From: Gammaproteobacteria bacterium
GTDB lineage: Bacteria > Pseudomonadota > Gammaproteobacteria > SZUA-229
Length of the DNA: 64,000 bases
Assembly: GCA_015488885.1 (NCBI GenBank)
Contig: WFMW01000061.1
Location: 1-64,000 of the forward strand
Reading direction: 5' to 3'
Within the stretch, counting starts at the first letter, position 1. Every line of letters starts with the position of its first letter. Made by a program: the position numbers and the translations under genes. This document shows, piece after piece, positions 1 to 64,000 of the stretch. Under the pieces are notes generated by a model. It worked only from the letters and a program-made list of their open reading frames with translations, ran no database searches and had not been told where the DNA came from.

Positions 1-489
1 CATCAGCATAATTTTCTGACCGACCGACAGTCGATTGAAAATATTTATTTTCTGTAAAACAGCTGACTTGTGCTTTATTTTACCAGCATTGATATCGGCA
101 TAATGTTTTTCAGCGGTATTGATTTCATCACCTGCAGGACGCGTTCTAACCGACATATAGCCGGTTACTGAGCCATTCTCCATAAGCGGTGTTACATTGG
201 CCTTAACCCAGTAAAAATCACCATTCTTGCAACGGTTTTTAACCAGGCCGGTCCATGTTTTTCCTGCCTTAACGGTATTCCATAAATCCTCAAAGGCTGC
301 GGCTGGCATATCAGGATGGCGTACCATATTATGGTTTTTGCCAATAAGCTCGTTTTCCTTATAACCACTTATGGTAATAAAATCGGTATTACAATAGGTG
401 ATAATCCCTTTTAAATTTGTTTTGGAAACCAGTATAGAGCTTTCCTTCATTTTGACTTCATTATCGGTAACCGGCATATTAACTTTCAT
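1..489 (-). CDS. Aer-like PAS-containing methyl-accepting chemotaxis receptor, partial (C-terminus outside window)
   Basis: The reading frame starts at ATG 489-487 behind a good Shine-Dalgarno (GAGGGAAG) and runs off the left edge, so about 163 N-terminal residues are visible. They form a PAS domain of the aerotaxis-receptor type: a segment reading ITYCNTDFITISGYKENELI, then NMVRHPDMP, then WVKANVTPL and a YMSVRTRP strand. This family binds FAD or haem in the PAS fold and reports redox state or oxygen to CheA through a C-terminal signalling domain. Membrane segments and the signalling domain would lie outside the window. It is downstream of and in line with the cheA at 617-2746, so it may be the last gene of that chemotaxis cluster. 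The PAS assignment is firm; the ligand is unknown. Confidence 0.85.
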   Translation of the reverse strand, partial: MKVNMPVTDNEVKMKESSILVSKTNLKGIITYCNTDFITISGYKENELIGKNHNMVRHPDMPAAAFEDLWNTVKAGKTWTGLVKNRCKNGDFYWVKANVTPLMENGSVTGYMSVRTRPAGDEINTAEKHYADINAGKIKHKSAVLQKINIFNRLSVGQKIMLM

Positions 490-585
490 CTTACTTCCCT
501 CTTATTAGAGCTGTACAATCAATGAACAATCCAGCACATCCACAACCTGTCCAGTGTGTATCTGTTATTTGTTTATGTTTAGTAT

Positions 586-604
586 CAATTAATAGAGGTG
601 CCCT
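586..604. repeat. 19-nt repeat, copy 1 (second copy inverted at 58620-58638)
   Basis: The 19 bases CAATTAATAGAGGTGCCCT here recur exactly, in inverted orientation, between fliD and flaG at 58620-58638. Both copies lie between chemotaxis or flagellar genes. A shared exact 19-mer is unlikely by chance in 64 kb. It could be a remnant end of a mobile element or a common regulatory or processing site; neither is shown. Confidence 0.6.
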
Positions 605-616
605 TAAATATATCAC

Positions 617-2746
617 CTAATGTATCTGCGCCGCCCTGTCTGTTGCCCATTCAATTAAACCGGCCGCATCCAGAATTAATGCCACAGCACCATCACCCAT
701 AATGGTCGCGCCCGATAAACCCACTGTGCCTTCATACATTTTGCCCAGGGTTTTAATTACTGTCTGATGTTGGCCAATAACTTCATCGACGGTAAAACCA
801 AACCGCATCTGGCCAACACGGGTAACCACAATCTGTTCTGTCTGTATTTCACTATTTTTCTGATCATGTCCAAAACATTCACGCAGGCGTAAATACGGTA
901 CCAGCTCACCACGTAACTCCAGTAGCTGGTTGCCCCGTCTTTGCTTAATCCCGCTGGACGGTTCTATCTCACTGGCATTTATTTCGATGCATTCTTCAAC
1001 GATAGCCAGCGGTAACACATAGCGTTCTTTTTCGACGCGTACCAGAAGGCCTTCTATAATGGCCAGGGTTAGTGGCAGCTTGACCGTCACGGTACTGCCT
1101 TCGCCCGGCTCACTATTTATCCATACACTGCCGTGCAGGGATTCGATAGAGCGTTTTACGACATCCATGCCCACCCCACGACCAGAGATATTTGATACTT
1201 TTTTTGCCGTAGAAAAACCAGCCTCAAAAATCATATTGTATAGATCCTGATCCGATGCTGTATCACCAGCCTGAATCATGCCACGTTCAATCGCTTTTTC
1301 GCGAATCACATCCGCGTTTAATCCGGCACCATCATCTTTTATTTTAATAATGACATGGGATTCACGATGTTCCGCAGAAAGATGAACCGTGCCTTTTTCC
1401 GCCTTGCCTGCGGCAAGTCTTTGCTCTGGCATTTCAATGCCATGATCGATGCTATTTCGAATTAAATGCACCAATGGATCAGCCAGCTTGTCAATGACGG
1501 TCTTATCCAGTTCAGTTTCCGCCCCAACGGTAACCAGTTCGATTTTTTTATTCAGATCATTGGATAGATCACGAACCAGACGGCGAAAACGAGCGAAAGT
1601 CGTGCCAATAGGCAGCATACGCAAACCCAGAGTATTGTCGCGTAAATCGGTGGTTAATCGCTCCATGTCTTCCGCGATCATGGTGAGGTTGTTATCAGCC
1701 TTGTCGGCTGCAGATTCATTCAGCCTGGCCTGCGCTATCACTAATTCCCCAACCAGATCCATTAATAAATCCAGTTTTTCCGCAGGCACTTTTACCGATT
1801 CAGACACCGTGGCACGTTGAGTCTTTTTCCTGTCACGAAGGACTTTCTGTTCCGTTAACGCCGAGGAAACCTTCTCTTTTGCCAGGCCGTTTTCAACCAG
1901 AATTTCACCGGTCTTTTTCTTTTGTGACAGTACCTTATCTATCTGTGCTTTACTTACATCACCTTTTTCTACTAATATTTCACCAAGGGGTAAATCAGCA
2001 TCAAATTCACCACAGTCATTATTTGAATCAATAACATCAATATTTATTTCCCAGTCATCCTCAACAAAAATAAAAACATCCTTAATGGCATTTTTACTCT
2101 GGTCGGTGGTTAGAACAAGATCCCAGGCAAGATGGCACTCTTCTGGATCTAGCTGATTTATATCATCAAGATCATCGACCAGTGAAGTAATATGACATGG
2201 GCCTAACGCGCTTATTTCACGAATAACCGGTAACGGATCCATGCCACTGGCAAAGGTGTCAACCGATGGTTTCAGGCGAATACGATAGGTCGTGTCAACA
2301 GCTATTTCTGTGCTATCAGTGGCAGCGCTTATAGTTGTCGAGGTATCAGCAGCTACAGTATTTTCATCCTGCTTAGTTGGGACAAGTTTTTGCAGACGGT
2401 CAAGCAAACTTACACCACCCTGTTCAACTTCGGGTGGCGGATCAACATCGACCAGCATGGCACGGATATGATCACCGGAATCCAGGCTGATACTGATAAG
2501 CTCTTTTGTTATCGGCAACTCGCCACTGCGCACCAGATCAAAAGCATTCTCAAGATGATGGGTAAAGCTTGCCAGTTTATTAAAACCAAACATGGAGCCT
2601 GAACCTTTAATGGTATGCATGGCACGGAATGCTCGATTGACACAGTCAAGATCATCGGGTGTTTCTTCCAGCTCAAGCATGGCAGCTTCAAGATCTACTA
2701 GTAGCTCATCGGCTTCTTCACGAAAGGTGTCTTCAAGAGAACTCAT
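617..2746 (-). CDS. cheA: Chemotaxis histidine kinase CheA (second system), with MshEN-like tandem motif
   Basis: This is a 709-residue CheA kinase that phosphorylates CheY in a receptor array. In order it has an HPt domain with phospho-accepting His44 in MHTIKGSGSMFG, a P2-like segment (about 152-235), and two tandem LGEILVEKG/TGEILVENG motifs (253-300). Then come a dimerisation helix pair (about 317-380), the ATPase domain with N box HLIRNSIDHG (427-436), G1 box DDGAG (471-475) and G2 box SGRGVGMD (521-528), and a C-terminal CheW-like domain (about 565-700). The tandem motif has the spacing of MshEN modules, some of which bind c-di-GMP. It is the fifth gene after a sigma-28 promoter at 5127-5153, behind cheY and a receptor. 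It is distinct from the cheA at 7401-9599. Family assignment is very secure; nucleotide binding by the insert is inference. Confidence 0.95.
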   Translation of the reverse strand: MSSLEDTFREEADELLVDLEAAMLELEETPDDLDCVNRAFRAMHTIKGSGSMFGFNKLASFTHHLENAFDLVRSGELPITKELISISLDSGDHIRAMLVDVDPPPEVEQGGVSLLDRLQKLVPTKQDENTVAADTSTTISAATDSTEIAVDTTYRIRLKPSVDTFASGMDPLPVIREISALGPCHITSLVDDLDDINQLDPEECHLAWDLVLTTDQSKNAIKDVFIFVEDDWEINIDVIDSNNDCGEFDADLPLGEILVEKGDVSKAQIDKVLSQKKKTGEILVENGLAKEKVSSALTEQKVLRDRKKTQRATVSESVKVPAEKLDLLMDLVGELVIAQARLNESAADKADNNLTMIAEDMERLTTDLRDNTLGLRMLPIGTTFARFRRLVRDLSNDLNKKIELVTVGAETELDKTVIDKLADPLVHLIRNSIDHGIEMPEQRLAAGKAEKGTVHLSAEHRESHVIIKIKDDGAGLNADVIREKAIERGMIQAGDTASDQDLYNMIFEAGFSTAKKVSNISGRGVGMDVVKRSIESLHGSVWINSEPGEGSTVTVKLPLTLAIIEGLLVRVEKERYVLPLAIVEECIEINASEIEPSSGIKQRRGNQLLELRGELVPYLRLRECFGHDQKNSEIQTEQIVVTRVGQMRFGFTVDEVIGQHQTVIKTLGKMYEGTVGLSGATIMGDGAVALILDAAGLIEWATDRAAQIH

Positions 2747-2773
2747 GTTATTTTCCGGTTTTTTTATTTTTTA

Positions 2774-3115
2774 TTAGCTTTCTTTGTAATCGTTTATTGC
2801 TTTATGATGTATGTTGTTAAGGCGCGTATAGACAAGCTGACGTTGCATGGCAAGAAAAAGCTGTAAGTGTGCTGTATTCATTTCAGCAATACCGGTTAAA
2901 ATCGGTTTTTTATTATCCCATGATGCGGGAGTCTGTAAAAATAATCGCATGGTATCGGTAAAGCTGTCGTGTTCATCCCGGTTTTCCATTGCTATTTGAG
3001 ATGTCTCAGTCTCGTTCTCATGTTGTGAATAGGATGCGTGACCATGCTGTTTCTGTTCAACCCGGTTATTGGCCAGGCCGTTCAAATGTATTGCTCCCGG
3101 AATTGAAATAGCCAT
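2774..3115 (-). CDS. Hypothetical small protein between cheY and cheA
   Basis: I do not recognise this 113-residue protein. The frame is open from 3232, but that would overlap the end of cheY. The ATG at 3115 with an AGGTTG ribosome site sits 37 bases after the cheY stop and is the better start. The N-terminal half is polar (HGHASYSQHENETE). The C-terminal half looks helical, with a TGIAEMNTAHLQLFLAMQRQ stretch. No membrane segment or known motif is visible. Its position between cheY and cheA suggests a chemotaxis accessory, but that rests on context only. Confidence 0.6.
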   Translation of the reverse strand: MAISIPGAIHLNGLANNRVEQKQHGHASYSQHENETETSQIAMENRDEHDSFTDTMRLFLQTPASWDNKKPILTGIAEMNTAHLQLFLAMQRQLVYTRLNNIHHKAINDYKES

Positions 3116-3152
3116 TATTACAACCTGCTTTCTATTGTATAGAAAAATTGTT

Positions 3153-3515
3153 TCATGCCAGTTTGGATACGGCTGCCAGTAAAGCGGGTGGTTGAAAAGG
3201 TTTAACCAGCCAGGCTTTAGCCCCCGCCTCACGACCTTTTATTTTCATTGCTTCACCCGATTCAGTGGTCAACATCATAATCGGGGTAAACTTGTAGTGA
3301 GGGTTCTGCTTAACCTCCTTTACCAGACCAATACCATCAAGATTTGGCATATTGACATCACTAATAATAAGATGAACCTTTTTACCATCAAGCTTGTTTA
3401 ATGCATCTCTGCCATCACAGGCTTCAATGACATCATAACCTGAGCTTTTCAGCGCAATGCTGACTACCTGTCGGATGGATGATGAATCATCAACGATCAT
3501 TATTGTTTTTGCCAT
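3153..3515 (-). CDS. cheY: CheY-like response regulator (second chemotaxis system)
   Basis: This 120-residue protein is a single receiver domain. It has the acidic pair in IMIVDDSSS, the phospho-acceptor Asp in IISDVNMPNLDG, the switch Thr in MMLTTES, and the conserved Lys in WLVKPFQPP. There is no output domain, so it should act like CheY or as a phosphate sink. The start follows GAGGATATAAGAT, a clear ribosome site. It lies between a receptor gene and a cheA on one strand, in the sigma-28 cluster, so CheA at 617-2746 is its probable kinase. It is only distantly like the CheY at 10545-10937, which suggests separate pathways rather than a recent duplication. Confidence 0.93.
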   Translation of the reverse strand: MAKTIMIVDDSSSIRQVVSIALKSSGYDVIEACDGRDALNKLDGKKVHLIISDVNMPNLDGIGLVKEVKQNPHYKFTPIMMLTTESGEAMKIKGREAGAKAWLVKPFQPPALLAAVSKLA

Positions 3516-3528
3516 ATCTTATATCCTC

Positions 3529-4761
3529 TTAAAAAAATGTCACTTCATCATCATCTATTTTGCCGGAGTGGGCCACAGGATTAGTATGGTTGTGTAACTG
3601 CTCTTCTGTGGTGTATGAGGCTGCCATTGCCTCCACCACAACATTATAATCAACCGGACTTATATCGCCGACTGCCCGCTTTGTCTGTCCGTCATTAACT
3701 TTCTCTACAATTGAACCAAGATCTTTCTGTACACGTCCAAGAATCTGTGACACACGATCCTGAAACTGAAAATCAACCAGTACCTTTGAAATCTCATTAC
3801 GTATATCTGCACCTGATGCACGTAATGAATTACTATCATCCTGTAATACTTCAATGGTTCCCTGCAATTTTCCAAAAACACTTTCAATAGTATTTTTTCC
3901 ATCATCAACTGAGTTTTGATTATGTTCTATGGACTTTTCTGCCTGCTTTAAGGCATCAGTGACGGCTTCACCTATATTGCTTACCTTTTCTCGCATTTTC
4001 TGTCCGGTTTCAGCCGACATAGATGCCAGCTTACGAACTTCATCGGCAACCACAGCAAAACCACGGCCATGCTCACCTGCACGTGCTGCCTCAATGGCAG
4101 CATTTAATGCCAGCAGGTTAATCTGATCTGCAATCTGCCCAACATCACCCGCCATTTCGTTCAATTGTTCCGCATGAGTGGCCAGCGTTTCTACCTCTGT
4201 CAACAACCGGTTTTCCAGTGCCAGGGAAGATTCAAGTGAATCAATGACGGTTTGCAAAGAATTTCGACTTTCTGAAAATAATGCACTCATTCCCAGACCA
4301 TCACCCATATTCTCACTACGATTCTGTGATGCAGTAATGACTTCCTCAAGCTTAAGACTTAAATTCGAAAAGGATTGTGAAAGATCAGATACGCTTGCCT
4401 CGGTTTTATTATTGGAGCTTTCAACATTACGACAGATAATAGGTAATGACTGTTTGCACAGGCTTTCCAGTGATTCAATATACGATTGCATCAATACATG
4501 ATCTTGCTGGTATGTCTTTAATTGACTATACAAGGATTTACTTATCCAGTAACTTACTCCACCAGCAAATATAGCAAGTAGAAAAACAACACCAGCTGCC
4601 AGCATACCTGTAAGACTGGAAAAGGCTACCGTCAAAGCAATAGCCATCCCTATAAAAACAGGAATTGATGGCAACAACCAGACATGTTTATACAGACCGG
4701 ATGGGACTAGCTGTGATGACTTTGACTGAATAGTCACTGACGAACCAACCTTATTGTTCAT
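3529..4761 (-). CDS. Methyl-accepting chemotaxis protein without a large sensor domain
   Basis: This receptor of about 410 residues has two adjacent hydrophobic segments near residues 30-75, no visible periplasmic domain, and then a long coiled-coil signalling domain. The hairpin tip is typical: [19 protein letters not shown] and [12 protein letters not shown]. It feeds CheA through CheW. It lacks an evident HAMP or ligand domain, so it may sense membrane state or work with a partner such as the small membrane protein encoded just upstream. The frame opens at a GTG at 4773, but the ATG at 4761 has GGAG at the right distance and is chosen; it overlaps the upstream gene by 11 bases. The C-terminus DDDEVTFF is acidic and hydrophobic and lacks the usual CheR/CheB tether pentapeptide. 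Confidence 0.9.
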
Positions 4762-5047
4762 TTTTATCTCCACTTAACATAATTTCAATAATAAAGCCTG
4801 CCATCAGTGAACCCATCACTGCTATTAACTGAAAGGCAACCGGGAAAATATTCATTGACATTAATAATGCCGTTAGAAAAACAGAAATAAAAACGACCTG
4901 AAAAATATAGTGTCTACTGTTCCATTGCTTATTATTAAGTATTCCTTCCCGGGCTTGTTTACTGCATAACTTTTCTTTATAATATTTATTTTTATTATTA
5001 TCAGTCACTGCACGATTGTTCTGCATTTCAGCATTTTCTCTGATCAT
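4751..5047 (-). CDS. Small two-segment membrane protein, first gene of the sigma-28 chemotaxis cluster
   Basis: I do not recognise the family. The 98-residue protein has a polar, Asn/Lys-rich N-terminus and two hydrophobic segments at about residues 47-66 and 69-90 ([16 protein letters not shown] and [17 protein letters not shown]). Its stop overlaps the start of the receptor gene by 11 bases, so the two are probably translationally coupled. It is the first gene after the sigma-28 promoter at 5127-5153. A partner role for the receptor, whose membrane hairpin is similar in layout, is inference only. The ATG has a usable GAGTG ribosome site. Confidence 0.6.
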
Positions 5048-5126
5048 TTTTTCACTCTTATTTATCGTTTTATCTATATCGTTTTATCTGTATTGATACT
5101 TTATTAATTTATATTTTCTGAATATC

Positions 5127-5153
5127 ATATCGACCGCTGAATAAAAAGCTTTA
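5127..5153 (-). promoter_or_regulatory. Sigma-28 (FliA) promoter of the second chemotaxis cluster
   Basis: Read on the minus strand this is TAAA, 15 bases, then GTCGATAT. That fits the FliA consensus TAAA-N15-GCCGATAA with two changes in the -10. The sequence starts TAAAG and runs into a T-rich spacer, like the fliC promoter in this window. The start of transcription would be near 5118, about 70 bases before the first ATG. It implies the second cheA system is a late flagellar class operon. Confidence 0.75.
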
Positions 5154-5345
5154 ACGTCATTATGTAATGAAAATGCAGCATTATAATTGATACCTGTATT
5201 ATGATTGCAATTCATATGCCATTATTGATAAACGGCCAGGTAAAACTGAAATAGATTGTTAAAACAGTGATGTATACGATTATATTTAAGTACAGATGCT
5301 GCTTTTTATTATTCAGGAGGGGGGGGTATGGAAACTTATTGACCA

Positions 5346-5367
5346 GAGCGGCAATAAATTACCGCTC
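5346..5367. terminator. Hairpin downstream of cheW, possible terminator
   Basis: GAGCGG and CCGCTC form a perfect 6-bp stem around a 10-base loop, 45 bases after the cheW stop. There is no T-run on either strand, so it is at best a weak or Rho-assisted end signal for the long flagellar operon. Confidence 0.3.
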
Positions 5368-5411
5368 ACAATATTACAATTTATTACAAGGTCAATTTAC
5401 CTGATTTCAGC

Positions 5412-5891
5412 TTAAAATCCCATTGCAAGGGCCGTATTCTGTTCACAGCCAAGAAATCTTTCTATATCTAAAATAATAATGAGTCCACTCTGACTGGAAA
5501 CAACACCTCTAATATATTTTTCACCTTCATGTGAATTTATTTTTGGGTTAATGTCAATTGCCGAGGCAGGTAGATCAATAACATCAGCAACGCTATCTAC
5601 TACAATACCGATAAATTCATTATAATATTCAATGATCACCACTCTGGACAGCTTATCCTGTTTTTTCTGCGTTAGATGCATACGACTACGTCCATCGATG
5701 ACTGTCACTACGCTACCGCGTATATTGGTTATGCCGAGAACATAATCAGCTGCTCCCGGCACCGGTACAATATTATGTATACGTAAAATTTCTCTTACTT
5801 TTTTTACTTCTACTGCATAACGTTCTTCACCAAGATAAAAACTGATCCAGCGTTCAACGGGTTCCTGCTTTTCATCAATATCATCAATCAT
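5412..5891 (-). CDS. cheW: Chemotaxis coupling protein CheW
   Basis: This 159-residue protein is a single CheW domain that couples receptors to CheA. Visible signatures are WISFYLGEERYAVEVKKVRE near the start, VPGAADYVLGITNIRGSVVT in the middle and RGVVSSQSGLIIILDIERFL near the end. The start has GAAGGTG six bases upstream and overlaps the preceding CheW-like gene by eight bases. It is the last gene of the fliL-to-cheW run. The order parC, ParP-like, cheW matches Pseudomonas and Vibrio polar chemotaxis clusters. Confidence 0.93.
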   Translation of the reverse strand: MIDDIDEKQEPVERWISFYLGEERYAVEVKKVREILRIHNIVPVPGAADYVLGITNIRGSVVTVIDGRSRMHLTQKKQDKLSRVVIIEYYNEFIGIVVDSVADVIDLPASAIDINPKINSHEGEKYIRGVVSSQSGLIIILDIERFLGCEQNTALAMGF

Positions 5892-6510
5892 TTTTTACAC
5901 CTTCAAATAGTTTCATCACACCCTTTATCAGTCCTTGAATATCCAGTATGGATATCCCCTGTTTTTTAGCAGTTCCTGCCAGCCATTGATATTTGCCTTC
6001 CTGACCACGCCAGGTAATGGCTTGCTTATCAATCGAAACTTGTTGCAGTTGCTGATCGCATAAAAAGGCCATGTTTTTATTTTCCAGTAAAACCATTTTT
6101 TTATGCTGAATGTTTTTTTTATCAATGCCTGGTGATGCTGAATATTCAGTATTGAATGAGAACAGTATTTTTTCTATATTGATAACAAAATATTTCTGTT
6201 TTTTCCATTCAAATTTTGCCATGCATATATTTTCAGGCTGATTATTTATCACTAATGACGTCGGCATGGATATTATCTGTATCGATTCAGACAATGGCAG
6301 TGCAAGTTTTAAACCAGCGACACATACCTGCCTGTAATCATAAGTCCGTTCTGTTTCATTCTTTTTAGCTGTATAACCATCTGCAACCTCAGAAAGATCT
6401 TTAGTATCACTTTCCAGCAGACAATCCAGATAAGCTTCTTCGATCTGCTGCGAAATACTATACTGAACTTCAGTCTTTATTTCTTCCTGTACTTTTGCAG
6501 CTATTTCCAT
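5884..6510 (-). CDS. ParP-like protein with C-terminal CheW-type domain
   Basis: This is a 208-residue protein with an acidic N-terminal helix region (1-70) and a divergent CheW-like fold after it (RQVCVAGLKLALPLSESIQ, then WLAGTAKKQGISILDIQGL near the C-terminus). It lies between the ParA-type ATPase and cheW with overlaps of 1 and 8 bases. In Vibrio and Pseudomonas this position holds ParP, which links ParC to the CheA array so that the cluster is held at the pole and inherited. The N-terminus here is shorter and less proline-rich than in typical ParP. The CheW-like fold is fairly clear; the ParP role is inferred from synteny. Confidence 0.7.
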   Translation of the reverse strand: MEIAAKVQEEIKTEVQYSISQQIEEAYLDCLLESDTKDLSEVADGYTAKKNETERTYDYRQVCVAGLKLALPLSESIQIISMPTSLVINNQPENICMAKFEWKKQKYFVINIEKILFSFNTEYSASPGIDKKNIQHKKMVLLENKNMAFLCDQQLQQVSIDKQAITWRGQEGKYQWLAGTAKKQGISILDIQGLIKGVMKLFEGVKND

Positions 6511-7388
6511 TACATTGCCTGCTGATAATCTGCTGAATTATTGATCTGTTTATTTACCTGCTGTTGAACCGTTGCATTATCACTGTGTTTTATATCACCG
6601 GTGCCAATCTCTTCCAGAAACTGACTATATGCCAGTACGCCATGTGTATTAGCTGCCATCATGGATAAGGGTTTACCCGCATAACTTGCATCACGAAATT
6701 TTGTATCAACCGGAATGACTACACTGCTAATATGGGTTTTATAATCTTCCCGCAGGGTTTGTAAACATTCCTTTGATGCACGCGTACGCTGGTCATATAA
6801 AGTAGGTAAAACATGATAGGAAACCGGTGTATGCAATGAATGTTCAATCATCTTCAGCGTACGCAGCATGCGTTGCAGTCCTTTTATTGCCAGAAACTCT
6901 GTTTGTACAGGAATAACCAGCTGGTCGCAGGCAGCTAGCGCGTTAATCATTAACATGCCCAGCATTGGTGGACAGTCAATCAGTACATATTGATACGTTT
7001 TATCCAGTTGTTTTAGCGCCTGCGCCAGTACCAGCCCCATTCCACTGCGTCCACCTAACTGTTTTTCCAGTGTTGCAAGTGCTGTTGATGCAGGAAATAA
7101 TGACAGGCGTTCAAACCTGGTTGCCTGGATAATTTTGTCTACGACTAATGGCGTTTTATTTACTGCTTGCTGATAAAGGTTATACACGCTATCTTTAATC
7201 GTTTCCGGGTCAAAATTAAAATAGCTGGTAAGTGACCCATGCGGATCCAGATCCACCATTAAGGTATGATATCCCTGCTGTGCAAGTAAGCCTGCCAGAG
7301 TAACTGTTGTGGTGGTTTTACCAACACCGCCTTTTTGATTGGCCACGGCAATAATATTTATACCCGCTGTCATCATATAATCCGTCAT
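6510..7388 (-). CDS. ParA-family ATPase for polar placement of the chemotaxis array (ParC type)
   Basis: This is a 292-residue P-loop ATPase of the ParA/Soj family. It has a deviant Walker A, ANQKGGVGKTTTTVTLA (about 16-32), a switch region LMVDLDPHGSLT (43-54), and a Walker B-like YVLIDCPPMLGM. In polar flagellates the homologue next to cheW (called ParC) recruits chemotaxis proteins to the old pole; it is unrelated to topoisomerase IV ParC. It follows cheA by 12 bases and touches the ParP-like gene by 1 base. A GGAT just before an internal ATG at 7376 suggests the true start may be four residues later. The C-terminal tail is Asn/Gln-rich. Confidence 0.88.
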   Translation of the reverse strand: MTDYMMTAGINIIAVANQKGGVGKTTTTVTLAGLLAQQGYHTLMVDLDPHGSLTSYFNFDPETIKDSVYNLYQQAVNKTPLVVDKIIQATRFERLSLFPASTALATLEKQLGGRSGMGLVLAQALKQLDKTYQYVLIDCPPMLGMLMINALAACDQLVIPVQTEFLAIKGLQRMLRTLKMIEHSLHTPVSYHVLPTLYDQRTRASKECLQTLREDYKTHISSVVIPVDTKFRDASYAGKPLSMMAANTHGVLAYSQFLEEIGTGDIKHSDNATVQQQVNKQINNSADYQQAM

Positions 7389-7400
7389 AGAATAATCGAC

Positions 7401-9599
7401 TCAAGCTGCACTTGCATAGTGTTTCATTAAACCGGGCATATCCAGTACCAGTGCAATATCCCCGTCGCCGGTAATCGTTGCACCGGCAAAGCCTGGTGTG
7501 TCAGCAATCATATGTCCCAGCGGTTTAATTACCACTTCTTCCTGACCGATAAGATGATTAACTACAATACAGAATTTCTGACTACCCATCTGTACCACAA
7601 TAATCTTATCGGTTGGCTGCGGTTCACTGAATGCACTATTATGCACCAGCCAGCGTTGTAGATAATACAGAGGTAACGGGGTATTTCTAACCCGAATAAC
7701 TTCCTGTCCATCAACCATATTGATGCGTCGCGTATCCATATTAAATGCTTCAATTACATTTCCCAGTGGCAGGGCAAACTGGTAATCAGCCAAAGTTATC
7801 ATTAAGGTAGGTAAAATTGCCAGTGTTAATGGCAGACGTATGGTAATAACCGTTCCTTGCCCCATTTTTGAATCAATATCCAGTATACCGTTTAATTCGG
7901 TAATACGGGTTTTCACCACATCCATACCTACACCACGTCCGGACACATCTGAGACTTCTGTTTTAGTAGAAAAGCCCGGCGCAAAAATCAAATTACAGGC
8001 TTCGGTATCTGTAAGGCTATTCGCAGCCTCCGTGCTCATCAGACCTTTTTCTACGGCTATTTTTCGTAGCTGCTGCGGGTTCATCCCTTTGCCATCATCA
8101 GAAATGGTTATCAGGATTTGATCACCTTCCTGTACCGCGCTCAACATGACAGTCCCCTGCCTTGGTTTACCATCGGCAAAACGCTGTTCTGGCAGCTCAA
8201 TGCCATGATCGACCGAATTTCGTACTAAATGGATCAGTGGATCAGCCAGTGCCTCAACCAGATTTTTATCCAGATCAGTTTCTTCCCCCACTAATTTCAG
8301 TTCAATATCCTTACCCAGTTTCCTGGCCAGATCACGAATTACTCTAGGAAAGCGATTGAATACTTTTTTAATTGGCTGCATTCTGGTTTTCATGACTGAT
8401 GCCTGTAAATCTGAAGTAACCAGTTCAAGATTGGATATTGCATCCACAACCTGGCCGTTGCCTACCAGTTGTTTAAGCGTGGATAAACGGTTTCTTACCA
8501 ATACCAGCTCACCAACCAGATTCATAATATCATCCAGCCTTGAGGTATCAACCCGCACACTGCTTTCTGCCTGAGCATGAGAAGCTTTTCTTTTTTGTAC
8601 GGATTTCTGTTTAACAGGTTTGTTTTCTGGCGCTTCATTTAACGTTTCTTTTTGCGCCTCCTTTGATGCTTCTTCTGCTACTTTATCTGTTGGTTTCTGT
8701 TCTGACGGTTGCCTGGTAGATGACTTAACCGCTGCCCCCGGCCCGCTATTTTTCCCGTACATTTGATCAAGTACCGCTTCAAACTCATCATCAGTAATAA
8801 TATCTGCAGGTGAAGCAGTTGTGACGTGGGATTTGTCGCTTGTCTCTACAGTCTGCCTCGGCTCTTCTCCTGTGTCAGCCTCAACAGGCTGCCCCGGCAC
8901 GCCGCCATGTTTACCAGCACCATGTAGCTGGTCAAGCAGGTTTTCAAACTCATCATCACTAATTAAATCATCATTCATTGCCGTAGTATCAACGTCATCC
9001 TTTACTACCAATGCGGGCTCTAACTCTATTGCAGATGACTCGGCTGATTGCGTCTGTGCGTCACGAAGCATGGCTTCAAATTCATCATCCATGCTGTCAA
9101 CATTATCGACGGCAGGGGGGTGTTGTTCATCCGCTGCCACAACGACATCATTCATTTCAGCCGCTGACCCGGTATTTTTCTGTACTGCGGTATTTTGCTG
9201 TACTGGCTGTACTGGTTGACCAGATGCCAGTTGTTCTAACTGTTTTAGCAGCTCAGGTGATGCCTGAGTTAAGGTTTCTTCTGCACGCAACTGATCAAAC
9301 ATGTCACCTACAATATCAATAACCTGTAAAATGACATCAATTAATTCTGCGTCAGCGACACGTTCTCCCTGGCGCAAAATATTAAATACATCTTCTGCCC
9401 GATGACAGACTTCAACCATCTGTGTCAGCTTAAGGAAACCAGCACCTCCTTTGATAGTGTGGAATGCCCTGAAAATAGCATTTAGCAGTTCTGCATCTTC
9501 TGGCGACTGTTCCAGTTCAATAATTTGCTCACCCAGCATATCGAACAACTCACCGGCTTCAACCAGAAAATCCTGTCGTATTTCATCATCTATATTCAT
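7401..9599 (-). CDS. cheA: Chemotaxis histidine kinase CheA (main flagellar system)
   Basis: This is a 732-residue CheA. The HPt domain has His47 in AFHTIKGGAGFL. An acidic, low-complexity linker (about 125-345) carries three copies of a DDEFE-x-x-L motif, at residues 171-178, 215-223 and 270-278. Then come the dimerisation domain (348-410), an ATPase domain with HLVRNSVDHG (457-466), DDGKG (501-505) and SGRGVGMD (553-560), and a CheW-like regulatory domain (about 595-725). No standard P2 fold is visible, and the repeated acidic motifs may serve as CheY docking sites. Pseudomonas-type CheA linkers also carry such motifs. It lies between cheZ and parC; cheB and motCD, often found here, are missing. 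The start has AGGTGAAT at good spacing. Confidence 0.96.
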   Translation of the reverse strand: MNIDDEIRQDFLVEAGELFDMLGEQIIELEQSPEDAELLNAIFRAFHTIKGGAGFLKLTQMVEVCHRAEDVFNILRQGERVADAELIDVILQVIDIVGDMFDQLRAEETLTQASPELLKQLEQLASGQPVQPVQQNTAVQKNTGSAAEMNDVVVAADEQHPPAVDNVDSMDDEFEAMLRDAQTQSAESSAIELEPALVVKDDVDTTAMNDDLISDDEFENLLDQLHGAGKHGGVPGQPVEADTGEEPRQTVETSDKSHVTTASPADIITDDEFEAVLDQMYGKNSGPGAAVKSSTRQPSEQKPTDKVAEEASKEAQKETLNEAPENKPVKQKSVQKRKASHAQAESSVRVDTSRLDDIMNLVGELVLVRNRLSTLKQLVGNGQVVDAISNLELVTSDLQASVMKTRMQPIKKVFNRFPRVIRDLARKLGKDIELKLVGEETDLDKNLVEALADPLIHLVRNSVDHGIELPEQRFADGKPRQGTVMLSAVQEGDQILITISDDGKGMNPQQLRKIAVEKGLMSTEAANSLTDTEACNLIFAPGFSTKTEVSDVSGRGVGMDVVKTRITELNGILDIDSKMGQGTVITIRLPLTLAILPTLMITLADYQFALPLGNVIEAFNMDTRRINMVDGQEVIRVRNTPLPLYYLQRWLVHNSAFSEPQPTDKIIVVQMGSQKFCIVVNHLIGQEEVVIKPLGHMIADTPGFAGATITGDGDIALVLDMPGLMKHYASAA

Positions 9600-9666
9600 T
9601 TTTATTCACCTGATTATTAACCTGTCTATGTCAAGCCAGATATTCCATGGGAATACAATATTCAGT

Positions 9667-10545
9667 TTAAAAACCGAGTGTTGACAACAGGTCATCGACA
9701 TCATCCTGATTCTGAAGAATTTGATTATCTGATTCATTATCTTGTTTGACTGCAGCTTCCATTTTTTCTCCGCTATGGTTGACACCTGGTACCACTGGCC
9801 CATAACCATGAATATTTAATTTATCATTACCTGATTCATCATCCAGAGTGTTATTACTGTATTTATGATTTTTTGTTGTTGTCGTTTTAGTGACTGAATG
9901 GTTTAGCTGATTGTCATCTATCTCAATATGACAGGTACGAATCATAGCAACCAGACTGGTTTCAATATCCTGCACCAGTTTAATGACCCGCTGAATAATC
10001 TGGCCACTAATATCCTGATAGCTTTGCGCCATTAATACATCGGTTAAATAACTGCTTAATAATTTTCCATCCTTGATTGTTTGTAATAAAAATGTATCGG
10101 TATCCACCTTTATTCCTGTTGATTCTTTTTCAGTACAACGACTATTATGCAAGCCTTGCGCCTGCTCGGTAATCTGTTTAACCATCGGCATACAGTTTTC
10201 AACAATTGCAAGCGTTTTATGTGCTGACTCCTCGGTGATCTGGACAACATAATCCAGCCTTTTTTTTGCATCCGGTAGGCCTTCATGCATTAATGTTTCC
10301 AGCTTTTCATCATGACTGAAGTTATTCAGATTTTCATGCAATCGGCGTGTCAGTTTGCCGATGTCCTGAAATAAACTGCTTTCATGCATGCGACATAACT
10401 GCTGGATAGAATGATTTGCTGCCTCCATATCATTATCGTTTAACTGTGCAACCAGTGTCTGACTGATCTGTAACAGGTTGGTATTAGCCTCAGGCTGGCC
10501 GACTAACCTGTCATCCAACCTGATGGTAGCTATTTTTTCAGTCAT
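9667..10545 (-). CDS. cheZ: CheY-phosphate phosphatase CheZ
   Basis: This 292-residue protein is mainly helical. It has the CheZ catalytic segment DVLMAQSYQDISGQIIQRV, with the Gln that positions water for CheY dephosphorylation. It ends in the CheY-binding tail DDVDDLLSTLGF, joined by a polar flexible linker (about 205-275). It is longer than the E. coli protein (214 residues), mostly through that linker. The frame opens at TTG 10548, but the ATG at 10545 overlaps the cheY stop by one base (TGATG), has GGAG upstream and is preferred. It ends the CheY signal of the main system. Confidence 0.95.
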   Translation of the reverse strand: MTEKIATIRLDDRLVGQPEANTNLLQISQTLVAQLNDNDMEAANHSIQQLCRMHESSLFQDIGKLTRRLHENLNNFSHDEKLETLMHEGLPDAKKRLDYVVQITEESAHKTLAIVENCMPMVKQITEQAQGLHNSRCTEKESTGIKVDTDTFLLQTIKDGKLLSSYLTDVLMAQSYQDISGQIIQRVIKLVQDIETSLVAMIRTCHIEIDDNQLNHSVTKTTTTKNHKYSNNTLDDESGNDKLNIHGYGPVVPGVNHSGEKMEAAVKQDNESDNQILQNQDDVDDLLSTLGF

Positions 10546-10937
10546 CAAGCCGCTCCCTGTAAACGTTCAAAAACTTTTTCGACTTTTTCACGCAAGGTAT
10601 CAGCGGTAAAAGGTTTTACTACATAACCATTAACACCTGCCTGGGCGGCTTCCATAATCTGGTCTCGCTTGGCTTCGGCGGTTACCATTAATACCGGCAG
10701 GGTAGATAATTCCTGATGAGCACGAACTGCTTTTAATAAATCAATTCCCGCCATACCAGGCATATTCCAGTCAGTGACCAGAAAATCAATGCCGCCTTTT
10801 TCCAGTATCGGTAAAGCGGTATTACCATCATCTGCCTCAACAATATTATTAAAACCCAGTTCATTCAACAGGTTTTTTACTATCCGCCGCATTGTAGAAA
10901 AATCATCTACAACCAGTATTTTCATATTCTTGTCCAC
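10545..10937 (-). CDS. cheY: Chemotaxis response regulator CheY (main flagellar system)
   Basis: This single receiver domain of 126-130 residues binds FliM when phosphorylated. Visible residues are Asp11/Asp12 in [11 protein letters not shown], phospho-acceptor Asp56 in VTDWNMPGM, Thr86 in LMVTAEAK and Lys108 in VVKPF. The listed start is a GTG behind GGGGTAG. The ATG four codons later (10925) gives the length usual for Pseudomonas-type CheY and is equally likely. It follows fliA by 20 bases and overlaps cheZ by one base. It resembles canonical CheY much more closely than the CheY at 3153-3515. Confidence 0.95.
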
Positions 10938-10957
10938 AACTACCCCGTTTCTTTATA

Positions 10958-11713
10958 TTATGGTCTTTCGTTCTGCTCTATCCAGTCTGTCATCCGTGCG
11001 CGTAATCGCACCAGAGCCTGGCTGTGTATCTGACATACACGGCCTTCGGTTACGCCTATTATTTCGCCAATTTCACGCAGGTTAAATTCATCATCATAAT
11101 AAAGTGACATAACCAGCCGTTCCCGCTCCGGCAGGCCGGCAATATTTTCTGCCAGCCCCTGCTTGAAAAATTCCCCCTGCAATGACTGATAAGGCCCAGT
11201 AAGATGTTCCGACTGAGTTTCGGTATTCTGCCCACTGACCCCCGCCATTTCTTCAAAACTCAATAACTGACTACCCGCCGCTTCTTTGACCAGAGCGTTA
11301 TATTCCGTCATTTCCATATTTAGCATTTGTGCTACTTCACTGTCTCTGGCATCACGTCCTTCACGTTTTTCAACTTCTCGAACCGCTTCAGCCAACTCAC
11401 GTGATTTTTTATAAACGGATCGTGGCGTCCAGTCACAACGGCGCACTTCATCAATCATCGCACCCTGGATCCTTATCCTCGCATAGGTTTCAAAACTTGC
11501 CCCGCGTGAGGTGTCATACCCTTTTAAAGCCTCGAATAATCCAATCATACCTGCCTGCACCATATCGTCCAGTTGCACCGTTGCCGGTAACCGCCCCATC
11601 ATGTGATAAGCAATACGTTTTACCAGTGGCGCATATTCTGTCATCAACGCATCATAATCCAGTGGCTCACGCGTACTCGTACTTATATCTGAATAGCGAG
11701 CAACTGTATTCAT
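10958..11713 (-). CDS. fliA: Flagellar sigma factor FliA (sigma-28)
   Basis: This is a 251-residue sigma-70 family factor. Region 2 (YAPLVKRIAYHMMGRLPATV, then GLFEALKGYD and ARIRIQGAMIDEVR) recognises the -10. Region 4 (LREIGEIIGVTEGRVCQIHS) is a helix-turn-helix for the -35. It should drive late genes, and TAAA-N15-(G/A)(T/C)CG(T/A)TA promoters are seen in this window for fliC, fliD, flaG and the second chemotaxis cluster. Its start overlaps flhG by four bases and has GAGG at good spacing. An anti-sigma FlgM gene is not in the window. Confidence 0.97.
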   Translation of the reverse strand: MNTVARYSDISTSTREPLDYDALMTEYAPLVKRIAYHMMGRLPATVQLDDMVQAGMIGLFEALKGYDTSRGASFETYARIRIQGAMIDEVRRCDWTPRSVYKKSRELAEAVREVEKREGRDARDSEVAQMLNMEMTEYNALVKEAAGSQLLSFEEMAGVSGQNTETQSEHLTGPYQSLQGEFFKQGLAENIAGLPERERLVMSLYYDDEFNLREIGEIIGVTEGRVCQIHSQALVRLRARMTDWIEQNERP

Positions 11714-12576
11714 AACGGTGCCTCATTGATGTCTCTATCGGCATTAACCAGCCTTTCTATAAAAAATTCTAACTGCCCACCAGAACTCGCCACCTCGGGC
11801 CAGTTATCAACCTGTTTTGCCAGGCGTTTTATGGCCTGTGCCGCAGGGCTGGCAGGAAATGCTTCAACCAGTGCACGCTGATGCTGTACAGCTTTTCGTA
11901 ATCGTGGATCGTAAGGAATGGAACCCATAAATGTCAACATGACATCGAGAAAGCGGTCACTGGCGGTGGATAATTTATGGAACATTTCACGCCCTTCACT
12001 GGAGGTGTGTGCCATATTTGCCAGTATTTGAAAATGGTCGATACCATGCTCACGGCTCATTACTTTTATAAACGCATAGGCATCAGTAATCGAAGCTGGT
12101 TCATCACACACTACAACTATCACTTCCTGTGCAGCACTGCAGAAATTAACGACGTTATCGGATATACCGGCACCGGTATCGACAACCAGCACATCGAGCG
12201 CATAACCCAGTTCACTGAATGCCTGAATTAACCCGGCCTGTTCAATTGCCTGTAAATTTGCCATTTTGCTGATACCGGATGATGCAGGAATAATCTTTAA
12301 ATTTGCCGGCCCTGTCACCACGACTTCTTCCAGCGTACGCTCACCGCTGATAACATGTGATAAATCGTAAGACGGATTTAAACCCAGCAGGACATCAACA
12401 TTTGCCAGTCCCAGATCGGCGTCCATCAACATCACTTCACGCCCCATTTTTGCCAGTGAAACAGACAGGTTAACCGATACATTGGTTTTCCCTACGCCCC
12501 CTTTGCCGCTACTGACCGCAATAACCTTTACCGGTTTTGCACTGACAATCCGCCTTAAACTATCTGCCTGGTCCAT
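11710..12576 (-). CDS. flhG: FlhG/FleN, MinD-like ATPase controlling flagellar number
   Basis: This is a MinD/ParA-type ATPase of about 288 residues that limits polar flagella to one and antagonises FleQ. It has a deviant Walker A (SSGKGGVGKTNVSVNLS), Walker B-type LMDADLGLANVDVLLG, and VVDTGAGISDNVV. The N-terminus MDQADSLRRIV carries the DQAxxLR signature that in FlhG proteins stimulates the FlhF GTPase. The frame opens at an ATG at 12597 inside flhF, but the ATG at 12576 has a clear GAGGT five bases upstream and is chosen. FlhG/FleN matters for the neighbouring pel operon too, since in Pseudomonas FleN works with FleQ there. Confidence 0.95.
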   Translation of the reverse strand: MDQADSLRRIVSAKPVKVIAVSSGKGGVGKTNVSVNLSVSLAKMGREVMLMDADLGLANVDVLLGLNPSYDLSHVISGERTLEEVVVTGPANLKIIPASSGISKMANLQAIEQAGLIQAFSELGYALDVLVVDTGAGISDNVVNFCSAAQEVIVVVCDEPASITDAYAFIKVMSREHGIDHFQILANMAHTSSEGREMFHKLSTASDRFLDVMLTFMGSIPYDPRLRKAVQHQRALVEAFPASPAAQAIKRLAKQVDNWPEVASSGGQLEFFIERLVNADRDINEAPL

Positions 12577-12583
12577 TGCTACC

Positions 12584-14041
12584 TCAGGTGTTTGCATTAT
12601 GAATCATCCCCCCAAACATAAAAGCGAGTTCCTTATCGGTTGGTTCTCTATTTGTTTTTTGCATCAACTTTACCGCCTCTTTAACCAGTAATTGACCTCG
12701 AGCCGGATGCAGGTCATCCGGAACCTTCTGCCCATCACTGACATAAGTAAGCGGCAGTTTCTGTTCGATTAATACAGATAAAACCTCACCCAGGCTTGCC
12801 GCTTCATCGACCTTGGTAAGGAAACAGCCGTCCAGATCAATACGGCTGAATGAATCGATGATCTGTTCCTGCAAATGCATCTGTCCAGTTGCGGATAACA
12901 CCAGATAATTCTTTATCGACATATTTTCAATATCGAGTGCTGCCAGTTGTTCCGCCAACCTGATATCACGCTGACTGACACCGGAGGTATCGATAAGAAT
13001 TAATTTTTTATCCTTGTTATGATTCAACACTGTATGTAACTCATCCCGATCAGCGGCAACCTGTACCGGCACCCCCAGGATACGACCATAGGTACGTAAC
13101 TGTTCGTGGGCACCAATGCGATAGCTATCGGTGGTGACCAGAGCAATATTGCGTCGCCCATGTCGCAGCGCAAAACGCGCAGCAAGTTTGGCAATGGTGG
13201 TGGTTTTACCGACCCCGGTAGGGCCAATTAATGACACCACCCCCCCCTCACTGATCAGGTCATCATCCACCACCGGTATCATCACAGCCAGTTGTTTCAA
13301 TGCTTCCAGCCAGCTATTTTTATGTAGACCCTGTGCTACCATCATGCTGGCAATCTGTTCACATAATGAGGCGCTCAAACCTAATGCCATAAGCTGCTTT
13401 AACAGACTTGCCTGTAATGGCTGAATGCGTTGCATATCGCCCCAGGAAAATTGCATTAACGGGGCTTCCATAATCGAGCGCAGACCGTTCAGTTCTGCCT
13501 GAATTTTCTGCAGTTTTTTGCCATTGGCCTTTTCATGGCTACGAATTTCATGATGGGCACGGGTATAGTCTGTATCGGCCTGGGAAAAATCACTGTCTAT
13601 AGCCTTATCCCAGTCCATTGTTGAATCTGTATAACCGTCTGCCGGTATATTATTCTTTGCTTCCTGTTGTGACGGAGATGTTTTGATTGTGGCACTATTG
13701 GATGAATCCACAGCTGAATCCAATGCCTGTTTATCTGCCGTTTCTTCTATATCAGCCGATTTCACCGGCCTGGATTTTGCCACATGGGCGGCAGCATGTT
13801 GCCGTGACCGTAGCGGTTTTGATTTATCTGCCTGAGCTTGTAATGGCGCGTCTGCGGTTAATATATCGGGATTACCCAGTGAGGCATTCACCAGCGCATC
13901 TTCATAATCCAGTGCGGCAATAATTTCAACACCACCGGAGACTTTTCGATTAGAAAGTATTACCGCATTCGGCCCCTGCTCTTCACGCAATTCACGTAAA
14001 GCGGTTCTTGCATCGGCCGCAAAGTAACGTTTCATTTTCAT
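12584..14041 (-). CDS. flhF: FlhF, SRP-type GTPase for polar flagellar placement
   Basis: This is a 485-residue protein with the three-part FlhF layout: a basic N-terminal B domain (1-60, MKMKRYFAADARTALREL), a low-complexity linker (60-165), and an NG domain. The G domain has P-loop GPTGVGKTTTIAKLAA (273-288), then VTTDSYRIGAHEQLRTYG and LIDTSGVSQRD. It marks the pole where the basal body forms and pairs with FlhG. The GGAG upstream of ATG 14041 supports the start. It follows flhA by 66 bases, and the gap shows no obvious promoter. Confidence 0.96.
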   Translation of the reverse strand: MKMKRYFAADARTALRELREEQGPNAVILSNRKVSGGVEIIAALDYEDALVNASLGNPDILTADAPLQAQADKSKPLRSRQHAAAHVAKSRPVKSADIEETADKQALDSAVDSSNSATIKTSPSQQEAKNNIPADGYTDSTMDWDKAIDSDFSQADTDYTRAHHEIRSHEKANGKKLQKIQAELNGLRSIMEAPLMQFSWGDMQRIQPLQASLLKQLMALGLSASLCEQIASMMVAQGLHKNSWLEALKQLAVMIPVVDDDLISEGGVVSLIGPTGVGKTTTIAKLAARFALRHGRRNIALVTTDSYRIGAHEQLRTYGRILGVPVQVAADRDELHTVLNHNKDKKLILIDTSGVSQRDIRLAEQLAALDIENMSIKNYLVLSATGQMHLQEQIIDSFSRIDLDGCFLTKVDEAASLGEVLSVLIEQKLPLTYVSDGQKVPDDLHPARGQLLVKEAVKLMQKTNREPTDKELAFMFGGMIHNANT

Positions 14042-14107
14042 TAATCAAACTCCATTAACAGGAACATTCTGTGTATTAATTCAGTGTGCATTAATTTAAG
14101 CTTTATA

Positions 14108-16210
14108 TTAATTAAGTTGTGGATTCTGTCCGCCGATAGCGGCTACAACACGTATCTGTTTACTATCGGGAACTTCGTTATAAGCAAGTACATGCAGGTT
14201 TGGTGCCAAACTTCTCAATAAGCGTGCAAGTGTTGGCCGCAATGCCGGTGACACCAGTAAAACTGCCGCTTTATTTTCAGCTTCCTGCTGCTGCACACGT
14301 TGATTAAGTTCAGTAATCATCTGTTCGGCCAGCTTGGGTTCGATGCCCAAACCCGATTCTGGCGCGGTTTGTACCGATTGCAGTAATACCTGCTCGAGTT
14401 CTGGACTAAGAGAAATAACGGTCAGTTCCGGTGACATACCATTAATATGCTGATAGATTTGCCGTGACAGTGAAGCCCGTACCGCCGCCGTTAATACGTC
14501 AGAGTTTTGGCTATGCGGGGCATGTTCCGCCAAAGTTTCGGCTATGGTTCGCATGTCTCGAATCGGCACACCCTCGGCTAACAGGTTCTGTAATACTTTT
14601 AATACGGTACCCAGTGGCAACAGTTTGGGAACCAGATCCTCGACCAGTTTAGGTGAGGATTTTGCCAGCATATCAAGTAAATGCTGTACTTCTTCATGGC
14701 CAATTAATTCATGTGCATGGGTATGTAACAGGTGGCTTAAATGGGTTGCAATGACGGTGCTGGTATCGACCACGGTATAACCCAGCGTCTGCGCTTCATC
14801 ACGCAGTGATTCTTCTATCCACACGGCACGTAAACCAAAGGTCGGGTCATGGGTTTCAATACCTTGCAACTCGCCATAAACCTGACCGGGATCAATGGCC
14901 AGTTCACGATCAGGATACACGTCAGCTTCGCCTAGTGGTACGCCCATTAAAGTAATACGGTAAGCGGTTGGTGACAGGTCGAGGTTGTCACGTATATGTA
15001 CGGCCTGTACCAGAAAACCTAGCTCCTGCGAAATTTTACGACGTACGCCTTTAATGCGTGACATCAACTGGCCGCCCTGAGTTTTATCCACCAGTGGAAT
15101 CAATCGATAACCCACTTCCAGCCCGATTACATCTACCATGGGTACATCTTCCCAACTCAACTCAGCAGGTTTGCCTGCATCATCCTGCGGCACTTCGGTT
15201 TCAACTTCGGCAAGCTGATCAGGTTGCTCTTTACGCTGTGAAATGAAATAGGCAACGCCACCAAAAATACCACCCAGTGTCAGAAAAACCAGATTCGGCA
15301 TCCCTGGAATCAGCCCTAACGAACCCACCACCGCAGCCGTAATGGCAATCGGTCGGGGATGATTGAACAACTGTGAAACGACCTGTGCCCCCATATCACT
15401 GGAGGTCGAGGCACGGGTAACAGCAATGGCTGCTGCGGTTGATAAGACCAGCGACGGTATTTGCGCAACCAGCCCGTCACCAATGGTTAACAATGTGTAA
15501 TTGTGAGCCGCCTGTGAAAAATTCAGGCCATGATCAATCATCCCGATACCCAGGCCAAACACCATATTGATAAATAGAATCAGGATACCGGCAATGGCAT
15601 CGCCGCGAATAAATTTACTGGCACCATCCATCGATCCATAAAAATCGGCTTCACCGGAAATTTCCTGACGACGCTGACGTGCTTCCTGCTGGGTAATTAA
15701 ACCGGAATTCAAATCAGCATCGACAGCCATCTGCTTACCAGGCATGGCATCCAGAGTAAAACGTGCATTAACCTCCGAAATACGCCCGGCACCTTTGGTA
15801 ACCACAACGAAGTTAATAATGGTTAATACGGCAAATACCACCAGCCCCACTGCATAATTACCTCCAACCACAAATTCACCAAATGATTTGATGACATTAC
15901 CCGCTGCGCCGGTACCGGTATTTCCATACAATAATACCACTCTGGTGGAGGCCACATTCAATGACAACCGTAACAGAGTTGCTACCAGTAGCACAGTTGG
16001 GAACATATCAAAATCCAGTGGCCGTGTGGTATAAACCACCACCAGCAAAACCACCAGTGATAAAGCAATATTAAAAGTAAAAAACAGGTCGAGTAAAATT
16101 GGTGGTAACGGTAATACCATCATTGCCAGCATTGCAACCAGCAACAAAGGCGTACCCAGACCGGATAAAGAGGAGACCCGGAAATTACTCATTGTAGCGC
16201 TAGCACTCAT
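14108..16210 (-). CDS. flhA: Flagellar type III export gate protein FlhA
   Basis: This 700-residue protein is the usual length for FlhA, the proton-driven export gate. The first about 330 residues hold eight hydrophobic segments and the FHIPEP signature region (VVTKGAGRISEVNARFTLDA and MPGKQMAVDADLNSGLI). The rest is the cytoplasmic domain that docks chaperone-substrate complexes, such as FliS-FliC, FliT-FliD and FlhB. It starts behind GGAGATAAAAA. It lies 33 bases after flhB and leads into flhF, keeping the export, placement and regulation genes in one run. Confidence 0.97.
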   Translation of the reverse strand: MSASATMSNFRVSSLSGLGTPLLLVAMLAMMVLPLPPILLDLFFTFNIALSLVVLLVVVYTTRPLDFDMFPTVLLVATLLRLSLNVASTRVVLLYGNTGTGAAGNVIKSFGEFVVGGNYAVGLVVFAVLTIINFVVVTKGAGRISEVNARFTLDAMPGKQMAVDADLNSGLITQQEARQRRQEISGEADFYGSMDGASKFIRGDAIAGILILFINMVFGLGIGMIDHGLNFSQAAHNYTLLTIGDGLVAQIPSLVLSTAAAIAVTRASTSSDMGAQVVSQLFNHPRPIAITAAVVGSLGLIPGMPNLVFLTLGGIFGGVAYFISQRKEQPDQLAEVETEVPQDDAGKPAELSWEDVPMVDVIGLEVGYRLIPLVDKTQGGQLMSRIKGVRRKISQELGFLVQAVHIRDNLDLSPTAYRITLMGVPLGEADVYPDRELAIDPGQVYGELQGIETHDPTFGLRAVWIEESLRDEAQTLGYTVVDTSTVIATHLSHLLHTHAHELIGHEEVQHLLDMLAKSSPKLVEDLVPKLLPLGTVLKVLQNLLAEGVPIRDMRTIAETLAEHAPHSQNSDVLTAAVRASLSRQIYQHINGMSPELTVISLSPELEQVLLQSVQTAPESGLGIEPKLAEQMITELNQRVQQQEAENKAAVLLVSPALRPTLARLLRSLAPNLHVLAYNEVPDSKQIRVVAAIGGQNPQLN

Positions 16211-16243
16211 TTTTTATCTCCGTAGTAATGGCTTAACAGATTC

Positions 16244-17401
16244 TTATTCATCATTATGTTCCGGTGTTTGCATGGCATGGGCTAATTCATCAGGAATCGG
16301 CAAATCATCTGGCTGCTGCGGTTTTTCATAACCATACTGGCTGGCTGCATTAAGCTGATAGACATAAGAAAGAATATTCGCCACCGCCACATATAAACCA
16401 GCAGGTATTTCATGATTTATTTCTGTACTGGCATATAAAGCACGTGCCAGTGGTGGCGCTTCCACCAGAGTAACGCTATTCTGCTTTGCCACACTGCGAA
16501 TTCTTGCCGCAACAAAATCAGCCCCTTTGGCCACCACAATTGGCGCTGAATTTTTTGTCTGGTCATAAACCAGAGCGATGGCGTAATGAGTCGGGTTGGT
16601 AATCACCACGTCAGCCTCAGGTACAGCATCCATCATCCGACGCTGGGACAACTCCTGTTGTAGTGAGCGAATACGGCCTTTTACTTCTGGACGGCCTTCG
16701 GTTTCTTTCGATTCATCTTTGACTTCCTGCAAGGTCATTTTCAACTGTTTGTTATGCTGGAATAACTGGAACGGCACATCCACGGCGGCAATCAGAATCA
16801 TCGCGCTGCTGCAGGCCAGAAAAGACCATCCACATAGACGTGCCAGATGCGACAGGGCGTTGAGTAATGGCTCTTCACTTAAACCCGTTAGCTCACCGAC
16901 AAGAGACCAGATAATGGCAGCCGACACCACACCAACCAGCGCAAATTTGGCCAGGACTTTAACCAGCTCCATCAAACCCTTTATGGAAAAAATTCTGCCC
17001 ATGCCTTTTAACAGATCGAGTTTTTCCAGTTTAAAACTTACCGCCTGCATACTGAAAGACCAGCCGCCCAGCCCTAATGGGGTTAGAATAGTGGCAATAA
17101 CCGTCACCACTAAAAAGGGCATCATGACCCACAGTGCCTGCCACAACATAGATGTAAACGTTTCCATCATGACTTTGCTACTGAGTTCAGATACATGATG
17201 TATAACCAGGCTATGCATGGCTATTTTTTTCAGTCCGGCCAGCATGCCATTACCAAAAAACAGTAATGCGCCAGCAGAAGCCATTAATAAAACCGTGGTG
17301 TTAAGTTCTTTTGAGCGCGGAACCTGGCCTTTGTCATGTGATTCCTTGAGCCGTTTCGGGGTTGGCTGTTCAGTTTTTTCCTGTCCACTTTCTGCTGACA
17401 T
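16244..17401 (-). CDS. flhB: Flagellar export switch protein FlhB
   Basis: This 385-residue protein has four membrane segments in the first about 215 residues and a cytoplasmic domain with the self-cleaving motif in VVITNPTHYAIALVYD. Cleavage between Asn and Pro switches export from rod/hook to filament substrates. The N-terminus EQPTPKRLKESHDKGQVPRS is typical of the family. It sits between fliR (9-base gap) and flhA (33-base gap). The C-terminal tail after the motif is of normal length. Confidence 0.97.
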   Translation of the reverse strand: MSAESGQEKTEQPTPKRLKESHDKGQVPRSKELNTTVLLMASAGALLFFGNGMLAGLKKIAMHSLVIHHVSELSSKVMMETFTSMLWQALWVMMPFLVVTVIATILTPLGLGGWSFSMQAVSFKLEKLDLLKGMGRIFSIKGLMELVKVLAKFALVGVVSAAIIWSLVGELTGLSEEPLLNALSHLARLCGWSFLACSSAMILIAAVDVPFQLFQHNKQLKMTLQEVKDESKETEGRPEVKGRIRSLQQELSQRRMMDAVPEADVVITNPTHYAIALVYDQTKNSAPIVVAKGADFVAARIRSVAKQNSVTLVEAPPLARALYASTEINHEIPAGLYVAVANILSYVYQLNAASQYGYEKPQQPDDLPIPDELAHAMQTPEHNDE

Positions 17402-17410
17402 AATCTATTC

Positions 17411-18187
17411 TCAGGCCGAAACAATAAATCGTTGCATCAATGCAAAAGCCTGATTAAGCAGGCTGCTTAAATGTTCGGTAATCGTTGGCAGAATAAGAAT
17501 AAGAAAAATAATTCCGACCATTAACATAACCGGAAATCCTACCGCAAAAATATTTAGCTGCGGCGCTGCCCGAGCCGTTACCCCAAAAGCAATATTCACC
17601 AGCAATAAAGCAGCTACCGCAGGTAAAGCAATTAATACTCCTCCGGCAAACATAGTGCCTCCCCAATTAACCAGATGCCATAAACCATCGGTTGACGGTA
17701 CAATAAACCCCACCGGAAGCTGTTTAAAACTATCCGCCAGCACTTTGATTAACATCAGGTGACCATTTAAGGCAAGAAAAATTAGCGTTACCATAATCAA
17801 TAAAGACTGGCTGACTACTGGAACCTGAACCCCATTTTGCGGATCAACAATTGAGGCGAAACCAAGTCCCATTGCTGTGGCAATACCCTGCCCCGCGATA
17901 ACAAAGGCAGCAAACACCATCTGCAAAATAAAACCCATTGCCAACCCGATAAAAACCTGATACACACTAATTACTACCGCCTTCATACTTAGCAGATCGA
18001 CAGCAGGCGGTGGCGGAATAACGGGTAGTAGAATCCAGGCAATAAACAGAGCAAGCAAAATTCGTATGCGAACTGGCACGCTACGCGCGGACAAAATGGG
18101 GGCAGAGGAAAACATGGCGCTAATACGGATAAACGGCCAGATCAAGCTCGCCAGCCATGTCATTAATTCTGTACCTGATATTGTCAT
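17411..18187 (-). CDS. fliR: Flagellar export apparatus protein FliR
   Basis: This 258-residue integral membrane protein has six hydrophobic segments and forms the export pore with FliP and FliQ. Family features include the N-terminal LIWPFIRISAMFSSAPILSA and the conserved GLGFASIVDPQNGVQVPVVS region. It is in the standard fliPQR-flhB order. The start ATG at 18187 has little Shine-Dalgarno, and the gap after fliQ is 53 bases. Confidence 0.96.
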   Translation of the reverse strand: MTISGTELMTWLASLIWPFIRISAMFSSAPILSARSVPVRIRILLALFIAWILLPVIPPPPAVDLLSMKAVVISVYQVFIGLAMGFILQMVFAAFVIAGQGIATAMGLGFASIVDPQNGVQVPVVSQSLLIMVTLIFLALNGHLMLIKVLADSFKQLPVGFIVPSTDGLWHLVNWGGTMFAGGVLIALPAVAALLLVNIAFGVTARAAPQLNIFAVGFPVMLMVGIIFLILILPTITEHLSSLLNQAFALMQRFIVSA

Positions 18188-18240
18188 GATAAAAGTTATA
18201 CCGCTGTATGAATTAACCGATTATCTCTAACTGATAATGA

Positions 18241-18510
18241 CTAACCAATCAAACCGGGAATACTCTGGATCAGGCGGATGGAAAAGTCAGTTAATAAACC
18301 CAGCATCCACGAACCAGAAATAACCAGTGCAATCGCCATTACAATCAGTTTTGGAATAAAAGTTAATGTCATTTCCTGGATTTGTGTAGCAGCCTGAATC
18401 ATACCAACCAGTACACCAATCGCCAGTGCAGATAACAATAAAGGTGCTGACAATAACGCTGTTACCCAGAGTGCATTACGACCAATATCAAGAATCATTT
18501 CAGGCGTCAT
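18241..18510 (-). CDS. fliQ: Flagellar export apparatus protein FliQ
   Basis: This is an 89-residue, two-segment membrane protein of the export pore, identical in length to E. coli FliQ. The conserved core IQAATQIQEMTLTFIPK is clear. A start at 18516 is possible, but GAGG lies only one base before that codon and at ideal spacing from the ATG at 18510, whose MTPEMILDIG start matches the family. It lies between fliP and fliR. Confidence 0.96.
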   Translation of the reverse strand: MTPEMILDIGRNALWVTALLSAPLLLSALAIGVLVGMIQAATQIQEMTLTFIPKLIVMAIALVISGSWMLGLLTDFSIRLIQSIPGLIG

Positions 18511-18530
18511 ATTCATACCTCATAATAAAA

Positions 18531-19322
18531 TTAGACGGAAAAACTCGATGCCAGAGTGCCCATAATTAACGACCAGCCATTAATTAAAACAAACAACATT
18601 AATTTAAATGGCAACGAAATAATCATGGGTGACAACATCATCATCCCCATCGACATCAATACACTGGACACAACCAGATCAATAATAAGAAACGGAATAA
18701 ACAGTAAAAAGCCAATCTGAAAAGCGGTTTTTAATTCACTGGTCACAAAGGAAGGTAATAATATTGAGAACGGTACCTTTACATTCGGATCCAGTTTTCC
18801 TTTGCCAGCAATATCGGCAAACATTGCCAGGTCGGTTTCACGTGTTTGTTTAAGCATAAAATCGTAAAAAGGCTGCGAAGCTTTTTCCAGTGCTACTTCA
18901 GAATTTAATTTTCCGTCAAGATAAGGTTTTACACCACTTGAATAAGCACTGTTGAATACTGGTGCCATAATAAAAAAAGTAAGGAACAGTGAAAGGCCGA
19001 GTAAAATCTGGTTGGAAGGTGTCTGTGCAGTACCCAGCGCCTGGCGCAGAATTGACAGTACAATAATAATGCGGGTAAACGATGTGGTCATAATCAGCGC
19101 AGCTGGAAGCAGACTTAACACTGTCATCATTGCCAGTATCTGAATAGTGACCGAGTAGCTTTCTCCACCATTGGCCAGTGGCGTCACATTGAGCACGGTT
19201 AAACCTGGTACAGCCCAGCAATTTTTTGTCATAAACAGCAGGCCTAACACAAGCAGACTATACATACCTGTTTTTAGATAGCCTGTTTTTAGATAACCTG
19301 TTCTCAAAGATATGCGTTTCAT
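18531..19322 (-). CDS. fliP: Flagellar export apparatus protein FliP
   Basis: This is a 263-residue protein with a cleavable signal sequence, then membrane segments with the FliP signatures LLPAALIMTTSFTRIIIVLS and ALGTAQTPSNQILLGLSLFL, and a C-terminal VLMSMGMMMLSPMIISLPFK. It starts pore assembly with FliQ and FliR. It overlaps fliO by four bases. The N-terminus is longer than in E. coli (245 residues) because a YLKTG unit is tandemly repeated ahead of the hydrophobic signal core. Confidence 0.97.
   Translation of the reverse strand: MKRISLRTGYLKTGYLKTGMYSLLVLGLLFMTKNCWAVPGLTVLNVTPLANGGESYSVTIQILAMMTVLSLLPAALIMTTSFTRIIIVLSILRQALGTAQTPSNQILLGLSLFLTFFIMAPVFNSAYSSGVKPYLDGKLNSEVALEKASQPFYDFMLKQTRETDLAMFADIAGKGKLDPNVKVPFSILLPSFVTSELKTAFQIGFLLFIPFLIIDLVVSSVLMSMGMMMLSPMIISLPFKLMLFVLINGWSLIMGTLASSFSV
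19267..19311 (-). repeat. 15-bp tandem repeat within the fliP signal-peptide region
   Basis: Two nearly identical 15-bp units (19267-19281 and 19282-19296) and a decayed third (to 19311) encode the repeated residues YLKTG in the n-region of the FliP signal peptide. The unit keeps the frame, so copy number could vary without breaking the gene. Confidence 0.75.
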
Positions 19323-19945
19323 GATTTCTTCCGGATTAAAGCTGCTGCCAGATTCTGTGAGAAAGTACGCGTTTTGCCTGACGTTAAATCTGCTCCCGTT
19401 AGTGTTGAAGCAATCTCATTGTCTGTATTTTTAACCATCCTCTCCTGAGTGTTTCTTTGTATTGTCTGTTTCTCATCGACACTAATGTCATCACCTTCTT
19501 CAAGTACATGTAGCATATTTATTCTTCCCGGCGACACGCCTAACAGTAATTTTTTATTTCCCGCTTTCACCACAACCACCCGCTCTCTGGATCCCATACT
19601 GACACCACCAAGAATCTGCACATAAGCATTGGCTCTGGACGGTATACGATTAAAACGTTTGGCTACCCAGGCAAGTACGATAATGCATAACAATACAATA
19701 ATCAGGCCACTGAATAACTGCAAAAGATAACTGTTACTATTTTTTTTAAGCGGCTCTTTATCTATTTTATTTACGCTTGTCTTCTGTACTTTACCGGCAA
19801 CACTTCCTGTTGATTGACTACCAGCATAAGCTTCACCTGCATGAACGTTAATAGCGAAACATAGCAACAATAAAACAGGGAAGCAGTGCAATAGACTTCT
19901 ATTATGTCCTGTTTTTTTCCGGCCTGTTAAAAATAAAATTTTCAT
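19319..19945 (-). CDS. fliO: Flagellar assembly protein FliO
   Basis: This 208-residue protein has a signal-like N-terminus (HCFPVLLLLCFAINVHA, residues about 20-36), a single membrane segment at about 76-95 (LFSGLIIVLLCIIVLAWVA), and a cytoplasmic domain with VQILGGVSMGSRERVVVVKA, the conserved FliO core. FliO helps assemble FliP rings. It overlaps fliP by four bases and follows fliN by 36 bases. The C-terminal tail is polar and variable. Confidence 0.92.
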   Translation of the reverse strand: MKILFLTGRKKTGHNRSLLHCFPVLLLLCFAINVHAGEAYAGSQSTGSVAGKVQKTSVNKIDKEPLKKNSNSYLLQLFSGLIIVLLCIIVLAWVAKRFNRIPSRANAYVQILGGVSMGSRERVVVVKAGNKKLLLGVSPGRINMLHVLEEGDDISVDEKQTIQRNTQERMVKNTDNEIASTLTGADLTSGKTRTFSQNLAAALIRKKS

Positions 19946-19981
19946 AAAAGGGTCATGACTATTTTCATCGTTGATAAAGTA

Positions 19982-20452
19982 TCAGCGTAGGGTTTTCACC
20001 CGTTCCGAAGGGCTGATCACATCGGTTAATCGAATACCAAATTTTTCATTAACGACCACAACCTCACCATGCGCAATCAAGGTTCCGTTTACCAGCACGT
20101 CCATCGGTTCACCTGCAAGTCTATCAAGCTCAACCACCGAACCCTGATTAAGCTGCAATAAATTCTGTATTGAAATTTCAGTCCTCCCGATTTCCATCGA
20201 CAGCGTAACGGGGATATCCAGAATCACATCCATATTGGTTTCTGTACCACATATCGCAGTGGTATCTTTATTTAAATTCTGGAACTCGGCACGCTCGACT
20301 TCATCCGGTTCTGTTGAAACCTCATCAGTATTTTTGTCTGCCACTTCTGCATCAGCCTGTTCAGCCATTGCCGCTGCCCAGTCATCGGCGGCGGCAGCAT
20401 TCGCTTCATTATTTTCTTCCGGTTTTTCAGGTATATCAGGTGTCTCACTCAT
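19982..20452 (-). CDS. fliN: Flagellar motor switch protein FliN
   Basis: This 156-residue protein has an acidic, Ala-rich N-terminal extension (1-70) and the C-terminal SpoA domain with MDVILDIPVTLSMEIGRTEI, VELDRLAGEPMDVLVNG and VVVNEKFGIRLTDVISP. It forms the lower C-ring with FliM and binds export components. It lies 84 bases after fliM in the standard order. Assignment is firm. Confidence 0.97.
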   Translation of the reverse strand: MSETPDIPEKPEENNEANAAAADDWAAAMAEQADAEVADKNTDEVSTEPDEVERAEFQNLNKDTTAICGTETNMDVILDIPVTLSMEIGRTEISIQNLLQLNQGSVVELDRLAGEPMDVLVNGTLIAHGEVVVVNEKFGIRLTDVISPSERVKTLR

Positions 20453-20536
20453 TTTTCTCTCCTCAATAATCAGTTATTCTGTGTATGTAATCCAACGGAC
20501 GAATGAAAAAGCTTTCTATCCCGGTAATTAGTCTAA

Positions 20537-21574
20537 TCACGACAATACCTCACAACTTAGCCCAGTCTCATCACTGGTATTTAAAATATCATCGTTCTCA
20601 TAATTGCGACGTTCTACGGCTTCAACAAACTGAATAGCATTTTTTCCACCTGACACACCCAGCACTCCTTTAAATACCGGTACATTACCTGCTCTTACAG
20701 TTACCATTTCCGGTAATTCAACAGGGATAATGTCACCTGCATGTAACTTTAATACTTCTCTAAGACTCAATTTTGTCTGACCCATCGTACTATCCAGCTT
20801 TACTGGCGCCTGTTTCATTTCATTCTTCAAAGCGCGCCGCCAACGATGATCAACACTTACCTGGTCGCTCTGTGTACCCGAATCAAGCAAACTACGAATC
20901 GGTTCAAGCATGGAATAAGGCATGACGACATGAAATTCTCCACCACCACCTTCAAGTTCCATTTTGAATGTTGACACCACGACCACTTCAGTTGGGCTGA
21001 CTATATTGGCAAACTGTGGATTAATTTCTGAACTCACATACTTAAAATCAAGATTAATAATAGGTTCCCAGGATTTTTTTAAATCTGCAAAAGCCTGGTT
21101 AATTAATAATTGAATAACTCGACTTTCAGTTGGGGTAAATTCACGGCCTTCGATACGCGTATGGAAACGACCATCACCACCAAAGAAATTATCGACGGTT
21201 GCAAATACCAGTTTAGGATCAATCACAAATAAACCGGTACCACGCAATGGATGAATAGTTATTAAATTTAGACTGGTAGGCATGAACAGGCCACGTACAT
21301 ATTCTGAAAATTTAACAATCTTTACGCCACTCACTGTTACCTCTGTTGTACGGCGCAGCATATTAAACATACTGATACGCATATTGCGGGTAAACCGTTC
21401 GTTGACCATATCAAGCGTTGGCATCCGGCCACGAATAATACGATCCTGACTACCCAGATCATAGGCAATGGCGGTGCCTTCTTCAGCCAGACGATCCGGT
21501 TCAGTATCAACATCACCACTGTCAACACCATTTAGCAGGGTATCTATTTCATCTTGTGATAAATGTTCGTTCAC
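20537..21574 (-). CDS. fliM: Flagellar motor switch protein FliM
   Basis: This is a 345-residue switch protein. The N-terminal peptide LSQDEIDTLLNGV is the CheY-P docking site. The middle CheC-like domain has the motif GTGLFVIDPKLVFATVDNFF, and a SpoA domain ends the protein. The last about 20 residues after VEAVERR are extra and acidic. It converts CheY-P binding into a change of rotation. It lies between fliL (61-base gap) and fliN (84-base gap) in the sigma-54 operon. Confidence 0.97.
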   Translation of the reverse strand: MNEHLSQDEIDTLLNGVDSGDVDTEPDRLAEEGTAIAYDLGSQDRIIRGRMPTLDMVNERFTRNMRISMFNMLRRTTEVTVSGVKIVKFSEYVRGLFMPTSLNLITIHPLRGTGLFVIDPKLVFATVDNFFGGDGRFHTRIEGREFTPTESRVIQLLINQAFADLKKSWEPIINLDFKYVSSEINPQFANIVSPTEVVVVSTFKMELEGGGGEFHVVMPYSMLEPIRSLLDSGTQSDQVSVDHRWRRALKNEMKQAPVKLDSTMGQTKLSLREVLKLHAGDIIPVELPEMVTVRAGNVPVFKGVLGVSGGKNAIQFVEAVERRNYENDDILNTSDETGLSCEVLS

Positions 21575-21635
21575 TATTTTTCCTGACTTTTAATAATTAA
21601 TTTAGGTTGAATGTGTTAAATGTATGGTGTTGCCA

Positions 21636-22232
21636 TTACTGAACAATAAATGAATCAAAATAGGCATTTTCAACCCCGTTTTTTATTGCTTTATCACCTT
21701 CCATTTTTTTCAGTGTGGCATTGATATCCGCTGCAATCGCTTTTAATAATTTCTGTTTTCCTGCCTTGGTATCCACATCACTGACTTTCTGTTCACCGAC
21801 CAGCATCAATAAACTACTGCGTATTGCCGGCATATTCGCTTTGATCTGATCTTTCACATCACTGTTATGCATCATGACATCAACAGAAAGCTGCATAAAC
21901 CGTGCCTGACTCTGGTCATTGAAACTAACCACAAATTTTGGATCGAGAGACATGTAAATGACCGGGCCTTTTTCCTTTTCTGCAACCTCTGCTTTCTCTG
22001 TATCTTCGGCTTTATCCTGTGTGGCTTTATCCTGTGTGGCTTTGCCATCCTTTGTTGCAATACTCTTATCTGTTGTATTACCACTCATAAAATACCAGGT
22101 CGCTCCAACCCCACCACCAACCAGTGCAATAGCCAATAGCACTGCGATAATAATGATTTTTATAGTATTCGACCCGCCAGTTTTTTTATCAATATCTTCT
22201 TCATTTTCTTTATCTTTATCTTTACCAGCCAT
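21636..22232 (-). CDS. fliL: Flagellar basal body-associated protein FliL
   Basis: This 198-residue protein has a charged cytoplasmic N-terminus rich in Lys, Asp and Glu, one membrane segment at about 24-49 (TIKIIIIAVLLAIALVGGGV), a polar linker with a DKATQDKA repeat, and a periplasmic FliL domain (VIYMSLDPKFVVSFNDQSQ, then RSSLLMLVGEQ). FliL encircles stators and supports torque. It is the first gene of the long operon; the sigma-54 promoter at 22366-22381 would give a leader of about 120 bases. Confidence 0.95.
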   Translation of the reverse strand: MAGKDKDKENEEDIDKKTGGSNTIKIIIIAVLLAIALVGGGVGATWYFMSGNTTDKSIATKDGKATQDKATQDKAEDTEKAEVAEKEKGPVIYMSLDPKFVVSFNDQSQARFMQLSVDVMMHNSDVKDQIKANMPAIRSSLLMLVGEQKVSDVDTKAGKQKLLKAIAADINATLKKMEGDKAIKNGVENAYFDSFIVQ

Positions 22233-22622
22233 TATTTTTCACCCATACCGTTAGCTTTTATCCGTATAAATAAATTACCTGAACAATCTCAATTTATAAT
22301 CAATGTTATGAGTACAGGGCAGTCCCGCACTTAAACCACTGTTTCTGTTTATTTATCGGATAGAAAGCAAGACCCATGCCAGTAAATTAACCACATATAA
22401 ATCAACATCTTATAGGTGTCATTATTTTTCTGATATTTTTTTGTCGCGGCAATTCACTAACAACGCCATTATTTCGCCTCGCTTCTCATGCATACAACCT
22501 ATGTCCACATAACCATCATTCATTTCCGTGATTAAAGAAAACCCCATACAGACCGATTTTATAAACAGGGCAAACCTGACTATTTTTTCTAACAAGTAAA
22601 TTAAAAGCTTAAATAACAAAAA
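22233..22622. other. 390-bp divergent control region between fliL and pelA
   Basis: The region separates the flagellar operon (leftward) from the pel operon (rightward). It holds the sigma-54 promoter at 22366-22381 for fliL. I could not identify a confident promoter or a full FleQ box for pelA; the part next to pelA is AT-rich. pelA has no clear ribosome site. A short antisense open frame near pelA looks spurious. Confidence 0.7.
22366..22381 (-). promoter_or_regulatory. Sigma-54 promoter of the fliL operon
   Basis: On the minus strand this reads TGGCATGGGTCTTGCT. GG and GC are exactly 10 bases apart, and 15 of the 16 positions fit TGGCACG-N4-TTGCW. Transcription would start near 22355. A sigma-54 promoter needs an enhancer-binding activator, most likely FleQ/FlrC type, which is not encoded in the window. 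Confidence 0.85.
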
Positions 22623-25469
22623 ATGCATAACTATCGTTTTATTTTTTATCTCTGTGGCATATTCTGCTTACTCTTTGGTACACCACTATCATGCCTGGCT
22701 AACCACAACCATTTTAGAGATCTGTCAACAACACCAGATCTTGCTTTTTTTTATGGTGACTCACTCCCTGTTCAGGCTTTACAGAATTATGCTCAGCTTG
22801 TGGTGCAGCCTGATAAGGTAACTGCTGTAGAAAGGCAGCAGTTACAGCAGGCAGGCGTAGAATTGCTGGCTTACGTCAGTCTGGGTGAAGTCGCCGGTGA
22901 CGATAACCACCATGCCGCGCTGAAACCGGCGTGGGTCAGTACCACCAATAAAAACTGGCACAGCAGCGTACTCGATGTGCGCAAGCGGGAAGTAGCCAGT
23001 TTTTTATGGTCAAGCTATATCGAACCAGCGAAAAAAGCCGGTTATCAGGGTGTTTTCCTCGATACTCTGGACAGTTACCAACTGGTAGCCACCACCGCAA
23101 CACAACGCCATGCCTATGAGCGAGGACTGGTACGCATCATCCGTCAAATAAAACAACGCTGGCCACAGGCGGTTATTATTCTCAATCGTGGCTTTGAAAT
23201 TATTCCGCAGGTAGCAGGGCAGATTGACGGGGTGGTGGCTGAATCGCTGTTTTCTGCTTTTGGTGGTGATAAAAAGGGGTATACCAGCGTCTCGGCAGCG
23301 AACAGGCAATGGCTGGTGAAGAAATTAACCCATATACAGAAAAAGTATCATCTGCCGGTGACGGTGGTGGATTATCTGCCGGACAGTCGCTGGCAGGAAG
23401 CAGACGGGCTGGCCGCAAAAATTATCAGGCTAGGGTTCACCCCATGGATCAGTGACGGTCATTTGAATACCATGGGGCGCGGCAGGATACAACCGGTGCC
23501 GCGCAAGATTCTGGCGTTGTATGATGATGATAAAGATGATGTGTACCACAATAATACGCACCGTCGGCTGGCCGAGCCACTGGAATATATGGGCTATCAG
23601 CTGGATTACCTGAATATCAACCGTCATCCCCTGCCAGCCATGAATCTACGTGGTCGCTATGCCGGTATTGTTAGCTGGTTTAGTGGTAAACCATTAAAAA
23701 TAGCCCATAACCAGCTGTGTCAATGGTTTGAAAAACAACGGCAAACCGGCCTGCATATTGCTATTTTTGGCCAACTTCCTGAAGCTATTCAGTGTCATAA
23801 GCTGTTTCATATCCAATCAGTCAACAACCTCGCCGGAAAATCTTTTAGCGTCAGTCAGCAACAGTCATCGGTTGGTCATTTCGAGGCCAGACTCAGGGTT
23901 CGGCGGTTTCAGTTGCCGACGATACAATCCACCCATGCATCAGCCAAACGCTGGCTACAGTTAAAAACTACCGATGGACACTACATCGACCCCATTATTA
24001 TCGATGACTGGGGCGGTTATGCATTGTCGCCTTACGTGACCGAGGATGGCGCGGATGGTAGCTCAAAATGGGTATTTAACCCGTTTGTATTTCTACGCAA
24101 AAGCTTAGGTCTGTCAGTCATTCCTGCTATCGATATCAGCACTGAAAGCGGCCGTCGTATTATGACGATACATATTGATGGTGATGCCTTTGTATCCCGT
24201 GCGGAACTACCGGGAACCCCTTATGCCGGCCAGGTGATTCGTGACCAGATTCTAAAACATTATAAACTACCAACCACGGTTTCAATTATCGAAGCCGAAA
24301 TTGGTGCCAGAGGGCTGTACCCAAAACAAAGTCCGCAACTGGAAAAAATTGCCCGCAGTATCTTTGCCCTGCCCTATGTCGAGCTGGCCACACATACCTT
24401 CAGCCACCCTTTTTTCTGGCAGGTTTTTGATGGTGACTACAATGTTGGTAAAACGAAATACGGGCTGAACCTGCCGGTACCACACTATAAATTAAATCTG
24501 CATCGAGAAATCGTCGGCTCCACCGATTACATCAATAGCAAGCTGGCACCCAAAGACAAACGGGTTAAAATGATACTCTGGTCAGGCAATACCTGGCCCG
24601 GCGCCAGTGCCATTAAAATGGCCACTGATGACGGTCTGCTCAATGTAAATGGTGGTGATACCTGGCCACTGCCCTACCGAAGTTCTATTTCCATGATCTG
24701 GCCAGTGGGTCGTCCCACTGCGGGTGGCATACAGGTTTACGCGCCGGTATTAAATGAAGACGTCTACACCAATGACTGGCATGGCCCGTATTATGGCTAT
24801 CGTGATGCTATTTACTCCTTTAAATGGCTGAATACACCTCGACGTTTGAAACCCATTAGTATTTATTACCATTTTTATTCGGGCACCAAACTGGCTGCCA
24901 TCAATGCCCTGAAACAGGTTTATGACTGGGCCTTGAAACAACAGCCCATTCCTTTCTACTTAAGCCAGTATGCCCGACGTGCCAATGCTTTTTATCAGGC
25001 AAGTCTGGCAAAACAGCCCGATGGTAGCTGGTTGATCAATACCGCAAAATACATTCATACCCTGCGGCTACCAAAAAAACTGGGCTGGCCGGATTTACAG
25101 CGTAGCCATGGAATTGCCGGTTACCGTGAGGGTGTGGACGGGGTATATATCAGCCTGAGCGCTACTCAACCGATTTTATATTTACAGTCGAAACCGGATC
25201 AACATCTGCATCTGGTAGAAAGCAATGCAGTGGTACAGCGCTGGCAGCAGCACAATAAAACTAGCCATATCAGCCTGCTCGCCAATGTTGCCATTAAATT
25301 CAGCGTGGCACCTGCCAGAGACTGCACCCTTACAACAGCCGGGCATCGTTATCACAGTAAATCAGGCCAGCATAAAAACCGTCATAAAAAGCAGGCAAAC
25401 CAGAATAGCGAACAGTTTTTTTCACTACCGGTAAGCAGACTGGTGGGGGCAAAACTTGTCTGCCATTAA
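22623..25469 (+). CDS. pelA: PelA, periplasmic Pel polysaccharide deacetylase and glycoside hydrolase
   Basis: This 948-residue protein, the same length as P. aeruginosa PelA, has a signal peptide (1-26). Its N-terminal hydrolase domain (about 35-285) has likely acidic residues in FLDTLDSY (Asp147/150) and VVAESLF (Glu207). A middle domain follows, and then a carbohydrate-esterase-like deacetylase with IHIDGDAF (Asp519/521) and the metal pair in HTFSH (His591/595). It removes acetyl groups from the GalNAc-rich polymer in the periplasm and can trim it. It is the first of seven pel genes. The ATG at 22623 has no clear Shine-Dalgarno, so expression may need help. Confidence 0.95.
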   Translation: MHNYRFIFYLCGIFCLLFGTPLSCLANHNHFRDLSTTPDLAFFYGDSLPVQALQNYAQLVVQPDKVTAVERQQLQQAGVELLAYVSLGEVAGDDNHHAALKPAWVSTTNKNWHSSVLDVRKREVASFLWSSYIEPAKKAGYQGVFLDTLDSYQLVATTATQRHAYERGLVRIIRQIKQRWPQAVIILNRGFEIIPQVAGQIDGVVAESLFSAFGGDKKGYTSVSAANRQWLVKKLTHIQKKYHLPVTVVDYLPDSRWQEADGLAAKIIRLGFTPWISDGHLNTMGRGRIQPVPRKILALYDDDKDDVYHNNTHRRLAEPLEYMGYQLDYLNINRHPLPAMNLRGRYAGIVSWFSGKPLKIAHNQLCQWFEKQRQTGLHIAIFGQLPEAIQCHKLFHIQSVNNLAGKSFSVSQQQSSVGHFEARLRVRRFQLPTIQSTHASAKRWLQLKTTDGHYIDPIIIDDWGGYALSPYVTEDGADGSSKWVFNPFVFLRKSLGLSVIPAIDISTESGRRIMTIHIDGDAFVSRAELPGTPYAGQVIRDQILKHYKLPTTVSIIEAEIGARGLYPKQSPQLEKIARSIFALPYVELATHTFSHPFFWQVFDGDYNVGKTKYGLNLPVPHYKLNLHREIVGSTDYINSKLAPKDKRVKMILWSGNTWPGASAIKMATDDGLLNVNGGDTWPLPYRSSISMIWPVGRPTAGGIQVYAPVLNEDVYTNDWHGPYYGYRDAIYSFKWLNTPRRLKPISIYYHFYSGTKLAAINALKQVYDWALKQQPIPFYLSQYARRANAFYQASLAKQPDGSWLINTAKYIHTLRLPKKLGWPDLQRSHGIAGYREGVDGVYISLSATQPILYLQSKPDQHLHLVESNAVVQRWQQHNKTSHISLLANVAIKFSVAPARDCTLTTAGHRYHSKSGQHKNRHKKQANQNSEQFFSLPVSRLVGAKLVCH

Positions 25470-28400
25470 ATTAACAACCTTACGAGGTGAACCCTATCAT
25501 CGCGAACAGCTGATCAATGTACCCGCATTGATTATCATGATCGTGGTGTTAACCGTGGTACTGGTTTTGTTGTTCCCTAAAAAAGCTGTATTCAGTGACC
25601 CGGCATATTTGCATGCCCCCGACGCGCTGTCGATTGCGTATTTGAAATTACTGCTTAAATCCGACCCGGGTAATACTGAACTACGCCTCTCTCTGGCTCG
25701 GCAACTGTATGTAACCGGGCAACTGAAACAGGCGATGAGCGCTATTAACCTGCTGGTGGCACATGCTCCGGCCGGTTACCAGACACAGATTTATAACTTG
25801 AATGTCAAACTGATTGCGCAGCAGTATTTTGCGCACAGAGATACCGCAGGAAAAACATTATTACTGGATTTACAGGCGGCTTTTCAGCAGGCTGTTGCGG
25901 CAGCCAATACACCAGCGGAGCTGAAAGTGGTTTATAACATGGCTAAAAACTGGGCAACACCGTCAATCCAGCTGCGTATTGTCAGAAAAATCATTGACCA
26001 GATCCGTGCGCCTCAACAAAAAGTGGCATGGCTGTTAACTGCTGCCGACCTGTCGCTGGCACAGAACCGGCCAACGACTGCCGCTAACTGGCTGGAGCAG
26101 GCATATAATGCCAGCCTGCGCAGTAAACCGGCACTGGCTGCCAGAATACTGCGCACATTGCTGGCCACCGGCAACCCGGATAATGCCCTGCAGAGAACAC
26201 CCTATTATGTACATCGCCACCCACACAGTAAGAACCTGCTCCAACTGGCAATATCTATTGCGCAACAAACTGGCAGACAGGAAATGGTCGATCACTGGTT
26301 AACCCGTGCCACCCAGCTGGAACCGGATAATATGGACTATAACCGGCGTTTAATGAAACTTAAACTGGCTACCGGTCAGTTACAGGCTGCTGCTCTACTG
26401 GCTGATATCCGCCTGCAACATCCCGGCCTGAGTACGGCAGAACGTACACGAATTGCCCACCTGTATGAATGGAACGGGCAGCCCGGCAAGGCGCTCAAAC
26501 AATGGTACTGGCTGAGTATGCACGCCCCGCATGCTGACGAGGAAGCCCGACAACGTGCACTTAAACTGGCCATTGGGCTGTTTCATTACCGTCAGGCCAC
26601 CCGCCTGTATGAGCATATCGCCAGCCAGCGACCGTTACAGCTGGCCGAACAGAAAGCCCTGACTGGTTTGTATTTAATGGCCGGACAGAGCGCCAAAGTA
26701 GAAAAAAGTTACCGGCATTTTTTACAACAGCACCCGCAAAATAAATCTATCTGGTCCGCACTGGCCGGTTTATATGTCAGTGAACATCGATTACCCCAGG
26801 CCGCAACCGCCTATGAAAGTATCGATAAAAAGTTCGGCCTCAGCGAAAAACAGCTACTCGATCTGAAAAACATATACTGGTTGCTGGATGAGCCGGAAAG
26901 AGCCCACAAGCTGTTACTGGCTTATGCCGGGACGGCAGACAAAATGGATAGCGCCTACTGGAAAGCGCGAGCTGAAATGGCCTGGTATCTGGAAGATACC
27001 GATAATATCGACGGTATTTATCATTTCCTGCTGGCAGGCAATCATAAACAGGCTATTGACGCATCCATGCTGAATCAGTTAATGGCATTGTATGCAGCAG
27101 GTAACAACGATAAAAAAAGTACCCGGCTTGCCATACTGGGCTGGCAGCGCCTGCATAAAGCCGATTATGCGATTAAAGCCTTGAGCTATGCCAGTCAGAG
27201 TGGAGACTGGGCACTGGCAAGCCGGGTTGCCGAACAAATCAAGGCTACCCCCCACGCACAGGTGCTGAAGAAAAATAGTCACTACTGGCAATTGCTGGCC
27301 AACATTGCCCGTCATCGACAGCAATTTCCTCAAGCTATTGCGTATTTGCAACAGGCTACGTTGTTATCCCCCGACAATAGTCAGCTTGAACTGTCATTAC
27401 TGTGGCTGCTTATTGAACAGCATAAGGAAAAAAATCCACGACTAAGAACCGCCCTGCTCAGCAGTATTCAACGTTTTGGCCAGAATCCGTACCTGCTTGA
27501 TGCCCAGGCAGCAGCCTGGTCGGCACTGGGACAATATGATATGGCAGTACGCTGGTATCGCCAGTCATTGCCCGCTCATCAGCAGGACTGGCCCTGGCTG
27601 CTGGATTATGCCTATGCCTTGCAGCAAAACGGGCAAACGCTGGCCGCCTGGCGGGTACGGCGTTATACCCTGGCATGGATGCAACAACACCCGGAGTCCA
27701 ATACAAAAATTGCCACAGGCCGTGACTGGACCAGCAGTTATCTATCACTGGTACGTGAATTTGCAGGCAAAGCTGTCGGCTGGAAAATGGCCGGGGTTCT
27801 GTTCAAAGATAAAACCAGTCGTTTTATCAAAAATTCTCAAACTCAGCAAAAACGGCTGACATTATTCACCGAATGGGCGCTAGCAGACCATCATCAATCA
27901 CTGGCTACGGCCATACAGGCACGGGCTACCAGGCAACAGCTAAAACTACCCGACTGGCAACAACTGGGGCTGGCAATGCAGCAATACGATACCGGTACCA
28001 TTGAGAAGCTGCTCGCTAACAGTCAAAGCCTGCCACTGGCAGACCGCACACTGGCACTGGCAGAAAATGGTTATCATGCCCGGGCGTTGAATTTTGGTCT
28101 CACGCATCTTAGCGCTAAAGCCAGCTATGATGACCAGCAACAACTACGTGCCGCAGTGGCTTCCATTCGCAGCCAGCAGCCTAATGGTATCAAACTGGGC
28201 TTGCTGGCCGAAGGTATCGGTGATATCCATTTCTCCGGCCCGCAGTTGCATTACGCCCATGCCAGCGATTATGGCATAACCCTGATTGACGCGCATAGCT
28301 TCAACACCAGTGGTCAACAAAGCCTGGTCAGCCAGTGGCCGCAGGAGAATCGTTTACGCCTCAGTCAGCGCTGGTTGAATCGTGCAGGCAGCCAGACTTT

Positions 28401-29106
28401 GCATCTCGGTCTGGATGAGCGCGTAAAGGGTAGCCAGATTGAACTTGCTTATGAGCAGACTTTTCCGATTTATAGTGGTATGAATATTGGTTTCGCTGCC
28501 GGGCTGCAGCAACGCAGTAAAATAAGTGCCAGTGCTTATGAACTGCTTAACTGGAACCATCTTGATCTGCGCAATGATTATCAATGGGACAGCCGTAGCT
28601 CACTGGCAACACAACTGCGCTGGAATTATTATGATTCAATCTGGGGCGATTTTCTTGGTCAGGGTTTTGATCTGGATATCAACCTGAATCATATCGTGTT
28701 TGCCAATGCGCCCCAATGGTTGCTGCATAGTGACATACAATGGACACATACCAATACTGTCGATAAACTTCCCGCCGACTTCAGCCCTTATTTTACGACG
28801 CCAAACCCGGATATCAATACCGTATTAACCCGGCGTTTTGGACGTATTGGTATCGGTACCACGCTACAACATGGCACCCCCGGTATTATTGCCCATCAAC
28901 GGGCTTCACCTCACTGGCTGCTGGATCTGGATGCCGGCTTTCAGTGGACCAGCGGTCGTTTTGACTGGGCGGTGAACAGTGGTTTTGGCTGGCGCCTGTT
29001 CGGTGATGACGAACTGGCGCTGACCGCCCGTTACAGTAGCGATACCCGTGGTGCTGGCAGCACATATCAGCTGTGGTTAGGCTATAATAAATATATCGGT
29101 CGTTGA
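25456..29106 (+). CDS. pelB: PelB, TPR scaffold and outer-membrane Pel export porin
   Basis: This 1216-residue protein has an N-terminal membrane anchor (about 23-43, VPALIIMIVVLTVVLVLL) and about 800 residues of helical TPR-type repeats (for example LRLSLARQLYVTGQLKQAMS and ISIAQQTGRQEMVDHWLTRA). About 330 C-terminal residues form alternating strands of a beta-barrel and end in an aromatic, outer-membrane-like YQLWLGYNKYIGR. It docks PelA and exports the polymer. The start is TTG at 25456 behind GGTGGGGGC, overlapping the pelA stop by 14 bases, which favours coupling. P. aeruginosa PelB has 1193 residues. Confidence 0.93.
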   Translation: MSAIKLTTLRGEPYHREQLINVPALIIMIVVLTVVLVLLFPKKAVFSDPAYLHAPDALSIAYLKLLLKSDPGNTELRLSLARQLYVTGQLKQAMSAINLLVAHAPAGYQTQIYNLNVKLIAQQYFAHRDTAGKTLLLDLQAAFQQAVAAANTPAELKVVYNMAKNWATPSIQLRIVRKIIDQIRAPQQKVAWLLTAADLSLAQNRPTTAANWLEQAYNASLRSKPALAARILRTLLATGNPDNALQRTPYYVHRHPHSKNLLQLAISIAQQTGRQEMVDHWLTRATQLEPDNMDYNRRLMKLKLATGQLQAAALLADIRLQHPGLSTAERTRIAHLYEWNGQPGKALKQWYWLSMHAPHADEEARQRALKLAIGLFHYRQATRLYEHIASQRPLQLAEQKALTGLYLMAGQSAKVEKSYRHFLQQHPQNKSIWSALAGLYVSEHRLPQAATAYESIDKKFGLSEKQLLDLKNIYWLLDEPERAHKLLLAYAGTADKMDSAYWKARAEMAWYLEDTDNIDGIYHFLLAGNHKQAIDASMLNQLMALYAAGNNDKKSTRLAILGWQRLHKADYAIKALSYASQSGDWALASRVAEQIKATPHAQVLKKNSHYWQLLANIARHRQQFPQAIAYLQQATLLSPDNSQLELSLLWLLIEQHKEKNPRLRTALLSSIQRFGQNPYLLDAQAAAWSALGQYDMAVRWYRQSLPAHQQDWPWLLDYAYALQQNGQTLAAWRVRRYTLAWMQQHPESNTKIATGRDWTSSYLSLVREFAGKAVGWKMAGVLFKDKTSRFIKNSQTQQKRLTLFTEWALADHHQSLATAIQARATRQQLKLPDWQQLGLAMQQYDTGTIEKLLANSQSLPLADRTLALAENGYHARALNFGLTHLSAKASYDDQQQLRAAVASIRSQQPNGIKLGLLAEGIGDIHFSGPQLHYAHASDYGITLIDAHSFNTSGQQSLVSQWPQENRLRLSQRWLNRAGSQTLHLGLDERVKGSQIELAYEQTFPIYSGMNIGFAAGLQQRSKISASAYELLNWNHLDLRNDYQWDSRSSLATQLRWNYYDSIWGDFLGQGFDLDINLNHIVFANAPQWLLHSDIQWTHTNTVDKLPADFSPYFTTPNPDINTVLTRRFGRIGIGTTLQHGTPGIIAHQRASPHWLLDLDAGFQWTSGRFDWAVNSGFGWRLFGDDELALTARYSSDTRGAGSTYQLWLGYNKYIGR

Positions 29107-29140
29107 GAATAACCATAAAATAATGACCAGTAGGCTAAAA

Positions 29141-29740
29141 ATGTATAAAACAATAACGATAAAATTGCGTACTTCCGGCATCATTCTGCTAAGTTTGCTG
29201 ATATTAACCGCCTGTTCGGTAGATCAGGTGTATCACCATACTGTACTGGATAAACAGGCAAACTGGGTATTATTGCCGGTTATCAATCAATCACAGACAC
29301 CACAGGCGGGTGAACGGGTCGAAGCTGTTCTGGCCTCGCTGTTGCGCAGTCGTGGCATTAACCACCTCACTCACTACCCCCGAACACCAACATCGCAAGT
29401 TTTGACAATGCTTGACGATCAGAGCCGTTATGAGGCGGCATTAAAATGGGCATCAAAACAGGGGTTTCGTTATGGTATTACCGGTACCGTCGAGGAATGG
29501 CGCTATAAAGCCGGGCTAGATGGTGAACCCGCAGTAGGCATCACCCTGCGGGTTATTGATTTAAGCACTGCTGGTTCAGACCATAACAAAACAGAAACCA
29601 GTCAGGCGACAACACCTGTTGTAATCTGGTCTGCCACTGGCGCGCGAACTGGCTGGGGCAGGGAAGGCATTGCTGTTGCCACACACACATTATTAAATAA
29701 GCTGCTGGACGGGATGATTTTTAGCCAACACAATAAATAA
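29141..29740 (+). CDS. pelC: PelC, outer-membrane lipoprotein of Pel export
   Basis: This lipoprotein of about 199 residues has a lipobox in LLILTACS, which makes Cys25 the lipidated residue from the chosen start. The frame is open from ATG 29123, but AGG lies at a better distance from ATG 29141 and this start gives a normal signal peptide. PelC forms a ring at the periplasmic side of the outer membrane that guides the cationic polymer to PelB. The family core is seen in LPVINQSQTPQAGERVEAVL and YGITGTVEEWRYKAG. It lies six bases before pelD. Confidence 0.92.
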   Translation: MYKTITIKLRTSGIILLSLLILTACSVDQVYHHTVLDKQANWVLLPVINQSQTPQAGERVEAVLASLLRSRGINHLTHYPRTPTSQVLTMLDDQSRYEAALKWASKQGFRYGITGTVEEWRYKAGLDGEPAVGITLRVIDLSTAGSDHNKTETSQATTPVVIWSATGARTGWGREGIAVATHTLLNKLLDGMIFSQHNK

Positions 29741-29746
29741 CTGCCG

Positions 29747-31132
29747 ATGGAACCCCTTATCAACCGTAACCGGCTAGAACAAATCAAGCTAAAATCCGGC
29801 TGGCAAGCCTGGTTTGAGATGTCTTTAATTACCGCGATCTCACTGGGTTTAAGTATCTGGGCTCATCCTGACGATCCTTTTTTTATCGACTCATCCTTTC
29901 CCTGGCCACTATTAGGGCCAGTTATTGTCGGCCTGCGCTACGGTTTTTTCTTTGGATTTATCAGTGATCTGCTGGTACTGGCAGCGCTAGCTATAAGCCT
30001 GCGCCTGCAATGGTTGCAACTGAATGTTTTTCCTTATGACTACGCCATTGGTCTAACAGCCATTACCATGCTGGCGGGTGAATTTCGAGATGTGTGGAGC
30101 CGCCGAATTGAACGCTTACAGGAAACCAATGACTATCGTCAGATTCGTTTAAATGAATTTACCCGCAACTATCACCTGCTTAAAGTTTCCCATGACCGAC
30201 TGGAACAGCAAATTGCTGGTAGTGGTCACAGCCTGCGTGAAGGTCTGCGTTTTATCCGTAGCCAACTGTCGTCAAATTCCGTTAACGGCCTGAACGCAGA
30301 AATTGCCCAGGCACTGCTGGCAATGATGGTGGAGTATGGTAATCTGCAAAAAGCCACTTTATTTGCCATCGAGACTGATGCGCATAATAACCCCACCAAA
30401 CAGTTGATGGCATCGCCATTAGCACGATCTGGCAGTACGGCTTCCATCGACCTCAATGACCCATTAATTCACCATTGCATCAAAACCCGTAAACTGGTCA
30501 GCGTGCATCCTGAACGGGTAGACAATAAAAATTGGGACACTCAGCTACTTGCCTGTATTCCACTGATTGATGCCCAGAACCGGCTCTGGGCAGTCATTAC
30601 CATTGAAATGATGCCATTTTTCTCTTTCCAGAAAAAAAACCTGCGTCTGCTTGCCGTTCTGGCTGGCCATATGGCTGATTTATTAAATACCCACGCAACC
30701 ATCACTGCCATCACTGACGAAGATCTTGCTTCACTGGCAATAAATTTAAACCGCGCCATGCATGACCGGCTACAATTTGATATTCCCGCGGTACTTCTGG
30801 TTGTGGATGTTGATGGCCATGACACCCATGCGCAGCCATTTATCGAGCTAATCAAACGGATGCAACGCGGGCTTGATATTCTTGTCCATAAACAACGCGA
30901 GCAGCAACATCAGTTAATTATTCTGCTGCCATTAACCGATGAAATGGGGCTGGCTGGTTATCACCAGCGACTGGTAGATTTACTCAAATCCAACCATGGC
31001 CTGAACCTTTCTGACTTGCCAGTAAAACTAAACCCGCACCCCCTGCAGAACCAGGCTTTACTGAATCAATTTATTAAACAGAGGATATGGAATGGGGAAA
31101 GTCTGGCTCAGCATTCTGGCATTGATTCTTGA
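29747..31132 (+). CDS. pelD: PelD, inner-membrane c-di-GMP receptor for Pel synthesis
   Basis: This 461-residue protein has four hydrophobic segments in the first about 112 residues, a coiled coil (115-160), a GAF domain (about 175-315) and a degenerate GGDEF domain (about 325-455). The active GGDEF motif is absent, while an RxxD inhibitory-site motif is kept (RGLD, 374-377). In P. aeruginosa the same site binds c-di-GMP and switches on polymer synthesis. The domain order and length match PelD (455 residues). Its end overlaps pelE by 41 bases. Confidence 0.95.
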   Translation: MEPLINRNRLEQIKLKSGWQAWFEMSLITAISLGLSIWAHPDDPFFIDSSFPWPLLGPVIVGLRYGFFFGFISDLLVLAALAISLRLQWLQLNVFPYDYAIGLTAITMLAGEFRDVWSRRIERLQETNDYRQIRLNEFTRNYHLLKVSHDRLEQQIAGSGHSLREGLRFIRSQLSSNSVNGLNAEIAQALLAMMVEYGNLQKATLFAIETDAHNNPTKQLMASPLARSGSTASIDLNDPLIHHCIKTRKLVSVHPERVDNKNWDTQLLACIPLIDAQNRLWAVITIEMMPFFSFQKKNLRLLAVLAGHMADLLNTHATITAITDEDLASLAINLNRAMHDRLQFDIPAVLLVVDVDGHDTHAQPFIELIKRMQRGLDILVHKQREQQHQLIILLPLTDEMGLAGYHQRLVDLLKSNHGLNLSDLPVKLNPHPLQNQALLNQFIKQRIWNGESLAQHSGIDS

Positions 31133-32102
31133 AATCGCAGGCATCGCTGCTTTGCTTACCGATATAAACTCGGTGGGAAAATTATCCATTTTTTTACTGG
31201 GTAATACCCTGGCCTGTATGACTTTTTCCGTGGTACTGTGGCAGCTTATGCCACAACGCTACCGTTATCCACTGAAACAATCGGCTTTCTTTCTATTTAT
31301 TATCCAGTTTTTTATTCCCTTGATTGGCAGTATCGGCCTTGGTACTGGCCTGATTCTTGCCCTGCATCTGCCACGTTCACGCAGCCGACAGTTATGGAAC
31401 GAAACCGATGACCCCGCATTACCTTATCGCCCCTCTGAAGTCAGTAGTCAGCCCCTGTATAGCCAGGGTGGTTTAGCACAGGTTTTGCACGAAGCAGGTA
31501 GCATTGAGAAACGCATTCGCGCCGTCATGGCAACCAAACAGATGAAAAACCGCGATGCTGTCGCTATTCTGCAACAGGCATTAAAAGATACCAGTGACGA
31601 TGTTCGCCTGCTGGCCTATGCCATGCTGGATGAAAAAGAAAAAATCATTACTGAACGCATTAAACAGACACAGCGGGCACTGACACAGGCAAAAACAGAT
31701 GACAGGCAAAATGCTATACTGATTCAACAAAAACTACTTGCCGGGCATTACTGGGAAATGGCCTATCTGGGTCTGGCACAGGGTGGCGTCAGGACGCATT
31801 TTTTAACCCAGGCTCGCAACCATTGTGAAGCTGTGCTGGCACAGACAGAGGATGCTGCCAGCCTGCGCTTATTAGGCCGAATCAACCTTGAAACTCATCA
31901 GCCTGAAGCAGCAAAAAAAGCCTTTTCTGAGGCAATTGAACAGGGATTACCCCGGCTTCAGGCCTTGCCCTATCTGGCGGAAATTGCCTGGCTGCAGGGT
32001 GATTTTTACCATATCAGGGAACTCCTCACTGAATTATCCAGTAACTCGCAACCGATTCACCCGACACTTTATGGAGTCATCGACTATTGGCTACAAACCT
32101 GA
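31092..32102 (+). CDS. pelE: PelE, inner-membrane TPR protein of the Pel synthase complex
   Basis: This 336-residue protein has two or three hydrophobic segments in the first about 90 residues (VWLSILALILEIAGIAALL and AFFLFIIQFFIPLIGSIGLG) followed by soluble helical repeats consistent with TPRs (DAVAILQQALKDTSDDVRLL, and AASLRLLGRINLETHQPEAA). PelE joins PelD and PelG to the PelF glycosyltransferase at the membrane. The ATG at 31092 follows AGAGGAT and lies inside the pelD end. The pelF gene starts inside its last codons. Confidence 0.9.
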   Translation: MGKVWLSILALILEIAGIAALLTDINSVGKLSIFLLGNTLACMTFSVVLWQLMPQRYRYPLKQSAFFLFIIQFFIPLIGSIGLGTGLILALHLPRSRSRQLWNETDDPALPYRPSEVSSQPLYSQGGLAQVLHEAGSIEKRIRAVMATKQMKNRDAVAILQQALKDTSDDVRLLAYAMLDEKEKIITERIKQTQRALTQAKTDDRQNAILIQQKLLAGHYWEMAYLGLAQGGVRTHFLTQARNHCEAVLAQTEDAASLRLLGRINLETHQPEAAKKAFSEAIEQGLPRLQALPYLAEIAWLQGDFYHIRELLTELSSNSQPIHPTLYGVIDYWLQT

Positions 32103-33661
32103 ACCCGTCATCGCAAACCGATAACCACAAACCCGTTGCCGATATCGGCCTGATGCTTGAAGGTACCTACCCCTATGTTCGGGGCGGGGTTTCTTCCTGG
32201 GTGCATCAAATTATTTCTGGCCTGCCACAATATACCTTCGCGCTGGTCTTTCTTGGCGGGCAAAAAGAAAATTACGGCAAAATGATGTATCAACTGCCTG
32301 CCAATGTCACCCACATTCAGGAACATTATTTAATGGACCTGCATCACCACCATCAACCCGCCCCCATGGCAGGTAATCCACAGGCTTTTGCCGCTATGAA
32401 AGCCATGCATAGCCAGTTCAAAACCGGTGAACATGTGGATATCGAGGTGATGAAAAATGTCTTTTTTGAACTCGGTAAAACCGGCGGGGTAACCCGTGAA
32501 AGTTTTCTTTACAGTGAGCAGGCATGGTCAATTATCAGTGAATTTTATGATAAATATTGCACCGAACCTTCGTTTATTGATTATTTCTGGTCGATTCGTA
32601 CCATGCATGCCCCACTGTTTCTGCTGGCAGATATTGCCAGAAATCTACCGCCAGTACGTATTGTTCATTCTGTATCAACCGGTTATGCCGGGCTTCAGGG
32701 AACCATTATCAGTCAGCTGTACAATTACCCTTATATATTGACCGAACACGGCATTTACACCAAAGAACGTAAAATTGATCTGGCTCAGGCGAACTGGATT
32801 CATGACCCTGAAGACGAAGTCAGCGGTACTCTGCAGGCAGAAGTGGGTTATATTCGCCAGTTATGGATTCGCTTTTTTGAACTGATAGGTAAGCTCACCT
32901 ATCAATCTGCTGAGCCGATTATTTCCTTATATGAAGGCAACCGTCAACGGCAGATTGATGATGGTGCGCTGGCAGCAAAAACACAGGTTATACCCAATGG
33001 CATTGCGCTGGAAAAGTTGAGCGCACTGTACCCCAAACGCCAGTCTGGCGTGCCAAAAATTCTCGGACTAATTGGCCGAGTGGTACCCATTAAAGACATT
33101 AAAACCTATATTCGTATGATGCGAATTATCTGCAATCAACTGCCTGAAGCAGAAGGCTGGATTGTCGGCCCCGAGGAAGAAGACCCAGAATATGTAGAGG
33201 AATGCAAGGAGATGGTGGCGGGTCTGGATTTGACTGATAACGTAAAATTTCTCGGCTTTCAGAATGTTGCAGATATTTTGCCACAACTGGGCTTAATGGT
33301 ATTAACGTCTATCAGCGAAGCCCTGCCGCTGGTCATACTGGAAGCGTATGCCTCTGGCCTGCCCTGTCTGGCCACCAATGTTGGGGCCTGCAGCGAATTG
33401 ATTTACGGGGTAAATGACGAAGATAAAGCTCTTGGTGCCAGCGGTGTGGTGGTGCCAATTGCCGACCCGGAAGCCGCAGCAAAAGGTGCACTGACTTTAC
33501 TCACTGATGACCACGCCTGGCATCAGGCACAACAGGCTGGGCTACAACGGGTAAAAAAATATTATACACAGAAAATCATGTTTGATGCCTATCAGAAAAT
33601 TTATGATACCGCTCTGGTCGAAAGTGATCGACGTCTGAAAACACAGGGGATAAACGTTTAA
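32087..33661 (+). CDS. pelF: PelF, cytoplasmic glycosyltransferase polymerising Pel
   Basis: This 524-residue GT4-type retaining glycosyltransferase uses UDP-linked amino sugars. The N-terminal fold has the PelF signature LEGTYPYVRGGVSSWVHQII. The C-terminal fold has ILGLIGRVVPIKDIKTYIRM and the donor-binding ExxxxxxxE-type loop SEALPLVILEAYASGLP. The start is TTG at 32087 with GGAG about ten bases upstream, overlapping pelE by 16 bases. The ATG inside the signature would remove conserved residues, so the TTG is preferred. Confidence 0.95.
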   Translation: MATNLNPSSQTDNHKPVADIGLMLEGTYPYVRGGVSSWVHQIISGLPQYTFALVFLGGQKENYGKMMYQLPANVTHIQEHYLMDLHHHHQPAPMAGNPQAFAAMKAMHSQFKTGEHVDIEVMKNVFFELGKTGGVTRESFLYSEQAWSIISEFYDKYCTEPSFIDYFWSIRTMHAPLFLLADIARNLPPVRIVHSVSTGYAGLQGTIISQLYNYPYILTEHGIYTKERKIDLAQANWIHDPEDEVSGTLQAEVGYIRQLWIRFFELIGKLTYQSAEPIISLYEGNRQRQIDDGALAAKTQVIPNGIALEKLSALYPKRQSGVPKILGLIGRVVPIKDIKTYIRMMRIICNQLPEAEGWIVGPEEEDPEYVEECKEMVAGLDLTDNVKFLGFQNVADILPQLGLMVLTSISEALPLVILEAYASGLPCLATNVGACSELIYGVNDEDKALGASGVVVPIADPEAAAKGALTLLTDDHAWHQAQQAGLQRVKKYYTQKIMFDAYQKIYDTALVESDRRLKTQGINV

Positions 33662-35040
33662 TGGCTGGCATCGGTTTTGAAATTCGTCGTATTCTGGAAA
33701 AGGACACCCTGTTCTCACTGCTGGAAGCTTACGGTTATGCAGGCATTATCAGCTCCGGTCCCTGGGTACTGTCCATTCTGGGTGTGATGATGATTGGCAT
33801 ACTTAGCTATACGCTGGTCTCGCCACAAACCTTAATCGTCCAGTTCCTGGTTTCCGTCACCTACCTGATGGCATTTTCACTGATATTAACCGGTGCACTA
33901 CAATTAATGTTTACCCGCTTTATTGCCGACAGACTATTTGAAAACAAACCGCAGATCATTCTTCCAAATATGCTGGGCGCATTATTTTTGACGACCATGG
34001 TGGCGGGTTGCAGTGGTACGCTGGTATTATTTTTACTGTTTGATCAAAATCTGCTTTACCGCCTGTTAATGCTGGCTAATTTTGTTGCCCTGTGTAATCT
34101 CTGGATCGTGATTATTTTTCTGTCCAGCATGAAAACCTATCGACTGATTGTTAGCCTGTTTTTTGCCGGTTACAGTCTTGCCGTCATCGCTGCCCTGGGG
34201 CTTTCTCTACTTGGACTTGGCCTCAACGGCCTTTTACTGGGGGTGCTTACTGGCCATTGTTTCCTGCTTTTTGGTTTTCTGTTTGTTATTATCCGTGCCT
34301 ATCCGGGCGATCACCTGATAGCATTTGACTTCCTGCAGAAAAAACAGATTTTTGTCAGCCTGGCTTTCACCGGTTTCTTCTTTAATCTAGGTATCTGGGC
34401 AGATAAACTGATTTTCTGGTTTTATCCCGATACCTCACAGCCTGTTATCGGCCCACTACGTGCTTCATTAATCTACGACCTGCCGATTTTCCTCGCCTAT
34501 CTGTCAATTATTCCCGGTATGGCGGTTTTTCTGGTGCGCATGGAGGCGGATTTTGCCGAACAGTACGATCTGTTCTATACCTCTATTCGTGAAGGTGATA
34601 CCCTGCAACGTATCTTTTATCGAAAAGACCGGATGATTTATACCGCACGTCAGGGTATTTATGAAATTTTTAAAGTCCAGGGAATGACGGTGGTACTCCT
34701 GCTGCTGTGGGGGCAGGATATCCTCCGAGTGATAGGCATTTCACCTTTGTATGTGCGCCTGTTTTATATTGATGTGGTCGGTGTTAGTGTACAGGTTCTG
34801 CTATTGTCGATTATGAATGTGCTGTTCTATCTCGATGGCCGCCGTATTGCCCTGTTTCTTACCCTGTTGTTTCTATTGTCAAACACCCTGTTTAGCTGGC
34901 TCAGCATACAACTGGGGGCCTCCTTTTTCGGTTATGGTTTTACCCTGGCGATGGCATTAACCAGTCTGGTAGGACTGGCATTACTGTCACGCAAAATGAG
35001 GCGGCTGGAATATGAGACCTTTATGTTACAGGGGGCATAA
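33661..35040 (+). CDS. pelG: PelG, Wzx/PST-like inner-membrane Pel transporter
   Basis: This 459-residue protein has about twelve hydrophobic segments and no large soluble domain. It begins with the PelG family pattern MAGIGFEIRRILEKDTLFSL and overlaps the pelF stop by one base (TAATG). It moves the growing polymer across the inner membrane with PelD and PelE. Its length matches P. aeruginosa PelG (456). It is the last pel gene; a hairpin that includes its stop codon follows, and the next gene is convergent. Confidence 0.94.
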   Translation: MAGIGFEIRRILEKDTLFSLLEAYGYAGIISSGPWVLSILGVMMIGILSYTLVSPQTLIVQFLVSVTYLMAFSLILTGALQLMFTRFIADRLFENKPQIILPNMLGALFLTTMVAGCSGTLVLFLLFDQNLLYRLLMLANFVALCNLWIVIIFLSSMKTYRLIVSLFFAGYSLAVIAALGLSLLGLGLNGLLLGVLTGHCFLLFGFLFVIIRAYPGDHLIAFDFLQKKQIFVSLAFTGFFFNLGIWADKLIFWFYPDTSQPVIGPLRASLIYDLPIFLAYLSIIPGMAVFLVRMEADFAEQYDLFYTSIREGDTLQRIFYRKDRMIYTARQGIYEIFKVQGMTVVLLLLWGQDILRVIGISPLYVRLFYIDVVGVSVQVLLLSIMNVLFYLDGRRIALFLTLLFLLSNTLFSWLSIQLGASFFGYGFTLAMALTSLVGLALLSRKMRRLEYETFMLQGA

Positions 35041-35064
35041 AAGTTTTATAGTGAAACTTTTATG
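35036..35064. terminator. Hairpin between convergent pelG and the OB-fold gene
   Basis: CATAAAAGTTT and AAACTTTTATG form a perfect 11-bp stem around a 7-base loop. The pelG TAA lies in the left arm and the right arm ends three bases before the stop of the convergent gene. T-rich DNA follows on the plus strand, so it may end transcription from both sides. The stem is AT-rich and therefore weak. Confidence 0.55.
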
Positions 35065-35066
35065 TA

Positions 35067-35747
35067 TTATTTTACAATTTTACTGTTTTCCAGAATTATT
35101 GGATAAACATAGCCATAGCCAAAATCTTTATTTAACGCAAGCTTGCCTTTTACAATAACAATGTCACCGACTGTAGCAGAATTTTTCGTAGTTACAACAA
35201 GGTCTTTAAGACTGCTACTATCTCTGATATGCAGCCAGTTTTCACCCATAACTTTATTACTTACTTTAGTAACCTTGCCTCGAACCTGCAATGTTTTACC
35301 CTTAAGGCTATTTTTACTAGCTAATATATCAGCAATAGAATAACCACCTTTTATTTTATTGACACCGTTAACAGGCATAGTATTTTTTTTCTGATGCAGA
35401 CCCGCATGTGGCGATCCCCGTTTTTCACCCATTTTGAAATGGTTGACAAAATAGATAACAGGAAAAGTACGATTGAGTGCGTCACTATGAAAATTATCCA
35501 TTTGCATGGATGTCGTTATGGAAACCTTGTCTCCGGTTTTTAGTGCTGTTTTAGGGCCGGCTGCCCATACTTTTTTACTCCCATCATCAACCTGTGCATA
35601 GGTGTATCCGCCCGCATTCATAGTGGCGATAACCTTAGCCTTAATCATATTCTGTCCGGCATAGACAGAAGTATTGATGCTGAAATTAATAATCATCAGC
35701 AATACAAAGACAACAGGTGTTGTTAATTTACAATTTCGATTCGACAT
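35067..35747 (-). CDS. Periplasmic protein with two OB-fold-like domains (NrfJ-related)
   Basis: This protein of about 226 residues has a signal peptide (SNRNCK, then PVVFVLLMIINFSINTSVYA). The first domain has AGGYTYAQVDDGSKKVWAAG and LKTGDKVSITTSMQM, a pattern shared with NrfJ-type proteins. After a linker, a second OB-like domain has LKGKTLQVRGKVTKVSNKVM, NWLHIRDSSS and VTTKNSATVGDIVIVKGKL. Such proteins are secreted small-ligand or redox accessories of unclear function; no nucleic-acid role should be assumed. Translation could also begin at ATG 35765. It is convergent with pelG and has no clear partner. Confidence 0.65.
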   Translation of the reverse strand: MSNRNCKLTTPVVFVLLMIINFSINTSVYAGQNMIKAKVIATMNAGGYTYAQVDDGSKKVWAAGPKTALKTGDKVSITTSMQMDNFHSDALNRTFPVIYFVNHFKMGEKRGSPHAGLHQKKNTMPVNGVNKIKGGYSIADILASKNSLKGKTLQVRGKVTKVSNKVMGENWLHIRDSSSLKDLVVTTKNSATVGDIVIVKGKLALNKDFGYGYVYPIILENSKIVK

Positions 35748-35819
35748 AGCGAATAACCCAGGCATTAGAATTTAGAAGGCTGAAATAGTAACGCTGTTAA
35801 GAGCTGCTTGCAAACAGGA

Positions 35820-36302
35820 TTACAAATGTTTTATAGCCCTGGCCTGTGCCTGCCTGTGTTTTTTCAACAGCCCATCAATATTCCTGGCATCATCAATCAC
35901 TTTCTTCATGCCATGGATTGAATAAGGATTATGCGCTCTGTAGGTCTTTGATTTTTCTTCGACCGCAGGTTCTGGCAGAACCTTAACCGCATCAATAATA
36001 TTTTTATTCTGTTTAACTGAAACCGCCTTAACATCAATGGCATTGCGTGGTGGTCTATCACCAAACTGAGTAACGCCATGAGAGTCCTTCCATTGATAAA
36101 CCGTTATCGTTGCCTGCTCGGCAACATGATTAACAATAACGGGGACATCGTTTTTTATACTTTTTAATTTATGCATCAATGTGCCAGCATTCAGTCTGAG
36201 TGAAGTAAAAAAAGATGAACGGTTAAACCTGTCCATATATATCAGTGGAGCCACTGATAACAGCACCAGTATAATCAGCATTGAAATGATTCTGAGTTTC
36301 AT
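35820..36302 (-). CDS. DUF4124 membrane-anchored protein
   Basis: This protein of about 160 residues has an N-terminal hydrophobic anchor (MKLRIISMLIILVLLSVAPL) and a DUF4124-type segment TVYQWKDSHGVTQFGDRPP, found in many gammaproteobacterial envelope proteins of unknown function. The rest is polar and basic, with an Arg/Lys/Gln-rich end. The frame is open from 36326, but the ATG at 36302 puts charged residues directly before the anchor. There is no clear ribosome site. The function is unknown. Confidence 0.65.
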   Translation of the reverse strand: MKLRIISMLIILVLLSVAPLIYMDRFNRSSFFTSLRLNAGTLMHKLKSIKNDVPVIVNHVAEQATITVYQWKDSHGVTQFGDRPPRNAIDVKAVSVKQNKNIIDAVKVLPEPAVEEKSKTYRAHNPYSIHGMKKVIDDARNIDGLLKKHRQAQARAIKHL

Positions 36303-36439
36303 TAGACAGGAGTATAGGCAACTCACTGAAAATAGCGAATCAGATGTCTGGGAGCCTGTCCGAGAATAAGTGTAATGGTCAAGGACGCCTCTGGTAAAGA
36401 GAATTCAGGGGAGATTTGCTTTTCAGCCAGGCCCTCAGG

Positions 36440-36946
36440 CTATGTATTATGCAGTAAACCCAATATAGCTTTGAGGATAACTTCCGGTGTTGGTGGGCAC
36501 CCCGGGATAATAACATCAGGCTTGAGTATCTTAGCGATGCCACCCATCACCGCATAAGAGCCTGCAAATTCTCCACCATCAACAGCACAGTCCCCCATAG
36601 CAAGCAACCATTTTGGCTCAGGTGTAGCCTCCCAGACATCAAGCACGGCCTGCGCCATATGCTGACTTACCGGGCCGGTGACCAGCAATGCATCCGCATG
36701 TCTGGGCGAGGCAACGAAATGCACACCAAAACGTTCAATATCATAAAAGGCATTGTTTAAGGCGTGAATTTCCAGTTCACAGGCATTACAGGAACCACTG
36801 TCCACGGCGCGAATAGCAAAACTACCGGCAAAACGTTTATTGATAACGGATTTAACCTCAATCCCAAGTGCCTGCAAATCGCTGTCAACGGCGATAGTTT
36901 CAGTCACCATACCGGTTTTACGAATTTTATTAAATAGTCTTAACAT
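36440..36946 (-). CDS. Ehr/hydrogenase-4-type small subunit (HyfI/NuoB-like Fe-S protein)
   Basis: This 168-residue protein is of the NuoB/HyfI family. The four ligands for one [4Fe-4S] cluster are present: Cys53 and Cys56 in SCNACELE, Cys120 in MGDCAVDGG and Cys150 in PGCPPTPE. In related complexes this cluster is the one nearest the active site. It follows the large subunit by 12 bases and is the last gene of the six-gene set. The CxxC spacing is hydrogenase-like, not the CC pair of NuoB. The cluster is intact even though the large-subunit active site is not. Confidence 0.9.
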   Translation of the reverse strand: MLRLFNKIRKTGMVTETIAVDSDLQALGIEVKSVINKRFAGSFAIRAVDSGSCNACELEIHALNNAFYDIERFGVHFVASPRHADALLVTGPVSQHMAQAVLDVWEATPEPKWLLAMGDCAVDGGEFAGSYAVMGGIAKILKPDVIIPGCPPTPEVILKAILGLLHNT

Positions 36947-36958
36947 AATCGTTATGGC

Positions 36959-38545
36959 CTATAGATCATGCCCGGAATAGGAACCATTCACCGATTTATT
37001 ACACACTGGAAAATCCGGGACAATATTGCCATCAATCAACTGTTCCAGTGCCGGCCAGTTCAACCAGCTGGGGTCGCGCGCATAAAAACGGCTGATTTTA
37101 CCCGTGGCATCAAACTGAACATAGCTAATAATTTCACCCCGCCAGGCTTCAACCATACCCAGACCTTCGCAGATGGCTACGGGAGGCTTCCATGTATTGG
37201 CTATATCGCCATCAGGCAACTGCTGTAACAGGGTATCCATTAGAATGAGTGAATGGATAATCTCATCAGCTCGCACCTGCAGGCGGGTGGCGACATCACC
37301 CTGCTGATAACAGGGCGAATCAATATTCATGCGGTCATATGGCGCATAGGCATGGTCACGACGCAGGTCATAATCCACACCACTGGCTTTTGCCAGATAA
37401 CCGACAACACCCAGTTTGGTGGCTAATTCATGCGATAAATGACCTGCACTAACCAGCCGATCTTCCAGTGATGCATGGTCATTAAGAATCGCCATTAACT
37501 CATTCAGCTCGGTTTTTATAACTGCATGCTGCTGGCTCAGGGTTTCGCATTGCTGACTGGATAGATCAACCTTAACCCCGCCCGGAACAATAGTGTCCAT
37601 TAACAGACGATGTTTGAATATAACGCTCTGCGTGCGCTGCCAGATTTCCCGCAGGCGACTGAACTGGCTATTGGCAAAGGCGAAGCCAACATCATTACAG
37701 ATGGCACCAATATCCCCGAGATGATTGGCAACACGCTCACGTTCAGCCAGCAGAGCACGTAAATAAATGCCACGTCGCGGCACCGCCACATTCGCCGCCC
37801 GTTCCATTGCCATGCAGGCACACCAGGTATGCGCGACTGTGGTATCGCCTGAAATTCTACCCGCCAGTTTTGCCAGCCCTTCGGCATCGCGGCCTTCGGC
37901 TATTTTTTCAATGCCTTTATGCACATAACCCAGACGTTCTTCCAGATTCAGAATGGTTTCACCCACGGCCTGAAAGCGAAAATGTCCTGGTTCGATAATA
38001 CCGGCATGCACCGGGCCAACCGGAATTTCATAGACCCCTGAACCCTGTGCCTGAAAGAAAGGATAATAAGTATCCGCCGGGGCGACCTGATCGCTATGCG
38101 CCATGCGAATATCCTTACGCAACGGAAAAATTTCTTCATCCCAGGCCTGATGCCGAATCCAGCGACGGCTATCGGGATGATTACCAAACATAACACCGAA
38201 CATATCCTGGCTATGGCGCTCGGGTCGATTGGCAGCAGGAAATACCGGGGCCTGTGAGGGCAACACCGGGCTGTGTATATCCAGTGGGGCGCGAATAACC
38301 AGATAATCACCCTGTTTTTCAAAGCAGGCATTCATTAACAGGGTTTCTTCATCCTGTTGTACTGCCCAGACAGCACACCAGCGGGTCTGCTGTTCAGCCG
38401 CCATCACGGCAAACTTGCCCCAGTCCTCAATATCAATATGCAATACATGGGCGGGTGCAAGTTCACGTGCCGAGCCGCCATGAAACAGAATATGCTCTTC
38501 TTCACAACGTGCAATCAATTCGGATAACCAGTCAAACCGACTCAT
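36959..38545 (-). CDS. Ehr/hydrogenase-4-type large subunit fused to NuoC-like domain, Ni-Fe ligands missing
   Basis: This 528-residue protein has an N-terminal NuoC-like part (about 1-150, FPAANRPERHSQDMFGVMFG) and a C-terminal NuoD/HyfG-like part (VGPVHAGIIEPGHFRFQAVG, ERLGYVHKGIE, VEAWRGEIISYV). In group 4 [NiFe] hydrogenases an RxCxxC motif lies near residue 230; here it reads RISGDTTVAH without Cys. The C-terminal DPCxxC position reads DPSWLNWPAL. It also lacks the cleaved C-terminal peptide. This fits the energy-converting hydrogenase related (Ehr) family, with unknown substrate. The frame opens at 38626, but ATG 38545 overlaps the upstream stop as ATGA and begins the conserved region. 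Confidence 0.88.
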   Translation of the reverse strand: MSRFDWLSELIARCEEEHILFHGGSARELAPAHVLHIDIEDWGKFAVMAAEQQTRWCAVWAVQQDEETLLMNACFEKQGDYLVIRAPLDIHSPVLPSQAPVFPAANRPERHSQDMFGVMFGNHPDSRRWIRHQAWDEEIFPLRKDIRMAHSDQVAPADTYYPFFQAQGSGVYEIPVGPVHAGIIEPGHFRFQAVGETILNLEERLGYVHKGIEKIAEGRDAEGLAKLAGRISGDTTVAHTWCACMAMERAANVAVPRRGIYLRALLAERERVANHLGDIGAICNDVGFAFANSQFSRLREIWQRTQSVIFKHRLLMDTIVPGGVKVDLSSQQCETLSQQHAVIKTELNELMAILNDHASLEDRLVSAGHLSHELATKLGVVGYLAKASGVDYDLRRDHAYAPYDRMNIDSPCYQQGDVATRLQVRADEIIHSLILMDTLLQQLPDGDIANTWKPPVAICEGLGMVEAWRGEIISYVQFDATGKISRFYARDPSWLNWPALEQLIDGNIVPDFPVCNKSVNGSYSGHDL

Positions 38546-40026
38546 AACAGATGGCTCCCGGTAATCAAAAAGGTAGCCTGATCGAACCAGTGGGAGAGAA
38601 ATCCCGGAATCGCAATCCCTAACCACAACACCAGTAGCAACTGCACCACCACCGGGAACATATTGGCCTCAACCTTTTGCTGACCTTCCGGTACATCACC
38701 ATAAACCATAGGGTGTAGATGACGAAACAGGCCGGCAAAGGCAACCGCCAGACCGGTTAATAACGGCACAGTTAACCATGGATAGGATTTCATGGTGGCA
38801 GATAACAATAAAAACTCACTGGTAAACACCCCGAACGGCGGGAAACCGGCAATCGCCACGGTACCAATAGCCAGCCCCCAGCCTACTGCTGGCTGGGTTT
38901 TGATTAAACCGCGAATATTGTCGATAGACTGGGTTTTAGCAATATGGGTAGCATGACCCACGGTGATAAAGATGGCAGATTTAGTAAGCGAATGCACCGT
39001 CATATGTAACAGACCGCCAAACGTTGCCAGCGGCCCGCCCAGGCCAAACGCGAACGTCATTAGACCCATGTGCTCAATGGATGAGTAGCTGAACAGGCGT
39101 TTGATATCACGTTGACGGTGCAGAAACAGCCCCGCCACGGTAAAGGAAACAATCCCGAAGCCCATCATCAGGTTGCCTGCCATATGCGGTGAATGTAACG
39201 TCCCGCTGGCAAGCGCGGCATCAGTAATAATTTTCACCCGGATAATGGCATACAAAGCCACATTGAGTAACAGGCCTGATAATACCGCAGACATCGGTGT
39301 TGGACCTTCTGAATGTGCATCAGGCAGCCAGGTATGCATGGGCACCAGGCCGACTTTGGTACCATACCCCACCAGCAGAAACACAAACGCAATCGCCATC
39401 ACTGCGGGTTGCAAACTGCTGGCATGGGCTGATAACACCGTCCATAATAAGGCATTTTCAGGGTCGGGAATGACCTGTGCAGCAGCGAAATATAATAGCA
39501 CCGTACCGAACAAAGCCAGCGCAATCCCCACCCCGCAGACAATGAAATACTTCCATGCTGCTTCCACGGCTTCCGGTGTCCGGTACAAACTTACCAGCAA
39601 TACGGTCGCCAGTGTGGCACCTTCCATTGCCACCCATAACACGCCCAGATTATTGGTGGACATGGCCAGCTGCATGGTGAACAGAAACCCCTGATAGCTG
39701 GCGTGATACAAACGCATACGCCCAGGGCTTAAACGGCCATTGGCCTCTTCCTGCGCCATATAGGGTAAGGAAAAGAAAGCCGTGGTCGCACCGACAAATG
39801 CGGTTAAGGCAATTAAATAGACATTAAAGGAATCCACCCTGAACTGCCCGGTGTAGCCACCCAGAGAACCATGATTCAACACATTCAAAGCCAGCCAGAC
39901 ACTGCTGGCAAATGCCGCCACTGTCGCCAGCAGATTAAATTTAGCCGCCCAGGATCGATTGCCGAATATTCCCAGCAGAATACTCGAACACATGGGTATC
40001 AATAAAGTCAGATACAGCGCGGTCAT
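38542..40026 (-). CDS. Ehr/hydrogenase-4-type antiporter-like subunit (HyfF-like)
   Basis: This 494-residue protein has about 14 hydrophobic segments and belongs to the Mrp/NuoM/HyfF antiporter-like family. Conserved points include the Glu in LGVLWVAMEGATLATVLLVS, the Lys in GYGTKVGLVPMHTWLPDAH, and KRLFSYSSIEHMGLM. Such subunits move H+ or Na+ across the membrane. It overlaps both neighbours by four bases (ATGA). It is somewhat shorter than E. coli HyfF (526). Confidence 0.9.
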   Translation of the reverse strand: MTALYLTLLIPMCSSILLGIFGNRSWAAKFNLLATVAAFASSVWLALNVLNHGSLGGYTGQFRVDSFNVYLIALTAFVGATTAFFSLPYMAQEEANGRLSPGRMRLYHASYQGFLFTMQLAMSTNNLGVLWVAMEGATLATVLLVSLYRTPEAVEAAWKYFIVCGVGIALALFGTVLLYFAAAQVIPDPENALLWTVLSAHASSLQPAVMAIAFVFLLVGYGTKVGLVPMHTWLPDAHSEGPTPMSAVLSGLLLNVALYAIIRVKIITDAALASGTLHSPHMAGNLMMGFGIVSFTVAGLFLHRQRDIKRLFSYSSIEHMGLMTFAFGLGGPLATFGGLLHMTVHSLTKSAIFITVGHATHIAKTQSIDNIRGLIKTQPAVGWGLAIGTVAIAGFPPFGVFTSEFLLLSATMKSYPWLTVPLLTGLAVAFAGLFRHLHPMVYGDVPEGQQKVEANMFPVVVQLLLVLWLGIAIPGFLSHWFDQATFLITGSHLL

Positions 40027-40697
40027 TCTTCACGTTCCGACAGATGATTAAGCTGATCCACATCCAGCGATTGAATACTGTCACGAATATGGAAAAAGAA
40101 TACGCCAAAAATAACTGCGGCAATCAACACGTCAAACGCCACCCCCAGTTCCACCACCATCGGCATCCCATGGGTGGCCGCAACGGCGGCAAAAAACAGA
40201 CCATTTTCCAGTGACATAAAACCCACCACTTCGGCCACCGCTTTACTCCGGCTGACCAGCATCAACACCCCAAGCAACACCACGGACATACTGATTGCGA
40301 TAGTATTACGGGTTATTGAAGAGGAAAACTGTTCAATCGGCTGGGCGACGTAATAACAAAAAATCACCAGTGCAGCGCCCGCCATTAAAACAGTTACCGG
40401 ATGTTCGGCACCATGCTCATCATGGTCGATACCCAGTCGAATCACCAGCCGCTGTAATAACCAGGGAACAAACATGGCTTTTAACAGCAATGCCAGAATG
40501 GCGGAAAAATACAGATCATATTTCCCACTATCGTAAGCTACCAGCGCTGTCGTCGCGGCCACAATCAGACCCTGCCAGGCAAAAATACGTATCATGGGAA
40601 TCACCCGGCTCTGTGCCAGCAGGGCAAAAGAGGTAAACAACACCATGGCCGCCAGCGTCAGAATCAGCTGTTGGTATAAGGGCAATTGTTCCAGCAT
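40023..40697 (-). CDS. Ehr/hydrogenase-4-type membrane subunit (HyfE-like)
   Basis: This 224-residue protein has six or seven hydrophobic segments and matches HyfE (216 residues in E. coli), whose C-terminal part is NuoK-like. Recognisable parts are ILALLLKAMFVPWLLQRLVI and VGFMSLENGLFFAAVAATHG, with a Glu inside a membrane helix. It lies three bases after the NuoH-like gene and overlaps the HyfF-like gene by four bases. It should form part of the proton channel that links the antiporter subunits. Confidence 0.88.
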   Translation of the reverse strand: MLEQLPLYQQLILTLAAMVLFTSFALLAQSRVIPMIRIFAWQGLIVAATTALVAYDSGKYDLYFSAILALLLKAMFVPWLLQRLVIRLGIDHDEHGAEHPVTVLMAGAALVIFCYYVAQPIEQFSSSITRNTIAISMSVVLLGVLMLVSRSKAVAEVVGFMSLENGLFFAAVAATHGMPMVVELGVAFDVLIAAVIFGVFFFHIRDSIQSLDVDQLNHLSEREE

Positions 40698-40699
40698 AA

Positions 40700-41644
40700 T
40701 CAGCCAACCTCCAGAATAATGTGGCTTAACAGCCCGATTAATGCCAGTGTCAGCGCCAGTACCAGAAAAGTCGATACCCGGAATAAACGCATTTTTGCAA
40801 ACAGGGTTTCACCTGCGGCCAGTACCCCACCAAGCAGTACCAGTTTAACCAGTAAGGTACCCGCTCCCACCGCAATCGCACTCATTGAATCGGTGGTAGC
40901 AATCCCCCAGGGGAAGAAAATATTGGCAATCAATACCGCATAAATCATTAATTTCAGCTGCACCGCCCATTCGATTAACGCCAGATGACGACCGCTGTAT
41001 TCCAGAATCATCGCTTCATGAATCATGGTCAGCTCAAGATGGGTAGCTGGATTATCCACCGGAATGCGCCCGGTCTCAGCAATACCCACCAGCAGCAGGC
41101 TTAACAGGGCAAAAAACAAAGATGGCCTTAACACCAGCCCCTGCGCCATTAGATGTTCAATAACAATCGACAGGTTGGTGCTGGAAGCCACCATCGACAG
41201 GGTAAATACCGCCATTAACATGGCGGGTTCAGCGAGTGCTGAAATGGTCATTTCACGGGATGAGCCCATGCCACCGAAGGCGGTACCAATGTCCATCCCC
41301 GCCAATGCCTGAAAAAATCGTGCCAGTGCAAAAAAACCTGCCAGCACAATCACATCGGCAATCGCCGCCGTAGGTAGATTAACCGAAATAAACGGCACTA
41401 CCGCCGCCGCCATTAAGGTTGCCCCGGCAATAATATAGGGCGTTACCCGAAATACCGGTGATGCTATTTCAGCCATGATCACCTGCTTGCTGAACAGGCG
41501 GCGTAAATCCCGATAAGGCTGCAATAATGAAGGCGAACGACGGTTTTGCAACCAGCATTTCACCCGCTTCACCCAGGCTGAAAACAGAGGTGCCAGCAAT
41601 ACAAAAACAACCAGTTCAAGTAACGATAATAACCAGTCCATCAT
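40700..41644 (-). CDS. Ehr/hydrogenase-4-type NuoH-like subunit (HyfC-like)
   Basis: This protein of about 314 residues has eight membrane segments and is of the NuoH/HyfC family. The loop WLQNRRSPSLLQPYRDLRRL is the conserved cytoplasmic contact with the soluble arm, and GRIPVDNPATHLELTMIHEA is the second signature. It anchors the Fe-S arm to the membrane. The frame opens at 41656, but the ATG at 41644 overlaps the previous stop as ATGA and is chosen. Confidence 0.92.
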   Translation of the reverse strand: MMDWLLSLLELVVFVLLAPLFSAWVKRVKCWLQNRRSPSLLQPYRDLRRLFSKQVIMAEIASPVFRVTPYIIAGATLMAAAVVPFISVNLPTAAIADVIVLAGFFALARFFQALAGMDIGTAFGGMGSSREMTISALAEPAMLMAVFTLSMVASSTNLSIVIEHLMAQGLVLRPSLFFALLSLLLVGIAETGRIPVDNPATHLELTMIHEAMILEYSGRHLALIEWAVQLKLMIYAVLIANIFFPWGIATTDSMSAIAVGAGTLLVKLVLLGGVLAAGETLFAKMRLFRVSTFLVLALTLALIGLLSHIILEVG

Positions 41645-43677
41645 GTAATGATCCACAGCAACAGAATAAGCGTACCGAAGGTATAAGCCAGATAATGACG
41701 CAGATTACCGGTCTGAATCAGGCCGACCCGTCGCGCAGCTGCGTGTAATAGTCGGGTAATGGGCAGGTAGATGGAACGCCAGGTAATATCTTCGGCATGA
41801 ACCTGATAACGAATGCTTTCCGGTTCCAGCGGCAGGTCTTTTTTCATCACCCGGTCATCGTCTTCATGCAAACGCCAGACCGGTGCAAAGACCCGGCGAA
41901 TAGGCATCGTGAACGCCGTGGCCGTATATTGCATACGTGAATTTAATGACCCAAAACCACAACTCCATGCCTTACGCCAGACGGTTTTCACCCTGCCTGC
42001 TGGTTTAAGAAAATAATACACCCCCGCCCAGGCGGACAACGCCAGCAAAATACCCACAAATACCAATGGTGCACTATATGAGGCTGTATTGGCAGAAACC
42101 GGGGTTAACCATAACCAGCCATGTGCCGTGGCGGTACTTAACACATGCCCGGTCAAAGACTGGGTGAGATGGCTCATTGCCCCAACCACGGCGGTTGGAA
42201 ACACCCCGAACAACAAACACATCAATGCCAGCCATGCCTGGGCCAGTACCATACCGCGCGTGGCTTCCCGGGCATGGCGAACTTTGCGGGTACGTGCCTG
42301 CCCCAGGAAAGCAATGCCATAGACCTTGACAAAACAGGCGGCAGCCAATGCACCGGTAAGTGCCAGTGACGCTGCCGCGATAGGAATAATCGAACGCAGA
42401 ACCCCGCTTTCCAGATTAGGCACCTGCAGGGCGGTCTGAAAGGTTAACCATTCCGACACAAAACCATTAAACGGCGGTAATGCCGAAATGCTGATACAGC
42501 CAATCAGGAAAAACAGCCCGGTCCAGGGCATCCGCTTTAACAGCCCGCCCATACGTTCAAGGTTACGCTCATGGCTACGCTGTAACACCACGCCTGCACC
42601 CAGAAATAATAGACTTTTAAACATGGCATGATTAATCGTATGATAAAGCGCCGCGATTAACCCCAGCGTGCCAAGCACCGGATTACCCGTCCCATAAAAA
42701 ACCATCGACAGGCCCAGACCAATAAAAATAATACCGATATTTTCTACCGAGTGATACGCCAGCAGGCGTTTTAAATCATGCTGCATGAGCGCATACAATA
42801 CCCCGAACAAAGCGGTGATACTGGCAATAATTAATAACGCGACACCCCAGGCCCAGTGGACATGGCCGATCAATCCAAACGTCAGGCGGATAAAACCATA
42901 GACCGCCACTTTCAACATCACCCCGGACATCAAAGCTGAAATATGCGAAGGCGCAACTGGATGCGCTTCTGGCAACCAGATATGCATAGGCACGAGACCG
43001 GCTTTCATACCGAAACCGACTACGCCGAGTGCAAAGGCAACCGTTGCCCAGGTTAAGGTTAAGGGCGCACTCTGCATAGCAGCAAAGGTAAAGTCACCGC
43101 CAAAGGCAGCCAGCACACCAAAGCTGAGCAGAATACACAGCGCACCTACCTCTGCCATCAACAAATAGATAAACCCGGCACGACGATTGGCAGAATGTTC
43201 ATGTTGGTATACCACCAGAAAATAACTCGATACCGACATCAATTCCCACGCTACCATAAACGAGAATGCGTCGGCGGCAACCACCACCATTAACATACCG
43301 GTAACGAATAAACCGGTAAACAGACCCAGTGCGGAAAGCGGGTGTTTACCATGCTCATACTCACGTATATAGCCCGGACCAAACAGGCTGACCGCAATGG
43401 TGACAATACCAATCAATAACAGGAAGAACCCGGCCAGCGGATCCAGTAACATATGCCAGTGCAGCCATGGCAGACCGGCTGGAAACACAAACGACTGGCT
43501 GCCGCCATGCAATAAACGATAAGCCCCAAGGCAGACAGCAACCGCCCCGCCTGCGCCAAGCAGGGGAAACACCAGCCAGCGCATCAGCGCCGAATTTTTA
43601 TCAGCGGCGAACGAGGCAAGCGCAGAAGCTACCGGCAACAGCAGCATCGTTAGCAGCAAAAATTCACTGATATTCAC
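41641..43677 (-). CDS. Ehr/hydrogenase-4-type antiporter-like subunit (HyfB-like)
   Basis: This 678-residue protein (E. coli HyfB has 672) has about 16 hydrophobic segments. It carries the antiporter-family residues in FMVAWELMSVSSYFLVVYQH, GFGMKAGLVPMHIWLPEAHP and LKRLLAYHSVENIGIIFIGL. A polar stretch (about 560-640) precedes a last membrane helix. It is the first gene of the complex. The start is GTG at 43677. With the HyfF-like subunit, the complex has two potential ion pathways. Confidence 0.92.
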   Translation of the reverse strand: MNISEFLLLTMLLLPVASALASFAADKNSALMRWLVFPLLGAGGAVAVCLGAYRLLHGGSQSFVFPAGLPWLHWHMLLDPLAGFFLLLIGIVTIAVSLFGPGYIREYEHGKHPLSALGLFTGLFVTGMLMVVVAADAFSFMVAWELMSVSSYFLVVYQHEHSANRRAGFIYLLMAEVGALCILLSFGVLAAFGGDFTFAAMQSAPLTLTWATVAFALGVVGFGMKAGLVPMHIWLPEAHPVAPSHISALMSGVMLKVAVYGFIRLTFGLIGHVHWAWGVALLIIASITALFGVLYALMQHDLKRLLAYHSVENIGIIFIGLGLSMVFYGTGNPVLGTLGLIAALYHTINHAMFKSLLFLGAGVVLQRSHERNLERMGGLLKRMPWTGLFFLIGCISISALPPFNGFVSEWLTFQTALQVPNLESGVLRSIIPIAAASLALTGALAAACFVKVYGIAFLGQARTRKVRHAREATRGMVLAQAWLALMCLLFGVFPTAVVGAMSHLTQSLTGHVLSTATAHGWLWLTPVSANTASYSAPLVFVGILLALSAWAGVYYFLKPAGRVKTVWRKAWSCGFGSLNSRMQYTATAFTMPIRRVFAPVWRLHEDDDRVMKKDLPLEPESIRYQVHAEDITWRSIYLPITRLLHAAARRVGLIQTGNLRHYLAYTFGTLILLLWIIT

Positions 43678-44062
43678 GTTAAGGTAACCTGTGGGTTATT
43701 TTAAAGAGCCAGAATTTTTTGAGGAGCAAAAAACAGACTCGGCATTATATTGAGGCTGGAATCATGATATGCGTTGACTCTCATACATATCGACGAATGC
43801 CTGACGGCGCGATTATACGCGCCCATCTATATAAATACCAGAATAAATCCCGCGTCACCGATGGTTTCAAAGCCAGGTCGGGCGTCACATTAATACACGA
43901 CATTAACAGCGATAATTGCCTATAAAATCCGCCTATACAATCCGCCTATACAATCCGCCTATAAAATCCGCCTATAAAATCCGCCTATACAATCCGCCTA
44001 TACAATCTGCCTATACAATCTGCCTATACAATCTGCCTATACAATCTGCCTATACAATCTGC
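43678..44062. other. 385-bp gap before the Ehr operon, partly filled by a 13-bp tandem repeat
   Basis: The left part holds a possible minus-strand -10 element, TATAAT at 43812-43817, inside a GGCGCG/CGCGCC inverted repeat (43806-43823), about 130 bases before the HyfB-like start; its -35 is poor. The right part is the repeat array starting at 43918. An open frame across the array on the plus strand is a by-product of the repeat. Confidence 0.6.
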
Positions 44063-44086
44063 CTATACAATCCGCTTATCAAATCC
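43918..44086. repeat. Minisatellite: 13 copies of a 13-bp unit over the end of the dynamin-like gene
   Basis: The unit is GCCTATAMAATCY. Thirteen head-to-tail copies span exactly 169 bases with only A/C and C/T variants, except for a diverged last copy at 44074-44086. Identical variants cluster (units 7-11 are the same), as expected from slippage. The last two units hold the final codons and the stop codon of the minus-strand dynamin-like gene, so the array seems to have grown out of its 3' end. It has no spacers and is not CRISPR. Confidence 0.95.
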
Positions 44087-45850
44087 ATGCAACTGCTCAA
44101 GATTATGCTGGAGGCGTTGTTTTTGTTTTTGCGCTTCAGCACTGTTCGTCTCATTAACCTCCAGCCCTTTTGTTACCGCCCTTTCAATCCCTTCGAGTGT
44201 GCTATCAATACGGTCAAGCATGATTTTCCTGAAATCAGACTCACTTTTTTGCAGCCGTTGCACAAAGTCATAACGCAGCCGACCCGCCTGAGTATCGACA
44301 AGCTCATCGCCATAGCGCAATGATGCCTTCAATACCAGCCGATCACCAATAAACTTTGGCAGTGCATGCAATGCCGACCTGCCCACAATCACAATACTGC
44401 CCGGCATTTCCCAGAATTTATAATAAAAGCCGGATTTTGCCTGCCAGGCCGCATTGGCGTTTACTGTTTCATAGGGAATGGAAAACAGGTCAGCCGAAAA
44501 ATGATACAGGGCATCGACGGTAGCATCTACCTTCACACTGAAGCGTTTGACAGCAGACTGAAATGCCACTTCCAGTTTTTTATCCTCGTCTTTACGAAAG
44601 CTGTCCCAACCATTACGTACTGATTCCAGCGCTGTTTGCCTCAAGGTTTCATGTAAATCATGCAGCGAGGCCTGACGCGCCGCATGGAATTGAGCCTGCA
44701 CTTTTTCCCGCACCTGTGTCGTAATAATGGCCGCAGCCGCATCAATATCCGCCGCCAGCTCAGTATCGATCAACTGCTTGATCTCTGCGGCCAGCAAAAC
44801 CCTGAAATCGTGTTTTTCCTGGCTTATCTCAACACGTTTTTCTGCGAAAACATCCAGCTTCTGCTGCAACTCTGCCACCGGGGCATTCAACGAAGACAAT
44901 GCCAGCTCGGTATTAAAGCGAGCCTGAACAACAAGGCGCCGCAAACCTTTGGCCAGTGCGGTAGCCAGTGCATTGCCTTTTTCCTGCATTAAAAAATGTT
45001 CCAGCTCCCGGCCAAATGGCGTAAACCCGCTCTGCGACAGGGCTTTCTCATACTGGCCTTTATGTTCCTCATCACGGTAGCGCAGCGACTGCAAGGCCTG
45101 CTGTGCCGAAACCGGAAACAGCGCAGGCTGAGACCCACCCATGGCCCGCTCAAGCACACTGCGGGTAAAAGTGCTGGCTTCTTCAAGCTCGGCTGTGGAC
45201 AGCAAATCAGCCTTATTGAGCAAAAAGAAGACTTTACCCGCATACGCACGCACCTCCTGCAGGAAATCATATTCAGCCTGCCCCACCGGCTGGTCAACCG
45301 ATAATACAAACAACACCGCATCGGCTTTGGGAAGAAAATCGCGGGTCACATCACTGTTATGCCGATAAATGGAACCAATCCCTGGTGTATCCACCAGGCG
45401 AACACCGTTTTTCAGCCAGGGCGAGGGCCAGTTGATACGCACTTCAGCCACGTCTTTAATATTTTCCGGATTGCCTTTTTCCGTGGCATAATCCCATAAT
45501 TCATCCAGCTGATGAACCTGCTCGGTGCCATCATTAAACGCTACCTTTAGCTGAGCTTGCTGCCCATATTGCAATACCGTTGCAATCGCCGTAAGCGGCA
45601 CCACACCCACAGGCAGAATATCGGCACCAATCAGTGCATTGAGAATACTGCTTTTGCCACGCTTGAACTCACCCACCACAACCAGGTTAAAATGGTTCGA
45701 TGCTGCTCGCTCTCGCAAAGCCTGCAATTCACCAACCGGAAAAACATCGACCATCTGCCCGGCTTCATCAAGACACTGCCGGATACGACCCAGCTGGTTC
45801 ACTTTTGACTTTTTATTTATATCCATAAATTTTACCGACCGTTCAAACAT
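44063..45850 (-). CDS. Dynamin-like GTPase
   Basis: This 595-residue protein is a bacterial dynamin-like large GTPase. It has G1 GEFKRGKSSILNALIG (60-75), G2 Thr in VVPLTAIATV, G3 DTPGIGS and G4 NKADLL. A long helical stalk follows (about 270-470) with a short hydrophobic/aromatic stretch (GFYYKFWEMPGSIVIVGRSA) that could be the membrane paddle, and then more coiled coil. Such proteins bind and remodel membranes; the exact role is unknown. An internal ATG at 45826 is an alternative start. The last codons (KRIV and stop) lie inside a 13-bp repeat array. Confidence 0.88.
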   Translation of the reverse strand: MFERSVKFMDINKKSKVNQLGRIRQCLDEAGQMVDVFPVGELQALRERAASNHFNLVVVGEFKRGKSSILNALIGADILPVGVVPLTAIATVLQYGQQAQLKVAFNDGTEQVHQLDELWDYATEKGNPENIKDVAEVRINWPSPWLKNGVRLVDTPGIGSIYRHNSDVTRDFLPKADAVLFVLSVDQPVGQAEYDFLQEVRAYAGKVFFLLNKADLLSTAELEEASTFTRSVLERAMGGSQPALFPVSAQQALQSLRYRDEEHKGQYEKALSQSGFTPFGRELEHFLMQEKGNALATALAKGLRRLVVQARFNTELALSSLNAPVAELQQKLDVFAEKRVEISQEKHDFRVLLAAEIKQLIDTELAADIDAAAAIITTQVREKVQAQFHAARQASLHDLHETLRQTALESVRNGWDSFRKDEDKKLEVAFQSAVKRFSVKVDATVDALYHFSADLFSIPYETVNANAAWQAKSGFYYKFWEMPGSIVIVGRSALHALPKFIGDRLVLKASLRYGDELVDTQAGRLRYDFVQRLQKSESDFRKIMLDRIDSTLEGIERAVTKGLEVNETNSAEAQKQKQRLQHNLEQLHGFDKRIV

Positions 45851-46180
45851 TTATCTTTCGACGACAAGACCAGTTACTATTTTAACCCGAATATTTCATG
45901 GAAACGCTATAATTTTTGCTTAACATCATGAGTTTACAAGTAAAAATTGATATATTAAAAAAATACACTATGTACCCGTTACCTGCTATCCAGTTTTTGA
46001 ACCAAAGAATGAAGTAGTGTTAATGTATTCACGACTTGTTCAGGGTCCCTGCTATTATAGCTTTAAATATATGCTTCAAATGTATTGCAACCCGTCACAG
46101 TAAGCGGTAGAATCCCCTCCCTGTTTTTTCGACCTCAAACTGGTCGATACGCATAACACACTAGATAACCGGGAAACACC
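45851..46180. other. 330-bp divergent region between the dynamin-like gene and rpmE
   Basis: This AT-rich region holds the rpmE promoter (46085-46113). I saw no gene or RNA. No promoter for the dynamin-like gene could be placed with confidence. Confidence 0.6.
46085..46113 (+). promoter_or_regulatory. Sigma-70 promoter of rpmE
   Basis: TTGCAA, 17 bases, then TAGAAT: 4/6 and 5/6 matches with ideal spacing. It lies 67 bases before the rpmE ATG. Confidence 0.6.
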
Positions 46181-46390
46181 ATGAAAGCAGATATCCATCC
46201 TAAATACGAAGAAGTTAATGTAAAATGCAGTTGCGGTAATACATTTACAACACGTTCAACTTACAGTAAAGGCGACATGGTGCTCGATGTCTGCTCACAG
46301 TGCCACCCGTTCTACACCGGCAAACAGAAAATTCTTGATAGCGCCGGGCAAATTGATAAATTCAACCGGCGTTTCGGCAATAAAAAATAA
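46181..46390 (+). CDS. rpmE: 50S ribosomal protein L31 (zinc-binding form)
   Basis: This 69-residue protein begins [20 protein letters not shown]. Four zinc ligands are in place (Cys16, Cys18, Cys38, Cys41), followed by [20 protein letters not shown], the family signature. It is the C+ paralogue used when zinc is available. It has its own promoter and a strong terminator 23 bases after the stop. Confidence 0.97.
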
Positions 46391-46397
46391 ACCTTAC

Positions 46398-47246
46398 ATG
46401 CCGATATTATCTAAAAAAGGCACGTTCATGTGCCTTTTTTATTGCCTGTCAGCTCTGCTGACCAGCCCCGGCACTTATGCCGCAACAAATAATACTGCTG
46501 ACCCTTTTGCCTGCCCGGCACCACACATCGACCGGCAGGCAAAAATTAAATACGTCCACGACGGCGATACCGTCACCCTGGATAATGGTGAAAAAATTCG
46601 CCTGATTGGTATCAACGCTCCTGAACTTGCCCGCCCCGGTGAGTACCGCAGAGGCAAATATCGGCGTGCAAAAAAAGCCGAACCTTATGGCAATGCCGCC
46701 CGCGATTATCTACAAAAACGGTTACCTCACAACACCCCGGTTAAACTGCAATATGGCTCGCGCAGAAAAGACCATTATGGCCGCAGCCTGGCACATTTGT
46801 TCCTTCGTAATGGCAAAGATATTCAGCTGATTATGCTGCAACAGGGGCTGGCCAGCGCGCTGATGATACCACCTGATACCCTGTTTGCCCGCTGTTATCG
46901 CCACGCAGAACGCCAGGCCAGGCATCTTCACAAAGGCTTATGGGCCAGTAAAAACAGCATTCTGCATAGTCGGCAACTTAAATCCGGCAGTCGTGGCTTC
47001 CATCTGGTAGCAGGCAAGGTCACTGCCATACGCCGTAATCGCCAGGGCATCTGGATACATCTTGGCAAGCGATTAACCCTGGGTATTCGCCCTGCTGACC
47101 AACCCTTATTCGATAAAAAATTACTCGCCAGCTATCTGGGTAAAACTGTCCTCGTTCGTGGCTGGCTCAACCCCGGTCGCCAACACACACTGTATATGCG
47201 TATTCGCCATCCTCTTTCCATCGAATTACTCAGCAAAACCGAATAA
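46398..47246 (+). CDS. Secreted thermonuclease-like (SNase) protein
   Basis: This protein of about 282 residues has a signal peptide (basic SKKG, hydrophobic MCLFYCLSALL, then SPGTYAA) and a staphylococcal-nuclease domain: IKYVHDGDTVTLDNGEKIRL, LIGINAPELARPGEY and the catalytic-type LQYGSRRKDHYGRSLAHLFL. A further OB-like part follows. It probably cleaves nucleic acid outside the cytoplasm. ATG 46398 supplies the basic residues of the signal peptide; ATG 46428 has a better AAGG but starts inside the rpmE terminator. No separate promoter is clear, so expression may depend on read-through. Confidence 0.85.
   Translation: MPILSKKGTFMCLFYCLSALLTSPGTYAATNNTADPFACPAPHIDRQAKIKYVHDGDTVTLDNGEKIRLIGINAPELARPGEYRRGKYRRAKKAEPYGNAARDYLQKRLPHNTPVKLQYGSRRKDHYGRSLAHLFLRNGKDIQLIMLQQGLASALMIPPDTLFARCYRHAERQARHLHKGLWASKNSILHSRQLKSGSRGFHLVAGKVTAIRRNRQGIWIHLGKRLTLGIRPADQPLFDKKLLASYLGKTVLVRGWLNPGRQHTLYMRIRHPLSIELLSKTE
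46413..46440 (+). terminator. Rho-independent terminator of rpmE, overlapping the nuclease start
   Basis: AAAAAAGGCAC, loop GTTCAT, then GTGCCTTTTTT: a perfect stem with a T-run. It lies inside the open frame of the next gene. The nuclease ATG at 46428 begins in the loop and ends in the right arm, and the ATG at 46398 lies just before the stem. Confidence 0.85.
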
Positions 47247-47337
47247 GCTATCGCCCTGGAAAAATGTTAAAATAGTCTGATTTTTTATAATACCTGATTC
47301 TATCCAGCCATATAACCTGTCTACCCATATAACGATT

Positions 47338-48606
47338 ATGCCTTCACGATTCAAACAACAGGCACTGGCCTATCACCAACAGCCCAGGCCCGGAAAAATT
47401 GCCACGCAAATCACCAAACCCTGTGCCTCCCCGCTCGATCTGGCACTGGCCTATACGCCGGGTGTCGCCGAACCCTGCCGTCTGATTCATCGTGATGCCG
47501 ACACCGCCTATGACTATACCGCCAAAGGCAATCTGGTTGCGGTAATCAGTGATGGCACTGCCGTACTCGGGCTGGGCAATATTGGTGCACTGGCGGGTAA
47601 ACCGGTGATGGAAGGCAAAGCGGTGTTATTCAAGGCCTTTGCCGATATTGACGTGTTTGATATTGAAGTCAATGCCAAATCCACCACAGAATTTATTCAA
47701 ACGGTAAAAAATATCGCCCCCACCTTTGGTGGCATTAATCTGGAAGATATTGCCGCGCCCGCCTGCTTTGAAATTGAACAGGCACTCATTGAACAGCTCG
47801 ATATTCCGGTTTTTCACGATGACCAGCATGGTACTGCCATTATTATCGCTGCATCCTTATTGAATGCACTGGAACTACAGCATAAAACCATCGACAAGGT
47901 GCAAATTGTTTGTCTGGGCGCGGGTTCCGCGGGCATTGCCTCGATGAAATTATTGTTAAAACTGGGCGCTGATCCGGAAAATTTATTTATGGTTGATCGC
48001 CAGGGTGTGCTTCATGACGATGACGATACCCTGAACCCTTATCAACGGGCTTTTGCCCGGCACACAGACAAACGTACCCTGGCCGATGCCATGGATGGGG
48101 CGGATGTTTTTGTCGGCGTTTCCGGCCCGGACTTACTCAGTACCGACATTCTTGCCACCATGGCACCGCGCCCGGTGGTCTTTGCGATGGCCAATCCCGA
48201 CCCGGAAATCATGCCCGAACTGGCCCACATGACCCGTGATGATTTAATTATGGGAACTGGACGCAGCGATTACCCCAACCAGGTGAATAATGTCCTTGGC
48301 TTTCCCTATATCTTCAAAGGCGCACTGGATGTACGTGCCAGCTGCATCAATACCGAAATGCAAATTGCTGCTGTGCAGGCACTGGCCGCGCTGGCACGTG
48401 AACCGGTTCCACAACAGGTTCTCGATGCCTACGCTACCGATACCATGGTCTTCGGCCCACAATACATTATCCCCAAACCACTGGATCCGCGTCTGATTGA
48501 TGTCGTTCCCCGCGCCGTTGCCAAAGCGGCCATTGCCAGTGGCGTGGCAAGAAAGTTTCCGGCAACCAGCCCTGCCGATAATACACCCCAATTACAGGAA
48601 GCCTGA
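47338..48606 (+). CDS. Malic enzyme (short form)
   Basis: This 422-residue enzyme converts malate to pyruvate and CO2 with NAD(P)+. It has [16 protein letters not shown] (active-site Tyr39), [20 protein letters not shown], catalytic Lys94 in MEGKAVLFK, metal-binding Asp161/Asp162 in [10 protein letters not shown] and the nucleotide loop [12 protein letters not shown]. It lacks the phosphotransacetylase-like extension of MaeB, so it is the short bacterial type. The cofactor cannot be fixed from sequence by eye. Malate dehydrogenase follows after 238 bases, so the two may share a carbon role at malate. Confidence 0.93.
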
Positions 48607-48607
48607 T

Positions 48608-48653
48608 CAGGAGCCGGTTCGGGGAGCCTGTCCGGGAGTTGGACAGGCTCCTG
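48608..48653 (+). repeat. REP-like inverted repeat after malic enzyme
   Basis: GGAGCCTGTCC (48623-48633) and GGACAGGCTCC (48641-48651) form a perfect 11-bp stem. A second left arm, CAGGAGCC at 48608-48615, can pair with the same right arm (GGCTCCTG, 48646-48653), giving two exclusive folds. There is no T-run. It could be a REP-like element or a Rho-assisted end site. Confidence 0.6.
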
Positions 48654-48844
48654 CGGAAAAGCTATTTATTGTTACCACGCGTAGTGTGGGAATGATAAAA
48701 AAGCTTATTTTCAACCCCGGAATACACAGAAAACACGGAAGGATTTCTTTTCTATGAATTTTATTTCATTATCAGCATCATACTGATTATCGTGCTATAA
48801 ACATAAGATAGCATCAGTCTAATAATCCAAAGCAGGTACGATAG

Positions 48845-49774
48845 ATGAATAAAATTACCATTGTTGGTGCCGGTCGAGTTGGTGAATCTACTGCACAGTT
48901 TATTGCCGCGAAAAACCTTAGTCGCGAAATCGTTCTGCTCGATATTCACAAGGGAGCCGCCCAGGGTGCCGCGCTGGATATTCAGGAAGTCTCACCGCTG
49001 TTCTGTTACGATACCCGTCTTATTGGCGGGGTTGATCATCGCCTGATGGCAGACTCTGAAATCATTATTATCACTGCGGGATTGCCACGCAAACCCGGCA
49101 TGTCACGCTCAGACGTGTTAGCCAGCAATATCCCGATTATGGACAGCGTGATTGACGGTGCCATGCAATATGCACCCGATGCGATTTTACTGTTTGTCAC
49201 CAACCCGGTTGATGTGATTACCTACTTTGCGTTTAACAAAACCGGCTGGCCGCGTAACCGTATTTTTGGTCAGGCAGGGGTGCTCGATTCCAGCCGCATG
49301 GCCAGTTTTATCGCTATGGAAACCGGTTTCTCCAGTATGGATATCGATACCATGGTGCTCGGTGGCCACGGTGACACTATGGTACCCATGCTGCGTTACT
49401 GCACCATTTCAGGCATACCGGTAGAACATTTTATCGAAAAGGACAAACTTGACGCCATTGTTGAACGTACTCGGGTGGGTGGCGCAGAAATTCTTGGCCT
49501 GCGTCAGATCAGCAGCGCCTATGACGCGCCGGCGGCTTCAGTCGCTGAAATGGTAGATGCCATTGCCCACAACCGGCACCGGATTCTACCCACAGTCTGC
49601 CTGCTCGACGGGGAATATAGTCAACACGATATTGCTATCGGCGTACCCGCTGTGCTCGGGCAAAGCGGCATGGAATCCATTATTGAACTGCCCATGAATG
49701 CAGACGAACAGGCCATGTTTAATCATTCCGCAGAGCTGGTCAGAAAAGACCTGGCCATGCTTAAAACAATGTAA
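48845..49774 (+). CDS. mdh: Malate dehydrogenase (lactate-dehydrogenase-like type)
   Basis: This 309-residue enzyme has a Rossmann motif (IVGAGRVGESTAQFI) and Asp33 in VLLDI, which predicts NAD use. Substrate arginines are Arg82 and Arg88 in GLPRKPGMSR and Arg151 in DSSRM, and catalytic His175 is in GGHGDTMVP. The arginine at position 82, rather than Gln, marks a malate and not a lactate dehydrogenase. It interconverts malate and oxaloacetate in the TCA cycle. It has AGGT eight bases upstream and leads directly into a DUF2288 gene. Confidence 0.95.
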   Translation: MNKITIVGAGRVGESTAQFIAAKNLSREIVLLDIHKGAAQGAALDIQEVSPLFCYDTRLIGGVDHRLMADSEIIIITAGLPRKPGMSRSDVLASNIPIMDSVIDGAMQYAPDAILLFVTNPVDVITYFAFNKTGWPRNRIFGQAGVLDSSRMASFIAMETGFSSMDIDTMVLGGHGDTMVPMLRYCTISGIPVEHFIEKDKLDAIVERTRVGGAEILGLRQISSAYDAPAASVAEMVDAIAHNRHRILPTVCLLDGEYSQHDIAIGVPAVLGQSGMESIIELPMNADEQAMFNHSAELVRKDLAMLKTM

Positions 49775-49776
49775 AA

Positions 49777-50130
49777 ATGACGACACAAAAAACGAATACA
49801 GATAGCGCTGTTTTACGCGCCAATATTAATAATGAAACATCACAAATTCACTGGCATGAATTACAGCGTTTTTTTGCTGGCGGTAGATTAATCTATATTC
49901 ATTTAGCCATTAACCTGCTGGATGTCGCCATTGCCTTTTCAAATGACGACAAAGAACGGGTTAGCTACTGGTTAAACACGGGCGAAATTGCTAAAGTATC
50001 CGACAGTCAGGCGAAACAATGGCATCAGGCCAACACCATTTTCTGGGCAACCGTGGTCAAACCCTGGGTTTTAATCCAGCCCGCCACCTCAGATAACAAT
50101 AATATTAACCAGCACAAAGCACCCCTATGA
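49777..50130 (+). CDS. DUF2288 family protein
   Basis: This 117-residue protein shows the DUF2288 pattern: IHWHELQRFFAGGRLIYIHL, VAIAFSNDDKERVSYWLN, and WATVVKPWVLIQP at the end. The function of this family is unknown; members are common in proteobacteria. It starts two bases after mdh and overlaps nhaA by four bases (ATGA), so it is likely co-translated with the antiporter gene. No membrane segment is visible. Confidence 0.85.
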   Translation: MTTQKTNTDSAVLRANINNETSQIHWHELQRFFAGGRLIYIHLAINLLDVAIAFSNDDKERVSYWLNTGEIAKVSDSQAKQWHQANTIFWATVVKPWVLIQPATSDNNNINQHKAPL

Positions 50131-51287
50131 ACTTTCTGGAAGAATTCATTAAAAAAGAATCATCCTCAGGTATCCTGTTAATTTTTGTCACCCTGATCGC
50201 ATTGATTTTACAAAACTCCATGTTCAGTGGCGTTTACAATGCTTTCCTGCATACCCCGGTTGAAATTCGTTTTGGCCATCTGCAAATAGCCAATTCATTA
50301 TTACACTGGATTAATGACGGACTGATGGCGGTTTTCTTTCTTCTCATTGGTCTGGAAGTAAAACGTGAACTTCTTGAAGGGCAGCTATCATCAATCAGTC
50401 AGATCGCACTACCCGGTATTGCGGCTGTAGGTGGCATGGCTGTCCCAGCCTTACTGTACATTCTGGTGAATCATGCTGACGCTACTGCAATGCGGGGCTG
50501 GGCCATACCCACTGCAACCGATATTGCTTTTGCACTCGGTATACTGGCACTGCTGGGTAAACGGGTACCGGTTTCTTTAAAAATTTTTCTGATGGCACTG
50601 GCTATCATTGACGACCTGGGCGCCATTATTATTATCGCGCTATTCTATACAGTAGAGCTGTCAACAATATCCATCATCATTGCCGCTTTGTCACTGGCTG
50701 TACTGATTATCATGAATCGACTGGGCGTGATAAAAAAAGCCGCCTATATCGTAGTGGGGGTTATTCTCTGGGTCAGCGTACTGAAATCAGGTGTCCATGC
50801 TACCCTGGCGGGCGTGGCACTGGCTTTTACCATTCCCATGAACAGCAAAAAGCCTGATGGTAGCCACTATTCTATGGCAAAAGAAATGGAACATGACTTA
50901 CACTACTGGGTGGCTTTCTTTATCCTGCCCCTGTTTGCTTTTGTGAATGCCGGTATTGATTTACGGCATGTTTCCCTGCCACAGATGATCAGTGGTGTGC
51001 CTCTTGGTACCATGCTTGGTCTGTTTGTTGGTAAACAGCTGGGGGTCTTCGGCTTTAGCTGGGTAATGATAAAAGCCGGGCTGGCCAAAATGCCGGAAAA
51101 AAGCACCTGGCTACAGCTTTATGGTGTCGCAGTATTAACCGGCATAGGCTTTACCATGAGTCTGTTTGTCAATTCACTCGCCTTTAGCGATGCGAACCTG
51201 TATCAACAGGCAGATAAACTGGCTATCCTGGTGGCATCCTTTTCTGCCGGTATTGCCGGTTATCTCGTATTACGTATTGCCCGATAA
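50127..51287 (+). CDS. nhaA: Na+/H+ antiporter NhaA
   Basis: This 386-residue protein has about 12 membrane segments. It carries the unwound-helix region WAIPTATDIAFALGIL and the paired aspartates Asp162/Asp163 in AIIDDLGAIIII, which bind Na+ and H+ in E. coli NhaA (388 residues). It exports Na+ against H+ for pH and salt balance. It follows the DUF2288 gene with a four-base overlap and probably shares the mdh transcript. Confidence 0.97.
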   Translation: MNFLEEFIKKESSSGILLIFVTLIALILQNSMFSGVYNAFLHTPVEIRFGHLQIANSLLHWINDGLMAVFFLLIGLEVKRELLEGQLSSISQIALPGIAAVGGMAVPALLYILVNHADATAMRGWAIPTATDIAFALGILALLGKRVPVSLKIFLMALAIIDDLGAIIIIALFYTVELSTISIIIAALSLAVLIIMNRLGVIKKAAYIVVGVILWVSVLKSGVHATLAGVALAFTIPMNSKKPDGSHYSMAKEMEHDLHYWVAFFILPLFAFVNAGIDLRHVSLPQMISGVPLGTMLGLFVGKQLGVFGFSWVMIKAGLAKMPEKSTWLQLYGVAVLTGIGFTMSLFVNSLAFSDANLYQQADKLAILVASFSAGIAGYLVLRIAR

Positions 51288-51315
51288 AAGAGCACAATAG
51301 ATTTTTTATAGCTGA

Positions 51316-51525
51316 CTACTTATTACCCGACTTCCACCAGATATCACCATCAGCCAGGGCATCACTGATGTCCGCAGCACGTCGCGGCACACCACTTCGG
51401 CAGTCCACGCCGGAATGACTAAGGCGGGCAGGATTACGACGTTCTACAGTAGCGCGGCGATCCCGCCAGTGTTTACGACGTTCAATATTCGCTGTATGAG
51501 TACTATCGGTAGTACGATGTGCCAT
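51316..51525 (-). CDS. Small Arg-rich hypothetical protein
   Basis: This 69-residue protein is not one I can name. It is rich in Arg (RRKHWRDRRATVERRNPAR, then CRSGVPRRAADIS) and ends in WWKSGNK. The ATG at 51525 has a strong GGGAGG nine bases upstream, and the longer frame from 51561 is less likely. No promoter was identified. It is convergent with nhaA. Confidence 0.6.
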   Translation of the reverse strand: MAHRTTDSTHTANIERRKHWRDRRATVERRNPARLSHSGVDCRSGVPRRAADISDALADGDIWWKSGNK

Positions 51526-51655
51526 TACCACAAACCTCCCTAACAGGATAAAAATCATCAACCCTGCTAGTCGATACCCTTACCATAAAAAAGTCAAGGT
51601 TACAGCAATTGAACTTATTTATAACTCGTAACAAAAAATAGAAATATAACACAAA

Positions 51656-51699
51656 AAAACGCAGTTTTAGCACCGTCATCAGTACCAAAACTGCGTTTT
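51656..51699 (-). terminator. Rho-independent terminator after the 63-residue orphan gene
   Basis: AAAACGCAGTTTT and AAAACTGCGTTTT form a perfect 13-bp stem around an 18-base loop. On the minus strand a T-run follows (GTTTTTTTGT), so it ends transcription of the gene at 51800-51991. Confidence 0.8.
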
Positions 51700-51799
51700 A
51701 TTTACATTACAAACCGACCAGATTTATAACAAAAGTAAAGCCACTCAGCGAATAGCCAGATTGCCCTCCGCTACCAGCCATCTCTAATGATGAGTGTTG

Positions 51800-51991
51800 T
51801 TAATGCCGGGTTTCTTCGGTTTCAACAACATCAGCAAGTGATTCAAGCCGATCATTTAAAATCATGTAGTCGCCGCCGGTCTGAAACCGCACGACCGAAA
51901 AACCATGATGGCTGACACGCTTAACCTCCACAACCTGACCCGTGCTGGCTATTTTAGCCTTTTTGCCCTGTATCAACTGTTTTGTATCCAT
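51800..51991 (-). CDS. Small hypothetical protein
   Basis: This 63-residue protein begins MDTKQLIQGKKAKIASTGQ and continues with alternating strand-like segments (VVEVKRVSHHGFSVVRFQTG), which suggest a small beta fold. The ATG at 51991 has GAGG at suitable spacing and a strong terminator follows, so it is a real single-gene unit. No family is recognised. Confidence 0.6.
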   Translation of the reverse strand: MDTKQLIQGKKAKIASTGQVVEVKRVSHHGFSVVRFQTGGDYMILNDRLESLADVVETEETRH

Positions 51992-52334
51992 TTTGAATAC
52001 CCTCATTCATTTTTATCAATTACAACACCTTAACTTATAGCACATATTTTAAAAAAATATTATATTATTGCTATAAGATACTGATATTTAGCATCTTAAT
52101 CAGCTTAATATCGTTACCAAGACAACTTTCACCCACATATCTGTCAGTTTGCTACAATGACTAACCTGATTTTCATACCTACTATTATACGCCTTATCAG
52201 ACTCCATTTCATAGTCCCAACAGACCCTGTTAGCCCAAAGCAGTAATGTCCTCATTGAACAAAGCTAAAAATATCCCTATCCAGAGCCGGGAATATTACA
52301 GATGTGTCGTGCAGGATATGAAACCGTTAAGGTC
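51992..52334. other. AT-rich gap between orphan gene and acetyltransferase gene
   Basis: The gap contains an 8-bp inverted repeat CTTATAGC / GCTATAAG at 52034-52041 and 52070-52077, centred 36 bases apart, upstream of the 63-residue gene. It could be an operator or part of a promoter. No gene or RNA was seen. Confidence 0.4.
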
Positions 52335-52772
52335 TCAATATGTTTTTCTCATATAGTAGCGGTTCACATCCTGCTTATATATATGAAACCCAATCCGTTC
52401 ATATAATTGCTTAACAGGATTTGTTTTCAGCAGTATAAGCTCTACTGGCTGCTGTCTTTTTTTTGCCTCACGGATTATCTGCCTGATCAGTTTCCCGCCT
52501 ATCCCTTTACCCTGAAAAGGTTTAACAATATGAATATCATCCAGAATTACCCGGTCATTGGAATAAGTCACCGTCAGGCGTCCGATATCTTCATTATTGC
52601 ACTGAATAATCAGCGTAGTTAACTGATTGAACCGGTTAATGAAATAGTAATTTTCTACGTCTTCAATACGGTGCCAGGTTGATTCGACATAGGCTCTCAT
52701 CGTACTTCTGGTAAGCTTATTTACAAAATCCCTGTCGTTTTCAGTTGATTTTCGCAATCTAATCTTATACAT
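52335..52772 (-). CDS. GNAT-family N-acetyltransferase
   Basis: This 145-residue protein has the GNAT fold. The acetyl-CoA motif A is in IHIVKPFQGKGIGGKLIRQI and the C-terminal motif is LYERIGFHIYKQDVNRYYM. It transfers an acetyl group to an unknown amine. It stands alone between an orphan gene and a divergent ATP-grasp gene, so context gives no substrate. Confidence 0.88.
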   Translation of the reverse strand: MYKIRLRKSTENDRDFVNKLTRSTMRAYVESTWHRIEDVENYYFINRFNQLTTLIIQCNNEDIGRLTVTYSNDRVILDDIHIVKPFQGKGIGGKLIRQIIREAKKRQQPVELILLKTNPVKQLYERIGFHIYKQDVNRYYMRKTY

Positions 52773-52922
52773 CGATTTTCAGTGCCTGCAAGTAGCTATT
52801 GATAGATAAACGATGATAAACTCTGAGTGTAAGTTATCACAGCCCTTTACAACATTATGCCACCTGTCTATACCATCAACTCAGATTATCAATTCAGGTG
52901 CTGAATTTAACTGATTAACACT

Positions 52923-54164
52923 GTGGACTCCAGTAATACTACTCGTCGGGCAAAAACCGTTTTCCTGGGGCTCGCACCTTTTCTTCGCATGAGCATATCA
53001 GGTGCTGACCTGCGGCCGGTTGCGCAGGAAATGTTAAGCCTGGTTGATAGTAATACCGATAATGCAAGTTTACTGATGAATTTATCAACTGTTTTACTGT
53101 GTATCGGGCAACACGATATTGGTCTTGAAATTCAGGCAGAGGCTTTGCGTCTTCAATGTGTTTATCATCTTACTGCATCACAGCAACCAGCAAAATTTCG
53201 TTTATTAATGGTGATGACACCGGGTGACCTGGCAGCAAATACACCACTCGACTGTTTACTGGAAAATAGCGATATTGAGCTGATTTATTATTATATTACC
53301 CCAGCAGAGCTACTCATGCGGTCGGTCCCGGAACACGATGCCCTGATCGTAGGAATCAACGAATCTGATGAGAACCTCAGCCTCCTCAATTCACTGGAAC
53401 AATCACTGAAACATTGGCCGAAACCGGTAATTAACCCCCCGCAGTATATTCATAATACAGATCGAAATACAGCCAGCGTACTATTACAGGACATACCTGG
53501 CTTACTTATTCCGCCAACATCACGGGTTTCACGTCAGACATTGCTGGATATTGCAGCAAAAAAACGGTCACTCTGCTCACAATTCGAGGGCACTGATTTC
53601 CCCATCCTATTGCGTCCACTCGATTCCTATGGTGGCCATGGGCTGGATAAGATTGACTCTGCCGAAGACATACAGGACTATCTGTCTAACACACCGGACA
53701 CAACATTCTTTCTATCGGCATTCATTGATTACAGCAACAGGGATGGTTTATTCAGTAAATTTCGCATAGCCATGATCCAGGGCAAACCCTATGCCTGTCA
53801 CATGGCCATATCCACAGACTGGATGATCCATTATCTCAATGCAGGCATGTTTGAAGATGCACACAAGCGAGAACTGGAAGCGGACTTTATGCAGCACTTC
53901 GATGACTTTGTTGAAACCCATAAAATAGCACTGGATACAATTTACCGCCGCAGCAAACTTGATTACTTCTGTATTGATTGTGCTCAAACTACTGATGGCC
54001 AGCTGCTTATATTTGAGATTGACCATGTCATGGTGGTACATGCCATGGATCCGGAAGACCTATTCCCCTATAAACAGATTTATATGCAGAAAGTTCAGCA
54101 TGCTTTTCGTGATTACCTTATGCGTCTGACAAACGCACAGACAACTGACTGCCCCCCGGAATGA
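52923..54164 (+). CDS. TPR-like/ATP-grasp (RimK-like) protein coupled to serC
   Basis: This 413-residue protein has an N-terminal helical TPR-like part (about 25-85, ADLRPVAQEMLSLVDSN and IGLEIQAEALRLQ) and an ATP-grasp-like C-terminal half. FPILLRPLDSYGGHGLDKID is the ATP-binding Lys/Arg and Gly loop region, and SKLDYFCIDCAQTTDGQLLI with FEIDHVMVVHA resembles the metal-binding strand and its Glu/Asn. ATP-grasp enzymes join a carboxylate to an amine or thiol. The start is GTG at 52923 with a weak ribosome site. It overlaps serC by four bases. The substrate is unknown. Confidence 0.72.
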   Translation: MDSSNTTRRAKTVFLGLAPFLRMSISGADLRPVAQEMLSLVDSNTDNASLLMNLSTVLLCIGQHDIGLEIQAEALRLQCVYHLTASQQPAKFRLLMVMTPGDLAANTPLDCLLENSDIELIYYYITPAELLMRSVPEHDALIVGINESDENLSLLNSLEQSLKHWPKPVINPPQYIHNTDRNTASVLLQDIPGLLIPPTSRVSRQTLLDIAAKKRSLCSQFEGTDFPILLRPLDSYGGHGLDKIDSAEDIQDYLSNTPDTTFFLSAFIDYSNRDGLFSKFRIAMIQGKPYACHMAISTDWMIHYLNAGMFEDAHKRELEADFMQHFDDFVETHKIALDTIYRRSKLDYFCIDCAQTTDGQLLIFEIDHVMVVHAMDPEDLFPYKQIYMQKVQHAFRDYLMRLTNAQTTDCPPE

Positions 54165-55279
54165 AATCACACCAGTCGGTCAACCAGCGTAATAGCCTGA
54201 ATTTTTCAGGCGGCCCCGGTGCCTTACCTGAACCGGTATTACAACAAGTGCAACAGGCCATTATTGAAGTTCCCGAAGTTGGGCTTTCTATATTAGGCAT
54301 CAGCCATCGCTCAGACTGGTTTGCAGCGGTCATTACCGAGCTGGAGACCAATATCCAGTCACTACTGAATCTGCCTGAAAACTATCATATATTATTTTTG
54401 CAGGGCGGTGCCACACAGCAGTTTTCTATGGTGCCAATGACTTTGCGGCCACAGGCAGTTTCCCCGGCAGAATATTTGCACACCGGTTACTGGAGCGGCA
54501 AAGCTATTCCCGAAGCCATGCGCAAAGGTGCTGTGCGCGTGTTATGGAATGAGGTAGACAACAACTTCAGGCGACTCCCCACTGATAATGAACTTAGCTT
54601 TTCAGCACAGGCGCCATACCTGCATTACGTCTCTAATGAAACCGTCGAAGGCCTCCAGTTTCATCGGGTGCTGGGTCGTGATGATGTCCCTCGTATCTGT
54701 GATATGTCGTCAGATTTTCTGTCGCGACCCTGTGAGGCAGAACGATTTTCTCTAATCTATGCCCACGCACAGAAAAACATTGGTCCGGCAGGTGTAACGG
54801 TTGTTATAATCCGCGACGAATTGCTTAAAAACGCCCCTGATGACCTCCCTGGATTTCTGGATTACCGTAGCCATATACAGGCGCATTCCATCTACAACAC
54901 ACCACCTGTGTTTGCTATTTACGTTGTTTTATTAGTTTCACGCTGGCTAATCAATACGATTGGCGGGGTAGCGCGTATGGCTCAGATCAATCAAAACAAA
55001 GCCGAATTAATCTATAAGCTGTTAGATACAGATAATAATTTTTACCAGGGACGGGCAGATGCCGGTGACCGCTCCATGATGAATGTAGCTTTCAACCTGT
55101 CCAGCCCAGAAATGGAACAAACATTCCTTAATGCGGCACAGGCAGCCGGTTTCTCAGGCCTTGCCGGTCATCGTTCTATCGGTGGCATACGTGCCTCTAT
55201 TTACAATGCAGTGACACTTCCCGCCGTTAAAAAACTGGTAGATTTTATGGATGATTTTCAGCATAAACAGATAAGGTGA
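54161..55279 (+). CDS. serC: Phosphoserine aminotransferase SerC
   Basis: This 372-residue PLP enzyme of serine biosynthesis (and of the pyridoxal pathway) starts with the family signature LNFSGGPGALPEPVLQQVQQ. It has GISHRSDWF, FLQGGATQQFSMVP for phosphate binding, and the PLP Lys205 in YAHAQKNIGPAG. Its length is near the usual 360. It is translationally coupled (ATGA) to the ATP-grasp gene upstream, an unusual partner. Confidence 0.94.
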   Translation: MKSHQSVNQRNSLNFSGGPGALPEPVLQQVQQAIIEVPEVGLSILGISHRSDWFAAVITELETNIQSLLNLPENYHILFLQGGATQQFSMVPMTLRPQAVSPAEYLHTGYWSGKAIPEAMRKGAVRVLWNEVDNNFRRLPTDNELSFSAQAPYLHYVSNETVEGLQFHRVLGRDDVPRICDMSSDFLSRPCEAERFSLIYAHAQKNIGPAGVTVVIIRDELLKNAPDDLPGFLDYRSHIQAHSIYNTPPVFAIYVVLLVSRWLINTIGGVARMAQINQNKAELIYKLLDTDNNFYQGRADAGDRSMMNVAFNLSSPEMEQTFLNAAQAAGFSGLAGHRSIGGIRASIYNAVTLPAVKKLVDFMDDFQHKQIR

Positions 55280-55316
55280 GACCTTTGCACGCAACAAATC
55301 AGCCTGTAACAATATA

Positions 55317-55838
55317 ATGTCACGTTACCGACCGCCACAAAAACCCGGCTCCAAATACATTACCGCCGAAGGCCACCAGCGCCTTAACGAAGAACACGAT
55401 TATCTGTGGAAGAAAAAACGCCCGGAGGTAACACGCATTCTGTCAGCCGCTGCCGCTGAAGGCGACCGTTCAGAGAACGCAGAGTACATATATCGCAAAA
55501 AAGAATTAAGAGAAATGGATTCACGCATACGTTTTTTACGTAAACGCCTGGAGAATATAGTGGTGGTAACGCAGATTCCCGACAATACCGATAAAGTGTT
55601 CTTCGGTGCCTGGGTCAGTCTTGAGGATGAGATGGGGAAGGAGAAAACCTATCGCATTGTCGGCCCGGATGAAACCGATGCCAGACGGGGATTTATCAGC
55701 ATGGATTCACCGATGGGTAAAATGTTACTGGGTAAATCACTGGATGATGAATTTTCTCTGTCGATTAATACCAAAGATGGGGCGCATACCGGTCATTATA
55801 TTATTGTGGCTATTCGATATACTTCAGACAGTGATTAA
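55317..55838 (+). CDS. greB: Transcription elongation factor GreB
   Basis: This 173-residue factor has an N-terminal coiled coil with the acidic tip region ILSAAAAEGDRSENAEYIYR and a C-terminal FKBP-like domain (YRIVGPDETDARRGFISMDS and PMGKMLLGKSLDDEF). It rescues backtracked RNA polymerase by stimulating transcript cleavage. The YIYRKKELREMDSRIRFLRK region points to GreB and not GreA. It lies 37 bases after serC. Confidence 0.94.
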   Translation: MSRYRPPQKPGSKYITAEGHQRLNEEHDYLWKKKRPEVTRILSAAAAEGDRSENAEYIYRKKELREMDSRIRFLRKRLENIVVVTQIPDNTDKVFFGAWVSLEDEMGKEKTYRIVGPDETDARRGFISMDSPMGKMLLGKSLDDEFSLSINTKDGAHTGHYIIVAIRYTSDSD

Positions 55839-55861
55839 TTATTTGTTATACGACATGACAT

Positions 55862-57118
55862 TTAAACATAAACAGCAGGTATTTGAATAATATTGTTGTC
55901 AATCACTTCAATCTTATCTGAATTATTAATGAGTATGCCAACTTTCGCATCGGTGTCTTTTATAAAATTTTTCAGTGCTATCAGCATTTTCGGCTTTACT
56001 CTTGTACCCAGTTTTATTTCTACCGGGATAATGCCAAAGGGTGCATCAATAATCAGGTCAATTTCCGACCTGTCCCGGGTTCGATAATAATTAAAGTCTA
56101 TGCCACTTTGCGCAGTACATTGAAACCCCCTGATAATTTCTTCAATAACAAACGACTCAAATGAGCTACCGGCATCAGGGTGTACCAGCAGACGATCCAG
56201 ATCATCCAGTTTGAGCAGATGATGCAGGATGCCCGTATCACGAAAAAAACCTTTAGGCATCTTCTGCACAGTTTTTAATTTGTTTTTTTCATAACTTCCT
56301 AAATTTCTCCAGATAAAGGTATTATGCAAAATATCCAGATACTCTTTTGTGCTGACCGAGCTAACGTCAAGTGTTCTTGCTAACGATGATTGATTAATTA
56401 TCTTACCTGAACAGAAACTCAGGCTCTGTATAAACCGCCTGAATACATGGATATTCAGGCGTGGGAAAAGTCGCTGAATATCACGTCTTATATAATCGGC
56501 AAAGTATTCATCCATCCATAAGCCATGGAAGGCAGGATAATCCCTACCCTTGACTCTTGGCTCAGGATACCCGCCCAGTAACCATTGTTGATACATCTGC
56601 GAAACCGTTATTTTTGTTTGCAGATCTGCGAGTTGTTCCAGAATGACGTCAGCCTTCATCTTCCCTGAGCCAATCAATAACCCATAGATTCCGGGTAATG
56701 GTTGTTCATAGAACTCCGCCATTTTAAATGGTGACAATTCCACGGTTGCAATTCTGCCAGCAAGACTCTCAGACAAACCTTTAATGATATCGGGTGAACT
56801 GGAACCCGTTAAAACAAACCTGCCAGTGGCATGCCTGTCCTCATCAATAATACTGCGTAATACCGGAAATAACGCCGGAAACTGCTGCGCCTCATCGATA
56901 ACAACCCCGGTACTTTGCCGCTTTAAAAACCCCAGTGGATCACTGCTGATTAGCTGATAATCATCCGGGCGCTCAAGGTCATAATATTTCCAGTCTGATA
57001 ACAGTGACTGTACCAGCGTCGATTTCCCGCACTGTCTTGAACCGATAACCGCTACAGCAGGAAACAGCTGCAAAAAGGTAGTGATTTTACTTGCTACAAG
57101 TCGATTTATAACCTTCAT
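55862..57118 (-). CDS. AAA-type ATPase with DUF4143 domain
   Basis: This 418-residue protein has a P-loop GSRQCGKSTLVQSLL (26-40), a Walker B-type VVIDEAQQFP, a sensor FVLTGSSSPDIIKGLSESLA, and a C-terminal DUF4143 part that resembles a nuclease fold (FNYYRTRDRSEIDLIIDAPF, then IPVEIKLG). Such D, E and QxK/ExK-like residues occur in restriction-type folds. Family members are widespread and often transferred; the function is unsettled. It lies on the opposite strand between greB and the late flagellar genes, and its base use is more AT-rich than in the pel region. Confidence 0.88.
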   Translation of the reverse strand: MKVINRLVASKITTFLQLFPAVAVIGSRQCGKSTLVQSLLSDWKYYDLERPDDYQLISSDPLGFLKRQSTGVVIDEAQQFPALFPVLRSIIDEDRHATGRFVLTGSSSPDIIKGLSESLAGRIATVELSPFKMAEFYEQPLPGIYGLLIGSGKMKADVILEQLADLQTKITVSQMYQQWLLGGYPEPRVKGRDYPAFHGLWMDEYFADYIRRDIQRLFPRLNIHVFRRFIQSLSFCSGKIINQSSLARTLDVSSVSTKEYLDILHNTFIWRNLGSYEKNKLKTVQKMPKGFFRDTGILHHLLKLDDLDRLLVHPDAGSSFESFVIEEIIRGFQCTAQSGIDFNYYRTRDRSEIDLIIDAPFGIIPVEIKLGTRVKPKMLIALKNFIKDTDAKVGILINNSDKIEVIDNNIIQIPAVYV

Positions 57119-57228
57119 TCTTAAAGCCTATATTTAAAAAAGAAGGGTGTCAAGATTTTATCTGTCGATCATAAAAAAATATACGTAGGTTGGGGTGACA
57201 CAAGCTACCCTATGGTGGTATCGGTTGG

Positions 57229-57546
57229 TTAGTCCATATTTCTGGTATAGGCATTGATGGCCTGTTTGCCTTTGTTTATATCATTGCGTTCCGTACTGAC
57301 TTTATCGCGGGCATTGATCGCAAGCTGCTTCAGTTTTTCATTGACCAGCAATAACTCCTGGGTGGCATTGGCAAGTGCAACCGTGTCATGTTCATCAGAT
57401 GAGGCTGAATAAAAACTTTTGATCAGTTGCTGACGAATTTTTTCATTTTCAGTAACTTTTTCCCAGTCACCAGTTTCGGCATACTGGAGCGTTTTTTCAT
57501 TATGCGCCATTAACTGCTGCAATTTTTTGTGCGTAACGGCATCCAT
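57229..57546 (-). CDS. fliT: FliT-like flagellar chaperone
   Basis: This 105-residue all-helical protein fits FliT by size, position after fliS and the C-terminal KGKQAINAYTRNMD. FliT-type proteins keep FliD soluble and dock it on the export gate. Sequence alone is weakly diagnostic; the neighbourhood carries the call. The gap from fliS is 16 bases. Confidence 0.75.
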   Translation of the reverse strand: MDAVTHKKLQQLMAHNEKTLQYAETGDWEKVTENEKIRQQLIKSFYSASSDEHDTVALANATQELLLVNEKLKQLAINARDKVSTERNDINKGKQAINAYTRNMD

Positions 57547-57562
57547 GGTATTAGAGCATCCC

Positions 57563-57994
57563 TTATACAGAAGCAGCTGCAGGCTCAGCGTTATTGGCCT
57601 GCCTTAACGTCTGCGGTATCCCATCCCAGCCAGTTTTGACTTCCTTTAACAACCCTGCCACTTCATCCAGTATGGCCGTGTCATTTTTTATATTGGCCTG
57701 AATTAAACGCTGCTCAATATATTCATATAAATGATTAAGCTTAACCGCTATCTCCCCACCATCATGCTGATTTAAACTGGAACGCAAACCTTCAACAATA
57801 GAAATAGCCTGACCTATCATTTCACCCTTTCGGGCAATATCATGACGTTGAATCAAACCTTTAACAATGGCTATTTTTTTCAACGCGCCTTCCAACAACA
57901 TCTGCACCAGGCGATGTGGACTGGCATCTGCAATCCCACTCTCACGGTTGACCTGATTATAATGACTGATATTGTTCATTGATGGATAACCCAT
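57563..57994 (-). CDS. fliS: Flagellin export chaperone FliS
   Basis: This 143-residue helical protein has the FliS signatures ADASPHRLVQMLLEGALKKI and GEIAVKLNHLYEYIEQRLIQ, and the C-terminal LKEVKTGWDGI. It binds the C-terminus of FliC and prevents early polymerisation. The start has GGAGAG six bases upstream. It lies in the flaG-fliS-fliT unit. Confidence 0.95.
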   Translation of the reverse strand: MGYPSMNNISHYNQVNRESGIADASPHRLVQMLLEGALKKIAIVKGLIQRHDIARKGEMIGQAISIVEGLRSSLNQHDGGEIAVKLNHLYEYIEQRLIQANIKNDTAILDEVAGLLKEVKTGWDGIPQTLRQANNAEPAAASV

Positions 57995-58066
57995 TCTATC
58001 TCTCCAAGTGTTGTTTTTTTGCCTTAACCAGAGTTAAGGATGTAGTCCAGCTGATACCGGTTTCAA

Positions 58067-58462
58067 TCAGGTATAACTGTTGAATAATTTTAGTTCAGCA
58101 CCATCTTTTAACATTTTTGCAACCCTCAAAGTCTCTTCAGTCGGTATCTGCCGAACAACTTTTTTTGTTGCCATATCCATCACCTTGACGACTGTTTTAC
58201 CACTATCCTTATCCACACTAAAACGTAACTCACGCTGGATTAGCTGTTTGTTCTGGTTGATATCCTGCACAATCCGTGTTAGTTTTTTGTCAACCGCTTT
58301 TTTTCCTGCATTGTCAACGGAAGATAAAACTTGCTGACCTGATGTCCCTTTTTTGGTAGGAGACTGTTTTGCCAAAACCTTATTAATCGGCGATGTTTTT
58401 TCAACCACAGAAGCTTGCGTAGTATGGGTTACATTTATCTCATTTCCTGGTTGTGTTATCAT
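58067..58462 (-). CDS. flaG: Flagellar protein FlaG
   Basis: This 131-residue protein has a variable polar N-terminus (1-75) and the conserved FlaG domain with LRFSVDKDSGKTVVKVMDMA and VVRQIPTEETLRVAKML. It influences filament length in several polar flagellates. It starts behind AGGTGATATT and is the first gene after a strong sigma-28 promoter (58594-58620). Confidence 0.94.
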   Translation of the reverse strand: MITQPGNEINVTHTTQASVVEKTSPINKVLAKQSPTKKGTSGQQVLSSVDNAGKKAVDKKLTRIVQDINQNKQLIQRELRFSVDKDSGKTVVKVMDMATKKVVRQIPTEETLRVAKMLKDGAELKLFNSYT

Positions 58463-58593
58463 AATATCACCTGCCTGCTAAACCCTGTCTTCATAATCCA
58501 GTACACTATAATCTCAACAAGGTATCAATAACCTTATGTATCACTAACTTTAACTATCTGATTTGAGGATTTAACGCTACTTTCATAATAATG

Positions 58594-58620
58594 TTATCGG
58601 TCGGGTGCAGAATAACTTTA
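58594..58620 (-). promoter_or_regulatory. Sigma-28 promoter of flaG-fliS-fliT
   Basis: On the minus strand this reads TAAA, 15 bases, ACCGATAA. Only one base of the -10 differs from the FliA consensus. The first gene starts about 130 bases downstream. It is the best sigma-28 match in the window. Confidence 0.9.
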
Positions 58621-58638
58621 GGGCACCTCTATTAATTG
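58620..58638. repeat. 19-nt repeat, copy 2
   Basis: This is AGGGCACCTCTATTAATTG, the exact reverse complement of 586-604. It touches the -35 of the flaG promoter by one base. Confidence 0.6.
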
Positions 58639-58666
58639 CCTGTAGCCTTTAAGCAATTGTCGCCAG

Positions 58667-60037
58667 TTAACCTTTTGGCGCTGATGCCGTCAACCCGGCT
58701 AATTGCTGGGTTAAAAAAGTACCGGTGGAGTTATATTGTGCAACCAGTACATCCATGGCAGTAAACTGTGTATTCAGGCGTTTTCGTAATGCATCCATAC
58801 GCCGGGTTAATGCATCACGGTCACCGGAAATTGAATCAATCTGCTTTTTCAACCCACTGCTACGTGAATCAAGAATACCGTCAGTCTGTACATAACCGGA
58901 TAAACTTGTGGTAAACAGTTGTGCCAGCCCGGTGCTGGAAGAAAAAAACTGCTTCACATCTGCTAACTGACTATTCAGCTTATTATCTAATACGGTACTG
59001 TCAATACTTAAACTACCCGTTGCATCCAGCGTAATCCCTAACTGGGATAAATTAGCAATCGCACCGCCCGTTACTGTGGATGTCAACGCCTGCTCCAGAC
59101 TACTTTGTATACCACGAATAACAAAATCGCCATTTAATGCTGCCGCCACTTTTGTTGTTGGGTCATAATGCGACAAACCTTTTTCCACGCCAGCCAATGC
59201 GTTGTAATTATCCACAAAACTTTGTATCTCTTTTTTAATCGTTGCTGTATCACTTGCCACCGTCAGGGTTTCTGTCACCCCTGGCTGAGCACTCGCCAGA
59301 TTAAAGGTGACCCCGGCAATCACATCAGAAAAACTATTACTACTACGGGTAACGGCCTGACCATCAATATTTATTTTGGCATCAGTTGCGGTCTGTAAAG
59401 TAGTAAGATTTGTGCCGTTTAACCGGGTTAAGTCAAAACCATCGCTCGTGTTATTATCGACAGCGGTAACATTTATGGCATTCGTCACGCCAACTTTATT
59501 TGATGTTAATACCAGTTGTGTACCACTATTCACATTAATTAAAGAAGCGGTAACACCGCTGTTATCCGGGGCAGCATTAATAGCATCACGAATACCCTGC
59601 AGAGTATTATTCGTACTATCAATGCTTAACTGGAAACTGCTGCTGCCCTGTGCAATAGTCAGGGTGCCTGTTCCCACCACATCGGTGGCTGCAGTAAAAT
59701 CACCGGATCGCAGTTTTTCTGCCTGCGCCAGCTGCACCACTTCAATATTATAATTACCCGACACAGCCTGAGTATCTGCCGCTGCACTAAATACCGCCGT
59801 ATTACTGGACGTGGCGGTAAATGCCTGAAAGGTTGAAACATTACTTAATTTGGTAATGCTGCTCTGAAATGTGGACAGAGAACTTTTCAAGGTTCCAATC
59901 GCCGATAACTGCGAATTGAGTTTTGTTTCTTTTTTATTCAAACGGGTATTAACCGGTGAAGCCTCGGCATTCACTAATTTTGTTACCAGGCTTTTAACAT
60001 CAATGCCTGAACCGATCCCCGATGATGTAATTGGCAT
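58667..60037 (-). CDS. fliD: Flagellar filament cap FliD
   Basis: This 456-residue protein begins ITSSGIGSGIDVKSLVTKLV, the FliD N-terminal signature. A middle domain is Thr/Ser/Asn-rich, and the C-terminal domain has ETLTVASDTATIKKEIQSF and VDNYNALAGVEKGLSHYDP, followed by a coiled coil. It caps the filament so that flagellin can fold at the tip. It has its own sigma-28 promoter. The FliT-like chaperone follows two genes on. Confidence 0.96.
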   Translation of the reverse strand: MPITSSGIGSGIDVKSLVTKLVNAEASPVNTRLNKKETKLNSQLSAIGTLKSSLSTFQSSITKLSNVSTFQAFTATSSNTAVFSAAADTQAVSGNYNIEVVQLAQAEKLRSGDFTAATDVVGTGTLTIAQGSSSFQLSIDSTNNTLQGIRDAINAAPDNSGVTASLINVNSGTQLVLTSNKVGVTNAINVTAVDNNTSDGFDLTRLNGTNLTTLQTATDAKINIDGQAVTRSSNSFSDVIAGVTFNLASAQPGVTETLTVASDTATIKKEIQSFVDNYNALAGVEKGLSHYDPTTKVAAALNGDFVIRGIQSSLEQALTSTVTGGAIANLSQLGITLDATGSLSIDSTVLDNKLNSQLADVKQFFSSSTGLAQLFTTSLSGYVQTDGILDSRSSGLKKQIDSISGDRDALTRRMDALRKRLNTQFTAMDVLVAQYNSTGTFLTQQLAGLTASAPKG

Positions 60038-60122
60038 TATCTTCTTCTCTTATGACCTTATAGTTAAATAGTGGTAACCATCAAACCCGCGACGTCAGGA
60101 CAATAACTTACCATTGATACTA

Positions 60123-60149
60123 TTAACGACCCATATATAAAATACTTTA
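60123..60149 (-). promoter_or_regulatory. Sigma-28 promoter of fliD
   Basis: On the minus strand this reads TAAA, 15 bases, GTCGTTAA. The same -10 octamer is used by fliC. It lies about 86 bases before the fliD ATG. Confidence 0.85.
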
Positions 60150-60171
60150 ATACAAATATAAAATACTTTAA
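60135..60171. repeat. 16-nt direct repeat over the fliD promoter -35
   Basis: ATATAAAATACTTTAA occurs at 60135-60150 and again at 60156-60171. The spacing is 21 bp, or two helical turns. The first copy includes the -35 of the fliD sigma-28 promoter and the second lies just upstream. Confidence 0.75.
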
Positions 60172-60208
60172 CTCAATTTCACCTCATTTACCCGAAGACA
60201 TATGAGAA

Positions 60209-60237
60209 AAGGCGAACCTGCATAACAGGTTCGCCTT
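60209..60237 (-). terminator. Rho-independent terminator of fliC
   Basis: AAGGCGAACCTG and CAGGTTCGCCTT form a perfect 12-bp stem around CATAA. On the minus strand it is followed by TTCTC after the stem's terminal T's. It lies 16 bases after the fliC stop and isolates fliC from fliD. Confidence 0.9.
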
Positions 60238-60252
60238 CTATTCCGGTTTTAA

Positions 60253-61416
60253 TTAACGTAACAGGCTCAATACATTTTTAGGTATTGAGTTAGCCTGCGC
60301 TAACATCGCGGTACCCGCCTGTTGCAGAATCTGGTTCCGAGCCAGACCGGCTGTTTCTTTCGCAAAGTCTGCATCACGAATCCGACCTCGTGCGGCACTG
60401 GTATTTTCCGAGTTAATGGACAGATTCGATACCACACTTTCAAAGCGGTTCTGTATCGCACCAAGGGTTGCCCGCGAGGTATTGACTGCATTAATAGCAG
60501 AATCCATCAATCTGATGGCGGTTGAAGCCCCACCTGCACTGCTGATATCAAGGGCATCAAAACCAACTGTGGCTGCAGCTGTTGCAGAGTTAGCAGCAGT
60601 CAAACCTGTCGTCGCTGCTGTGGCAGTCGTACCATCCAGCGTGACAGTAATATCATGTGCTGAAGTTAATGTTATTGCATTCGTTGTTGCACCAACTGTT
60701 GCAGACACACCGGTCTGACCAGAAACAGCATTAATAGCAGCAGCCACGTCACTTGCTACTGCTGCTGCAGTGGTACCTGCAACAAATCCACCTACATTAA
60801 CAGCCGCACCAGCTGCATCGTTAATTTTTATATTACCCGCAGCAAATGTGGTGCCAAAAGTAGTTGCTGCGGCAGTTGAAGCACCGGTTGCAATCGTTGT
60901 TGTACCTAAAGAAGATGATTGTGCATTGGCAATACTGGCAATACTGATGGTTTCACCCGCATTGGCACCAACCTGAAAGACTTCATTTGAAAAGGAACCA
61001 TCAAGTAATTTCACGCCATTAAAGTTGGTTTGTGTGGCTACACGGTTGATTTCAGCTTTTAGCTGTTGGGCTTCTGTGTTCAATGCCGCACGGTCTGAAG
61101 CACTATTAGTCGCATTAGATGACTGTACCGCCAGTTCACGAATCCGTTGCAGTGAATCACTGACACTACTGAGTGAACCTTCTGCAGTCTGGGCTAATGA
61201 AACCCCGTCATTTGCATTACGAATGGCCACATTCATGCCGCGAATCTGTGTACTCATTCTCTCAGAAATAGCCAGTCCGGCTGCATCATCTTTGGCACTG
61301 TTGATACGCAAACCAGAGGATAAACGTTGTAAGGACGTTGCCAGAGACATACTGGATGAATTCAGGTTACGCTGGGCATTCAGCGACATAACATTGGTAT
61401 TAATGGTTAAAGACAT
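60253..61416 (-). CDS. fliC: Flagellin FliC
   Basis: This 387-residue flagellin has conserved N- and C-terminal coiled domains (INTNVMSLNAQRNLNSSSMS and QANSIPKNVLSLLR) around a variable, Ala/Thr-rich middle (about 165-300) that includes a flagellin-IN-like strand motif. The middle has many Ser/Thr residues that could carry O-linked sugar. AGGAGAACAATT gives a strong start. It has its own sigma-28 promoter and strong terminator, fitting high-level single-gene expression. Only one flagellin gene is in the window. Confidence 0.97.
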   Translation of the reverse strand: MSLTINTNVMSLNAQRNLNSSSMSLATSLQRLSSGLRINSAKDDAAGLAISERMSTQIRGMNVAIRNANDGVSLAQTAEGSLSSVSDSLQRIRELAVQSSNATNSASDRAALNTEAQQLKAEINRVATQTNFNGVKLLDGSFSNEVFQVGANAGETISIASIANAQSSSLGTTTIATGASTAAATTFGTTFAAGNIKINDAAGAAVNVGGFVAGTTAAAVASDVAAAINAVSGQTGVSATVGATTNAITLTSAHDITVTLDGTTATAATTGLTAANSATAAATVGFDALDISSAGGASTAIRLMDSAINAVNTSRATLGAIQNRFESVVSNLSINSENTSAARGRIRDADFAKETAGLARNQILQQAGTAMLAQANSIPKNVLSLLR

Positions 61417-61478
61417 AATTGTTCTCCTGTCCGAACAGATATACAGCCGACATGGTGTATTTACTGTTTCTGGGTAGA

Positions 61479-61505
61479 TTAACGACCATGGCAGAAAAAA
61501 CTTTA
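61479..61505 (-). promoter_or_regulatory. Sigma-28 promoter of fliC
   Basis: On the minus strand this reads TAAA, 15 bases, GTCGTTAA, with a T-rich start to the spacer (TAAAGTTTTTT). It lies about 63 bases before the fliC ATG. Confidence 0.85.
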
Positions 61506-61599
61506 ATCTATTTTTACAATCCCTGAATAATTACTGATGTTCTACACTTTTATGCTACAGTAAATATTAATTGACATACAAATAACGCTGAGTCGCCCA

Positions 61600-63735
61600 G
61601 TGACTACCCCCGAAAATACAACTATATCAAACCCCGACACGATACCAACATCTGCTACATACCACACCAGTGACGATATGATGCTTACCATCCTGTCGGA
61701 TAATTTTCGCAATGAGCAATTTGAGCAGAATCTGGCCTATTTTCAACAATACCAGCCAGCACTGTTCGACATTATCAACAAGCACCAGTGCAAAGAATAT
61801 CAACTCTGCATAACTGCGGACGGTAATCCAAATATTCTGCACCTGGCCAGTAAAACACTGGTCTATAGTACAACAGGCATGGATGAAATAATCTCATCCA
61901 TCCAGCATGGTATTGATAACCTTTCCTGTAATACTTACCTTAGCCCTGGTTTTATTGGGGGTGCGCCGGAAGAATGGCTAATTGATAACCCGATACAGGC
62001 CAAAATGCTTGATACGCTCTACGACACTGGCATCTTTAAGCAGATGCAACTAACATTACAACAGCTGACACCATTAGAGAACTACGCCACTGACTACCTG
62101 CCCATGATCCGGGTTTATGGGATTGGCCTGGGTTATCATCTAACTGAACTGATAAGGCAGAAAAAAATCAGCTACATGCTGATCTATGAACCACACTTTG
62201 ACTTATTCTATAACTCACTGTTTACCACTCCCTGGAACCTGATCTTCAGGTATTTTGCATCCAGTAACAAAGGCATTAATCTGGCACTGGCAACCAGTCC
62301 CGAGCAGGCAATTGCCAGTCACCAGATATTTATGGAAAGCAGGCTGACGCCAGTAAGTAGTTTGTTCTATCGCTTCAATTATTTTGCTAACTCAGCTGCG
62401 ATTAATGAAAAAATCCAGCAGGAATCACAGGCAGACAATGTACAACGCCAACAACTCGATGCCGGCTGGTATGAAGACCAGCGAGTCGGGCTGTTTTATG
62501 CGGCCAGAAATATCAGGAATAACAATAAATTTTATAATGGTAAGAAAATCAAACCGTTCTTCAGTGCCTTTGTGGTGGGTAGCGGACCATCTCTCAATGA
62601 GTCAATCACTTATATTAAAGAGCATCAACAGGATGCCATTATTATTGCCTGTGGGTCAGCGATGACACCGCTATTTAAAGCGGGCATTACACCTGACTAT
62701 GTCGTTGTCCAGGAACGCAACTGGCACCTGGCTGAACTTGAACAGAAACACCGTGCAGAGCTGAAAAGGGTTTCCCTGCTAAAACTCAATGTCGTTAGTA
62801 GCCTGATTGATGATTTTTATAAAGAAACACTAATATTTCAGAAACATAATGACCCCGGCTCTGTATTAATGGACTCAAACTATGCCATTACCGGAGAGTT
62901 AAACCCCACCGTAACCAATGCCGGTATTTCAATGGTTGCTGAACTGGGTGCCAGCAGGGTCTACCTGTTTGGTGTCGATTATGGCGTACCTGAAGGTAAT
63001 AGAAAGGCGCATGCAAAAGGCACGATCTATGATGATGTTGAAGACGATATCAATGATACTGCACGTTTCAAACTAACAGGAAACCTGGGAGCAACCATAC
63101 AGAGTGACGAGGTTCTGACCTGGTCTCTGGATACAACTGAAATGAGCCTGAAAAAACATGCCCATATTCAATGGTATAATGTTGGGGAAGGAGCAAAAAT
63201 AAAAGGTGCCATACCAATAACAACCAGTACATTACCCAAAAGATTCTCAAAAGCGATAAATAAGCCAGACCTGCACCAGAAAATTACCGCCTGCTTTGAT
63301 AATAATTACCATACAGAGACTATTATCAAACAGCTAAAAACACACTATATGGCACAGGTTGATGAGTATTGTGATGCACTAATGGGTTTTACCCTGGCGA
63401 CACCCCAGACCAGAGAAGAAATAACCAGCACCCTCAGCTTGATGTATATGGCCACTAATGTCGGACGTAACCGGATGGATTTTTTACCTGCTTCATTACT
63501 CGCTTATGGTTTTAAACAATTTATTACTGACGTTTATATCCAGAATGGTCTGCAAGCTGATGAAATATCGGCCACACAATTTTTTGAGCATGCCAGAAAA
63601 GTACTGGCTGACTTCATTCAATCCATCCAGAAGGATCTGGATAAGCTACTACTGGCTATCGACAATGAAACAGATATTGAATTCTATCCTTCATGCCTTA
63701 AGGCACACACCGCCCTGGCTAACTGCAAATCGTAG
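61600..63735 (+). CDS. Maf-type flagellin glycosyltransferase (DUF115/MptE-like)
   Basis: This 711-residue protein is of the motility accessory factor family, which transfers pseudaminic or legionaminic acid to flagellin before export. The central domain has FFSAFVVGSGPSLNESI, IIACGSAMTPLFKAGITPDY and VTNAGISMVAELGASRVYLF followed by GVDYGV, as in Maf proteins. Flanking parts are helical. The start is GTG at 61600 with a weak ribosome site; an ATG at codon 27 is an alternative. It is divergent from fliC across 183 bases, and its end overlaps the convergent CMP-sugar gene by 52 bases. Confidence 0.88.
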   Translation: MTTPENTTISNPDTIPTSATYHTSDDMMLTILSDNFRNEQFEQNLAYFQQYQPALFDIINKHQCKEYQLCITADGNPNILHLASKTLVYSTTGMDEIISSIQHGIDNLSCNTYLSPGFIGGAPEEWLIDNPIQAKMLDTLYDTGIFKQMQLTLQQLTPLENYATDYLPMIRVYGIGLGYHLTELIRQKKISYMLIYEPHFDLFYNSLFTTPWNLIFRYFASSNKGINLALATSPEQAIASHQIFMESRLTPVSSLFYRFNYFANSAAINEKIQQESQADNVQRQQLDAGWYEDQRVGLFYAARNIRNNNKFYNGKKIKPFFSAFVVGSGPSLNESITYIKEHQQDAIIIACGSAMTPLFKAGITPDYVVVQERNWHLAELEQKHRAELKRVSLLKLNVVSSLIDDFYKETLIFQKHNDPGSVLMDSNYAITGELNPTVTNAGISMVAELGASRVYLFGVDYGVPEGNRKAHAKGTIYDDVEDDINDTARFKLTGNLGATIQSDEVLTWSLDTTEMSLKKHAHIQWYNVGEGAKIKGAIPITTSTLPKRFSKAINKPDLHQKITACFDNNYHTETIIKQLKTHYMAQVDEYCDALMGFTLATPQTREEITSTLSLMYMATNVGRNRMDFLPASLLAYGFKQFITDVYIQNGLQADEISATQFFEHARKVLADFIQSIQKDLDKLLLAIDNETDIEFYPSCLKAHTALANCKS

Positions 63736-64000
63736 CTGGTATCGATATCCAGTGATCTGTCAACCGGCATTTCACAGGCGAGGGTATCAGCGCCAATAAA
63801 ACTTTTTGTTTCAAATAACCGGTCCTTTTCTGCCACATATACAGCTCCATTGATAACATAACAGGGAGGCAGCTCCTGACTACGCAGGGGACGTTCACCA
63901 TCCAGCAAGGGTTCCAGTGTGCCATTCTCAGCCTTATTAAACATCCATGCCGGATGATGTATCGGCTGGCATACGGAAACACAGGCGGGCGCCTGTCTGT
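63684..64000 (-). CDS. CMP-nonulosonate (sialic-acid-like) synthase, partial (N-terminus outside window)
   Basis: About 105 C-terminal residues are visible. They match the acylneuraminate cytidylyltransferase family (NeuA/PseF/LegF): HHPAWMFNKAENGTLEPLLD, then CYVINGAVYVAEKDRLF and MPVDRSLDIDTSYDLQLA. The enzyme makes the CMP-activated nonulosonate donor that a Maf protein uses. Which sugar it activates cannot be told from this fragment. It is convergent with the Maf gene. Confidence 0.85.
   Translation of the reverse strand, partial: RQAPACVSVCQPIHHPAWMFNKAENGTLEPLLDGERPLRSQELPPCYVINGAVYVAEKDRLFETKSFIGADTLACEMPVDRSLDIDTSYDLQLARAVCALRHEG

Follow-up and report, generated by a model that had tools for sequence, protein, structure and literature searches.

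The 64-kb stretch of gammaproteobacterial DNA analysed here (the window; part of contig C61 of a 2.63-Mb genome in 72 contigs that is rated 100% complete) encodes a six-gene energy-converting hydrogenase-related (Ehr, hyfBCEFGI) complex that, judged by its residues and by the gene content of the genome, is not a hydrogenase. The four Ni-Fe cysteines of its large subunit are lost, the subunit ends at processed length, and HypD is missing. The complex belongs to a known and widespread family, and its gene set has already been published. Patterns of conservation show that it is evidently maintained by strong selection and is not a relic. Our favoured reading, held with moderate confidence, is that Ehr acts as a redox-coupled proton pump fed by a soluble carrier, its substrate being something other than H+/H2 or a quinone bound by the customary His/Tyr pair of complex I.

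The operon consists of six adjacent genes on the minus strand, running from 43677 to 36440 in the order B, C, E, F, G, I:

EhrB, 41641-43677, minus strand: HyfB-like antiporter subunit, 678 aa, GTG start (NF005086, hydrogenase 4 subunit B, 828 bits against a cut-off of 667).
EhrC, 40700-41644, minus strand: NuoH/HyfC-like subunit, 314 aa when started at the ATG within the ATGA overlap (PF00146).
EhrE, 40023-40697, minus strand: HyfE-like membrane subunit, 224 aa (NF008556, hydrogenase 4 membrane subunit, E=4e-25, under the curated cut-off; its position in the gene order is kept in relatives).
EhrF, 38542-40026, minus strand: HyfF-like antiporter subunit, 494 aa (NF005045, hydrogenase 4 subunit F, 728 bits against a cut-off of 543).
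EhrL (HyfG-like), 36959-38545, minus strand: large subunit with NuoC and NuoD domains, 528 aa when started at the ATG within the ATGA overlap, ending in ...NGSYSGHDL (PF00329, PF00346).
EhrI, 36440-36946, minus strand: NuoB/HyfI-like [4Fe-4S] subunit, 168 aa, with a hydrogenase-type CxxC...C...C motif (PF01058, 102 bits).

These profile matches confirm the six Hyf-type genes that an earlier note on this DNA had recognised between 36440 and 43677. Its assignment to the Ehr family is supported by the gene set and the missing Ni-Fe ligands: a small NuoB-like subunit is encoded together with Mrp/complex I-type membrane subunits, and the group-4-like large subunit lacks the Ni-Fe CxxC motifs. The membrane arm, which the same note called complete, is so for an Ehr but not by the standard of E. 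coli hydrogenase-4, as HyfD is missing; a ferredoxin-type subunit is indeed absent, with no HyfA/HyfH/NuoI-like gene in the 64 kb. The ATGA coupling described as strict was found at three of the five junctions (B/C, E/F and F/G), but C/E and G/I have gaps of 2 nt and 12 nt, respectively, so that the spacing is tight rather than strict. Because of the overlaps, we place the starts of G and C at 38545 and 41644, inside their longest open reading frames. As an argument that the complex works, coupling at three junctions is weak, and residue invariance, low dN/dS and the joint retention of subunits are better evidence. Since the best 80 relatives in GTDB genomes (49-71% identity) have the same gene order with few exceptions, the locus does not owe its arrangement to chance.

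An alignment with HycE, HyfG and the NuoD of the host genome shows EhrL without any of the four Ni-Fe cysteines. E. coli HycE (7z0s_E) was the top match in a sequence search of solved structures (E=4e-66), and the register pairs its RVCGIC with RISGDT at the first Cys pair and its SLDPCYSC with SVNGSYSG, at the very C-terminus, at the second. The loss of both pairs thus stands as first proposed, with RISGDTT at the first; DPSWLNW, which had been taken for the second, is a stretch upstream of it that aligns to HycE AATYANW, and the true place is the C-terminal NGSYSG (HycE DPCYSC). Across 81 large subunits, the first ligand column holds Ser in 78, Cys in two and Val in one, and the second Ser in 59 and Thr in 22; in the third and fourth, where one row is truncated, Ser and Gly each occur in 79 proteins and Ala in one. 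None of the 81 retains two Cys at the ligand positions. Compensating Cys ligands were sought in these columns and in the alignment of relatives, and no new conserved Cys pair was found; Cys542 of G (numbering of the 555-aa reading frame) is near-invariant and single, and HycE has Cys310 as well.

EhrL ends in ...GHDL, at the place where NuoD also stops, and has no C-terminal extension past the last motif. We take processed HycE to end there too, and a maturation protease should therefore be unnecessary. HypD gave no match in the whole genome, the E. coli control giving one, so that no maturation of a [NiFe] centre is to be expected. Neither the four Cys ligands nor the HypD of a group-4 [NiFe] hydrogenase (Hyf/Hyc) is thus present, and a hydrogenase with unusual ligands is ruled out as well, there being no Cys at the four positions, no new conserved Cys pair and no HypD; the earlier conclusion that the complex cannot be a hydrogenase holds. 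The predicted fold of EhrL is closest to HycE 7z0s_E (TM 0.85), with E. coli complex I subunit CD at about 0.8, in a model of pLDDT 82 that is of low confidence just where the chamber loops lie (164-208 and 506-528).

The Fe-S site has been kept. As the earlier note had read, the NuoB-like subunit has all four Cys; residues 53, 56, 120 and 150 of EhrI are invariant in 68 of 68 rows, save one row truncated at the last position. The CxxC motif is of hydrogenase length and aligns without gaps to HyfI and HycG, and the tandem CC of complex I does not appear in the EhrI alignment. The pumping residues of EhrB are likewise kept (Glu145, Lys225, Lys256, Glu409), and EhrF has Glu135, Lys224, Asn255 and Glu404, as in HyfF. 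In 13 of 13 relatives of each, the Glu of TM5, the Lys of TM7 and the Glu of TM12 are retained in both B and F, and TM8 carries Lys in B and Asn in F, which matches HyfB/HyfF. NuoH-like EhrC has most of the NuoH-type charged channel residues. The conserved EhrI cluster could nonetheless be structural only.

Ehr was detected in 30 of 229 genomes of an even sample of the class and in two of 54 genomes of the host's order. Carriers include sulfur oxidisers, methanotrophs, nitrifiers and Geobacter, and the best 80 relatives come mostly from gammaproteobacterial sulfur oxidisers and methanotrophs, a few being recorded as Deltaproteobacteria or Alphaproteobacteria. The order B-C-E-F-G-I is near-constant among these relatives where the contig allows, with exceptions: G stands alone at the locus in Chromatium okenii, an uncultured Chromatium, a Thiomargarita MAG and genome G032, and several Chromatiaceae have B-C-E-F-G without I. 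A genome-wide search for F and I, besides G, found all three in each of the 10 genomes checked, eight of which have split operons, with F at 59-71% and an Ehr-type I at 55-64% identity elsewhere in the genome; C and E lie beside F in most of the stretches examined.

In Geobacter sulfurreducens, Ehr has been assumed to be a non-functional remnant (PMC13194489). All Ehr subunits of this species were more abundant on formate (PMC7894505), and an Ehr complex is therefore made as protein. The lost Ni-Fe ligands and the patchy occurrence would suit a decaying hydrogenase remnant, or a cryptic hydrogenase with Ser ligands. However, 120 positions of the large subunit are at least 97% conserved, and dN/dS against the nearest relative lies well under 1 (about 0.06 for F, 0.11 for G and 0.08-0.13 for I), values that are rough since dS (1.5-2.3) is near saturation. 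The full gene set in distant lineages speaks against decay too, and the lack of HypD and a C-terminus already at processed length speak against a cryptic enzyme. We regard both as extremely improbable; the relic view is already contradicted, as residue invariance, low dN/dS and subunits kept after operon break-up all argue against it.

What replaces the Ni-Fe site is specific to the Ehr family. A GD[ST][STA] motif occurs in 81 of 81 large subunits and an NKSxNxSYxGxDL-type end (in the form CNKSxNxSYxGxDL) in 80, the exception being the truncated protein; GPxHAGIIEPGHF is almost invariant. The EhrC loop NPATHLELTMxHEAMxLE, which contains a 3-residue insertion, has His202 and His209 (numbered from 41644) in 69 of 69 proteins, where HyfC, HycD and NuoH show Glu, Gln or a gap. 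We infer that these Ehr-specific residues bind a substrate; published work on the membrane-bound complex MBS of Pyrococcus furiosus places loops of the equivalent subunits at the borders of the chamber (PMC7684303). Tentatively, and with rather less than even confidence, we suggest that Ehr may have a fourth type of complex I-like catalytic chamber, besides those with Ni-Fe, with the open-iron cluster of MBS and with the quinone His/Tyr pair. In it, the Ser, Ser/Thr, Ser and Gly with the adjacent Asp, the Asn/Ser set and the two EhrC His would bind either a metal other than Ni or a polar substrate, for which CO2/bicarbonate and formate are possible candidates. If this is true, Ehr is a separate class of energy-converting enzyme and not a hydrogenase remnant.

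Two characterised relatives offer other readings of this chamber. Respiratory complex I, which includes an NADH module, has a homologous core, has also lost the four Ni-Fe Cys and has a large subunit ending at the same C-terminal position; the shared predicted fold and the NuoH-type charged channel residues of C could accordingly be those of a complex I-like enzyme that reduces quinone or oxidises quinol and is fed by a soluble carrier. The quinone-site residues, which the earlier note had proposed to look for, are however absent (Thermus His38 and Tyr87 fall on Ile211 and Gly260 of the large subunit), EhrI has no tandem CC, and the host genome already encodes a complex I (NuoD/NuoB on contig C44), all of which makes this reading quite improbable. 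MBS/Mbx is, like Ehr, a group-4 relative that has lost the Ni-Fe site and kept the pump. Many carriers of Ehr are sulfur oxidisers and the host genome has dsrA, as might be expected of a sulfane-sulfur (polysulfide) oxidoreductase with the cluster itself as catalyst. We think this very improbable: by published description (PMC7684303), MBS has a shortened proximal-cluster Cys motif with an open iron, two Ni-Fe Cys, two more clusters and Mrp-type subunits, whereas the Ehr alignments give a full-length hydrogenase-type motif in EhrI, none of the four Cys, one cluster subunit and other chamber residues, and methanotrophs and Geobacter-type bacteria carry Ehr too.

Electron entry may be indicated by two desulfobacterotal loci, of Geothermobacter hydrogeniphilus (L083) and a deltaproteobacterial MAG (L072), in which a second large/small subunit pair lies directly upstream of EhrB. 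The Ehr signature is present in its large subunit (AAGDTS, CNKSFNLSYCGFDL); in its small subunit, a ferredoxin-like stretch at the N-terminus precedes the NuoB domain, as read from the Cys pattern and matches to HyfH (E=7e-12 and 3e-9), with Pfam Fer4 under cut-off. The apparent fusion points to electron entry at the NuoB-like subunit; if this reading is true, Ehr-type complexes would be redox machines fed through that subunit, and the six-gene form would rely on a soluble carrier. Redox-coupled charge translocation by Ehr has been suspected before (PMC6349859). For the proton pump that we favour, a soluble low-potential carrier (a ferredoxin-like protein or soluble dehydrogenase) would dock where the HyfH/NuoI wire would sit and exchange electrons with the single predicted [4Fe-4S] cluster of EhrI. 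A small substrate, held between EhrI, EhrL and the EhrC loop, would in turn exchange electrons with the cluster, and this redox step would be coupled via C to ion movement in B and F. Given a sulfur-oxidising autotroph, we lean slightly towards a pump that runs uphill at the expense of the proton gradient.

No common neighbour family was found among the 80 loci and the even class sample, no Pfam family occurs in more than two of 54 immediate neighbours, and no neighbour of the unlinked I genes recurs widely. SulP transporters adjoin 19 of the 80 loci and belong to two subfamilies, one mostly in methanotrophs and the second in sulfur oxidisers; as a partner SulP was rejected, being mostly confined to one order (the methanotrophs) and falling, in the even sample, to 1 of about 29. 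In co-occurrence tests, in which the genomes are related to each other and p values are uncorrected, RuBisCO was present in 18 of 30 Ehr genomes versus 99 of 199 others (p=0.33), HypD in 16 versus 74 (p=0.11) and formate dehydrogenase (FDH) in 12 versus 44 (p=0.04). The RuBisCO link reached p=0.015 only in a subset whose score threshold was chosen afterwards, and a link to autotrophy, not significant over all Ehr genomes, was dropped. FDH was discarded as an obligate partner, 18 of the 30 genomes having none over the TIGR01591 cut-off. Because 14 of the 30 have no HypD match, Ehr is independent of a hydrogenase.

The SulP genes, which are of sulfate/bicarbonate type, could instead belong with an H+/Na+ (or bicarbonate-linked) machine that works without redox chemistry and serves pH or inorganic-carbon homeostasis, and whose hydrogenase-like head would be a regulator or a CO2/bicarbonate site. 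Locus L056 has SulP followed by a beta-carbonic anhydrase, L046 has a bestrophin-like gene, the hyfBCEFG cluster of Acidithiobacillus caldus adjoins a beta-carbonic anhydrase (PMC3826726), and the two invariant His of the EhrC loop are new. Yet the methanotroph bias and rarity of the SulP adjacency and the non-significant RuBisCO link weaken this case, and it leaves the conservation of the cluster Cys in 68 of 68 rows unexplained; we consider it unlikely.

Ehr is often annotated as hydrogenase-4. Marreiros et al. 2013 (BBA) is reportedly the main survey of the family. The hyfBCEFGI set has been reported in Nitrospira (PMC5596200) and in Acidithiobacillus ferrooxidans, where a classifier called it non-hydrogenase (PMC7735108), and Ehr lacking Ni-Fe ligands has been noted in comammox Nitrospira (PMC10284858), Sulfobacillus (PMC4378227) and sister lineages of Cyanobacteria (PMC6349859). 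With the same gene set and a large subunit without Ni-Fe CxxC, the host complex differs from these in no kind that we found, although some published clusters adjoin CO dehydrogenase or carbonic anhydrase and the host locus has neither, nor the genome HypD. E. coli hydrogenase-4 and formate hydrogenlyase (Hyf, Hyc) have homologous B, C, E, F, G and I, HycE being the best solved-structure match, but Ehr lacks their Ni-Fe Cys, C-terminal extension, HyfA, HyfD, HyfH, HyfJ and Hyp proteins. The present analysis adds, with earlier reports of any of these possible, the correct place of the second motif, a count over 81 proteins of the Ser/Ser-Thr/Ser/Gly replacement, the chamber signature with the EhrC His pair, the finding that G, F and I persist together after the operon has split, and the missing HypD. 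The residues of the signature, shared across the family, can be targeted directly by mutation, and the complete lack of HypD makes the host genome a clean case. Ehr sits between hydrogenases and complex I, and its substrate therefore bears on the evolution of the latter.

Besides dsrA, the host genome carries a form II-type RuBisCO and, on another contig, FdhA with a NuoF-like partner; DabA (PF10070), of the DAB inorganic-carbon pump, gave no match in it. We take the host to be an autotrophic sulfur oxidiser that lacks [NiFe] hydrogenase. Upstream of the operon lies a dynamin-like GTPase (44063-45850) with no match in the relatives' loci, and downstream a DUF4124 protein and an uncharacterised protein. 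The Ehr genes have 50.8% GC versus about 46.5% in their flanks, a contrast that, with the rarity of Ehr in the order, is suggestive only of a possible recent gain.

A second group-4-like gene set accompanies the energy-converting hydrogenase-related (Ehr) operon in two relatives and lies immediately upstream of its B gene.

L083 (Geothermobacter hydrogeniphilus), 410-4085: second group-4-like set
L072 (deltaproteobacterial MAG), 1-1959: second group-4-like set

The large subunit of this second set carries the Ehr signature, and in its small subunit NuoB is fused with a ferredoxin-like stretch. These two sets could reveal the route by which electrons enter Ehr complexes.

Among the 80 best relatives, SulP-family transporter genes belonging to two subfamilies adjoin Ehr at 19 loci; such adjacency is rare in the even class-wide genome sample.

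L026, L030, L033, L056 and others: SulP gene adjacent to Ehr B or I

A beta-carbonic anhydrase gene is present at L056 besides SulP, and the Ehr locus L046 has a bestrophin-like gene.

The operon is broken up in some relatives, with either G (large subunit) alone or B-C-E-F-G without I (NuoB-like small subunit) retained at the locus; F or I absent from a split locus was found elsewhere in the same genome.

L048, L065, L075, L095; L040, L058, L062, L076: split Ehr operons

Within the window's order, only the window's genome and G265 carry Ehr among 54 searched genomes. The two represent different genera and their Ehr large subunits are 71% identical. The pattern in this order is suggestive, but only suggestive, of patchy loss or transfer.

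In the window itself, a 13-bp tandem repeat separates the Ehr operon from a dynamin-like gene, with EhrB located ~240 nt downstream.

43918-44079: GCCTATACAATCC repeat, 12.5 copies, 95% match

Two other loci of the window were named from the appearance of their sequence.

22623-35040, plus strand: series of large genes resembling a Pel-type exopolysaccharide locus (putative)
about 10958-22232: flagellar gene cluster, beside the putative Pel-type locus
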